NCBI GenBank assembly: GCA_914767715.1
Contig: OU612066.1
Span: 18,948,283 to 19,008,282 of the forward strand
Direction: 5' to 3'
Length of the DNA stretch: 60,000 nt
Origin: Membranipora membranacea
Lineage: Eukaryota > Bryozoa > Gymnolaemata > Cheilostomatida > Membraniporidae
In this document: in pieces, positions 1 through 60,000 of the stretch
Layout: every line of letters starts with the position of its first letter
Numbering within the stretch: position 1 is the first letter of the stretch
Program-made: the position numbers and the translations under genes
Notes under the pieces: generated by a model
What the model was told of the DNA's origin: nothing
Databases searched by the model: none
The model's input: the letters and a program-made list of their open reading frames with translations, nothing else

Positions 1-306
1 TGTACTGTAAAACGAAATCAAATGGTGGAAATCTTCTCCTCCCATATTAATTTTATGTATATTGATGGGGATAGCTTGTATTATTTTGATTGCTCTTACT
101 GTATCAGGTCAGTAAGTGATTGCTGAATATGAAATGATTACCATACGATTATGAAATGGGTTTTGCCGTTGCCAATGAGGTTTATTTTTTTAAGATTTAT
201 TAAAGAAAAGGGATTTTTGTTTAGATTTCTAGGAGAGTACCTGCCGTCTCCCCTAGAACTATTGTGCAGTCGAGACATATGTTCATCTCTGCTGCATAGA
301 TAGGGC

Positions 307-350
307 TAGCCTGTCTTGACAAGCTTAGTTCGGTTAGTCAAGACAGGCTA
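307..350. mobile_element. Micro-palindromic insertion, TAGCCTGTC family (44 bp, 9-bp duplication)
   Basis: The ends are TAGCCTGTCTTGAC (307-320) and its exact reverse complement (337-350). Flanks are AGATAGGGC (298-306) and AAATAGGGC (351-359), 8 of 9 matching and directly adjacent. The Rep2 copy at 29192-29240 has the corresponding site with a single GCCCTAT and no insert, so this is a true insertion with a target duplication. Confidence 0.85.
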
Positions 351-385
351 AAATAGGGCCTGAATTAATTCACTTAGATTGAGTA

Positions 386-722
386 GTTGACATTCAATTG
401 TCACTATGACGCAGCCTGCCATCCATCTTAAGTTAGTCCTGTCAACATAAATATATTACATTAAAATACAAAGCCGTGCACTCGCAAGTACCCAACAACA
501 TGCTCATCACTACTCATAACTGTCCAATTGACCATCTGTAATATTCCACACCAGTTATTTAGCTATATTTTTATTTTTAATACCGCATGTTATACGGTCA
601 TTCATAATATGCCTGCAAACAGACAAACTAACTTGCATTCAACATTATGCCTGCAAATTATAGGCAATTTTATTTTTCTTTGATTAATTAAACTCGAAAA
701 AAGATTTAACTGACACCCACAC
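386..722 (+). repeat. Rep1 fragment inserted in Rep2
   Basis: Strongly similar to the 3' part of the fuller Rep1 copy at 21725-22580 (from the CATTCAATTGTCAC word to the GATTTAACT end). It is flanked by TTGAGTA at 379-385 and 723-729, a perfect 7-bp duplication. A 5'-truncated body with a constant 3' end is what retroposition would leave, but no coding sequence was seen and the class is open. Confidence 0.7.
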
Positions 723-1861
723 TTGAGTACCTGAATTGGAAAAAATTAGGGAAACCCGTAATTTGGAAATATTTGGGCCTAAATATAACACTGGCTTTGC
801 CATCTCATAACCTTGAACACTTGATAACAAGGCTTTGATAATGGGATTTTTTTGTTATTTTGAGATTTTCTCCGTAACCATATTGGATAGGATAACTCCC
901 ATACCAATGAGTAGACAAGCAGTGCAGCCAGCTTTCCCACTTTTCATAATAGCACAATTTCCAAATAACTTATTGTTCAAAGTATTAGGGCCCCCTAACA
1001 GGCGCCCCTATGGATTTATCAAAACAGCTCACTTCCGGCAGATATGAAACATGATTTCTAATAGTTTCCATCATATTCAACTGATAGAATGATGTTCTTT
1101 ATTGTCACATTGGGAATACTGTACTGAGAGCAAAGAGTTAGATGACAGGTATGTTTTGATCAATAGACGAATGAGACATAATCCTGTGTTTTGTTGATCC
1201 AACTTGCTGTGCTAAAAATGTATTGTATGTAGTTGGTAGTTCGCAAAGTTGAGAGTAGGAAAGTGTGTACAGATATTCATTTAGTTAGAACTACACCAGC
1301 ACTAGGCAGTGACAGTGAGTGTGTCACTGAGTGTGAGAGTCTGCTACAAAACCCAGGTTTCTTCCCTCCCCCTCCCCCACCTGGTTTTGTGAGAGTAGCA
1401 GAATTGCAAAGCACATGCACTGTAGCAATATCATAATGTATTATTACTAGTAGCCAGATCATAACCAACACATTGGTTGGCTAGTGCGCCCCTGGGTGGA
1501 CTTGCATGTCAATGTACAGTTTCAGCAACCCAAAAGGAGGAGAGATACACAATATGGCCCTGGGGTTTACATGGTCGTATAGTACTTAGTAATCAGGTAC
1601 TACTTGTTCTTCCAACACCCCTGGCCTACATGACATAGGACCTATATATTTTCGGTAGGCCTTTATGTGTCTTGTTGCATCAGAGTGGTGCAAATCAAAA
1701 AGAATACTGGCAGGCAGTGACCCGGCCTGTATCCAATGGGTTTTTAAGTGGTGAGGCCCAAAGGTATTTGGATTCTGGCTAGCTCTTAAACCACTACCGT
1801 CATGCACTCAATGCAAGACAACCGATTTGGCTCTAGAGTTGTGCTATCATATTAAATTACT

Positions 1862-1871
1862 TGCGCATGCG
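1862..1871. promoter_or_regulatory. NRF1-type promoter site upstream of ARFRP1
   Basis: TGCGCATGCG matches the palindromic NRF1 consensus in nine to ten positions. It lies about 230 bases before the ARFRP1 start, where such sites are common in housekeeping gene promoters of animals. The assignment rests on the motif alone. Confidence 0.4.
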
Positions 1872-2099
1872 TCCTATCCTCATCAAACGCATTAAGTCAA
1901 CCAAAGTCATCTCGATAACGTATGAGATACTCTCTCTGCTGAGTTTTATCAAAGACCCTCTGCCTTACCCAAATCTTTGTTTTGTTGCATGAAACAGTAG
2001 GCCAACGAATTCGATAGCATCAAACCTCGAGAAATACCAGGTTACGATTCATGTGTTATTTTAGGTTTGATATAGATTGTTCTGCCGGTTAGCACCATC

Positions 2100-5000
2100 A
2101 TGTATACTTTGCTTAGTGGACTATACAGACATATCACACAGAAAGATCAATACTACATTCTCATTCTTGGGCTTGACAATGCAGGAAAAACTACCTATTT
2201 GGAACAAACACAGACTAGGTTCAACAACAACTACAAGCCTACTAATTTAGCAAGAATAACCACAACTGTTGGACTGAACATAGGTAAAATAGATATTGGC
2301 AAGATGAGATTTAACTTTTGGGATCTCGGAGGACAAGAGGAACTACAACTCTTGTGGGATAAATATTATGCTGAATGTCATGCTGTGGTATATATGATAG
2401 ACTCGGCAGAAACCTCAAGGTGAGTGTATGCATTAATCTTCACCAGCTTATATATAGATTTCAGGGGACTGCTCAGAAAATAATCCCTTTAAAAATTCTG
2501 TAAACTATAACCACTATGTACTAAAAGGCATGATAATTTGTAATTAGGATCATCTATCAAGTCATTGTACATGATGAAGTTGTAATTATAGATTTGATAT
2601 TGCACCCTATACTTTAACCAAGGAGTTGCTGACTGCTGTTGGTCCTTGCTTTAACAAAAACATACCTGCTTGTATAGTATGAGCATTCATTCAAAACCAT
2701 TCCGAATGCCAATCACGTTAAAGTTGAAACAGAGCACTTGATATGATTGATATTCTATGGGGAGCTCTGAGCATAGCTAATTTGGAGAAGAAGAAGAAGT
2801 AATACTGTTTGGTTTGATGAATTTTGCATGATTTGGTTGAGACAAAATAGGGATGTATAGCCTTGTCACCCGTGGCTGCAAGACCAGGCTAAGGGATGTA
2901 GGATTCTAGTGGTTCTCAAATTTTCTATAGAAAGTTGCCGTGAAAAGCCAAGTCTGTTGAATGCCCAGCTTTATCAAAAGTAACATTTGACTAGTCTACT
3001 ACTGATTAATATCATGTAAAACTTGGGCGTTACTTCAAGGGATAATATTTGCTTCTGATTCCGTTTGACAGTCAATGAAGCACTAAAAAATGCATATTTG
3101 TACGAGAACTCTTATTTTGTAAAGCAAAAACCCTTGTTCTGCTGAAATATACATTCATAATTGAGATTTTGCATCTCTAACAACAGAAAAGACAACTGGA
3201 AAAATCTCCTTTGAACTGAAATAAGCAGATTTTTCTGCAGTTTTGTGCTCCTGCCTCAAAGTTCGGAGTGGACCAAAGGGGTTGGTTGGAGTTGAATTCC
3301 GGATATTTGACCTCGAATCCAACCACAGATCGGATATGTGATAGGCCAAATCCGAGATGATTTTAAAAAAAATTTTCTCTTAGATAGTACATACCTTGCC
3401 TACAGCATATTGAGAGAATGCACATTGAGCTCATAGGTTCAATTTCAAATGTTTATTTGAGCAGAACAAGGGTTTGTACATTACAAGACCCCTTGTCCTT
3501 GTTTGAATGTATATAAAATTTTCAGCCCTTAATTGGCTAAGTTTCTAACATAGTCCATTTTATGATATCTTATGTGAAGAGTGTCATTGTGTGTCCCTGC
3601 TACCTTGATTGGTTGTTAGATTGGATACAACTATAGACTTTTATAGAGATAGAATTTTATTATTAAATCTATCGTTACTATTATGTGGAAGTATCAAGTT
3701 TTTCACTACCACGAGTTCTCCGACCATGTTATGAGAGAGCACAACTCCCCTTCTGAATGAAGGAAGCTTGAGAGAGGGGTGTTAACAGGGAGGGTGGTAC
3801 AGCCCTCCCTGGTATCAATATGTGCTGTTCATTCGACGGTTTTACATAACACCAAAAGGATGAATGGCACAAATCAACACTACTCTCCAGAGCTCTGTCA
3901 AGTCGGTCAAACGTACACCAAGATGCGACTTATAACGTTTAACTACTCCACTCATGGATGACTTAACCCAGCACCATAGAGTAGGGGATAACTCTATGCC
4001 CAGCACTGGTTCTCCAGATATGATGAAAATCCCTTCTAACTTCATTTTATCATTTTGCAGTTTTCTTATCATTGACAAAATACAAGCTATTGGTTCCACT
4101 TATGGCCTACTTATAGCACCATGATTTAAACAAGCAATCTTTTTATGACATGCCTAACAATTCTGTAACATTTGGCAATCGTGTCCATGTTCCTCAAAAT
4201 TAAACATCAAGTTCAGCGCATTATAATAAGGGCTGAAGATGTTGAAGTATGTAGCCTCTCCCTCTTGATCAATACTCAGTAATCTTCACTGTCCTCAAGA
4301 TGAGGAAATTCCTGAAATTAGATTTTTTGAAAATAGAAGAATATGTTGCAGTGTCTAAACAGTGAAAACCAGATATACCACAATAAACTTGGGTTGTTCT
4401 TCCAAAAGTGGTTAGCTTGTATTATTAATCTATCTCCATCTTTTACATATGAGACTTGAAATACTGACCTTCTTTTTCATGCATTTCGAAGGCTGCTTAG
4501 ATGGAATTTAGTTTTGGACTTTCGACTGATAAAAAGTTAAAGTCAGGGGTACCAAAAGTACTTTCATTGTCAACAACTCAATTGGCTTGTTACATTTTGC
4601 TATTAATATTATAGTAAAAAATATATTTTCCATACAAGCCAAATTTTCAGCTAGCTTAGTTTGTTGTATACATAAGGCTATATCTGAGTTTGGTATTGAA
4701 ATATTGAGCTATTTTTCATGTATTTGATAGGGTGTCTGATGAATTTCATTTGAGATTTTCCTGTGAAAAGATCCTTAAAACAAAGGCTTTTCTTGTGTGG
4801 ACATAGAGGATCTGAACTCTAGATCAATGTCTATTCTAGGTGAAGCACATACTCTCAGCTTTAGGACACCATTTTATATGTGCATCGTATAGTGAAGGTC
4901 TTCATGTTTTACTATCGGATAGCACCAAATTGTAGTTCACAATATATGTATTTTATATATATGACTGCTGATTCGTTTGAAGGGAACATTATTTCATAGA

Positions 5001-5325
5001 TATTCCTGTCACTCCGATATTTTTATTTTCTATTTGTAGGTTCCAGGAATCGTTAGAATCGTTTAACAAAATGATAGTCAATGAGCATTTGAACGGTGTA
5101 CCTCTTCTTGTGATAGCTAACAAACAGGACTTAGAAGAAAGTGTACACATACCTGATATAAAAGCTGTGTTTAACACAAGTGCACAGAAAATTGGGCAAA
5201 GAGACTGCAGTGTAATGGCGGCTAGTGCCCTGAAAGGTGATGGTATTGATGAGGGAATTGAATGGCTAGTTAAATGTGTTGCTAGGAATAAGGAGAGGCG
5301 TCCACCAACTGAACCTGATTTGTGA
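2100..5325 (+). CDS. ARFRP1: ADP-ribosylation factor-related protein 1 (Golgi small GTPase)
   Basis: Two coding exons, 2100-2419 and 5040-5325, join in phase 2 (GTGAGT donor, TATTTGTAG acceptor) to give 201 residues, exactly the length of the human protein. Visible motifs are the P-loop GLDNAGKT (24-31), WDLGGQE (74-80, with the catalytic Gln79), NKQD (134-137) and SAL (169-171). Unlike most Arfs there is no Gly2 for myristoylation; the Met-Tyr start agrees with the family, in which N-terminal acetylation directs membrane binding. The family acts at the trans-Golgi, upstream of ARL1 and golgin recruitment. The 2.6-kb intron carries three micro-palindromic insertions. AATAAA signals lie at 5799 and 5920. 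No disabling change is seen. Confidence 0.97.
2619..2648. mobile_element. Micro-palindromic insertion, CAAGGAGT family (30 bp)
   Basis: Begins CAAGGAGT and ends GGTCCTTG. It is flanked by CTTTAAC at 2612-2618 and 2649-2655, a perfect 7-bp direct duplication. It lies in the ARFRP1 intron. Confidence 0.85.
2858..2891. mobile_element. Micro-palindromic insertion, TAGCCTGTC family (34 bp)
   Basis: Ends TAGCCTTG and CCAGGCTA, the same length and ends as 41896-41929. It is flanked by AGGGATGTA at 2849-2857 and 2892-2900, a perfect 9-bp duplication. The interior is diverged, but the target duplication is intact. Confidence 0.85.
3786..3811. mobile_element. Micro-palindromic insertion, CAGGGAGGG family (26 bp)
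   Basis: CAGGGAGGGTGG is followed by its near reverse complement ending CCCTCCCTG. Flanks GTGTTAA (3779-3785) and GTATCAA (3812-3818) match at 5 of 7 positions in register, so this copy is older or less certain. Confidence 0.6.
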
Positions 5326-6013
5326 CAGTAAATATTGTGCAGGGTTTAGGTCCCACAGTGCAAGACCAATTCTTATATATTTTTAAACTGTCATGCCAAT
5401 GTTTATGATAGATAGATGCTAAAGTATTATTGAGGAATCCTGTAAAAGCAACCAATATATATATTTAATGATTCTTGCTCCGTGTCAAATGTCAATGTTG
5501 AATTGGCGCATGACTATCAGAGCGCTTCTGATGAAAATGAAAGATGCAAACTAGCGATTGCCATATAATGCAGTTGAGCCTGTCACCAACCAAAATTCGA
5601 GGGTTGTCCTCAATCCTTATTGATTCACTAAAGTGGCAGGCTTGTAGCTAAATCTCATCGAAGACTTGCTGGCATCTAGCCTTTGTTAGCATGCATATTT
5701 AAAAACCATTCAGTATGAAATCTTGTAACAGCTGTATTTATATCATGACACCAGGGAAATATTTCTGCAACCATGAATACTAGCTATCATTCATAACAAA
5801 TAAACTCTCCTATATACTCTAGAAAAGTGAAGTGTTCGCACAGGCCTGAAATCTGATATTTATTGCCAGCTAACACTATCACTCAACTTCACAACCCAAT
5901 GTAAACTCCCACCATAGCTAATAAAAGTTTGTGCTAGCCAACATTGAGTCTCCCGAACTTCCTGTGCAGTTTATCAATTACAATTAATGCCAAACGATAA
6001 CAATCACTTGATC

Positions 6014-6035
6014 CAAGGAGTAAAAGTACTCCTTG
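6014..6035. mobile_element. Micro-palindromic insertion, CAAGGAGT family (22 bp)
   Basis: An almost perfect palindrome of CAAGGAGTA and TACTCCTTG ends with a four-base centre. It is flanked by CTTGATC at 6007-6013 and 6036-6042, a perfect 7-bp duplication. Hardly any sequence remains besides the inverted ends. Confidence 0.9.
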
Positions 6036-6186
6036 CTTGATCGCTCAAAATCCATGCTGTGAGCGATTTCAGATTGAGATTCCCTCCCCCAGCCACGATT
6101 GATTAGAGAGTGAATATGGCTGTTTCTTTGTCAAACTAAACATAACTGACCAGGGAGTTTGTCCCATCCTTCCTGCCCCTTGCTAG

Positions 6187-6204
6187 CAGCTCCCACCCTC
6201 CCTG
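6187..6204. mobile_element. Possible reduced CAGGGAGGG-family insertion (18 bp)
   Basis: The element carries one full end (CCCACCCTCCCTG) and a short opposite end (CAG). Flanks TTGCTAG (6180-6186) and TTGCTAT (6205-6211) match at 6 of 7 positions. A separate CAGGGAG end lies just left at 6151. Confidence 0.45.
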
Positions 6205-6484
6205 TTGCTATCAGTGATGATTGTTGATAATACAAGTTATCTTCTCTTGGTGCCAAATGAAAACTTATGTGACCAATCACAAACCTAGCTTGTGTGCTGC
6301 AAAGTATCATAGCTTTGTGGCTGGATCCGAGAGCCACCCATAATTATTAGCTGCACAGGATACACGTCTGCATCACTCAAAGTCACATTCTAGACTGGAA
6401 GAAACTTACTTCTTCATTTACTGAGATTTGGATGTTCGAGTGAACTAAACCACCCAAGTAGATTGATTAATTGAAGATGCAATC

Positions 6485-9400
6485 ATGAAAAACTCTACTC
6501 AAACACAGGGTGTTAATGGATTTTCTTGTAAAGTAAGACTTTTCAGAGATGAAGAGGCCATAGATGTGAAGTTTCAGGTATGTATGTTTGTAGTGTATAA
6601 ATTATAATTTAATATATTTATAATGAATAATAATATTTATAATGATAATCTTATGTTTGTTACTCTTACCAAGGAGTGTCTCTAACTCCTTGCGTCTTAC
6701 CAAGCTCTTACTTGCTATAGATATAGATAGGTTGTTTTGTCCGTATGCATAATCTATTAAATTAACCAGTTTGTATGTGTGTATGAGTTCAGGAAGAATG
6801 GAATTCCATTCTCCCTGGTGAGTTTTGGAAGAAAGTTATCGTAGCCATGCATGCATGTCTACTCAAGGAGTATTTTACTCCTTGGTCTATGTATTATATG
6901 TATGTTATGCATTGTTATTGTATGATTATCATGATTGATAGTTAGTAGAAGCAATGAACTAGTTTATTGGTAGTTCATCATTCAATTCATTGGTAGTTCA
7001 TTGGTAGAAGGTTACATTCTAGTTAGAGGAAAGTTAGTTCAAGGATTTAGAGGGAACTCCTTGCTGGTTAGTTCAAAGAATATACTTCTCGCTAAGACCA
7101 TTAGATAGAACTACCTCATTTATCTTTTACTCCATTGATGGTTGAACCATGGAGTAAACTCTTTGGTAGAACAAACAAACTTCAAATTTAAGACAGTAAA
7201 ATATGTCATAGTACTCATATGTCTGTGAATCCTGAATCCAGTGTTTTGTCATATTACTCGCTGCCATAAGAAATAAATCAAGTCACGTTGAATTTGTTGC
7301 CCTCCATTTATTATTTGTCAGTCTATCCGGAACTTTGCTTTTGCTGAATACTGTAGGCCTATACTAGAACTCTGGATACACGGGCAACTCATCTGACCCC
7401 AGATTTACATAATAACCAGCCTATTTCATTCATTCATTCATAATATGTAAATATAACTAGAATATAACTATTACTAAATATTGTAGCCCTATTGTACAGT
7501 CAATCATCAACAGTCTGTGTTCAACTTGTAGGGATCAGTGTTTTCATGATTGTTTGTTAGCCAGTTAGGGAAAATAAATCAGTGCGGTAATTGCCTATGC
7601 CTATGTGTAACTTAGACGTTTTGCGATTCTCATCTGGTTTGTAGAAGCAAGTAACTGGAGAGTGGCTATTGGACTATGTGTGTAAAGAGCTGAATATCGT
7701 CGAAAAATATTATTTTGGACTTCGTTTCACTGATAATTTACAGCGCAGGGTAAGTCATATTTGTTTACATAATACACTTCGCTAGTCCCTTATGCATTAT
7801 TGAGTAGGAAGGCGATGAATAATGACATCATTTAAAGAGAGAGTTAGTTATTAGTTTGCCAGTCGGAGTCCTTATTGTTTAACAGCCATTGCATGTTTTA
7901 TCTGAGATTAAGAACTTGGCTGATTATTGAATAGGTTCTAACCTCAGATGTGTAAGTTGTGATAGGCTATGGTAACGATTTAAGTGCATCTTTCAATGTA
8001 TAAATGCAAGGTCGCTAAACTCCTTACATTTTTTCATATTGTAGCAATGGCTAGATTTGACAAAACCCCTGCTGAAACAAGTTAAAGGTAAGCTGACGTA
8101 GTAGCCTAATCAGAACAAACTGCAAAATCGATAGCCTAATCCCTAAACTATCTTTAGTCTAGTCAATGTTTCTTTAATTTCTTTATTCACTCAAGCCACA
8201 GTTTTAGTTAGACAGTTACAGCAACCATTTGCACTTGAAACTTAATTAACTTAATGATTTTGGAAACTATAACCAAGGAGTATTCCTCCTTGCTATAACA
8301 TAGCCAGTTAAACTGCTCACCCTCCTTCTATGTGTGTAGTTTATCATCACTAGCATTGATATTATATGAAATTTTTTAGACCCAATGCGAGAGTCAATAT
8401 GTTTTCGAGTGCGTTACTATCCTGCTTCACCAGAAACCATCAAAGAAGAGCTAACTAGGTAAGTATCAGATAGCCATCAAACATAATTGAACTTTCAATG
8501 AAATATTTCAGACAAGGACCTGAAGTATGTCGCTTGTTTACAAATAATCCCGAGTAGGATTATCGGACACTATAGTCTCTGGGATCATGAAATGCGGTCA
8601 TATTAATACCCATTGCTGGAGGGTGAAAGCTGAGGGTAGATACCAGTGTTAAGTATCGTGTAAGTAGTCATATAACTAAAAACCTGAACATGAAATATTT
8701 AAATTAAGTTCTGGTAGGCTACATAAAAAAACGTAGCGTTAAATATAAATTCGACTTTTCAATATGCAACACATAAATGTGCTTACAGATATTAAGGATA
8801 GTTATTCAGTCTGGTATTGCCATTCTCTATTAATTACCCACTAGCACAACAAATAAAACACTATCTATCTTACTATCTATCTATCTCACTATCTATCTAT
8901 CTATCCTTATACTATCCTTATCCTTGTTATTCTTGAGACTATCTTATTTATCACACAAATATAACTCTTATCTGTGAATACTGCTATTTGTGCAGCTTTT
9001 TTTTAACCTACCCCAGCCCCACTAACTTCACTGATACATCTACCTTAACTCTTATGCATGACTATTTGGGAAAAGCATTTTTAAATAAACTCCCCATTTT
9101 CAAGCTGGTAATTTTCATTCATACATGGAGCAATCGTGGTGCGCTGATTAGATACTTACTCTTGAGATACATTGTCCTGAGCACCAACTGAGCGGTTAAT
9201 TAAAATGAGAGAACATTGTGACATTCTGAACTCTCTTAACCATTACAATTAAATATGTGTGAATATTTACCAGTTAGATTTAAAACGCAGTTGATAATTC
9301 CATAGTTGTATTATATACAATAGCCCAGTGGGTTCTCTGTGAGAATTTAGGACAGCTCTTTGACTTACGCTTCGATCTCCTCCCCCACAGCTTTTCTCTT

Positions 9401-12400
9401 GAGATTCTCTGCTCTGTTTGTAGATATCAGCTGTATATGCAGCTGAGGAGAGATGCCTATCACGGTAGACTTGTCCCTAGGCCTTGTGATATACCTCATT
9501 TATGCGCCCTCATCATCCAAGGTAAATACTGCGAATAGCTACCATCTAGAAACAGCAGGTAATTCTGAAATGCTCAATTGAGTACATCTGAATGAGGAAT
9601 GGGGTTATGTGATGGCATGTAATGTGCTCTTAAATATGTGGCATGCAATGTGTTATACATTTAAGGTAAGTGCTACCGTTGTCACTAATGATAAAACCAT
9701 CACAGAAAACGATGGGTGGATCGTTTTCTGATATGAATATATTGCAGTTGTACAGTGATCATGTATTCATAGGAATTATAAAGAAGACTGCGGCTATCTA
9801 GCTAGTGGTGTGAATGGGATATGTATACATGAGTGGGCTGTCAGACAGAAATATATGACTGCGTCTATCACTATATCATCACATCATCATCATTAACTCG
9901 ACCTGAAAATTGGATAATTAACATCAACTGATAAAATTGCTGTTGATGAGATGTGGGGTTGGTTTTGCGCTGTGACAATGTATTTGGCATGCACTGGAAG
10001 TTGTTAGTGGGCAAGAAAGTCTAGGTTTACTTGTTTTTATTGCATATTCCGCTCCTTCTACTCACCTTGCTTGATTGAGAAATGGCAATGGGATTTGAGA
10101 TTAATTTGTTTGGGCCAAGTGGTGTGGATAAAGTCAGATTATCATGGGCACTCTTCAAGTAAGCTACTAGTAAATATTGTGACCAAATATATGAATTTTT
10201 ATCACATTATCCCTATTAAGCAACAAATGATGGATACTGATACTGATATTTGCTCAAGGTATATATATGGGAGTGATTGACTTGTTGACTGATAACTGAA
10301 CATAACTGCACCTACTGTGCTCTTGCCGGTAGCGGTGGCAGTATTAGAATGGTACTTATGAGTATTATGGTCACACATGTTGTTTGTCGCAGTAGCCATG
10401 AATTCTTAGCTGGCTACCCATGGTACTAGCACCATAATTGTGATTATCTCAACTATTTGTGTAGACAACAAGTTACACGAGGTTAGTGTGCTTGTTGTTG
10501 ATTGCAATGAGATTTAACATGGAAACCCTCAGTCTGCATACAAGAAAATGTGATAGGCCGGCCATTCATCAAATGAAGCTGAAAGTTCTGAGAATAACGT
10601 TATCAATCTAGTTCATTATTAGGTTGCAAATCACACAGATTGTGTCTAGGTAGTGAATGATGTGATGATTGGTTGCAAAACTCTGATGTCGCATGAGATA
10701 ATTTTCAGAAACTTTACAATATTCTTTCTTGCATCTTGTAAATAATGTGACCCTCCTGAATTACAATTACAATACAACTACTTGGCTTTCATTATTGATG
10801 ATGCTCCTCATTTACAATCAGCCATATGTATCGCTAGTAATTTACAAACAAAAATTGAATTATTATTGATTAACCCACATCATCACATCATGGCAGCAGC
10901 AATTTCCTTGTAAAGTGATTGATTTTCTGCATGCTGATTTGTTCAGCAATTACTGTGCTAATAAAATAATTATGATTTTTAAAGTGCAAAGACGGGTATA
11001 AAAGGCACATTCAACGTGAAGCGATCACCCAGCCAAATCAAATTCAAATGGGGTTAGCAGCATATAAATTCCTCCTGCTTTTTCGGAAATAAGAGGAGCA
11101 GTAGTGAATTTTTTTTGATGGGAATGGGATGTGCTGAAGTGGAGTTCTGTGGTTCACATGCCCAATGAAGTTTTATTCCAAAAATCGCATCGGATGTGGT
11201 GAAAATACATCAAAATCACCCAGTTCTAAAGATTTCAAATCATCCGCTTCAAAATATATTGGTCATTGAATTCCATATCTGGAATAGCATCATTAGCTTT
11301 CTTTTGCAAAACAAAGGGCTTGCAAAAATAGCCAGTCCCTAGTAGCAATCTAGAAATGCCCTAATCATCGACACTGTAGGGGTATAATTACTGTTTGCAA
11401 CATTGTAAACAAGACAATTTCTCAGGCTAATTATTCATGCTACTAGGGACAGCCAATCAGATAACAGTCAGATGGGTCCCTGTGTTTAGTGTCCTAACCG
11501 TATAACGCTATGATACTATTTCCATTCTAAGAGAAGAATCTAATTCAGTGATACTGGCTCTTATTGGTCGATTTTGACATTTATGAATTATGTCTTAGAG
11601 GTTGCCTAGATACCGTTGTCAAGTTTGAAATTGAATGCCGTAATAAAATCCTATAAACCCAAGTGTGATGAGCTAACATAACAATAGCTATATCATACAC
11701 AGCTATTCAACTTTATTTATGGGTGTCTGTAGTTTAAGCGCTCAAACGGTGGCGGGATGCTGGTAGAGGCATTTCATTATCAACCACTTTCTCTGGTTGA
11801 TAATGAAATGCCTCTACCAGCATCTCGTCACCGTTTGAGCGCTTAAACTAGGGTGTCGCAAATCACAATTTCTTATATAACACACTTGACCACTTCAGAA
11901 AAATATCAAGTCCTTTACATGTAAAACCCAAATGCAACGTGGACTGGCCAGTCTCCACCTCTAATTACACTGATCAGCCATTGGTCTTCCTTGTCACTAA
12001 ACACGATTTATACATGTAGGCTCCCCCCCCCCCCCCCCCCTATTTAGCCCCTGTCATTAACTACTATTTGCAGTATATTTCTATTGAGATATTTCTTCGA
12101 TTAATAAATTTCAAGTAGAGTACAATGGAAAGGGACGGAGCACTAGTTAGTGTGAGACAATTGTCGGCTGATAGGCTTTGCAAAGCCAGCTCACCAACTT
12201 TAAGTATAGATTACAAGCTGCATCAGGCAATCCACAAGCTGTGTCTCTGTCTCTATTTTGGTATACTGTCGCTATTTTTGGGAGCTGATATTATGAGGCT
12301 TGAATTGTATTCACTTGGAGAGAGTTTCCAATCTAGCCTATCTAAAGTTCTAGTCGAGCCTTCATACTGTTCATATGTGGAACGTGATATTTTTACTTCA

Positions 12401-15400
12401 GGATTTAAAGTCTTGTTCCATGAGGTCCTTGCCTGAAATGTTAATCTGTATTGTACGAGCATTTTTCTTTACAAATCCAAAAAATTTGTTGCTGCCCACT
12501 AAGAAATGATGTAAGTTTGTCTTGCTATCAGAAAGTATTGCAAAAACATATTTATACTTTGTCTAAACTAGATGATTTCATTCAAACAGACAGTCCCAAG
12601 CTCCCTGATTCAAACAGACAGTCCCAAGCTCCCTGATTCAAGCTGCTTTATTAACTTGGGAATTTGTAAAAATAAACTCTCTATTCATAGCCGAACTGGG
12701 TGATCATGATGATATTGAGTTGGATGGAGGATTTACTAAAGATATTGATCTTATGCCAAAGGCGTCCACCTCTCAGGAGGAGAAAATTATGTTATCTTAC
12801 CGAGAGCTCAGGTAAATATTGAGAATGGGTAAATCAGTTATCAATTCCATCCATGTTCAAGAAGGTACAAGCCTTTATACCTGAACTTTATACTCCACAC
12901 ACAACAGGTCTCAAACTTATGCAAAAATTAACAAAATTGCAATTATCTTATTTCGAAGTGTTGACTCTGAAATGGAAAGAACTGCCTGAATGATCATTAT
13001 TCACAATAGGAAAATTTATAAGCTCAGAGTTGTAAATAATATTTAAGATGGCTATCCCCATGGCATTCATTATAAGCTATCTCTTCTACTCCATGAGATT
13101 CGAGTCAGCATATCAAAACTAACTGTCGATACAAATTATTGTATAACAACAAACCAGGTGTACCCTGAGCTGGTCATCAATATGAGTGCAGGTTCTACTG
13201 ACATCATTTAAGCTAGCATCAAATAAGATGAAGTTTATACTGCCCACGCTGTTTGATCTTAATAAAATGGTCCTTTTGGAATTTTGATCAATAAATAATC
13301 TATATATCTTAGTTGTTTGGTCATCTCGGAAATCCCTTAATTATTCAGTGCGAAATATCAGCCACAAATCCTTCATAGTTACTTTTTAAGAGTTTTGCTC
13401 AGTCCAACCCAAACGGTTCAGCTCTGTGGATACAGCCCAGGTGTTTAGACTTGACAGCATGACTTCACTTACCTGTTTAGCCACTTCAGTGACCATGTCT
13501 TATTCCCCATTCTAACAATAGCTCAGTCTAACAGTACACATTCTAACAGTACCCATTGTAACAGTAGCCAATGTTAATAGTAGCCTATGCTTATAATGTA
13601 TGTATGTTGCTTTACTTTCTTTAGTGGACTAACACCTGCAGATACCGAAGTTAGATTTATAGACAAAGTGAGAAATCTAGAGACATATGGTATTGACCCT
13701 CAACCTGCAAAGGTAGTTCTTGTTTAATGGCTGTAGGGCATAGCCTTCACATTTTCAGCTTTGCTGATTTGTTCTGTGCCAGATGAGGAGGTAATATGTA
13801 GACATACGGTTATGATTTATGTGGAGCCCAAACTATGATGATTTAGGTGTAGTATGTCAATGTTATTTATGTCTAGTAGAGAAATTATGTAAAATATTGA
13901 CACTCGATTTGAAAATGATCATGGGTAAACTAACTACTTAAAAAGGTAGACAGGTGTTTTAAATGCGAAAAAACCACTTCTTTGGCAGGACATTGCAGAG
14001 GTTGTATATTATGCAAACTTGTTAAAAGTTCCTAATTGTGATCAGATTCCTGTATAAACCCTTTGATTTTGAGCATGTGCAATAAATCAGGAAAAAGTAA
14101 GAGCTCTATCTTATAGTGTGAGAGTCAATCATCATGTATAACACGAGGTTACACGTCCTGCAGTGGTGGCTGCTGACTAAACAATATGTTTGTACGACGT
14201 CAAAACTGCTCTAATCCTGACCTTAAATATTTTTCTGGCATTTCATGAAAAAAATGTTTATTTTTAGTAAAGGTGTTTTTCATGCTATGGCTGCCCAATT
14301 TTGCTCTGTAGAAGAAAAGGTGTTACAAAACCTCTGGTTCCCTTCTACTTTAACTACTTTAACTACCCATTCTCCGGGATGCGGTTAGCGATGGAACCTT
14401 GCGATTTTAACCAACGATTTTTAACCAACGAGATGATCTGTGCTCATTTTGTCTTGAGCTGTGCCAATAGTCTTGAGAAATCGCCTTGTGAAATCTTGAA
14501 ATTACTTTGTGACTTTGTGGCAGAGTGTTTGCATTATGTCACAGAAGAAAAATCGATCAACATCATACATTAGCTTTTATTTGGTTACTATTAAAAATTT
14601 GGATCTCTGAGGTGCTACTGCTATTGCTATTGCCATCATGTGACAATTTTTTTCCATAGACCAGGTTGAGCTATAAAGTTGACCGATTGGATTTGAGATA
14701 TGCGTAATACAAGTTGGCAACCTATAACTATGTTTCTATGGGCCAATCTAGGCAAGTTCAAGTCCCAACAGCGGTAGATGGTTTCGAGGTTTAAGCTCCA
14801 TCTCTGACGATGTAAACTGGTGCAATTTTCTAGGTTGAAACTCGCCGGAAGGGGGGAGGGCGTTGGGCGGGGGCAAATGTCTTGGGGGGGGGGGGGGTTC
14901 AGACTAGGTCGAACCAAGTGGTGACAACTTAATTCTATCTAGATTGAGCTAAAAATGCACATACACATGCATATTATGTTTTTTCATGTAATCTTGTTTC
15001 AAGGAGCATATCTAGGAGCATATAGTGGCATTCAGCGTTCTGTTATCATTGAGTCATTGTTATTCTGATATCAGGCAAGCAAATCTGCTGCAAGCCTGGT
15101 AGATCTCTACTCATTGAATTCAGTAGATAAGTCAGTTAACTGAATAAGACTGGTCACTCAAAATTGTCACCTCTTGGGCAAAATTATAAATTGAAAATAA
15201 TATGCTGTGCCTTGTATGTCCTGCAACCAATATGTTTAAGCTGAAACTAGCCCCTCCCTCATGGCGCAGGCGAATTGAAAAGAGAAACTTTTAAATAAAA
15301 CTGGTCCCTGCCTCGTCTTATATGTAAATATCGAATAAAATAAAAACACCTGCCTCATCATGTCATGCAGCAATCAACAAAAAATATTTTAACATGTAAA

Positions 15401-18400
15401 AATAAAATATTTCCCTGCCTCACGGCCAGTCGAGTCCTCTGCTGACACAGATCTTTTAATTTAGTTTTTTTTCGAACTCTGTTCTTTCTAATTCATTTCA
15501 GGAACACTTGAGCGATTTGATGGTCTTTGTCTGTTTGTTTTAGGATAAATCCACTGAAGAATCGCTGCACATCGGTGCAAATCATGCAGGCATATCTATG
15601 TTCCAGAATTTCAGAAGAACTAAGCTTCTCAAATGGTTGGTACTGTACACACTTGAGGAGTGCAGGAGGAAAACTTTCCCATTTGACGCATGCTTGAAAT
15701 AGCCAACTTCAGAGCTAGCTAACATTTACTCACCCTCATAACTTTACATAGGCTCCCACCCATAGACTTTATATATACTTATAATATATTAAGTCTATGC
15801 TTCGACCTAAACTATCCAAAATTAAATTGTTTGTTATTAAACTTGCTACCATTTACTTCTCTAGGGTAATTATACATAATATAAATTATACATAATATAA
15901 ATTAGGAATCTGATCCAGCAGGTTACATTCTATCTTGATTGGATGTGCTGAAGTTTGCAGCAATAGATATCTGATGATTCAAATCTTAACCTCAAACCCA
16001 TGACTAGTTACAGAAATGCTTATAATGAGCTGGCGGGGATAGCTGGTTCCTGCCACAGTTTATAACACATCAATTCCCTACAATGATTCTCCGGTATTGC
16101 AAAATTAAAATAATCCCTTCACCGTATAACTGCCAAAAATTAGGGCCTGCTGCTGAAGATTGTCTCAAAAAATATTATTCTTGTTCTCAACTTGTATGTT
16201 TTAGGGAGAACTTTGTCAAGTGTAATGTAGATGGTAGAGTTGTGAACATAAGCTTGTTTTACAGCAATTTGGATGAGGTATGTTAAATGCTTATTATTAT
16301 TTCAAGATACTATAAAAGAAATGTTTCCAAAATGTGAAATACTCCTCTTCATTTTGTAGTTGGTTTTCTGCTCTTGTTGCACTCTCTTCCAACCTTCCTA
16401 TAATCTCATTTTCTTCTCGCTCAGCTCAGTGCTATCTACTAAACTCTTAGAATCCTGAATATGATGTAAATCTGTGGCCAACAGCTACAAAGCAGTCATT
16501 GGATTGGTCTGCTATTCATTCTTAAAAACATTTCGAATTTCTACACCTAAAATTCAGTTGACAGTTAGGTCGTGTATTATTAACTTAATGCTTAGAGTGA
16601 GAATGGTAGTTCAAGCAGGGAGGATGGTATATCCCACCCTCCCTGGTCCAAGGTATTTATTCGTCGCAGGTGACTGGGAATTATCTTCCCTATTTGTTCC
16701 TTGTTACCTGGAACATGTAACATTGGTCGGTCAAACTTTCTAATCTCAAATATACCAGTTGCAGCAGGCATGCTGGTAACTGGTGTCTGCATTTTCATCT
16801 ATTTGGGAAGTATCAGACCAGTATGGGGCACAACAGCTACAAGAGTGTGCACCTGAAATCTATTGTCACACTACTCTGCTTTTCATTTCTCTGCTTGTTT
16901 CTCTTTCATCACAGAAACACAAGAAGCAGTCTTTGAAGTATAAATGCCCTGATGAACACACAGCTAAGTTCTTGTGGATGAACATATTAGATCAACACGC
17001 TTTTTTCAACCTCACATCTCACCATCAGGCTAAACCCATCAAGTCTGGAGGCCTGTTCAAAAGGAGTAACAAGTTTCGCTTCAGGTAACTAAGCATTCCA
17101 AGCTATCCTTTTATAGTAAAAAAGTGATTGATCCCTGTAATTTGTTGGGGTCAGTGTAAAATAAAGACTGAGATCACTGTGCCGCTTCACTGTGACTGAG
17201 ATCACTGTGCCGCTTCACTGTGACTGAGATCACTGTGACTGAGATCACTGTGCCAGAGATCACTGTGACTGAGATCACTGTGCCGCTTCACTGTGACTGA
17301 GATCACTGTGACTGAGATCACTGTGACTGAGATCAATGTGACTGAGATCACTGTGCCTGAGATCACTGTGACTGAGACCACTGTGCCTGAGATCACTGTG
17401 CCTGAGATCACTGTGACTGAGATCACTGTGACTGAGATCACTGTGACTGAGATCACTGTGCCACTGCCTTCACAATGTCTCGGCGGTAGTATGCTCTACC
17501 TACAAAATACCCTAGAGGAGTAAATAATATTAGCTAGAATTTAGTTTAGCTTGTTCGGGATAACCTGATATTAGCTAGCCCAAACTTTGCTAGCTAAGGT
17601 GTGAAAAGGTGCACTTTCCCTCCTGCTACTTGACTGATCTACGGTAGCAGCGGTGCAAAGGATGCTGGTAGATGCTAGGTGATCATTTGTTAACTAGTAG
17701 ATATAGAGGTTCTCACAAGAGCAATTAGGCCGAATTTTTTTTGTTTTGACCCTTAATTGCAATAAGTTTCACACTGTCACATATAGTATACAGTATGATT
17801 TGAGCTAACAATGTTCGGAAGCCGAGTTGACCTTGAAACTTTACATTTTATTGACATTCTCCTTCATGTGGCAGAAAAATGATTATGAGCATGATTGTTA
17901 TTTTTTTATCAGTGGCCGTGTTTATGACGAAGTAGTGAATGATAGTAACAAGATAGCACGCATGCCTCCTAGCTTCATCAGGGCTTCATCCCTGTCCCTC
18001 AACAGAAGTCTCAGTATTCGCAGTACGTCCAGCCGGAGACTAGCACCTCCATCAAACAGATATAGTATGGGAGCCATGCCACATAGTCAGTGTGAGTATC
18101 CCTCGATAAGATGCTTCTGGTGATACAAAGCTATGTTTCCAATAGGACACTTTCTGTCTCCCCTGGCTGTAATGATTCAGGTTGGTTATGATTCAGAAAA
18201 AAACGGTCCATTAAAACACTAAAGAGTCTCAAACTTTGATGTTTTATTGTTCATCTGGACTGGAATTGTCAGTTATAACAGTGTGAAAACTGGAAACATC
18301 ATAAGACACATTATAAGGTAACCTATATATTTTTAGCACTGCCAATAGGATTTAAAGGGGATTTGATCTCTGGTGATCAGTCTTCCCACTTGGCTCTTGG

Positions 18401-19840
18401 ATTGAGCTCATCAGAAGTGCCAAAAAACACACAAAGTAACCAGCCCAATTCGCCATCCGAAAAAACCGGAAATGAAGGACACAGCCATCCCCCAGATGAG
18501 CTGCTGCTGGAAGAAGACAGACTCACCCAGACTAGATATGACGAAACAGACCTCTCTGATCTTACAGGTTTTTTTGTTGATCTACTTCTTTACTCCAATC
18601 CTTAATCCAGTACCAAGCCATAGGAGTGCACTGTGCTTGGGTTGTAGTGTAACTATCTGTTCACTGAGCAAGCGACTAGGTTCACATTCATCGGCTCATA
18701 CAGCATGCATCAATATTTATGATTGAGACTAAACTGAGGTTATGCTTCATTCTTCTGCTGAGCCGGATAGATGGTTAGATTTTCAAAATCAAAGAATACA
18801 TAGCAGTTTTTTGAATGAAAGTTAAGAGCCTTCACACTAAACACATAACCTAGATAGGTAAATAGACTGTGATTATTATGATTGTAGGGAATGAAGACCT
18901 AAATGATTCCCAATCAGCCTGTGACTCAGATGATCACAGTATATACTCAGGGATAAGATTATTATCTCCTCAAAGATCTGCAGCGTCTGTAGTCGACATA
19001 TGCACCCCGAGCTCTAAGCCGCCTCTATTCTCCAGTACTCCAGTGTCTGTATTCCCAAGTACAACAAGCCATTCCTCTAATCAGCCCATGTCTAAACCAC
19101 AACCACCACCAACTGTGCTGCCTGGTAACTTTTCAGAACCAACGATAAATTCTGACGCAGGCCTTGACTCGATGCTGGATATTACGACCCAATCCAAGCC
19201 TAACTCAATATTGGAGCCTATGTCACTTGTCCCTACAGAAACTGTCAATATGTCTGCTGCTCCAAAGTTCCCTCCGGAGATCATCATCACTGAAGACGAT
19301 GAAGAAGAAGGGAGTAGAATGGAACAAGGAAATCCGATCACAATATCTGCTAACAATAATAATAGCCCCATAGAGCCCCCTGTAGTAGATGGCTTGTTTG
19401 TCTACCCAGACGATGTCGATGAAGAAATTCATGTTCAATTCGCTGAGCCAATCAGCACTGAGTTTGTTGAACAGGATGACATATCAGCTGATGTAGAGCC
19501 TTCAGACCCGCTTAGCGAATCGACTCGTCAACAACTCAAGTTATCTCTTGATAAACTTGGAGATATGTCAGACTCTTCCACTGAGCCTACTCCCAAAACT
19601 ATCCCTCCTGTTAACAGTAGCTTGCCTACAGCCTCGCCTAATCAAACAGCAGGTTTGGTTTTCAAACTACTACTGACTCTTTGGCTACTCCTCGTAGCAG
19701 CAGTTGTGGTTTTTGAGACTAACCTGTTGAGAGATAATGACTTTGTTAGCAGCCTGGATGTGCTGTTTTATAAGCCTCTGAAGGCCACCTTGTTTGGGCT
19801 CAACACGGGTAGTGAGTATGTGTCTTCTGGAAACAGCTAA
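6485..19840 (+). CDS. FERM domain protein of the FRMD3/FRMD5 type with C-terminal membrane segment
   Basis: Thirteen exons close in frame to 774 residues: 6485-6577, 7645-7749, 8045-8087, 8380-8458, 9424-9521, 12691-12811, 13625-13712, 15544-15635, 16205-16277, 16915-17084, 17913-18091, 18337-18567, 18888-19840. The FERM lobes run from about residue 12 to 325 (landmarks YYFGLRF, FRVRYYP and LETYGIDP, the last typical of FRMD3/5), followed by an FA-like linker rich in Ser/Arg. The last exon encodes an acidic Ser/Pro/Thr-rich tail and one hydrophobic segment at about 713-732, with about 40 residues after it, as in FRMD3/FRMD5. The family links membrane proteins to the cytoskeleton. It is longer than the vertebrate relatives (about 570-600) because of the tail. 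FRMD3 and FRMD5 cannot be told apart here. AATAAA at 20014. Confidence 0.88.
6671..6694. mobile_element. Micro-palindromic insertion, CAAGGAGT family (24 bp)
   Basis: AAGGAGTGTC begins the element and CTCCTTGCG ends it. It is flanked by TCTTACC at 6664-6670 and 6695-6701, a perfect 7-bp duplication; the first C of the usual end is shared with the duplication. First intron of the FERM gene. Confidence 0.8.
6790..6817. mobile_element. Micro-palindromic insertion, CAGG...CCTG type (28 bp)
   Basis: CAGGAAGAATGGAATTCC opens an imperfect palindrome ending CTCCCTG. Flanks ATGAGTT (6783-6789) and GTGAGTT (6818-6824) match at 6 of 7 positions. Confidence 0.7.
6864..6884. mobile_element. Micro-palindromic insertion, CAAGGAGT family (21 bp)
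   Basis: CAAGGAGTA and TACTCCTTG surround a three-base centre. Flanks GTCTACT (6857-6863) and GTCTATG (6885-6891) share the first five of seven positions. Confidence 0.7.
7040..7066. mobile_element. Micro-palindromic insertion, CAAGGAGT family (27 bp)
   Basis: CAAGGATTT opens and CTCCTTGCTG closes the element. It is flanked by GTTAGTT at 7033-7039 and 7067-7073, a perfect 7-bp duplication. Confidence 0.75.
8274..8292. mobile_element. Micro-palindromic insertion, CAAGGAGT family (19 bp)
   Basis: The whole element is CAAGGAG, five bases, CTCCTTG. It is flanked by CTATAAC at 8267-8273 and 8293-8299, a perfect 7-bp duplication. It is the smallest copy in the window. FERM gene intron 3, about 80 bases before exon 4. 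Confidence 0.9.
8864..8907. repeat. (CTAT)n microsatellite
   Basis: Interrupted CTAT tetranucleotide run in the fourth intron of the FERM gene. Confidence 0.85.
9703..9730. repeat. 28-bp palindrome (CAGAAAACGAT arms)
   Basis: Perfect 11-bp arms, CAGAAAACGAT and its complement, surround GGGTGG. It has CA...TG ends like the micro-insertions, but the flanks show no convincing direct repeat, so insertion is not shown. Confidence 0.6.
11728..11850. mobile_element. 123-bp near-perfect palindromic element with 7-bp duplication
   Basis: Two arms of about 57 bases, starting TAGTTTAAGCGCTCAAACGG and ending with the complement, are separated by about seven bases and differ at only a few positions. GGGTGTC occurs at 11721-11727 and 11851-11857, directly flanking the element. 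A foldback MITE in FERM gene intron 5; the near identity of the arms suggests it is young. Confidence 0.8.
12023..12040. repeat. Poly-C tract (18 bases)
   Basis: Uninterrupted run of C in an intron. Similar poly-G runs of 14 lie at 14884-14897 and 20938-20951. Confidence 0.9.
12580..12642. repeat. Tandem 28-bp unit: target repeat plus micro-element
   Basis: The order is ATTCAAA, a 21-bp body (CAGACAG...GCTCCCTG), ATTCAAA, the identical 21-bp body, ATTCAAG. The body has CAG/CTG ends and the flanking words are 7 bp long, so it reads as a micro-insertion with its target duplication that was then duplicated in tandem. It lies about 50 bases before FERM exon 6. Confidence 0.7.
13513..13590. repeat. 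Degenerate short tandem repeat (TCTAACAGTA-like units)
   Basis: Four to six diverged copies of about 15-16 bp with the core TAACAGTA, just before FERM exon 7. Confidence 0.6.
15240..15425. repeat. Degenerate repeat of about 60 bp (CCCTGCCTCATGG ... AAAATAAAA)
   Basis: Three or four diverged units, each with a CCTGCCTC-like word followed by an A-rich segment with AAATAAAA. The units vary in length. FERM gene intron 7. Confidence 0.45.
15761..15799. mobile_element. Micro-palindromic insertion, CATAGAC type (39 bp)
   Basis: CATAGACTT and AAGTCTATG ends surround an AT-rich centre. Flanks CTCCCACC (15753-15760) and CTTCGACC (15800-15807) match at 6 of 8 positions. The ends resemble the element at 41171-41206. 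Confidence 0.65.
15869..15900. repeat. Tandem duplication of 16 bp
   Basis: Two exact copies of ATTATACATAATATAA in FERM gene intron 8. Confidence 0.85.
16616..16645. mobile_element. Micro-palindromic insertion, CAGGGAGGG family (30 bp)
   Basis: CAGGGAGGATGG opens and CCACCCTCCCTG closes an imperfect palindrome. Flanks GTTCAAG (16609-16615) and GTCCAAG (16646-16652) match at 6 of 7 positions. FERM gene intron 9. Confidence 0.8.
17161..17462. repeat. 15-bp minisatellite (GTGACTGAGATCACT)
   Basis: About 20 units of GTGACTGAGATCACT with variants GTGCCTGAGATCACT and a shortened GTGCCGCTTCACT unit that recurs. It lies in FERM gene intron 10, starting about 75 bases after exon 10. Open frames on both strands here are by-products of the 15-bp period. 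Confidence 0.95.
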
Positions 19841-20831
19841 GTTGACCTACAATGATTAATGTGGTGTAACACAGTGTATGGCTCACATGAATAGGAATGA
19901 AGTTGTACTTGAAATCTCTAACATTGTTTATCATTTTCTTCATTTTATCTCCTCGGGTCTGTACTTTTCGCAGACCTGATGTTTCCTGTTTAATCATTCA
20001 TCGATTCTATCATAATAAATGTTAATATTGAGAACCGTAAACCCCTCATTTGCAAACAGGGTTTGAAAACTGATTTTACCCTTTGATGTCTGCTTGGAAT
20101 CAAGTTTCCATCCTTAGGTAATGGCGTGTTGTTATCAATCAGCAAGTAAAATGCGCAATATCCAATATGCTTGTTATTGAATAGCTTTCTTCAGTCATTC
20201 CTGATTTGGTACTGGTGCACCATTCATCCGAGCCAGGACCTTGTGGAATGGTACTTAAAATACCGAGGTCCACTTCATGTTTGCACACCCCACACACAGT
20301 AAAATGAACCCACTCAGCCTCTGCGATATAAAGTGTAGCTGGGCTTCTAGCAGGCGTGAGTACTATGGGTACCTGTATCCAAGAGAAGGTAACTCTCACC
20401 CCTTTGAAGATGATGATGGGTTCAACCCTCCCTGGTTCAGCTCGCAGACTTGCTTATGATTAATGTCTCATCTTGATGGGTTTTTGTCAGTTACATTTTC
20501 TGTTGCAAAACCTTCCAGGTGGGCTTATTTCAAACGCATGGGTGATTAATTCGGACTGCTTTGTCTGCAGACCCTTCTGCCTCCATGGAAATAATGTTCT
20601 TTGTGATTTACAAATCCCGTTGTGAAATTTTTGACATCTTGTTACCTATTTTGCTTGTTCTATGCTGGTGCTGCGTAGGCTGGTTGGGCATTAAATATCT
20701 GTCCGAGTTATGCCCTTTCTTTCTGGGAGGGGACAACTTTACAGCATAACTAACATAAAAACATACTATGAAAATCTCTGCAAATTGCTCATTTCCGGTT
20801 TTACTAGGTAACATGTAAATATTAGCTTTGT

Positions 20832-20845
20832 GTTGCTATAGTAAC
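20832..20845. promoter_or_regulatory. RFX X-box
   Basis: GTTGCTATAGTAAC fits the X-box consensus GTHNYYATRRNAAC at every position. RFX factors bind such sites at ciliary genes. It lies 2.7 kb before the ZNF474-like start, farther than usual, but about 1.8 kb of that distance is transposon sequence. The function is inferred from the motif only. Confidence 0.35.
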
Positions 20846-21724
20846 GTAATGATAGGTGGAGGACTGCTGAGAAGTTTTTGACTATTACAGACACACTGGG
20901 TAAGATATATAGCCTGTCTGGACAAGCTTTGTTCGATGGGGGGGGGGGGGGTTGGGGTGAGGAAACATTATCGAATGAGGCATGAAGTGTTAATGTGAAA
21001 CTCGGCAGCTAATTTTAATATTGGGAGCACTGAACTTTCTGTGATTGAATCATTGATAGGCACATTGATGTACCTGAAAATGGTCTTCTTGGTTGATGGT
21101 ATAGTTACATCTTTGTGTCTGATAATGTCCTGTATATATGCTGTGTGTAATGATTAGTGTTGTGTCTCGATGATATGAGTATATTGGGAGAATTCTTATG
21201 AATTGGATAGTATGAGATGTTACTACTAAGGAAAGAGTGAGCTGATAGAATTGCTACTTTTATTCTCGATCCCAATATCACAACTGACGATAGTTAGGGG
21301 AACATTACATTATATATGATACTCATTAGTGATGCACAGCATTAAAAGGAACATTATTAACAAACCAGGGAAATTAATTGCTCATTATTTTTAACCAACA
21401 CAATCTACTTATAAATCAAGCATTAAGGTCCCGACATTCCTCTGGTAATGAAACCTTAATTAAAATGTCAAATCCAGATATAACAGCATATCATCTTGAC
21501 AAGCTTTGTTCGATTGGGGGTTGGGAAACATTGCCCCCCTCGCTCAAGTGTGGGGGGGCAAAACTGTCGTTTTAGATTCACCTAAATCCTCTAAAGAAAC
21601 CTCTGTTAACACGGATTAGTGTGTTCTAATGCAGACACGGCCGGGGCTTAATTGCCTATCGGGCTGCCAGGGTAGTTTTCTGTCCTTTTACCTGCCATGG
21701 TGTCAGCCAAGGCGTGGTAACATA

Positions 21725-22580
21725 AAATGTTAACACCTCTACATGGGGAACCACTACAACAGTACAGACAATCTATTTTTAAATCAAAGTCACTTGAATC
21801 TCATAAAACATGCATAACTTCCTCATGCTATTTTATCGCATTTTATTTTTGTCACAGTCACACTAATGACAATAACACAGAATATGTAAAATCCTAAATT
21901 TCTCCATCCAAATATGTAAGGCTAAATGACCGGTGCGCGTACAGTTACATATTCATTATTTATTCATATTCATTCAACGGCATTAATCCAAGTTTTGAAA
22001 TCCAAAACGACTACAGGCATTAAGGGTTTCATTCCCATTAGGATGGTAGGGCACCCCTAAAATAGTCACCCAAGGCGAGGGGCTAAGTACATGGACATTC
22101 AATTGTCACCATGACGCAGCCCGCCATCCATCTTAAGTTAGTCCTGTCAACATAAATATATAACATCAAAATACAAAGACGTGCACTACAAGTACCCTCA
22201 ACATGCTCATCAATACTCACAACTGTCCAATTGACTATCTGTAATATTACACACCAGTCATTTAGCTAAATTTTTATTTTTAATACCGCATGTTATATGG
22301 TCATTCATAATATGCCTGTAAACAGACCAACTAACTTGTATTAAACATAATGCCTGCAAATATTTGATTTTGATTGATTTGATTTGATATGATTTTTTAT
22401 TCCAAGTGTCTTCGCTTTTTCTTGCTGATTCAAAGTGCCAGCAATTACACTGTATTTCGCGACTCATTTTTTCTTTTAATAATGCTGTCAGTGATAGTAA
22501 TAAAATCCATCCATCCAAATATAGGCAATTTTATTTTTCTATGTTTAATCTCCAATAAAGATTTAACTAACTAACTAACA
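21725..22580 (+). repeat. Dispersed repeat Rep1, fullest copy
   Basis: The 5' part matches 29925-30306 and the 3' part matches 386-722, so together these define one family with a core of about 690 bp. The 3' end is GATTTAACT followed by a short (AACT)n tail. A further insertion at about 22358-22524 interrupts it. No open frame was recognised. Confidence 0.75.
22358..22524 (-). mobile_element. Short insertion inside Rep1, SINE-like tail
   Basis: Rep1 at 386-722 runs through this point without the extra 165 bases. The insert is flanked by CAAATA-like repeats. Read on the minus strand it ends GAATAAAAAATCATATCAAA followed by ATCAA repeats, the kind of tail seen on non-LTR retroposons. The family is not recognised. 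Confidence 0.55.
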
Positions 22581-23560
22581 CTGAACAAAGCTTGTCAAGT
22601 ATGAGTGATGTGTAATATAAACCAATTTACTTCCTGATTCAAATGATGTGTTCCTATCACAGAATTGAGTTCAGTGCTCCCAATATTGGCCAATATTAAA
22701 ATTAGCTACCGAGTTTCACACTAACACTTCATGTCATTCGAGTTTATTAATGTAGCTAATCAAAGAGCTGGTAACTCCTTGACTTTGAGTAAATCATCTG
22801 TGTGATTTGCTGTGTTCTAGTTCTTCTTCACCATGTATGATTGATAATGATCACATACAAGATATTAGTGTTATGACAGCCCCTAGTCTGAGCCCCCCAT
22901 ACTTTTGCCCCCTGGAGACAGCCCCTGTTGTATTGTTCCATTGCTCCAACTCATTCCCTCTTTGATTACTGTAGACTAATGATTGGATTGTAATGAAAAT
23001 AGTTCCCTGCACACGAGTAAGCCACGGTTTATCACCTTTATTGCAGTATATAGGTATGGCTGTAGATGATATCAAACAGATCATGTATGTCTGACATTGA
23101 ATTGGAACAGCTGTGTGGTGTGTTTGAACTAGTCTAAAATTTTCAAGTAATACTTTCACACAGGCTTATTGATCCATGGTGAATGATGATACATAACCCT
23201 CACAAACAACAGTTTACAGGGGCCCATTAGTATGTATAGGTCAGTCATAAGATCCAATTTCCTGTTAGGTGTTTTACAAGATCTTATTCTTTTCTTGCCA
23301 ATGGGTTAGCTGCTGTCCAGACTACAGGATAAATGTCATTGAGATTTGTTCCACATTTTCATGCGCTTGTCATGTCTGTGTGTGCATTGGTACGCCGTAT
23401 CCCCTTGTGTGTTTTAAGGGCTGTAAGATTTTAACTAGCCCTATACCCATTTACAGCTTAGTGAAAATAAAAGTATTGATCAGACTTTTCCGTTTACAAA
23501 TTAATGCTTTGGTGTTACAGAGGTAGAAGAATGAGCAAAAACCACTTGTTTAATATGTAA

Positions 23561-26025
<2,465 letters not shown>

Positions 26026-29000
26026 ATGTATGTTATCCATTGGTTCTCCTGATATCATAAGGTTCATTTATCAACCATTTAGTAAAGGTTGTTGTTTATG
26101 TCGAAAAATTGTCTGCATGGCATGCAGAATCATTTCCAACTTGTTAGATTTATGTAGGCTAACAAGTTTATGCAGTGAGCACACCAAATCTATTTATCAG
26201 TCATAATAAAACCTTCCCTAGATGTCATTGTTGGGAACGTGTTGGAGCAAACATCTCTCATAAAACATAAACTATTTTATTCAGGGTAATGAAGCGCAAC
26301 TCAGGAGAATCTAATCTACAGTATCTTCAGCACATATGACTGATCATCTTTCCTGAGGGTTCCGATGTTCAGGATAGAACTAGAGGGCAGAAGTTGGTCG
26401 TCAAATGTGGTCTTCAAAGCAGTGCCATTTTAAACAATATGCATAGGTAGACATTTGCATTACACAGATATAATATATTTTCCGCTGTTCGTTTGCATTA
26501 GGATAAATCTATCAGGGCTGCTTGTCAGGATTGAAATTTACTGTAGTTATTTGGGCAGTTGGACAATCTGCAAAGATTATTTATGCAACAGTTTTATTTA
26601 GCTGGTATGATCAATTAATTTATTTGAACACTCATCAAAAGGTTAAAACATGATCCTTCATCTGTAAGAGAGCTGCTTATGTGGCTGAAATAGCTCGCTT
26701 GCAACAATATTAAACAGAATGCTAACGTATGAGTCAAGGCTTGAGGGCGCGAAGAAACGCCAGGTGTGTGTTATAAGCTCCTGTTTGGTCTAGTGCAAGC
26801 CGCAACCTCCAAAGCACATTTGAAGGCATATAAATGGCAACAATTGAGAGTCACAAATAAGCTGATTCTAACAATTAAAGTGTTTCAGATCACCTCATTT
26901 GAGGTGAGGCAGTGCCCTGCCTAAAAACACGAGCCTGTGAGTGGTCTCTGAATAGTGGCAGGAGAAGTGTCACAGCATCGTCTGTAATGCCTGGAGAAGC
27001 AAACTTCAGCTATCGGATTGCACAAAACCATGAAACCCATAGGAGATCAATATCATCAGATCAGCTGCTGTTCAATAAATGGACAGCACTGCACAGGGTG
27101 TCAAAATACTATGAAATTAACACTAACAATGGGAGCAGGTGCACTAACGGCTATAATTGCTCTTAGGGGCTTGAGATATTTACTGGGTAAAGATGTCGAA
27201 AATCACATGGAAATACCTATAACTATACCTATACCTATAACTTGCAAGGGTTTTATTTTCACCAACCGAAGGGGGACTGATGCTCTACAACATTTGAAAT
27301 CTACGCATCAGACATTAGATTGTAAGTAAGTATTGCTGCTTTTCTCAATTCCTTGTGAACATTGGAACTGAAGAAAACAGTCTCGGTAACTACCACTCCA
27401 ACTGAAATGACATGTTTTTTTTTCAAAAACACTTCATCAGCTGCAATCTTCATATTTTTTAGAATGAGGCATGTTTTTCCTCCAAAGTCCAATTTTCACC
27501 AATTATTATCAGCAAAATCTGAATACTTTTCTAAATTTTTATATTGATGTGTCAAATATCTTTCTTTTCATGTAAGCAATAAAGTTGTGGAAACTTTCTT
27601 CGCTCTAAGCAAAGAGTTATTTCTAGGTCTAAATTACATCTATAACTTGTAAGATTCTCTCATTCAAGTTTCACTGACCAACACACCCATAAATCATCAT
27701 TATGTAATTGCCCTCAAGTGTTGGTTGTTGTAATGATGCCGAAATATAAATTCTGTCATATGGAGTATATCAACCTAGGAATATTGGAAGAAAGCAAAAA
27801 GGAGCCTTTGAGATAAGGCTACCATTACATGAAGTAAGGAGTAACAGAAATGATCTTGCTCACTATGTTTACTCATTTTCCAGAGACCCAATGGCTAATA
27901 TCAATGTTTTTTGGTAAGGTTGTAAATCAGAGGCATAATATATATATATACTTTTATTGTCAGCAACAATTCATTATTTCAAATGTTTTTCATGATGTGA
28001 CAAAGACAAACAATTCATGATGAATGATAAGACAAACAAGCAGAGCCCTTTGTGATGTGGAAAGATAAACTGTTTTTCTTTTGTTTATCTTTTGTTCTTT
28101 TTCGAATTGTGACATTCAGAAGGAGCGACAATTATTTTACCCAGGGAGGGTTGGTCCCCCTGTTCCTGGCATTACCCATTAATGTTGTTGTTTGACCAGA
28201 GTTATGAGTTATGTGCTCCCAAAGTATGGGCAGATAATCCTTAGTTTGGTGTTTTCAAAAAGCAAATTCACATTCATTTTTTTAATTTAATTCCGATATT
28301 TAATTCTGGATAATGTCTATATCTATACCAAATTCCACATTTAACTATTGTACTCTAATACGTACACCTTCACGCAGTGTTAGCAAGACCTCCTTTGAAA
28401 CAAGGCATCCGACCAGCTTTTTGAGAATGCCAAAATGTGGCAAATTCTCGTTTTTGAACAATACAGGAGAGAGATTCAAGCGTGCTAGGGGCTGGAACAA
28501 TAAACCTTGATAGCTCTCCTAGTCAGACTCAAACCCGAAACTCCTACGATGCCAATCACCAGGCAATGAATAGCAAACGTCACCGTAATTTTGCCTCATC
28601 ATTGATGATACGCAATAAAAACAAACTCTCTCAATAAAAACAATCTCTCTCTAAACCGACCCCGCTATCTCACCATCCTCAAAAAAGATGAGATTGATGG
28701 CGATAATTGGCAAGCCCACTATACACTTCTTGGAATCAGGCACCCTCTTTCCAATTATTTCTTATGTGTGTTTATTGCTAGAAACAAAATTGATGCAAAA
28801 AAACTTTGGGTCTGTGGGTAGTTTCCCTGTTAATGTATATTCAGTCATGTCGAAATATGATTTAGGCATAAATTAAATATATTTGTGGAGTAATCCTATC
28901 ATAAGGATTGTTACTGAAACTTTGTGTTATTATCATAAATGCTTCACTGATAAACTTGGGTCGAATCACACATTCGGACTAACCAACCCACAATCCAGTC

Positions 29001-29514
29001 ATTCTGCTTGCAGGATAGCCTTGTGACATAGTCTATCTCTGCAGCACAGCAGTGGTGGCGCTGCCTTCCATCAAGAAAGGCAACTCCCAGGGTTCAAGGT
29101 TATGAGATATCAAAACCAGTGTTCCATTTAGGCCCAAATATTTCCAAAATATGGGTTTCCATTGTTTTCCCAATTTTGGTACTCAGACTAGGTGAATTAG
29201 TTCAAGCCCTATGCTGCAGAGACGAACGTATGCCTCAACAGTTCGCACATGCGCAGACTGCAATCCAGTACGTTTATCAAGCATCCTTGACTTTCACAAC
29301 CATTGGTCCAATAGTGCGACCCAGTATATTGGTATATTTGTTATACTTGGTCTCAAAGACATGTTGCTGGAGTTGGGTTTTAAATAAGCAGGCCTACTCA
29401 AATGAGTGAGCTACCAAGATATAACAAACACACTATAAGTAATATATATGAGTGGTCATTTAGCCTTGCCCTGTAAGAGGTAGATTGCTCATATAGTTGT
29501 TGCTACTTTAAGCC
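26026..29514. other. Intergenic region between the zinc-finger gene and the GLCCI1-like gene
   Basis: No coding exon is supported on either strand. It contains a weak CAGGGAGGG-type palindrome at 28142-28168, a short CTATAC run near 27215, and a Rep2 copy at about 29060-29245 in the proximal promoter of the next gene. The rest appears unique and AT-rich. Confidence 0.55.
29060..29245 (+). repeat. Dispersed repeat Rep2, copy 2 (uninterrupted)
   Basis: Matches the inverted copy at 270-850. At 29205-29215 it has a single GCCCTAT where copy 1 carries a 44-bp insertion with a duplicated GCCCTAT-type word, and it also lacks the Rep1 insert. It lies about 270 bases before the GLCCI1-like start and may contribute to its promoter. 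Confidence 0.7.
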
Positions 29515-32500
29515 ATGTCTAACTCCAACCAAAAAATGAGAAGAAATGCTGCTTCACCATCAATGAGACATGGTCCATTGCGAGCTACTCAACAGTTTGT
29601 TCTGGTCAATGGAAGTCCTGCTAGAAAGCAACCTATACCAATCAGACAGTCATCATCATCATCTTCTCCGACTTCAAAAGCCAATAGATTGACCAAGGCC
29701 AGGTCACATAGTGAGACTGGCTTTGTGTCAGACAGACGAAGTCCTATTCCCAGCTATAAAGGTGAGTCATTTGTTTGGAACAGGTTTTAGGCCTAATACT
29801 TTCTTCTCAAGGAGAGACGCACAGTGACCTTATACCACTTTCCCAGGGAACGATGGGTGGATGAGAGGGTGTATGTCATCATTCCCATCCTTTTCTAACC
29901 ACCTTACTACCAATTTAGCAATCAATAGTCACCTCTACATGGGGAACCACTACTACAATCTATTTTTTAAATCATAGTCACTTGAATCTCATTCAACATG
30001 CTTAACTTCCTCATGCTATGTTGTCTATTTAAACATTTTATTTTTGTCACAGTCACACTAATGACAATAACACAGAATATGTAAAATCCTAAATTTCTTC
30101 ATCCAAATATGTAAAGCTAGATGACCTGTGCACGTACAGCTACAATATATTCATCATTTATTCATATTCATCCAACGGCATTAATCCAAATTTGGAAATC
30201 CAAAACCACTACAGGCACTAAGGGTTTCATTCCCATCAGGATGGTAGGGCACCCCTAAAATAGTCATCCAAGGCGAGGGGCTAAGTACGTTGACATTCAG
30301 TTGTCAAAAAAACTCAAAACAGTTGGTCAGATAAAGCACGAGATATGGCTCCTTATGCTTGGTTCACATTGTCCCAGATGACACTATGCCATCCCAGATG
30401 CTTATCCCAGTCACATTATAACATTCATCCCAGATAGCCTTCCCAGATAGCCATCCCAGTCAATGTGAACCAGAAAATGACACAATCCCAGACTGTCTGG
30501 GTCCGTCTGGGATAGCATCGGGAAAGTTTGACGCTTACGAACTTTCCCGATGCTATCCCAGACGGACCCAGACAGTCTGGGATTGTGTCATTTTCTGGTT
30601 CACATTGACTGGGATGGCTATCTGGGATGAATGTTATAATGTGACTGGGATAAGCATCTGGGATGGCATCCTAGTGTCATCTGGGACAATGTGAACCAAG
30701 CCTAACTCTCTGGTCGCACAAAATGATTACTTATTTTAATTGATTGGTCCAGCAAGCCATCATTTTTTAACTGGTGAAGTTGTAGGCAATCAGGAGTTAC
30801 AAGCATGTAGGCCTAGGCCTATACTTTTTCCTGGTCAACCATGTTGATTGGGCACTGAATGAAAAACACAAAAACAAGTATACTCGTGTATCGAACTTGT
30901 TGTGTTAAACAATTTTAATCGTTTGCCACCAGAGAAACTGTTAAGTTGCAGATGACAAGCAACTCACTTTGTTATAGCTCACTATAATTTTGTACGCACG
31001 GCAGTGCATGTGAATAGTGTAACTTGAATCGTAACCAAGAAAGGTTCTCATTTTTAAGGTTGACTACGGATTTTGTGGGAGTGTCTGTGCATCACCCCTG
31101 CATCAAGTTTAATGGTGCACTGTCTGTGTAATACTTAAAATGGGTACTCACTGCAATGCTCTGCAAACTTTATTACTTGCTTGATACTGACTCCAGTGTA
31201 ATCCCTTAACCACTGATGGGTATCGGAAAGAAATTGATCACTGCATATCCCAAGACTTGTATTATGCAGGCTCAGTACATCTGAATAGGCTTAGGATTAA
31301 TTTGATGGTTCTCAAAAAGAGGGAGAATAATCCTATCTCATGGTTTTCATAAGTGATGCGTACAAAGATATTTTGACGACCTACTGTAATGTTTTATCCA
31401 TCGACCTACTGTAATGTTTTATCCATCGGTTGACATTTCTGAGATTAAAGTCTCATTTACATATATATCAACATGTACAACAGGTACCTTATGGGAGTGG
31501 AGACATGTACTCAGTCTGGTTCCTTGGGTGGCCTGGCGGCGCGCCTGTGGGAGGGGGTTTGATAGTGTGCATGTTGCGGATGTTTCGCTCTGTCTCTCCG
31601 GCAGACGAGTGTGGCGTTGAGTCGAGTCGGGCAGTCTCTGCTCTAGCTTTGTGCTATCTGACTGTCCCATTGCTTTTTAACCCTTTATATACATTTGATA
31701 CCGTTTTACTCATTCTAGGTTTTTATGGTAAGCAATAAACACACATATAAAATAAAAAGTATATATAAGCTGTACCTGACTTGCAGCAGTAGTTAATGAG
31801 CTACAAGTTATACTGTATAAGCAGCTCATTGCAATTCTAAAAGGTGTAATGACTAGTATGATATACATAATGATTCTTTTGCCATGATGACTTCGATCAA
31901 CTCGGTTGGAGAAACGGAATCTGATCTTGAAGAAAAGACCCTCATATAGGCCTACTTTAGCCATACTCATCAATCTTCGATGTTCCAATCACCATGTTTC
32001 CATGTGAATTTTGAGGTCGGCCTCGATCGAGCTGAGTTGTCACCTCTTGGCTCGATCTCGAAATATGTAGCCGTTCCCATGATAGAGCTGAGAAAAAAAA
32101 CCACCAAAAAAATCTGCCGCCGCCGGGATTTTAACCCAGCCCTCGGTCTCGGAGCCATTTCCATAGCTCGAAGACCATCGAAGTTAGCCTCAGGTAGACC
32201 TATAAATTCACACGGAAACACATTAATAACTTTTAGTATATAGACAATACATTCCTCTATTTGTAGTTGCAAAGCCACAAGCTTTGCGAGCTGGAGGATC
32301 ACTAGACAATATCAATCTGTATTTATCGGGTCAGTGGCCAAAAGATGGCTGTGGAAGGCAAAGATCACATGACTCGACGGCAATCAATTCTATAGCAACC
32401 TCTTCTATCCTACAGCATAATGTTCATAACAGCTCACACAGTTACTGCACTGGCCAAGAGGGAATGTTCAAAAAAGATGAACAAACCCAGGTTATTTATC

Positions 32501-35500
32501 TATTTTGACTCCTTCTATTGCTACTGACCTTGAAACAGCAGTTTGGCACTAGCCATTGCACTGGTGATCAGCATCCCGAATTTGGGCTTATTTATGGAGT
32601 TGCCTTCTCTCCTTTTTGTTACCCATTAGCACACGCAGCATAGGAAAATGTAGCTGAAATTTGTTTTTGGTTCAGCATCTGCACTGTTGAAGACTCATGG
32701 GAAAATAATTTTGCAACCCGGATGCTCATTTGTATCAATTTCTGCCTGTTAGGCTCACTAATTTTTCTGGAGTTTTCCATCAATTTGTCACTAAAATTGA
32801 GATAATAAGCTTTCGATGCTGATTTGGTTCAACCATAAACATATAAATACTTTTATATGTTTATGGGTTCAACAGTATCCAAATGGAGGGAGGACAAATC
32901 CGAGAAGAGGCTTTTTATTAGGTTATTTGTCATGGCTTTATATCCCATATCCCACTCATGTCTGATTTGTGTATATCGGGGGAGATTGTGTGAGACATTG
33001 AACCGCCACAAATAACTTCTGATTTCATTTCTAAATCAAATAACCTGGTAATTTGACAAGGCCTGCATTTTGGGCAGACAGGAACTGGTCTCTGCAAAAA
33101 TGAGTCTCACAATTACAAAACCATCTGATTGGCTTCCCGCTTTTTGTGCCTGAGTTAAGAGTTATCTTCTACTGTCACTTCACTATCAGCCAGCGCTAAT
33201 TACCAATTCATACAGGTGTTCTCATACCCTGCACTGATGTTAATTTTAGAACATGAACTTAACCCATTCTACTTGCACAGGCACAAATCAAAGTCTTGCA
33301 TGATTCATCATTACCCTTACAACATTCAGTCTACATGCCCCGTCAAGATCTACTGGTCATACACAAAGTCGAACCTGCTTTAAACATGGGCTAAACTTAT
33401 AAATATATATTTGTATGCATATGGCCCTTTCATACTTATGTACTGAATAAACAACTTATTTTAAAAAAGCCAGAGGCATGCCACAAACAGAAGTCCAGTT
33501 TCCTTAATTCAATTAAATGATAGTAGTGAAAATTAAAGATGAAAGTTACCATTACAGTTTTTAAAGCTGAATGATGGTACAAATGAATATTTGAGAAAGC
33601 TTTTCCTGTCTAAAAACACTGAAAATGTCATTGAAGTTGTTTGTTTGGTAGACATCTGATGATTGGGAAGATGGAAACAGACTGAGTGCTTCTGTAGCAA
33701 ATTCACACAGCACACGGTTTGTTTTATACAAGCGCTCCAAATCTGTTGGCAGTGGTGACAGTTGGAACCTCAAATCTAAAGATGTAAGTTGAGTTTTTGC
33801 TTATATTAGAGCATATTTAGAAATATGTCCTGATATATGCAGGCAATGATAATTATCCGTAATAATGGAGCTTCTCTTCACTGTCTCAAATTTTCCATTA
33901 CTTAAAAAAACTCTTCAAACTCAATCAAGAAAAACTTTCAGTTGTTAAGAATCTACGGGGGAGTGTGCATATAAATTCTTCATGTTTTTTCAGATCAAAG
34001 CTCGGTTACAGAGAAAGGATAACTCTGGTGGTATTCGTTCATCTCAAACAAATCCTCGCTTCAGTCCTGTTCCTGTAATCACAACCACATTATCGCCTTT
34101 CAGCAGTCAACCAATTAAAATACCATCAGCTGCAGCGGCAGCCCAAGGTGGTCAGGTTCTCAGGGGCACACCTGGGAAAGCGAGAGCTAGCGTCGAAGGC
34201 CTCAACACGGTAACAAACTCCTCTATACTGACTTGACGACTAGATTTATTCATCTATCAAAGATTTCCGAGTCATAAACCATATTGCGTATAATTAAAAT
34301 GAAAATGAGGCCATGTCTTGTACCTCCTCCCTTGTTAAAGAATCATAACTTTGCTCGTATGTAAATACAAGCTCGGAATTCATCTCAGTTTTTTTGTTGT
34401 TGCAGGAAGTGGAAAAGTTGATCATCTCATCAGGCCTCATGTCTCTTAACGATGATGACACAACATATACTCGAGCACTGGTGAGAATGTTACCCTCATG
34501 TTAACTTATACCAGCTATTTTTGAGGATGCCAGCGAGCAATTGATGATTTTGTCCCGCCATTTGATTAGATTTTGATTATGGAGAAATCTATAAATATCC
34601 TTTATATGCTCTGATAAGAGACGTAGTTCTTTTAACCTATTCCGCATACTTCCTAACGTAAAATATTAACAACATAGCTATATAATGTTGTAGGGGAACA
34701 ACTTTGATTACCCGGATGGTCACCGCGCCCCGGTACCATGTCTGCTGAACAGCCATCGTAGTGTCGATACTCAAACTCCCAGTCAACATGATCTCCCCCA
34801 ATATAACTGTCCATATGAAAACCTCGGAGTAGAACCGCTCAGTGATTACAACAGCGGCCGTTCTAGTAGTCATGCCTCAACAGACACCGAAGATCTAAGC
34901 AGACCACAATCCATTAGCCCTAGCTCATTCATAATAGGTATGAGATCAATGTGCATATTTACTCACTCTACTCCATTTTTTGCCTGAATGATGTTTACTT
35001 CTATACAGTCGTTCATGATTCAAGGAGGTATGTTCATTTTAAAGTGAAAATGCAAAGTCTTTTGGGCAACTAGCCATCTACTGCTAAAATAACATGTACA
35101 TTACTTTTTTAGGAACTCTGGATATCGATGAAAATGATTCAGGTAAATTTTATTTGCAATATCAAACCACAGTTTTGCGAGTTAAACCACTGTTGCCACA
35201 CAGCCAAATTGTGCCTATAGAATTCTGTATAGCTCAAAACTAATTTAATGAAGCTGCAATCTCAGCATTGTCACCTCATGAGCAAATAATTTGCACAAAC
35301 TGATGGTAAAAACTACGATACGAAATTAATAATCTACCGTATCATGTGACGTATCATGTGACGTAGTTACAGTCTTGCTAGTGTAAATTTTACACTTTAT
35401 GAGGTCATGAGCTAGTGCACAAATTTCATGCCCTGATTTTGAAGATCAGTTTGTGCAAATTGGTTGCCCATTGGCATTAGGTGACAATTCTGATATTAAG

Positions 35501-37412
35501 TCTCAATTAGTTTTCTTGGAGCTATACAGAATTCAATGAGCACAAATTTGCCTGAGTGACAGCGGTAGTCGAGGCCACATCTCTCTCCAAGGTAACGAGA
35601 AATTTGATTTAATTCGAAATTGAAAATGTTCCAATTGGTCTCTAAAAACAGATTGATTTTGATATTCGTCAAATGTGCACGATTGGAATTTTTTAAGTAT
35701 AAACATATAAATACAAAATATTTATATGTTTATGGGCTCAAAACACCGGAGTGTGATCTATTTGGCTATATTGTTCAATTTAAAGACTACAGAAATTCCA
35801 AAGCAATATATGGTCTGGCAGCTAGTGGTGCAGTAGCTATGTAATATTCTTACACTGAAAAAATTCAAAGGACTTCTGGGAAAGAGAGTCTTGCTAATAG
35901 AACATGATATTGCGTTTGTGCCGCTATATAAATGTACCAATAACAGAGTGTGTTTATGCTGATGCGGCAAACTGTAGAAGTGTGTCTTTACCTAACACAT
36001 TATATATAATCACAATCATCATATGTGACTCTTTGTTTAGTCAGGATTAGGTATAGGTTGTGGCCTGTGGGTATGATGATAACATAATGTGATACTTTTC
36101 AATTATATAGAAATAGTCAGAACAGGGTCAACCTCAGCCAACAGTCCGAGACCAAATAGTGGGGAGTTCAGGCGTTTACCTCCTGATGGTGCTGAGAAAT
36201 TGAAGATCGTCGATGAAATGTAAGTTTTTATACTGCAAACCATAGACATCAGAGACATTACTAAGGCTCTTTTAATTTGATAAATTGCATTATTAGACTG
36301 AATACATGAGAATTGATGTAAAGAAAAACTTTGTAATGCTTACCTTGTATAGTTAAATGCTCCAATAAGCGATTAAATGCCCCTGTCATGAAGTCACTCC
36401 CAAACTAGCTAAACTAAACTGCAGCTAATAATTTGCTCCTCTAGCGATTTATAACTCAGGAATACAATTCCTAAAACCACTTCCACACTCTGACCTAACA
36501 TATATAACCACCAACTAGTTTTATTATACGTTAAAAGTAAATTCTGAGGAAGTTTTGTATTATTTTGCCATCCGGGTTATCCTGGCCGTCAAGTATCTGA
36601 TTTCAGCGTTTTCATGTACCCTGTGCTGTGTTGCATAAATTGGACAAAAATATTGTGTCCTGGTGGGAATCGAACCCTCACCTCTCGCACCAGCATATCA
36701 GCACTCTACCAAGATCTTGAGTGCAAGAACCCTACCTGCAAGAACACATTCTTGTCGGCCACAGCCTTACATTGCTAAGTGACATCGTTGTCGGTAAGGT
36801 CTCAAAGTGATTGAAAATTGAATGTCACTATCAGCGACCCGGGTAGAGTTTGAGCATTCCAACAAGTATGAGTTCTGCTCTTTCCAGATTTGGCAATCGT
36901 TATGAGGTCAGGTTAACTTTGATATCTCATTCCCTGAGGCAATCTCCCATTACCCAAATTTTGAAAATGTTTTGAGATTCCCTCAGGCTGATCAATGAAG
37001 AGTGAGTTCATTGGGCTGATTATGTCATCAAAACGAATGAAAAGCCATGGGGTATATGACAAGAGCCGCATGTAACATCACGGTAACCACTAACATTGCT
37101 GCTACCTGTCTGTCAATAACTGCTCATTTGCCTGATAGTAGACGGCTGCCCTCCAAACTTAGCTTTCGTTGATTATTCAGTAATACACCAATATTAAACA
37201 CCTATGTCTGGTACTGGTTTGCCATCACCAAATGATAAACAAATATTTATTTGTACAGAGCTTCCGTACCGATCATGAAAAACTTTCTCAAGCCCCCAAT
37301 GATGAGTGTCGGTAACCTACAACCGAGTGAGCGTTCCGCATTTAGCAGTCTTAACAAAGCTACTTCTGCAATAATGAGATGCAAGTCACCGATACTACAG
37401 GAAAGTCACTGA
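29515..37412 (+). CDS. GLCCI1/FAM117-family protein
   Basis: Nine exons, 29515-29761, 32267-32490, 33652-33783, 33994-34209, 34406-34480, 34694-34937, 35113-35142, 36111-36219 and 37259-37412, close in frame to 476 residues. Blocks recalled from GLCCI1/FAM117 proteins recur in order: SLDNINLYLSGQWPKDG (94-110), KRSKSVGSGDSW (about 184-195), the EVEKLI block (274-279), YPDGHRAPVP and SVDTQTPS (304-328), and PRPNSGEFRRLPPDGAEKLK just before exon 9. The N-terminus is Ser/Arg-rich and low in complexity. GLCCI1 is a glucocorticoid-induced, dynein-light-chain-binding protein in vertebrates; the role here is unknown. It includes a 30-base microexon (exon 7). The introns host foldback elements. Confidence 0.82.
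29925..30306 (+). repeat. Rep1 fragment (5' part)
   Basis: Closely matches 21728-22110 (shared words ACCTCTACATGGGGAACCAC and GGGCACCCCTAAAATAGTCA). It stops at the CATTCAGTTGTC word and continues into unrelated A-rich DNA. First intron of the GLCCI1-like gene. Confidence 0.85.
30354..30704. mobile_element. 350-bp foldback element (GCTTGGTTCACATTGTCCCAG ends)
   Basis: A nearly uninterrupted inverted repeat: the two arms of about 170 bases meet near 30529, and the words GGTTCACATTGTCCCAG and CTGGGACAATGTGAACC terminate it. TA dinucleotides lie at both outer edges (30354 and 30703), compatible with a TA target as used by Tc1/mariner-type elements. It contains many CCCAGAT/ATCTGGG units and no coding sequence. 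Confidence 0.85.
31377..31426. repeat. Exact tandem duplication of 25 bp
   Basis: Two identical copies of a 25-bp unit that starts CGACCTACTGTAATG, in intron 1 of the GLCCI1-like gene. Confidence 0.9.
32115..32190 (-). repeat. tRNA-like segment, SINE candidate
   Basis: On the minus strand there is a B-box-like GGTTAAAATCC preceded by a possible A-box and followed by an AT-rich tail with T runs. A functional tRNA cannot be folded convincingly. Class and limits are uncertain. Confidence 0.35.
32834..32865. mobile_element. Micro-palindromic insertion, CATAAAC family (32 bp)
   Basis: CATAAACATATAA and TTATATGTTTATG ends surround six bases. It is flanked by GGTTCAAC at 32826-32833 and 32866-32873, a perfect 8-bp duplication. 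Second intron of the GLCCI1-like gene. Confidence 0.9.
35186..35570. mobile_element. Inverted-repeat element of about 385 bp
   Basis: The arms 35186-35300 and about 35435-35570 are reverse complements with divergence (shared words GAATTCTGTATAGCTC and TTTGCACAAACTGAT). The centre holds a short ATCATGTGACGT repeat. No coding sequence. It directly follows the microexon of the GLCCI1-like gene. A related single arm may lie at 15145-15195. Confidence 0.7.
35698..35734. mobile_element. CATAAAC-family palindrome without clear duplication (37 bp)
   Basis: ATAAACATATAAATA and its reverse complement surround five bases, the same ends as 32834-32865. The first base is T instead of C and the flanks do not match, so its target duplication has decayed or was lost. 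Confidence 0.6.
36655..36725 (-). repeat. tRNA-derived sequence (SINE head or tRNA remnant)
   Basis: The minus strand shows a perfect B-box GGTTCGATTCC (36666-36676 complement) within a T-arm GTGAGGGTTCGATTCCCACC-like context and an A-box-like TTGGTAGAGTGC about 30 bases before it. The acceptor and anticodon stems do not pair well, so a functional tRNA is unlikely. It sits in the last intron of the GLCCI1-like gene. Confidence 0.55.
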
Positions 37413-37686
37413 TACCATGCCAGGCATGCAACTAGCCTACACTCAGTAGTTGCGGAGAGCGTCGGATGAAATCGAGGCTGATCCACACTAAAAATGTGAC
37501 TTATAATGAAATACCATATGATCAATTATTAACCCTGATTAGAAAAGTTTATGCAATCATATAACTGCACAGTGCAGTGACCTCTTAGTCAGCTAACAAG
37601 GTTGAAATACCCTGCTATGTCCTAGATTACCATATATAAAGAGAGGAGACAACTCAACCAATAATGATTAATTTGTATGATTGCGC

Positions 37687-37710
37687 CAGGAATTTGTCCC
37701 ATACTCCCTG
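37687..37710. mobile_element. Micro-palindromic insertion, CAGG...CCTG type (24 bp)
   Basis: CAGGAATTTGTCCC is followed by an end CTCCCTG. Flanks ATTGCGC (37680-37686) and ATTGCAT (37711-37717) share the first five of seven positions. The centre resembles 6151-6175. Confidence 0.5.
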
Positions 37711-37762
37711 ATTGCATATACTAACTATAAACGAAAACATGTACTCAGTCATTAGTATGTTC

Positions 37763-38002
37763 AATCTTGTAGTATCTGTGACACCTTTTGGGTATGTTTA
37801 CTTGGTTACAACTGTTCCCCAATCTTGTAGTATCTGTGACACCTTTTGGGTATGTTAACTTGGTTACAACTGTTCCCCAATCTTGTAATATCTGTGACGC
37901 CTTTTGGGTATGGTAACTTGGTTACAACTGTTCCCCAATCTTGTAATATCTGTGACACCTTTTGGGTATGGTAACTTGGTTACAACTGTTCCCCAATCTT
38001 GC
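37763..38002. repeat. 58-bp minisatellite, four copies plus a partial
   Basis: Units start AATCTTGTAGTATCTGTGAC at 37763, 37821, 37879 and 37937, with a truncated fifth at 37995. Copies differ at only a few positions. Confidence 0.95.
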
Positions 38003-40057
38003 AGCACAAACAGCAGTCAAGCATGTGCAATTATGTCTTTCTTGACTTGTTCAGATGATTTGTGGCAACAATACCTCTACACACCCACTCGTACTTAAAT
38101 TTCATTAATACACAGTGGTAGATCTGTGCTAGACATTGGTATTTTTATTTGTTAATTTTTTTCTCAATAATAGTTTTATCGATACACTCCCTAAGCTCTC
38201 TGGTTTTTATTATCTGCAATACTTGATAAATGTACAGAAGATTATACGGTGAAGAGTGTGTGCACTTTTTAACATGATTTGATTAAACCAGAATCAAAAC
38301 AACAGGTGTTTTCAAACTATTACATGATAATAATGATCTCTAATACTGTTTTGTGTTATCATGCATTAGTAGTAATAAAAAACTGCAATTTCAATGTGCT
38401 TTAACCCTGATTAAAAATTTTTTTTGAATAGTTACCACTAAATATGCACTCTTTTCTATGTGATAACATTACATGCTTATCAAAAACTATTTGTCATGGA
38501 TGCTTACTCCATGTTTTGCAAGATGTTAACATGGGTAGTTTTGAAATTGATGATGAGATGCACATTCGGTGTTGTGTCACAATATTACTACTTACTCTTA
38601 GCCCATTCATATTTATCCTATGTTCATAATGTTACTTGTTATCACTTAACCTTTTAAATATTTTTGTTGTATCATTTATACCTTGCCATGGTCGTGTAGG
38701 TAAACTTTTTCCCCCTGTTTCTTCTCACTCTTCTTACCAGTATCAATGTGTGTGCAGTATGAATTCTCTCAACTCCTTCAACAATGTTTAAACCCGTTCA
38801 GTTCACTTTTGTAAAAAGCAAAATCTTTGAGAATAATAAAAATCTGTTGATCTGTTTGGTATTTCTTCATGAAACAGAACACATACTTACTGTACTTTTT
38901 TTGTATCATTGTAATTCTCGTAATACATTGCGAGTTGCAATGTATAGGGACTTACTGTGCACCATACCTGCCATAAAACGATTTGAATTCTGATTTTCAA
39001 AATTTTGTGGGGTCCTGATGGGGTCTTCCCAGGGTTATCTCCCCTGCAGGAAACAATAGCAAAAGAGCAGAGATAAAGAAGAGCTATCATTCGTAAATGT
39101 CTTATAATACTAGATCCCTTGAGATGGGATATCATTTCTAAGCTTTTTGCCTCCACTGCAGACTTCGAGCCTGTAGTTGAGGGACAACTTCAAATCAAGA
39201 AATCTTTCAAAAAGTATCAGCATCTTGAGAACCTAATATAAGAGCTTGTATAACTTCCAGAACACTATAAAATGATATATGGTGACCCTGCACTTGTCAT
39301 TTCTATGGGTGCCCATGACATTGTGTCAGTACGTAATCTTGCCATAATGGGTAATGTGTTTGGGATTATCTTTTGCATTTATGCAAAAAGAAAATCAGCA
39401 GCTCCGCATCCACAGATGGAATGAATTTGTTTACCCTGGGACCAGTCTAGATTACAATTGTTGTTTGATGACCAGTAACTTGAAGCATTGTGTTATAGAC
39501 TGAATGAAACACAACAGTCATTATAATTATTGTGCGCTGTCAGCTAGTATATACTTTGGACATTGTACAAAACTGCCACAAGTACGGATCAAAGTTTTCC
39601 ATGAGAATGAGTGTGCCATAGTCGACACTAAAAGGAGCCAGTCATTAGGTTAGACTTGACCTTCAAATTGAGAAATTTGAGTTTTTTTGTCTGTTTTTTA
39701 AAATACATAGCTCTAGGAACTTTAAAACCTGTACTTTCAGATTATCACTATGTTAAAACTGTACTTACACTCAATCACATCTAAAACTAGTAGGGTTGTT
39801 TGACTCTGGAGCAAATATAATCCTAGATTGAAATCATATTTACTCATGTGAATTTTGACAATTTTGGTTATCTTTGTGACACAATAACTGGAGTTGTAAT
39901 TGATATTTTTGCTTCAAATCTTTTGCCGAGTGATTGTTAAATTGTGCTTTATGTGATGAAATATTTACAAGCATTAAAAAACAGTCTGCAGACGAGCGAG
40001 CATGTAAAGCAAATTTCGGACCTGTTTTTGTTATAATTCAGAGGAGGTGGTGTATAG

Positions 40058-40108
40058 CCAGAGACTATAGATAATAGTCTATAGTCTAGTCTAGTCTATA
40101 GTCTCTGG
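40058..40108. repeat. Palindrome CCAGAGACTATAG...CTATAGTCTCTGG
   Basis: Inverted arms of about 13-20 bases, built from repeated CTAGT/CTATAGT units. TATAG flanks both sides (40053-40057, 40109-40113), but that word also occurs inside, so the 5-bp repeat may be coincidental. Confidence 0.55.
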
Positions 40109-41170
40109 TATAGCTATAGATGGGTGTATAGCACAAACAGAGTGGTTGAAATGGGCTCCTACTCAACCATACAGATGATAGTGATATAATATAATAGCCA
40201 CGCAGCTAGGTGGTGCCTTGGTATAATACTACTGAGGAGGAAAGTAAACAGAGTATTGTGTATTGATGATTAATTGAATCTGAAGTTTTTATGTTAGAAT
40301 ATTTTTAAAACTACATTTGGAATCAGCTTCCCAAGTGGCATGTGTATGTTAAATTTCATGGAAATTGAGCAGTAATTATGAATTATGATGTGTCACTATG
40401 GAAGGTCGAGCCAGTAGCTTTCCGATCATCTTAATGAGCCAACAAACTCCAGGATTCTCCAACGTACCTATGAGAGGAAGCACATGCCGTATAGTGCAGG
40501 CGATTGTTGGTGTATATACTGAGTGTCAGTCATGCTCATGAGAATTAGCTGATTTCGGAAGGGTAATATTAGCCTATTTAATAACCTGGCGGCGTCAAGT
40601 TATTGAACAGAATAGCAACAATGCAATTTGATCTTAATAATTTCAGAAAGAGTGACTATTTCAAAAATTTCCACGTGATAGATTCATTTTGTTCAAAAAA
40701 GGATTGATCAGGGGTGGTAAAAATGTCATGCAGTTTTTTCTGCCTTTTAGGTGATCTGTCTATTGGCCTCTATTTATGTGCAGTTAGGTTGAATCGATAC
40801 ACATATGGCCACGTATTATTGAAGGTGATGTGTTCAATGATGTGTTCATGTGTTACCTCAGGTATCGTGCAAAGTGACAAAAATGATTATTCTTTAAATG
40901 ATCAATGTCAATTGTCTCCTAACAGAATCTGATGTTGTCTTCTATCTAAAAGCAAAACAATGTGATTAACTTTGATGTTTTCCGTGACCCTGTCTCGGGT
41001 TGAGGTGTTAAAGCGAAAATAATACAGCATTTTGGTTAGCATGATTCAAACAATGCATAATAATCATTCCTTTATATCTTCCTGCCTTGACTATTCCTTC
41101 TAGGTGATCTCTATATATTTTTCGTCGAAGCAGAAATGTTATCTCTCACCTGTCCTATATCAATACGGAT

Positions 41171-41206
41171 CATAGACCTACTAATAATATTATTAGTAGG
41201 TCTATG
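41171..41206. mobile_element. Micro-palindromic insertion, CATAGAC type (36 bp, perfect)
   Basis: An exact 18+18-base palindrome starting CATAGACCTACTAATAAT with no spacer. It is flanked by ATACGGAT at 41163-41170 and 41207-41214, a perfect 8-bp duplication. The absence of any arm mismatch suggests a recent event. Confidence 0.9.
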
Positions 41207-41394
41207 ATACGGATACATCTTGGAATATTGAAAACCTTTTTCCATTGTGTTGACCAATCAAGCGTTGATTGTATAACTCTTTAAAAAATCTTATCAAAAG
41301 TCAAATGAAGTCAAATGGTACCATATTTAAATCCAGCAAAGTGAAGAAGAAGTTGAGTTATTGTATTCGATCCCTTACAACAACATGTTTCATC

Positions 41395-41673
41395 TTAGAC
41401 AAATCTTTTTGTCCTTGATCCAAACCACAGATTTGGTTTGCTTACATTCAATGTTTGTTTTTTCGTCTTCCGATTGTCATCATCTGAAAGAAGCCGACTG
41501 AGCAATGAGTTCATTTGGACTAATGACAAATCTGGAACGTCTGGTTCAACTTTCTCTAAGGAAATTTTCTGGTTAGATTTACCTTTATTGTTTTTATTGT
41601 TTTGAACAAGGTTTTGTAAATTTTGTATATTTGGTTGAGGAAAAAACTTTCCACTCATTATTTTAAATAACAT
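41395..41673 (-). CDS. Small hypothetical open frame, Asn/Lys-rich (92 aa)
   Basis: An ATG-started frame of 92 codons on the strand opposite to all genes here, with a second Met seven residues in. The product is rich in Asn, Gln and Lys, has a central LVQMNSLLSRLLSDDD segment and ends NLWFGSRTKRFV. Codon use looks less random than in neighbouring noise frames, but no signal peptide, domain or family is recognised, and an upstream exon cannot be excluded. It may be chance. Confidence 0.2.
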   Translation of the reverse strand: MLFKIMSGKFFPQPNIQNLQNLVQNNKNNKGKSNQKISLEKVEPDVPDLSLVQMNSLLSRLLSDDDNRKTKKQTLNVSKPNLWFGSRTKRFV

Positions 41674-41895
41674 CTCGCCAATGTATTATCACTGTTCGGA
41701 TTTTACCCACCCAACAGCCAGTCGGGTCAAAGAGTCTTTTACACCTTGGTCAAATCAATCGTCTACACCCCGAAACACCAGCTAGCCAAGCTGTAGATCA
41801 TATCATGAACACAAAAACCGAGAAACCCAGAGTAGGACAAAGATTGATATGGGTGAATCGCCTTCAGAAAGACCTTGAACAAGTATATATAACCC

Positions 41896-41929
41896 TAGCC
41901 TGTCTTAACAAGCTTGTTAAGACAGGCTA
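41896..41929. mobile_element. Micro-palindromic insertion, TAGCCTGTC family (34 bp, perfect)
   Basis: An exact 17+17-base palindrome starting TAGCCTGTCTTAACAAG. It is flanked by ATATAACCC at 41887-41895 and 41930-41938, a perfect 9-bp duplication. Confidence 0.9.
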
Positions 41930-42259
41930 ATATAACCCCTCAACCAAGCACTCGAGGTGTCACAAGATAGAGTGAAGTGGAGGCATGTTGTACACATATA
42001 TTGAGATTGAGATGAATAGAGGCTCTCATGGCGTCTGAACAAAAACATTGTACTTAAAAATCTTTTATGCTCACAAGCTATATGCCAACCATTTTTGTAC
42101 CAAAATATCACTGTACTATTTTATCACCACCCTTTCATCTTGCCTGCAAATAGAGGTCTTTTCTACGGAAAGCCGGTGGGCCATTGCTTGTTGCTTATAG
42201 AGAGAGGGATTATATGTACTCAATACTCAATAAGAGAAATCATCATAGTCATGTCTCAA

Positions 42260-42338
42260 CAGGGAGGGTGGGATATACCCTCCCTCCCTGCTCCCACCAA
42301 TGAACTAAACCCCTAGTTCATTGCTCCCACCCTCCCTG
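42260..42338. mobile_element. CAGGGAGGG-family element (79 bp)
   Basis: Ends CAGGGAGGGTGGGA and TCCCACCCTCCCTG, with an inner palindrome AATGAACTA...TAGTTCATT. Flanks GTCTCAA (42253-42259) and GTCTGAA (42339-42345) match at 6 of 7 positions. It is the longest member seen and may be closest to the ancestral form. Confidence 0.8.
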
Positions 42339-42867
42339 GTCTGAACAGACTACATCTGCACAAGACAAGACAAGGGTTGTCTTCTCTTAAAGGTGACAGT
42401 GTATGTAATAATACCATTTCTATAAAAAACCTTTGACCTTTCTACCACAATGCACTTCCCAGAGTATCCGGGAGTGTAAATAAAGATTCAACTATTCTAG
42501 TGCACTAACCTATATTTAGAATAAAATCAACAGAAAATACAAAATCTATTGAGATGTGTATTATGGTGCACTTCCTTGCTCAAAGCTAGTTTGAATGGAA
42601 TTGGGTTGTTAAAGATGTGCTGCTTTTAATTGTAACATGTAACACCCACTCTCTGTCCAAAGTAGACCACTTTCTTCTAGATCGATTCGATTAATTAAAT
42701 TTGAGTATTACTTACTATTACTTACTCCATTATGACTTACTAAAACTTAGTTTAGCTAGAAGAGCTTAGTAAGTTTAGTTAGTTACCTTTGAATACCTTT
42801 GACGACATTGAACACCCAGTTAGAGCTAATATTACTTGATTACTCAACCACCACCATCATGGGCACC

Positions 42868-42974
42868 CAGGACTTATATATATATATGCCTTTACTACTT
42901 TGCCAATCATTATTATCTATGATAATCATTGGCAAAGTAAAGGCATATATATATACATATATATATAAGTCCTG
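42868..42974. mobile_element. Foldback element with CAGGACTT ends (107 bp)
   Basis: The inverted arms CAGGACTTATATATATATAT and ...AAGTCCTG also share a GCCTTTACT/TTTGCCAAT segment. The flanks show no convincing duplication. Confidence 0.65.
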
Positions 42975-43177
42975 ATGGCATATAAGGCACATAAGTCCAA
43001 TGTATCTTTGCCAAGCTATCAGGCAGGTAGCATGTAAATATGTCCATTATCATACTGAACAATGGTAATTGAAAGTAAAGGCGTGTAACTTCCAGGGTCC
43101 CGCCCTATGATGATCACAAGATATTTAAATATATACAGTACACTGCACGCTTACGTTACTATTAGAAGTAGCTCAAC

Positions 43178-43203
43178 CAAGGAGTCTTTTAGTACAGTCC
43201 TTA
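43178..43203. mobile_element. Micro-palindromic insertion, CAAGGAGT family (26 bp)
   Basis: CAAGGAGTCT opens, CAGTCCTTA closes (final G changed to A). Flanks GCTCAAC (43171-43177) and GTTCAAC (43204-43210) match at 6 of 7 positions. Confidence 0.75.
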
Positions 43204-44209
43204 GTTCAACAGTGCAACACAATGACCATCATGAGTTTTTCGTTTCATGGGTTATATAATTTATATATATGTGCTGTGTTGTACAAACAGTGGGTACACC
43301 TATACATGGGCATCTTGAGATGCAAGCACATATACTTAACTTTGACATTCACTACATGGAAAGTATTGTAACTGCTGTTCTAGATACCTATGCTAAATGT
43401 ACTATGTGTGTATGTGTAAGTGTTGTGTGTAGACTGCTGTGGTGAGTTAGTAGAGGGTAGTAACTCAACTCAATATCATTGGCCGCTAATTATTTTTATC
43501 ACTTGATTGAGTAGCTAGCTAGTCTTAGTTCTAGATTATATTGGTATAAGGCGAGTTCAGTTGTCTATCTTGTTACCTGAGTTTCATGCTTGCAGGCCAG
43601 TGGAATCAATAAAAACCAAAGTGTGCCTGATCAAAGGTTCTTAAACTTGCACACTGTCTTAGCACACTTTACTAGTTGGAAATGCCAGACCCAGTTCTCA
43701 ACGAAAGCAACCTGCTGCGCACCTGCTATTGATTGCATAGTTGTTGCATAGTTTTGTATGCATTTGGTTTACCTGCTATACTATAATCAGTAACCCTTAT
43801 GCACTTATGCATTTCAATTGTCATTAGGACATACTACCTGATAACTATCTCACAAAGTGAATGATATAGAAAGTATTTGGCCAATATTAACCAAACTAAA
43901 TCACATCAATTTAGCATAGGCTAAATACCTCTGCAGTCTTTCTCCCAAGCCATTATGTTGGGGTTTACAAGTATAAATTATAATAAATATAACAACTAAC
44001 AAGGACAGTAAATTACACAAAATGAATCCACACAAGAGACTTGCCCTTGTTAGTAGTAAGAAGGGAGTGTCGTGTCTTTCTGTAAATAATATTGATGAAT
44101 TAGAGTGTACAGCAAAGCAAGAAACACCCACTTTTCATTCGAAGTAATCTCATAGCAACGAACAAAAAAAGCTAAATTTACCCACACAATGACATAGAAT
44201 GATATAGCT

Positions 44210-44452
44210 GATTTCAAAGTGCAAAAACCCAGGGTCTAGAGTATGGTATTTTCCCATTCAGAAGAATAACACTTAAATGATGATCCACTGATAGTATAGA
44301 AGTAAGCCTTGCCATGGCTTGCTCAGCACAGTTCCCAGGCTGACATACTTACAACTGAAATTATCACAAAACAGTCAAAGGTAGTCAAGTCAAAGAGGAG
44401 AGATAAAACACTCTCAACCCTTCTAGACCCTGGGCTGTCGCACTTTGAAATC
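44210..44452. mobile_element. Inverted-repeat element (243 bp)
   Basis: Terminal arms GATTTCAAAGTGC...CCCAGGGTCTAG and the reverse complement at 44423-44452. The interior is unrelated and non-coding. A target duplication was not found. Confidence 0.6.
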
Positions 44453-45651
44453 TGTCATACAATTCAATAATGTTCTTGTGCGAGTCAAATTAGATTTTTA
44501 GTTCATTGATATGAGTCTTCGCTTTCTTAAACTTTTTTAATCTCTCACGAGCAACATGGTTTTGGCTGCCCCTTGAGTAATAACTAAAAATTTGATTTGA
44601 TATCACGGTGTCATTACCAGGTACTTAATATGGCTAGATGAGAGCCTTTGGTAACATCTACCAACTAACCCTTGGTATAATGGATTCTTTGAAAGGCAGG
44701 ACATGACACAATGATTTTTGGCCGATTACATTATTTAGCTTTGAATAATGTACACATGGACAAACGAGGCTAGTCACCACTATGGACGCAATCTAACCAT
44801 TGGCTTTCTATAACTATATATAGTCGATAACAAATCGTGTATTAAACTAAACCAAATATCTAGCTTAATGTGTGTGGAAACAGTTTGCGGTCTCCCTACA
44901 AAATCGTAATGTGTACATACCCTGATTTATGTCTTTTTTTTGGGACATGGGCTGTGCACCCGGTATATAGTGGCTGATATGCTCATGAACCCCAGCGATG
45001 ACTAATGTGTACTATAGATACTTCCATAATCTTGCAACCATGTAAAAACCGAGATAAAGTCTTAACCTGTCGCCCAACATAGAATGTGAAATCAAGCTCC
45101 CATATTTTATTTTCAGTCATTACTTACACTGGGCCTCCAATCTTGTACCGACAGCAGCAATATAATGAAGAATGTGCAATGATTTAGACAACCACATTGG
45201 GTTGAAACAGGAGCAAGGTAGGTCGCTTTTCTGATATCATGATAAGGTATTGTAACAGTGTGATGATGGTATGTGTATTTGGTTCATAACATAGGTTTGC
45301 AAGCCAATTTCATTCATTTCTTGTATGCGGTGACTTGTATCATTTGTATAGCTTGATGTGTATATATTAAACCATGACAAAAAATCGAAGTCTTTAGAAT
45401 CAGATGCCAGGAAAGTTTGCTTAACCATTTTCTACTTAAACTCAAAGTTGAGATAGGAGTGTTATTTGACTTAAATTATTTTGATATTTTTATACAATAC
45501 TTTCATCATGATAGTTGACAACATTGACTTAATTCATATCATAAAAAAGTTTATATTTCCTATGATGCCACATCGATCATAAATTTCACAGCTTTTTAGA
45601 GCAAAGAGACAAAGTCATATCACTTTCATTCCTTGTTCATTCCTTATTGTC

Positions 45652-45849
45652 TATGGCTGGTGCACATTGTCCCAGACAGCCATCCGAGATACTAGACAAT
45701 CTGAACACTTACCATAATTACCCCAGCACTATCACAGACTAATTGCTGCTCTAGGATGAGTTTTGCAATGTGAACATAGACTGGGACAATCTGGGATAAG
45801 CATCTGGGATGGCATCCCAGTGACACCTGGGACAATGTGGACCATCCTA
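45652..45849. mobile_element. Diverged relative of the 30354-30704 foldback element
   Basis: Its ends CACATTGTCCCAGAC and CTGGGACAATGTGGACC and internal GATAAGCATCTGGGATGGCA match the larger element, and TA dinucleotides again bound it. It is internally deleted to about 198 bp and ends 125 bases before the MAST start codon. Confidence 0.8.
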
Positions 45850-45974
45850 CAGACAGAATAAAACTCAAATGTTTTCTATTATGTTTAGATGCAGATTTTC
45901 TGCGGCCCAATTATAATGAATCTGTAGCCTATAATAACTCGAACCGGTAGTTATTCATCACCAATCACCAGACG

Positions 45975-48900
45975 ATGTCTGCTACAAGCAAGCCTGCTGA
46001 TATTGATGATGATGGTGATGGCTCTACTGATCCCTCACTTCCTTGCATTATTGATGGTAGTGTAGCTATACAGTTGGAGAGGTTGGCAAGCGTTAAAGAA
46101 GGCCCATCGGACTATGGTGTCAATGAAGACATTGTGATCTGTGGTAGGGCTTCACAGCTAAATGATGAACCCATAGCTGAAGAATTCGCTGGTGCAGCTG
46201 CCCTAATAGTGCCCCAAAGGAAAGGTTCCATAGGAGAACAGATGGAGGTATCCAGTCAAGAAAGCTGTTCACCACTTCACTCACCACGCGATGCTAGTAA
46301 TGACGAGAATCTCAGTCCTTTCTATTCGTTTCTTCACTCCAAGGTTTGTGTATAACTTATTTGATAGCTTCAAACTGACATGATCTAATGCATTACATGC
46401 AGCTCTCTAGTGACTCAGATGTTATTTTGAATCCTTAGTTTTTATGGTGACACCATACGAGCATTGGTGATATTGCTTTGGCAGCTGAAATATATAGAAA
46501 ATTCTATCACCTGAAATATGGTGTAGGAAAGTGCCCCTCCTCCCATTATGCAAAGACTTGATTACTGGCTGTATGGGCATACCATCGTGAAAAGAATCAG
46601 AGGAGACATCCTAGGTAAAGTTTCAAGTCGCTTCTTTTCTTCATGTAAAATCAAAAATAATTACGGACTTCTATTCAGGTGGAGTTGCCTTGATAACTAC
46701 TGGTATCAGTTTGTCGACCATATTCAAAAATATGCAGTGAAAGAGTGATAGCTTATAAAACAGCTCACTAGGGCTGGGTGTGGTAATACAAGGTAGTGTT
46801 CATCAGATTCACGGCAATGATGGTTTTTGTTTCCAGGGCCTTGGTGACTGCTGTCAGTATTTTCCAGCATCGATGACTTTGGAGAACTTTTCATGCTTGA
46901 CAGAATATGAACTGATTAACCTGTTTGACATTCAAAGTTCTCATATCCGGGAGGTTGTGATGCACACTATTGGTAACATGGAGTCGAGCCTATCAACATC
47001 TGGGTTAATTGCAGTTGAGCTGCATACAGACGGGGAACTTCACACAGATGAGGGCAATGATGATGATGAGGTGAGACATTTTATAGGGTCTATCCAGGTG
47101 ATAGAGTAGTAAGTGGGCATGGCTAGGCCGCTGATTCCTGCAATAGCAATAGTCTATCTTCAGGCAATAGCATGGATATCAATAGCCAATAACACTAATA
47201 TGGCAAGTGTAAGTGGGCTGTAATGGGCTTGTAAACATATGACTGGTTGGTAACAGACGACCATGTTCATGATGGTGAAGCTCTAGAATGGGAATTGATG
47301 CAGCAATGCAAACTGTACCATTATCTACTAATATATTAAAGCGCAGTATGCTGCTTCTACTTCTCATATAGTAACATCACTTTGCGAAAAGTCTCATGTG
47401 TACACTGCAGTTATTGATCTTTGCACATAACATGGAATTTACCAGGTTTCTATTCTGTTGCCTGTTTTTATCTTGTTGCGTTATGCTGTGAAGCCGTTAT
47501 ACTTATTTGGGTCAAGCATAGGACGCTGTCATATACATTACCTAACATACACTGCTCTCGTAAAAAAAAGAAGTTCATCGATGTGTCTTTACCATGTATT
47601 AACCATGTGACACAGCCTGTATGTACCATGTGACATAGGCTGTATGTACCATGTGACACAGCCTGTATGTACCATGTGACACCCTGTGTGTACCATGTGA
47701 CACAGCCTGTATGTACCATGTGACACAGGCTGTATGTACCATGTGACACAGCCTGTGTGTACCATGTGACACAGGCTGTATGCACCATGTGACACAGCCT
47801 GTATGAACCATGTGACACAGGCTGTATGTACCATGTGACACAGCCTGTATCTACCATGTGACACAGCATGTGTGTACCATGTGACACAGGCTGTATGTAC
47901 CACGTGACACACCCTGTATGTACCATATGACACGGGCCGTATGTACCATGTGACACAGCCTGTATGAACCATGTGACACAGGCTGTATGAACCATGTGAC
48001 ACAGCCTGTATGTACCATGTGACACAGGCTGTATGTACCACGTGACACAGCCTGTATGTACCATGTGACACAGCCTGTATGTACCATGTGACACAGGCTG
48101 TATGTACCACGTGACACAGCCTGTATGTACCATGTGACACAGGCTGTATGTACCACATGACACAGCCTGTATGTACCATGTGACACAGGCTGTATGTACC
48201 ACGTGACACAGGCTGTATGTACCACGTGACACAGGCTGTATGTACCATGTGACACAGGCTGTATGAACCATGTGACACAGCCTGTATGTACCATGTGACA
48301 CAGCCTGTGTGTACCATGGGACACAGCCTGTCTGCGCCATTTGCCTGTCACTGCCTGTGCTGTAGTGCAGATATGATAGTAGGCTGTCTAATAAATCAAG
48401 CAAGTTCTGCTATAATACTGGTTTGATAGTACAATTTCCCATTGCCTTTCAGAAGTTTGCTTTCTTACTGGCTGAAATTGAATACACATACTTCTTATTA
48501 TACAGGTGGCGGCATTACATAAAAGACGCTCATTCACATTGAGTAGCTGTACATCTACACCACCTCGTTCTCCATCACCTCGTAAACTGTACGAAGGCTC
48601 ATCAGATGTGCCATCAGTTGTGTCTCGTCGCTTGCTTCATCGCACATTTAGTGAAGACATCAAAACGCGACGACGACGGGAGAGTATGCCACACAGTCAC
48701 TCAAGTCAGGCCCTAAACAGTCTTAGCTCTAGCTCATTAGGCTCTCATAGTAAGTCAGCACTTATATATATTATGTTTACTTCACCAGTATAAAATAAGA
48801 TTATAGGCATATTCACATATAGCAAAGTATAAATGAATATAGGTACATAGCTATTATAGTATATTAGTTAGAACTGTATAAATATAGAAATATACTTCAT

Positions 48901-51900
48901 TTAACTAGAAGTTTAAGTTGAATTGCTGAAGTCCTGTTCCTCATGTTTGCGGCAATGGGAGATTTTTTAGCAGGAATTTTCAGTAAAACAGCTGTAAAAC
49001 CCTTTCAACACAATCAACCCATTCATTTAGAAATTGAGCAAGGTCAAAGCAAATACAAGCTTCTTGTAGCCTTCTGTAACAGTAAAAGAAACACAATCAA
49101 TTGTATACAATTATAGTGCCACAATGTAGTATACACAAGCTCCTACTTCCAATTGTCTAAATACCCTTCTGAATTTGCCTCCCACAGATACAAGATTACT
49201 TTGATTTCCGGTTTGACCTGTTTGCTCAAATCTTGTATGGATGGTTCATAATAATCATGAGTGAAGTAGGCTCATCATCACAAGCATGTTTTTGGGGGCT
49301 GCAGCCAGACATGGGTGTACATTGTTTGTATGGTTTCAGAAAAAATGATTACTAGGTCTGCTATATTTGTTGCTGGTTCATTGAATGAAGTCCTAACCTT
49401 AGATGTTGACCAATTCATTAGTCTTCAATGTGGAGCTAGCTAATTTATCTTTGCACAAGGAACATTAGTTACAAAATGAACCAAGGTGCAGTCAGTGATC
49501 TTAGTGGTTCTGCTTAGATCAGCTTGTATCAGAAGAATGACCATTTTACATGCTGACAGGCCTCTGATTAGTACTGTAATTAGTACTGTAATTGTTATTT
49601 GGATTGCCAAATAACTGATCCATTTCACACTTGGTTTGCTCAATAATACATGCATAGATGGATCAGTGAAATCAGCAATTAAAAGGCTCGCCCAACGAAC
49701 CAGCAAACCAAGCTAAATAGACAAACCAAGTTATAAACATGTAACCTGGTAAGCCTAAGTCTGAATATGAGAAATAAATCTATGACTGATCCAGTGCACC
49801 AGCTTATCATTGTTTGCTTCTGTTTTTGGAAGGACCTTAAGATAGCCAAGTCTATCATGTCAAATGTTCTCAATGTTCTTCAAATACTGAATGGCAAAGA
49901 CCAATTCAACAGCAAGTAGTCCCATCTGCTGTTAGTTAAATCATACTGCTTTTCCAAGGTTAATTACTAAAACAAATCTAAATACAGATGAAACAAAGCA
50001 TAATTATATGGTATAGACCAGGGGTGCCCAACCTTTTCTCTCACATGAGCCATTTAAAAATTCAATCACACCAAATGAGCTGACCACGCCGCGTCACGTG
50101 TAGACAACATGGAAACAGTCAGTGATATATGTATGTATATATTCATTCATGTATAAGTGCTGGCAAAATTACCAAAGCAAAGTCATTGTGTGAAAAAATT
50201 TTTTGAGACAATTTCTGGTCATATGAGGCGCCCTGGAGTTTTGTAAGCATTTTGGAAAATTTAGGTTGGCAAGTCTGCAAGAAGACAACTCTACACACAT
50301 ATATACAATGCAGGCACCCAGTACAATGAACTTGTATACACTATACATACATTTAATGTACATTGTACATGCATGAATTGAATGCATGAAATTCGCGCCA
50401 AAAAGCGCGTGAAATTTGCAAATATTAAAATGAGCAATCCAAAAAGCCAAAATGAGCCGAGGTGGCTCATGAGCCATAGGTTGGGCACCCATGGTATAGA
50501 CTATAGATTCTATACCATGCATGCTTGTACAAAAAAGTTCTAGGTTGAATCAGGGAGGGTGGTTGAATCAGGGAGGGTGGGATGAATCAGGGAGGGTGGG
50601 ATGAATGAAGACCCAACTATCCTGCATATGAAGTTGATTCCCCTCCGATTTAAAGTCACCGTTTAAATATGAAGGTATGTGTCTTCGCAGCATGTCAAAC
50701 AATATAATAAATGCTCTTTAATATTCCTGCCAGATGAGACAATTTACTTCATTGATAAAAAGAATTTAATTAATGAAGCATCCATCATCATCTACATACC
50801 TGCTCAAAAAAGCTTTTCCTTTAAGACCCCTATACAAGGCTGCAGTCATGTGGAAACTGAGAGTGAACCTTCCTCTGAGAATCACATCCAGGGATTCCCT
50901 CACTTGGGAAGCATTCCATGGAAAGATATCTTAACCACTGCATTAACAGCGTACACTGTATACTACTGTTAATCAGACTGTCATAGTTTGTGCATTGTAT
51001 TGCTCTTGGTTTATTAACTTGTTGTATTTTGCAAATTTCAGCCCCAATCCCTATACAAATATTACTCAGTCCAATAATGCAGCAGCCTCTGCATCGAGTA
51101 GGCAGAAGGCAAAGTATTGGTAAGTGAAAGTGAAGGTAAATGTCAGTCTACTTGGGTAATATCAAAAGTGAGAAGTCAATAACTTGTGTTGCACAAATTT
51201 AAGTGTTGCTGTTTTCAGGAAAAGGTACGATATGATTGTTAAAGCTGGGTGGTCATAAAATATGGAGTTAGTTTTGGAAAGTAGGCTAAGTTGTGGTAGT
51301 TGCTATATCTGCCATTTAGAGCATTCTCTGCTTCGCTAGTCTTCTGTGCTAAAAAATGATCCTTACCTGTTAAGTATTAGATTATCCCATATTGCTATAA
51401 GCAGTTTTAGCTTGTCCAATTTGTGTCAACCAATCCATTTTACTTACCCCTGCACATCGGCACATCGGCATTAGTAGCTGATTGCCATGTATCTCATGCT
51501 TATGATGCTCCATAGCATACAATTTCCTTGCTCGGGCAAAGGATGTCGTTTCATTCTTATTGCAATTGGTTGGACAGCAAACTTTCAGCTGTTTGAACTT
51601 ACCGAATGCACCCTTCAACACATGGTCTGGGTTATATTTGTCATTTCATTTTCCGACGAAATGGTGGTTGGGCTTCTTCTATTTGTGTTTTATGCCATGA
51701 GAGTTCGAATGTTGCTGTTGCTCCTACCGAGGAGTACGGGCATTAGAAGAAATAAGGCGATTCCTTTTTCTATTCAGACATCAATCATTAACCTGGATGA
51801 ATACATGTCATCATTTTTCTCAATGAAGAAATGATTCATATAAGAAGTATCGATCATTTACTACAATAATGACTTGTTCATTATCAATTATTAACAAAGA

Positions 51901-54900
51901 TATTAAAATACTCATATCGTCTCTAGTAGTTGACCGTTGCCGTACCTCTTCACCTTTATGGATCGGGAGAGGAATTTTTTGTTATACACCTTGATCACCA
52001 TCGCTGTGTATCCACGGATCGGCTTAAGCAAATTTCAGAGTTGTGGGAACCATGTTATTGCCTCCCAGTTCGCACTGAGCTTTAACGCTGAGTCGCTTCG
52101 ACCAAGGCGGGCCACTCTGGTTGGCATCAAATACTGCAGATCAACAGATCCAAGTATTCCCTATTGGGCCATGGAACTAAATGTATTTTTCTTGGGCGAG
52201 CCAAAATACACATGCAAACACACTGAATGTTCCCAGGCTTCCCTGCTCATCCCAAGCATTCTTCTGTAAAACTTTCGAAATAGAAATTAATAGACATCAG
52301 AGATTTTTTACACTTTTGAATCAAATAAATAATTTTGCACCACATTTCCAATCATTGTTAAGTTTTATCGCCTTCGCCCTTGCCAATTCTTTCAAAACCA
52401 GTTCATTCACATGGTGGTTTCTGGATTCTTGGTTCTCTGATGTGTGGGTATGTCATGTTTTTTTGCTCAGTGCTAAGTATCATGAATTTATAATATGGAC
52501 TAAACGCCAGTCCATTTATTTTTTGCCGAATATTTCGAGGGCACCGAGACACCCCCCCTACTGTTAACTCTGCTCACACTTCCATTGTCTACTTGAGTAT
52601 AGTGGGTGGGTCAGTCACAGCCCACCTAGTGCTGGCAGACGAGACCTTAACTATATCAAACACTGACCAACTTTCCACCTTCTGAAACAATTTTTCCATG
52701 GCTCAGTAGTTAATTGAAGAGGGTGGTATGAACTTCCTTTTTTTGTGAGTTTCTTGCCGGGAATATTGTACTGGTCTGTGGTCACACAGTCTTTGATGTA
52801 AGAGAGGTGTTTTACATTTCTTTAGCTTATGTTCCAGTTTGACCAAGATAGAAGTTTTCACATCAGAGTCATTTTAACAAATGCAAACAACTACTAAGTA
52901 GCAGGCCAAGAGAGAGAGAGGCTGTTATTGATGTTCTCATTGTCTTGTATCATTGTCTTATCTCCAGTCTGTCATTTGGGTGACAAACTTGTCCTAAAGC
53001 AGCAGCAAGTAGAGACACAAAAGCACTATAGTTAAATATTTAGTATCTTTGGTTAAATAACGAAAGTCAATCATCAATTTCAACATGAATAGCTCCTTTG
53101 ACAATGTCTAGATATTGGCTATCAGTGTTCTACCCAAATGAACAAGCTCCGCCAGCATAGAAGTAATTCTGATTTTTGAGGTTTTGTGTATTGTGGTAGG
53201 TTGTTCAATCATTGGAACCACTGCTCCTTAGATTTTCACAAAGAAGAGATATTAGCCGCAAAGGAAATCACTATCTGACTATCCATCTGTTTGCATCGAT
53301 CCTAAGGGTTGACATCCTCCTACATTCGCTGTCATATCAGGATGGGTAAACGAAAACGTCTCTCCTTTCTTCTTATTACGGTGCTGATGGCAATGTGTCT
53401 ATTATACAGTTTATATCCTACCATATCATCTTCAGCTACAGTTACCTTGTCTGCAGAAAACAGGAACATGTTGCCAAAATTGGACACAGTAATATCGCCA
53501 ATTATGCGCCATCCTCTGGATAATTGGGATATACCTAACAAGGAGATAACAATCGTCACTGCTTTCTGGAATATCGGTGATGTTGTATCTATGGATGGAA
53601 CGATCAGAACTGTAGATGATTACAAAGACTCTATGAGAAGATTTCAGTTTATTTTGAATCCTGTAGTGGCATATTTTGATGATCAACATATTGCAAACCA
53701 TTTCCAGGTTATTCGAGGCGACCTACAGACTGAAATCAAGGTTCTCAAACAGCAGAGCTTACCAGCTTCTTTCAAAGCTGAGAAATGGTGTGAAATGGGT
53801 TTAATCGAACACAAAAGTAAACTTGAGCGATCATATATAGCAATTACACATGACAAATACAGTGTGTTAGGGCAAGCTGTACTGCAAAATCAGTTCTCAA
53901 CAAGCTATTTTGAAGATTTACCATGCAGCCAGTCAACACAAGCTTTCAGTCTTGTGCTACCTCCAGGATTTATGACTCATAGAATATCATTCAATGCGCC
54001 TGGTGATTTTATGCCCTTACCTAAGGAAGAAATATTCCGCTGGCAGCTGGAATGGGTTTCAACAGGATTATTTATTGGTAACTTGGAGCAATTAATCACG
54101 TTGTGCCAAAGGTATCATGTGGAACTAAAGACATTTTTGCGAGACGGGTTTTGTGGATCTGATGAGCAGGTGCTCTATGCTCTGTACTCTCAGGTCAGTG
54201 ACATGCATTTAGAGGTCGGCCTACAGGCGTATAGGGCAGACCCAAGATACATGAGCGTAAATCACTTGGACTTATTTTACGGGAAATTTACTACATACGA
54301 AAAAATATGATGACCTTAGGTAGTAACCTTATCTCCAAGGAGCTTCAGGTCGATTCCCACCCCTAATTCAGCTGTCGATCACTGTGTTCTGGACAGAGAT
54401 TACTGTTTATGGTGATTGTATTACGATGCTCCAGTTGATTATGTACATAATGATATGTTGTGAGCATGTTCTGATACAAACTATGCTTGATTAGGCATGT
54501 ATGTGCATGTAGGCCAAATGCATGTAAGTATGTTCACAGCCAGAGCCTATGCAACTGGATATATTCAATTTGGTCACTCACCTTTGCCACTTGTTAATGA
54601 AACGCTTTTAGTATTTGAATGTTTGAGCTTGGTAAATTTGCATTTATGTGGAAGAAGAGTATAATGATAACAAATAATTATAACGATGAAAACAAGGATA
54701 GGCTGACTTAACTGTTTAATGTGTTCCTCTGTTCAGTGAATTTTCTGAGAGGTTGTAATTTGTACAATTAGCTGCCACTACCTATCACTAAGATTTTGTT
54801 TGGGATCAGTGACAATCATTATATAAATACTGATCATAATAACAAAACCTTTTTATGTTTTACGAGGATCAAAGCATCAGGATCACTAACGGCGGCGCGA

Positions 54901-57900
54901 CAAAGAATTTTTTTCCATTTTGGTGCCTAAGCTCAACAGATGACTTGACTAATATATTGATGGGACAAAAAATGGTGAAATACCCCTGATTGGACAATTC
55001 TATGTCATTCAAAGTTTTAAATGATCATTATATTTCACAAACAATAAATTTGCGAATGTATAATAATTGTATATGTGTATCTTGTCGTCTTTCTTCTTCT
55101 CCTTCTTTTCCTTCTTTTCAATCTTTTCCTGTATATCACTGTACATATCCTGCTTGGTCTCTTTGTAAAGGTTATTTTGATTGAATTTCCAAAATTTAAT
55201 TGGCTTGTTATGCGGCGGTAAATAGCTCTAAAAATATTGTTGGTGACCAATTCATTTTTTTTAAATTGCAGAAACATTAACCCTCCCTCCCCCCATACAT
55301 GGAAGTATCACCCATGTTGTTTTACCATATATAAAATAGCTTGCTAAAAATGTCAGGAATAACAAGCAAGCAAGCAAGAAAAATTGGTGACACAGTTGAA
55401 TACAGGGTTGCCATTTCTCCAGAAACAGGCTGAAAATATATTTCAGCTTAGTGATCTAATATTGTGATGCAATACTTGGCTCTATGAATGACTTCCATCA
55501 CCACAATTCCACAACTTGCATAACAGGCAATAAACATCCTCTAATGTGGGTACAAGGGTGATGTCACATAACAAACCCTCCCCAAAACAACCCACCTAAG
55601 CAACACAGCAGATTTAGACAGTTTGGGTAAGAGATTCACATTACTTCCTTGAAAAAATCTTTTTCTTTCAGCAGACCCTCAGCAACGCTTTAAAACATTG
55701 TAATTTCGCTTTATAGGTTGTGGTAACAATTCTGAAATGACAAACTTGCTCAGGATAAGAAACTCTTTACTGGGACATTCTGCTCCTAATCTCTCCTCAA
55801 GTCTGGTAAGCTCAATTGGTTTGGGATAAGATAGAGACTTTTTATCAGCTGCTTTTGTATTTGTAACTTCTTTGGGTCTTTAGTGGTTATATATAAAGCA
55901 GCCTAATTTTCAGTGTTATCCAGAAGGCCCACATCCCATGTCTGCCTAAATGCATGACCTACTTTTCTTTTTTAGAAAGAACTAACCATCAGCAGACGAA
56001 GCAGGTATGAAAATGTGAAAACAGATGTGATGTTGATAGTGATTGGCACTATATATGTTATTGACATGAGATGAACCCTTCTGAGCGCATAATCTACTAC
56101 AAAATGTCTAAAAAAACAATACCTGATGTATTATGTTCTATGCTAACTATAAATTTTGTTGAGAACACAACCATATAAATAGTTACTTACTATAAGTATT
56201 TACATGTTTATGGTTGAGAATTAAGCGAAAAGTAACAATGGCTGCCAGCTGAAGTGTCTTTCATTGTTTTACAAGTGGAAGGTCAGCTGTATCTACTCCA
56301 AAGAAGATGAGTATAGTGCCTCAGTTTCCTAGATGCATCTCGCCACAGCTTCAACTATGTAAGTTTATTAAGTCTACGGGTTTGATAGACTGTGAGGCTA
56401 CATTATGTAAGGCTGTGTGCTCCCACCTGAAACTGTAATATGGATTTACCCAGGCTCACATGACACATAGTATGTTAGTATCACATGACACATAGTATAG
56501 TCTGGATGTGTTAGTCAGTGTCACCTGTGTGATGTGTTCCCTCAGTGAATTGGTCTGTTCTAATGGGTGCCTCATCACACAAAACCGTCGCGAAAGTTGT
56601 CACATTCAAATGTCCTCTTGTGGTATCATCACTTAGACCTCGTCTGGCTTATAAGGAGTCAGCTGTCCCTGTCACTTTTCTATATTTTTACATCTGATAA
56701 TTTGTTGTCCACTCAGCAGTTCATAATGGCCTATTATATAAAGGCTTAATCTTAATGTGTAATGATTCTTGTAGCATCATCATTCAGCAATCGAGAAAAC
56801 TCCCTATTTGGTATGGTTCCATATTCCTTACAACTAATGCTCCAGCTTTTGTTTACAGCGCCTGTAATCATAACATTATACAAATTTTTTGTTGTACGCG
56901 AAAGCATCATGCACAGCAAACTATAGTGTCTTAAAAAATTGTGTTAATATTTGAGCACATAATTATCATAATTTTGGCTTTGGTCACCATGACATCTCCA
57001 CTGTTTTCAGATTTACTTGGATGCTAAAGTGTTGTTTTCTTGCACTTGTGTTTCCTTCCCATATTTACTAATGAACTAGTGTTGAGTTATCTGTGTTTTA
57101 CTGTTTGTCTACTGCACAAATTTTTTTATTGTAGCTAGCCCTGTGGAATTGCGGCCCCCTGCGTCACCATTGCCACCACCTATACAGAATTTAAAGAAAC
57201 ATCAAACGTAAGTCTCATACATCTAGCTTTCGTGGCACATGGTTTTAATGGTCATAAGGGGAAGGATTTTCTTTTGCCTCTAAGACACCAGCTGGTTGTA
57301 CGTATGGTGAAACGGCAAAAAATTGTAATGCATTGTAAAAGAAAATCCATATCTCATCTATCTCTGGTTTTAAATTTCCTTTTAACATAAAGAACCACAT
57401 GCACATACTTACATAGTTTCCATTCGCTCTAGAATTCAATATTAATTAAATAAAGTCTGCTTAGTATTGACCGACCAGGTGAATGAATTCTTTAGGGTTT
57501 GAGATTTAGTTGTTACTAATGAAGAATGAGAGACTGTATTGCTTCACCTCTGACATCAATACTATTGGAGGGATTGAGATTGAGATTGAGTAAAAGTTGT
57601 TCACAATTTTTATTGAATAAAGGAATTCTCTCAGAGGTACTATAGATTTGGTTAATGAGCTCATTTAATACAAACTCAGACTAAGATATGTGCATGCGAC
57701 CGTTAATGACTGCTCTAAAACTTAACTGTGTGGAGCATACATCAGCAAGTTGCTTATGATGTCAGCAAGAGATTTGGCTGATACTATACTGACACTAAGT
57801 ACATTTGTAGCTCATATGTAGTTCATATGTAGGCCTCTGCTTCGGACGTTGAAGTTATGGATCGTGTGGAAACTCTGAGTAAATCTACTAAGAACTTTAT

Positions 57901-59211
57901 ATCTAAGCTTGTACGTCTTATGAAGCTTAACCAAGCTATAAAAACTTTCAGGTCTGTGGAAAGTAGGAGATGGAGTTTTGCATCATATGCCTCTTCGGGA
58001 TACAGCACAACCACACAGGGATCAAATGTGGTAAGTTTTCTGGTTTCACTGTCTATCATGTAAGCTTATTGTCTAAGGGATACTGTGCAGAGGTATATAA
58101 GAAACCTATGTTTTGTCTTTGACTCAGAAACCTACAAGCTGCAACCTACAACCCGAGTTGACGCATAAGAAGCTCTTTATATCTTGGTTTCAAATATATA
58201 GGGATATTTTGTGGTAGGATCCAACTCACCTGCCAAGTTGGAGAGGGACAGAGTGCAGTGTACAAATTGGGCAATGACATTGATACAAATCGTTTATGGT
58301 TCAGTAACCAGTAATAAAGTAAACATATGAACTGTTGTTGCGTTTTTTAATAGCTTTGCCAGTATGTTTGACCAGGGAGAACTATTTGACTGAAAGGTTC
58401 TTGTCGCTGCCAGTGCTATCAATGTGTTTTCTAGAATCTAGATAACACCTCTTTTCACAGTTCCTCTTTCGGTGCTTTTGACCTGTAATCAATTTTCATC
58501 CACTCAGAGAATATCAACAAGAAACTCGGAAGGTCAAGGTCAAGTCCCTGGTGAAGCCAGGTAGTTTGTCCACAACCATAGACATCGATACAATAGATGC
58601 CTTATCAATTGTTTGCGGTTCTCGGTATTACTGGTTGACCACCATCAGTGGTAGTGATAGCCTGTTATCTTAATGAATTTCAATATCCAGAAAAAAAAAT
58701 CCTGTTACACCCGGATAGTAGCAAGGATATGTGGGTTAGTTTTTCAGCTAGTCCATTCTTGAAAAAACCCTACCACTGATTTCTTATAAACAGGTGATTG
58801 GTGAAAAGTGGGACGACTCCCAGGAGCGGTCTAGGTTTCTATTTAGCTCTATGTCCTGGAAACACCTCCCCACTACTTGATCTGTCAAAATTAAGGGCAT
58901 CAATAGTATCACTCTGTAAAACAGAGTCTTCACAGGGGGAGGATGGGCTGAACCCAACAACATGATCATATCACTAAGGTACTTGCCGAATGTTGGATTT
59001 AATACATATTTTCATGCGATCCGTTTCAGTCACTGACATCTTCAATGGAGAAGGTGAATCCATTTTTCTCCGGACATGAGACGCACAGCACCACAGAGTC
59101 AGTGACAAGCAGGGAACGGTTCAGTAGCAGCGAAAGCAACCCAGCTTTAGATGAGGATTCAACCAATTCACTTCTGTCACCCCTTCCTAGACCAAGAAGT
59201 CGGAGCTTCAG
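45975..59211 (+). CDS. Microtubule-associated Ser/Thr kinase (MAST family), N-terminal part
   Basis: Ten exons stay in phase for 486 residues: 45975-46343, 46837-47070, 48506-48749, 51042-51119, 55717-55805, 55976-56004, 56276-56358, 57135-57207, 57952-58030, 59030-59211. The gene continues past the window, where DUF1908, kinase and PDZ domains should follow. MAST landmarks in order are RIRNSLLGHSAPNL (321-334), KELTISRRS (339-347), a proline-rich ASPLPPPIQN segment, RRWSFASYASSGY (405-417), STTESVTSRE and PRPRSRSF near the end. The first 200 residues are not recognised; exon 2 encodes a helix-like LTEYELINLFDI block. A stop precedes the first ATG in frame. At 57833-57951 the reading frame of exon 9 extends upstream to a second possible acceptor, but using it would break phase with exon 8. 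Confidence 0.87.
47600..48332. repeat. 23-bp minisatellite (about 32 units)
   Basis: Unit TGTACCATGTGACACAG followed by SCTGTA; the central base of ACAGSCTGT is C or G in near alternation. Several units carry CACGTG instead of CATGTG. Because 23 is not a multiple of 3 and the minus strand unit has no stop in any frame, all three minus frames are open (the longest 311 codons), which is not evidence of a gene. MAST intron 2. Confidence 0.97.
50019..50493. mobile_element. Non-autonomous hAT-type element (475 bp)
   Basis: Terminal inverted repeats CAGGGGTGCCCAACCTTTT and (complement) CATGGGTGCCCAACCTATGG are typical of hAT elements of the Charlie/Tip100 kind, and GTATAGAC occurs at 50011-50018 and 50494-50501 as a perfect 8-bp duplication. 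Subterminal GAGCCA/TGGCTC words are also inverted. No transposase frame. MAST intron 3. Confidence 0.92.
50545..50606. repeat. Tandem CAGGGAGGG half-elements
   Basis: Three units of (T)TGAAT followed by CAGGGAGGGTGG(GA), ending in TGAATGAAG. Each unit is a target-like word plus one terminal repeat, similar in design to the tandem at 12580-12642. Confidence 0.75.
51120..53341. other. MAST intron 4, part before the nested gene
   Basis: About 51370-52570 contains unusually many open frames on both strands for this AT-rich DNA, with a coding-like look on the minus strand interrupted by stops, possibly a decayed gene copy; no family is recognised. The rest is unremarkable. Confidence 0.3.
53342..54310 (+). 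CDS. HtrL/YibB-like type II membrane protein, intronless and nested
   Basis: A single uninterrupted frame of 322 residues from an ATG with a basic N-terminus (MGKRKR) and one hydrophobic signal anchor at about 7-26, the layout of Golgi-resident type II proteins. The segment ITIVTAFWNIGDV (69-81), the VVAYFDD block and the late GSDEQVLYALY (272-282) resemble the HtrL/YibB family, whose members occur in bacteria and patchily in animals and whose activity is unknown, although the fold is thought to be glycosyltransferase-like. The codons upstream (from 53309) are open but have no ATG. It lies wholly within MAST intron 4 on the same strand; an unspliced retrocopy or transferred gene are possible origins. 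Confidence 0.62.
   Translation: MGKRKRLSFLLITVLMAMCLLYSLYPTISSSATVTLSAENRNMLPKLDTVISPIMRHPLDNWDIPNKEITIVTAFWNIGDVVSMDGTIRTVDDYKDSMRRFQFILNPVVAYFDDQHIANHFQVIRGDLQTEIKVLKQQSLPASFKAEKWCEMGLIEHKSKLERSYIAITHDKYSVLGQAVLQNQFSTSYFEDLPCSQSTQAFSLVLPPGFMTHRISFNAPGDFMPLPKEEIFRWQLEWVSTGLFIGNLEQLITLCQRYHVELKTFLRDGFCGSDEQVLYALYSQVSDMHLEVGLQAYRADPRYMSVNHLDLFYGKFTTYEKI
54325..54385 (+). repeat. Weak tRNA-like segment
   Basis: CAGGTCGATTCCCACCCC resembles a B-box/T-arm with one base missing, about 40 bases after TAGGTAGTAACC. It may be a SINE remnant in the 3' region of the nested gene. Confidence 0.2.
56166..56212. mobile_element. Micro-palindromic insertion, CATAAAC family (47 bp)
   Basis: The right end ACATGTTTATG and the left end CACAACCATATAAATA (14 of 16 matching the 32834 copy) are inverted. 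It is flanked by GTTGAGAA at 56158-56165 and 56213-56220, a perfect 8-bp duplication. MAST intron 6, about 60 bases before exon 7. Confidence 0.85.
56457..56498. repeat. Short tandem duplication (17-bp unit, 25-bp period)
   Basis: CACATGACACATAGTAT occurs twice, at 56457 and 56482, in MAST intron 7. Confidence 0.8.
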
Positions 59212-60000
59212 GTGAGAGAGACCGCCGGATACTGTTATATCAACTAAACTATATCGATGGTATCGATGTTGTTAATTGTGTAGAAATCATTCTGTTGAAA
59301 TTTTCTCTGCATTAACATGTAAATACTAGTATTTTTATGTTTATTGCATAGACTTCAGAGAAAGTTCCCATTGATTTGGGCTGTTGGATAGTAAGCTGGG
59401 GGTAATAGACAGGTCGCATTAAAGAGACAACTCATGAGGAATCTATGCCAGTGTTGATTACTGAAATTATACAGAGATTATGTTCAACCACATGATGCCA
59501 ATAGTTACAATTTTTTGAGCAAAAAGTAAAGCTGGTGCATATGTTACATGGTTACACTCAAAAAGCAACTACCTGTCAACCACCTGAGAATCAAAGAATT
59601 ATATTAGGCTATTTAATTAATAGTAAAATATGCCAAGCATAGAATAAGGCAGGGCAATTGCTCTCTAGAGCAGCAGATCGAGGTGAATAGTATGGGGGAG
59701 GGGAATGGAGATCGTCATCTTACTGTATTCAGTTGTCAATTTGGTGACATCCTTGTACTTGTTCTTGGCCCTTGGGATAAACCTTTTGAATGTCCACTTT
59801 GCCTTAGTCTTGTTTTTAACCTAATATGTGTATACATGTGCACGTGAACACATGTATACACCAAAGCTGCAGTGCTTTATAAATGTTTGGTTGCTTTACA
59901 GCTGTTCTGCCAGCATTTTCAGGCAAGTACAATATGAGAGCTTGGTGATAAACCCAGGGTTCAAACAATATTTGATTGGCTGTGCGAAAAAGCCCCATTG
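59212..60000. other. MAST intron 10, cut by the window end
   Basis: No exon is seen. A palindrome TGTATACATGTG...CACATGTATACA (about 59829-59861), which has alternating purine-pyrimidine character, is the only structure noted. Confidence 0.5.

Follow-up and report, generated by a model that had tools for sequence, protein, structure and literature searches.

The window, i.e., the whole 60,000-nucleotide stretch of Membranipora membranacea DNA analyzed here, carries short palindromes of the CAAGGAGT family flanked by 7-bp direct repeats, together with palindromes of other families, here termed scars (Table 1). The first-pass annotation had placed seven CAAGGAGT copies in the window, all of which were found there, and had credited five of them with perfect, abutting 7-bp repeats. 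This held for 2619-2648, 6014-6035, and 8274-8292, where perfect repeats directly abut CAAGG...CTTG, whereas the other two had been slightly misplaced: the copy given as 6671-6694 with TCTTACC is better read, by eye, as 6670-6692 with one inserted base in its right repeat, and the copy given as 7040-7066 ends at 7063, with the second GTTAGTT three bases farther on. The weaker repeats ascribed to 6864-6884 (5 of 7 positions) and 43178-43203 (6 of 7) were correctly described.

Table 1. Scars mapped in the window, with coordinates that include the flanking repeats
Feature	Coordinates	Strand	Remarks
CAAGGAGT scar 2619-2648	2612..2655	.	CTTTAAC at 2612-2618 and 2649-2655; 15-nt filler, short stubs
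CAAGGAGT scar 6014-6035	6007..6042	.	CTTGATC repeats; stubs of 13 and 9 nt, no overlap
CAAGGAGT scar 6670-6692	6663..6700	.	CTCTTAC / C(G)TCTTAC; stubs of ~8 and 15 nt; read by eye
CAGGGAGA scar 6790-6817	6783..6824	.	ATGAGTT/GTGAGTT, 1 mismatch
CAAGGAGT scar 6864-6884	6857..6891	.	GTCTACT/GTCTATG, 5/7
CAATGAAC scar 6952-7003	6945..7010	.	GTAGAAG repeats; long filler resembling bits of its own end
CAAGGAGT scar 7040-7063	7033..7073	.	GTTAGTT repeats; extra CTG before right copy
CAAGGAGT scar 8274-8292	8267..8299	.	CTATAAC repeats
CAAGGAGT scar 43178-43203, decayed	43171..43210	.	GCTCAAC/GTTCAAC
P element A-type (CATAGAGTTATCCCC...) scar 3975-3998	3967..4006	.	CCCAGCAC 8-bp repeats; stubs of 8 and 15 nt, one base between
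P element B-type (CATAGACCTACTAATAATAAACC...) scar 41171-41206	41163..41214	.	ATACGGAT 8-bp repeats
CATAAACA scar 32834-32865	32826..32873	.	GGTTCAAC 8-bp repeats
CATAAACA scar 56166-56212	56158..56220	.	GTTGAGAA 8-bp repeats
CAATGAAC scar 36993-37013	36986..37020	.	GGCTGAT repeats
Nested: CAATGAAC scar 42298-42323 (CTCCCAC) within CAGGGAGG scar 42260-42338 (GTCTCAA/GTCTGAA)	42253..42345	.	
CAGAGACT scar 40059-40107	40052..40114	.	GTATAGC repeats; with filler
CAGGGAGG scar 16616-16645	16609..16652	.	GTTCAAG/GTCCAAG

The set had also been called non-random, and the 7-bp repeats did exceed offset controls both in the window and in the window plus 200 kb. After masking of tandem repeats, which otherwise overwhelmed the window scan, perfect 7-bp arms with a perfect 7-bp repeat occurred 5 times, compared to 0 to 1 in 12 offset controls, and 8 times compared to 0 to 5 when one arm mismatch was permitted; under the loosest rule (an 8-bp repeat, with a single mismatch tolerated in it and another in the arms), no excess was found in the masked window (17 versus 7 to 20). 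When 200 kb selected by CAAGGAGT palindromes, not by repeats, were added, 6-bp arms with a 7-bp repeat were found 31 times, every one of these palindromes starting with CA, versus 1, 1, 0, and 0 times in offset controls; repeats of 5 and 6 bp showed no clear excess in the same sequence (13 versus 2 to 14 and 7 versus 2 to 6, respectively).

The annotation had further suggested a genome-wide search for the pattern, a tabulation of flanking repeats, and a search for longer elements with the same ends and a transposase. Genome-wide, 3,084 CAAGGAGT(N0-30)ACTCCTTG palindromes were counted, compared to 4 with a reversed-pattern control. Among 47 exact-arm palindromes in fetched sequence, a sample drawn nonrandomly from the window plus the beginning of contig 1, the flanking 7-bp repeat was perfect in 31 and had 1, 2, 3, 5, and 7 mismatches in 9, 3, 2, 1, and 1 cases, respectively; the 7 palindromes with two or more mismatches count against the excision reading developed below. 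A perfect 6- or 8-bp flanking repeat was present in none of the 47. With both strands counted at 36 sites, 88% of CAAGGAGT repeats carried T as their second base and A as their sixth. The same layout recurred in six sister families, whose duplications were family specific: 7 bp in the CAATGAAC, CAGGGAGA, and CAGAGACT families, as in CAAGGAGT, and 8 bp in the CATAGAGT, CATAGACC, and CATAAACA families. In the CAGGGAGG family, none of 5 cases had a perfect repeat. The micro-palindrome observation is confirmed, and it is wider than first stated.

The search for longer elements succeeded for the CATAGAGT and CATAGACC families. Their parents, A and B, measure 5,972 and 4,933 bp, carry P-transposase domains, and have 8-bp duplications; the scars of these families retain the first bases of the A and B ends. 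Copies A1, A2, B1, and B2 lay at four sites with four different 8-bp repeats; the first 18 bases of their terminal inverted repeats matched at all 18 positions in A1, B1, and B2 and at 16 in A2. One B1 frame matched PF05485, PF12017, PF21787, and PF21788, and the next frame PF21789, while the single A1 frame scanned matched PF12017, PF21787, and PF21788; the domains detected were THAP, P HTH, RNaseH-N, GTP-binding, and RNaseH-C. The GTP-binding match of B1 contains a TGA, i.e., an intron or a broken gene, and phmmer comparison of A1 with PDB gave no match. With a predicted P-type transposase, inverted repeats, and an 8-bp duplication, A and B classify by sequence as P-superfamily transposons. 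The genome contained at least 102 PF21788 and at least 78 PF12017 matches, which are matches and not copies, and 116 intact B ends (59 plus 57; up to two mismatches) compared to 0 in the control.

The B end continued past the searched seed in 44 of the 50 CATAGACC palindromes listed, the search pattern covering palindromes of up to 46 bp with a control count of 25, not 0. The interiors of B scars consisted of two shortened B ends joined by short microhomology or filler. Joins were filler-free in 28 of the 44, with an overlap of 0, 1, and 2 nt in 5, 8, and 15 cases, respectively, and the mean overlap was 1.36, compared to 0.77 for random joins of 8- to 23-nt stubs (P = 0.0005). The longest stub per scar, overlap included, measured 19 to 24 nt in 34 of 44 and 18 to 21 nt in 35 of 44, with one of 24, these being stub lengths from which the actual cut position cannot be observed. 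The 8-bp repeat was perfect in 17 of 20 B scars checked and had one mismatch in the other 3. In the CATAGACC scars, two copies of the target enclose ends that belong to a known full-length element.

Like these, the interiors of CAAGGAGT palindromes varied among copies and could be resolved into two joined end stubs, with no filler in 30 of 46 joins; as the CAAGGAGT end types were derived from the scars themselves, this decomposition is circular. Sixteen loci were chosen solely by one 16-nt CAAGGAGT stub; a 7-bp repeat lay up to 90 bp away in 14 of them (8 perfect, 6 with one mismatch), compared to 0 to 3 of 16 (perfect, 0 to 1) in a shifted-left-flank control, and the second repeat was absent in the other 2. 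Stub length on one side fell to zero with both 7-bp repeats kept, and at loci L079 and L065, the second stub was missing between intact repeats. A one-ended scar between intact 7-bp repeats is hardly a mobile unit. With truncated stubs, microhomology or filler, intact repeats, and one-ended forms, the CAAGGAGT palindromes have the anatomy of scars, given end types inferred from the scars. Locus L014 carries a copy of flank plus stub, for which tandem duplication is an alternative explanation. The filler of L002 was considered as a copy of its own target repeat, and this was dropped; the right stub explains all of it except one base.

A full-length CAAGGAGT element, with putative ends written as CAAGGAGTTARAGAC..., was not established by the end search of the window plus 200 kb. 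Two pairs of ends there had 7/7 repeats: L013 4990-8004 (3,015 bp) is a candidate with two end mismatches whose left end is already part of a complete 24-bp scar, while window 10116-19792 had four end mismatches and was taken as chance. Around two solo ends, no such element lay at distances of up to 4 kb. Three other transposase regions gave no convincing end pair. For L059 and L060, of other transposase groups, a convincing pair with target repeats was not found. L061 and its C11 copy represented a long duplication in which element ends were unreadable. The two inward-facing ends at C1:2509056/2511231 belonged to distinct scars.

We consider it very probable that each micro-palindrome is a footprint left when a P-superfamily DNA transposon was excised. 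An element would insert and duplicate its target site, and a P-type transposase would subsequently excise it through widely staggered cuts within the inverted repeat, such that approximately 16 to 21 nt of end would remain attached to either flank as 3' overhangs of identical sequence, which the host would seal by microhomology end joining. Because the joined overhangs are mutually reverse complementary, the scar would be palindromic automatically. For the CAAGGAGT family, we infer the same mechanism from its CA...TG ends, target preference, and scar anatomy. Excision of a hAT element, considered for the nTnnn(n)An-like target, was set aside, since hAT excision is not known to leave long end stubs behind and two families have P parents.

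The first-pass annotation had offered two readings. One, a 19- to 30-bp transposon class with a borrowed transposase, or more generally a mobile palindrome of 16 to 30 bp with its transposase encoded elsewhere, would fit the exact target duplications, the thousands of copies, and the identical forms at unrelated sites (a 16-mer five times and an 18-mer four times among 46). The commonest forms, however, fit joins at a self-complementary TA, AT, or TTAA in the end, and a recurrent 39-mer had the same flanks at four of four places, with few substitutions, so it is one scar carried within a larger repeat. Contradicted as well by interiors that vary as end-stub joins, by one-ended scars with intact repeats, and by the full-length parents of two families, this reading is extremely improbable. 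The other, remnants of larger elements that lost their interior and kept their ends and target sites, was essentially right, and the interior most likely disappeared when the entire element was cut out.

Inverted repeats are unstable, and slippage exploits short homologies; longer palindromic MITEs might have lost their centers in place by hairpin replication slippage, with no transposase excision, and palindromic forms of up to 55 bp are present. Yet the deletions at L079 and L065 stop exactly at one target repeat and keep it, many intact B ends face each other approximately 0.5 to 12 kb apart rather than in short palindromes, and several fillers look like copies of the end, of the kind made during break repair, leaving slippage very unlikely. 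Palindromes arising by chance, or a conserved regulatory motif of the host, would account for the palindromic shape alone; refuted by the repeats, and opposed by the offset and reversed-pattern controls and the family-specific repeat lengths, they have a virtually negligible probability. MITEs and cyanobacterial small dispersed repeats are likewise short, palindromic, and dispersed, but the scars are not mobile units; their interiors are repair junctions, and with these variable end joins and the one-ended forms, we rejected MITE status, i.e., that of self-transposing nonautonomous units with homogeneous copies.

Excision footprints of a P-superfamily element have the same make-up in Drosophila melanogaster: in PMC2895639, P{w^a} junctions consist of target duplication, stub, microhomology or filler, stub, and target duplication, and among the joins at short microhomology in Table 1 of that paper, AT and TA occur most often. 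Those footprints were scored in engineered crosses, whereas thousands of natural scars lie here in one reference genome; B stubs reach 19 to 24 nt, more than the 17 nt of the Drosophila P element, and the repeats of the main family in this genome are 7 bp long. The same table also lists a large class joined at long end-target microhomology with almost no stub, which would be invisible to the searches used here. Galileo, a P-superfamily element of Drosophila, is described in PMC4168063 and PMC2775673 with 7-bp duplications, GTANTAC-type targets, and a palindromic GT...AC preference, resembling the 7-bp duplication and T2/A6 of CAAGGAGT repeats; its known copies are resident elements with long inverted repeats, whereas the 7-bp families here are known from scars alone. 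Zebrafish Pdre2/THAP9 shares a P-type transposase, CATA... ends, and 8-bp duplications; its end sequences are different, and the portion of PMC10983969 available to us does not mention scar accumulation. Among the titles and abstract openings listed for excision footprints, P elements, and sponges or non-bilaterians, none described P-excision scars across a genome, by which we do not claim absence from print, and at the same level, none combined bryozoans with P elements.

Excisions may even be so frequent, and sealed by end joining rather than sister copying, that scars outnumber resident P elements and constitute a fossil record of excision across the genome; at the extreme, excision could be regular, host tolerated, or programmed, some 7-bp families being left as scars only. 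We hold this reading tentatively, as rather unlikely. Its setting is a clonal, colony-forming animal.

A supposed new class of ultra-short transposons is replaced by a mechanism, and calling such palindromes MITEs in repeat annotation would be an error. Ratios of scars to elements provide a seldom available tally of past transposon excisions, and the scars, as natural repair events in the thousands whose break ends are known, make microhomology use and filler synthesis measurable without experiment in a non-model animal, whose genome most likely keeps a natural record of its own mending of broken DNA.

The first-pass annotation had read the CAAGGAGT micro-palindromes of the window as insertions flanked by 7-bp target duplications. 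All seven palindromes that it listed are present; three have perfect, exactly abutting repeats, two need a slip of one or three bases, and the remaining two show partial repeats. We searched the whole assembly (339,339,785 bp, 18 contigs; window, G000:C2:18948283-19008282) and found 3,084 matches to CAAGGAGT(N0-30)ACTCCTTG, compared to 4 for a reversed-pattern control. Flanks were analyzed in the window and in sequence fetched along the start of contig 1 (10-kb stretches, n = 20; 300-bp stretches, n = 19; a single 600-bp stretch), a non-random sample that follows contig order within one assembly. The 7-bp repeat was perfect at 31 of the 47 exact palindromes in this sequence and had one mismatch at 9, and no perfect 6- or 8-bp repeat was found at any of the 47. 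The genome-wide count over the control, together with these repeats, shows that these are genuine insertions with genuine 7-bp duplications. Among 36 CAAGGAGT repeats, position 2 was preferentially T and position 6 preferentially A (88% each, both strands counted).

The micro-palindromes are most likely excision scars, i.e., two element-end stubs joined between target repeats, and not mobile units. A single 16-nt CAAGGAGT stub matched the genome 1,181 times (590 + 591; control, 0). From the first 100 matches listed, excluding places fetched earlier, 16 loci were chosen by this stub with no palindrome required. A 7-bp repeat lay within 90 bp in 14 of them (8 perfect, 6 with one mismatch), compared to 0 to 3 of 16 (0 to 1 perfect) when the left flank was shifted by 8 to 32 bases in the same search. 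The second stub varied in length (13-14, 7-8 or 3-4 nt) and could be missing altogether, as in CTCTAAC-CAAGGAGTTAAAGACA-CTCTAAC at locus L079 and at locus L065, where the stub directly adjoins the repeat; the palindromes noticed initially are therefore the subset in which both stubs keep about eight bases. When 46 CAAGGAGT scars (at most two repeat mismatches; two imperfect-arm cases included manually) were decomposed with end types inferred from the scars themselves, 30 proved to be filler-free joins (overlap 0-4 nt) and 16 contained filler. Both 15-nt stubs were retained with 1-30 nt between them at just 12 places, and several of these fillers resemble pieces of the element end.

CAAGGAGT is not the sole scar family. 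A family-free scan, in which a 6-bp inverted pair with a repeat on its flanks was the sole requirement, yielded 31 cases with 7-bp repeats, every one CA...TG; 8-bp repeats were present in 8 cases, of which 6 start with CA. Offset controls gave 1, 1, 0 and 0 for each length. When arms with at most one mismatch were tallied, perfect 7-bp repeats flanked 36/55 CAAGGAGT, 10/12 CAATGAAC (two of the ten being copies in one local duplication in the fetched stretch L003), 2/3 CAGGGAGA and 3/5 CAGAGACT cases, and perfect 8-bp repeats flanked 2/2 CATAGAGT, 2/4 CATAGACC and 2/4 CATAAACA cases; CAGGGAGG had no perfect repeat in five. Repeat length appears to be a property of the family.

Locations of probable scars, candidate elements and other features
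Location	Feature	Flanking repeat	Reading
Window 3975-3998	Palindrome with A-end arms		
Window 41171-41206	Palindrome with B-end arms		
Window 42253-42345	CAATGAAC scar within CAGGGAGG scar		Gives the relative order of two excision histories at the site
Window 298-359, 2849-2900, 41887-41938	Separate family, TAGCCTGTCTT-like ends, 34-44-bp scars	9 bp: ATATAACCC, AGGGATGTA; third copy 1 mismatch	From their sequence, look like joined stubs of another transposon, perhaps non-P
Window 87-124	Palindrome CTTACTGTATCAGGTCAGTAAG (95-116); ends differ from P families	Perfect 8 bp, TGATTGCT	
Window 30422-30633	Long near-perfect inverted repeat, 88-nt arms	6 bp, TTATAA	MITE-like
Window 11730-11850	Long near-perfect inverted repeat, 57-nt arms		MITE-like
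Window 47602-48331	23-bp tandem repeat, ~32 copies; three minus-strand frames all largely open		
Window 23561-24625	ZNF474-like protein; top identities Bugula neritina 63%, Watersipora subatra 60% (bryozoans; named hits covering nearly the whole protein, among 120 matches listed)		
L004 (fetched stretch) 2314-2391	Two tandem CATAGACC scars	Common 8 bp: ATCGCAGT / ATCACAGT / ATCACAGT	Perhaps re-insertion or tandem duplication
L013 (fetched stretch) 4983-8011	Repeat of 24-bp scar 4990-5013 recurs after CCTTG end at 8004	GTAAGAC	3,015-bp element or coincidence
L061 (G000:C3:34638653-34639717 and C11:7308093-7309157)	Open frame of 762 aa encoding P-transposase domains, in both copies of a long duplication		Possibly an intact element or a co-opted gene

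The genome contains at least 102 matches to the P-transposase GTP-binding domain (PF21788) and at least 78 to its HTH domain (PF12017). Starting at two pairs of such matches and extending outward, we delimited element A (5,972 bp on contig C2; a second copy, 98.9%, on C10) and element B (4,933 bp on C2; a second copy, 99.9%, on C1). All copies end in inverted repeats, and each is flanked by an 8-bp duplication of its own. The A end (CATAGAGTTATCCCCC...) and the B end (CATAGACCTACTAATAATAAACC...) are each the same as the arms of a palindrome in the window. B encodes THAP, HTH, RNaseH-N, GTP-binding and RNaseH-C domains spread over two open stretches; because a TGA lies within the GTP-binding match, no working gene is claimed.

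The B-type pattern CATAGACC(N0-30)GGTCTATG had 149 matches in the genome (control, 25). In 44 of 50 CATAGACC places listed, the B end continued past the eight searched bases to at least 11 nt on one side. Four of the six non-B places are copies of one 39-mer with shared flanks (identical in two copies, differing by a few substitutions in the other two); these four therefore represent one scar inside a larger repeat. Plain two-stub joins made up 28 of the 44, overlapping by 0 nt (5 cases), 1 nt (8 cases) or 2 nt (15 cases); on average the overlap was 1.36, above the 0.77 expected from random joins of 8-23-nt stubs (P 0.0005, 20,000 draws). The remaining 16 carry fillers of 1-15 nt, some merely point changes within a stub. 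In 20 B scars examined with their flanking sequence (one on C2, the others the first B-type entries in the C1 listing outside earlier fetched sequence), the 8-bp repeat was perfect in 17 and had one mismatch in 3, and the outer positions of the 17 perfect repeats were G...C in 74%.

Earlier reports place the P-transposase cut 17 nt into the inverted repeat (PMC10983969, PMC7776569) and state that recombination or end joining then repairs the break at the donor site (PMC7776569). Drosophila P junctions are described in another report as a target copy of 8 bp, at most 17 nt from one end, microhomology (AT, TA) or filler, the other end and a target copy, along with a long-microhomology class with nearly no stub left (PMC2895639). 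The scars described here share this anatomy. Unlike the ends of at most 17 nt in those junctions, B stubs reach 19-24 nt, overlap included, which suggests either that the stagger exceeds that of Drosophila or that bases were added. Excision would leave overhangs of about 16-21 nt, which may be joined via a polymerase-theta-like pathway.

Intact B ends number 116 (59 + 57, at most two mismatches; control, 0), enough for about 58 elements, compared to the 149 palindromic CATAGACC-pattern places, part of which are not B. Among 100 B ends listed, many form facing pairs spanning about 0.5-12 kb and others are solitary; spans of about 2.5 kb and 0.47 kb recur, and internally deleted B derivatives therefore seem to have multiplied or to sit in larger repeats. 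For CAAGGAGT, with its 3,084 palindromic scars, no full-length element was established in the stretches searched, which include the window and 200 kb of contig 1. With a relaxed rule, 200 kb of contig 1 held 20 distinct scars of other families (22 before removing double listings), with 0, 2, 0, 0 and 0 in displaced-right-repeat controls. The same rule gave 18 distinct scars of the families scanned in the window (20 rows, two double listed), some maybe by chance. By extrapolation, if 20 per 200 kb is typical, the whole genome would carry some tens of thousands of scars.
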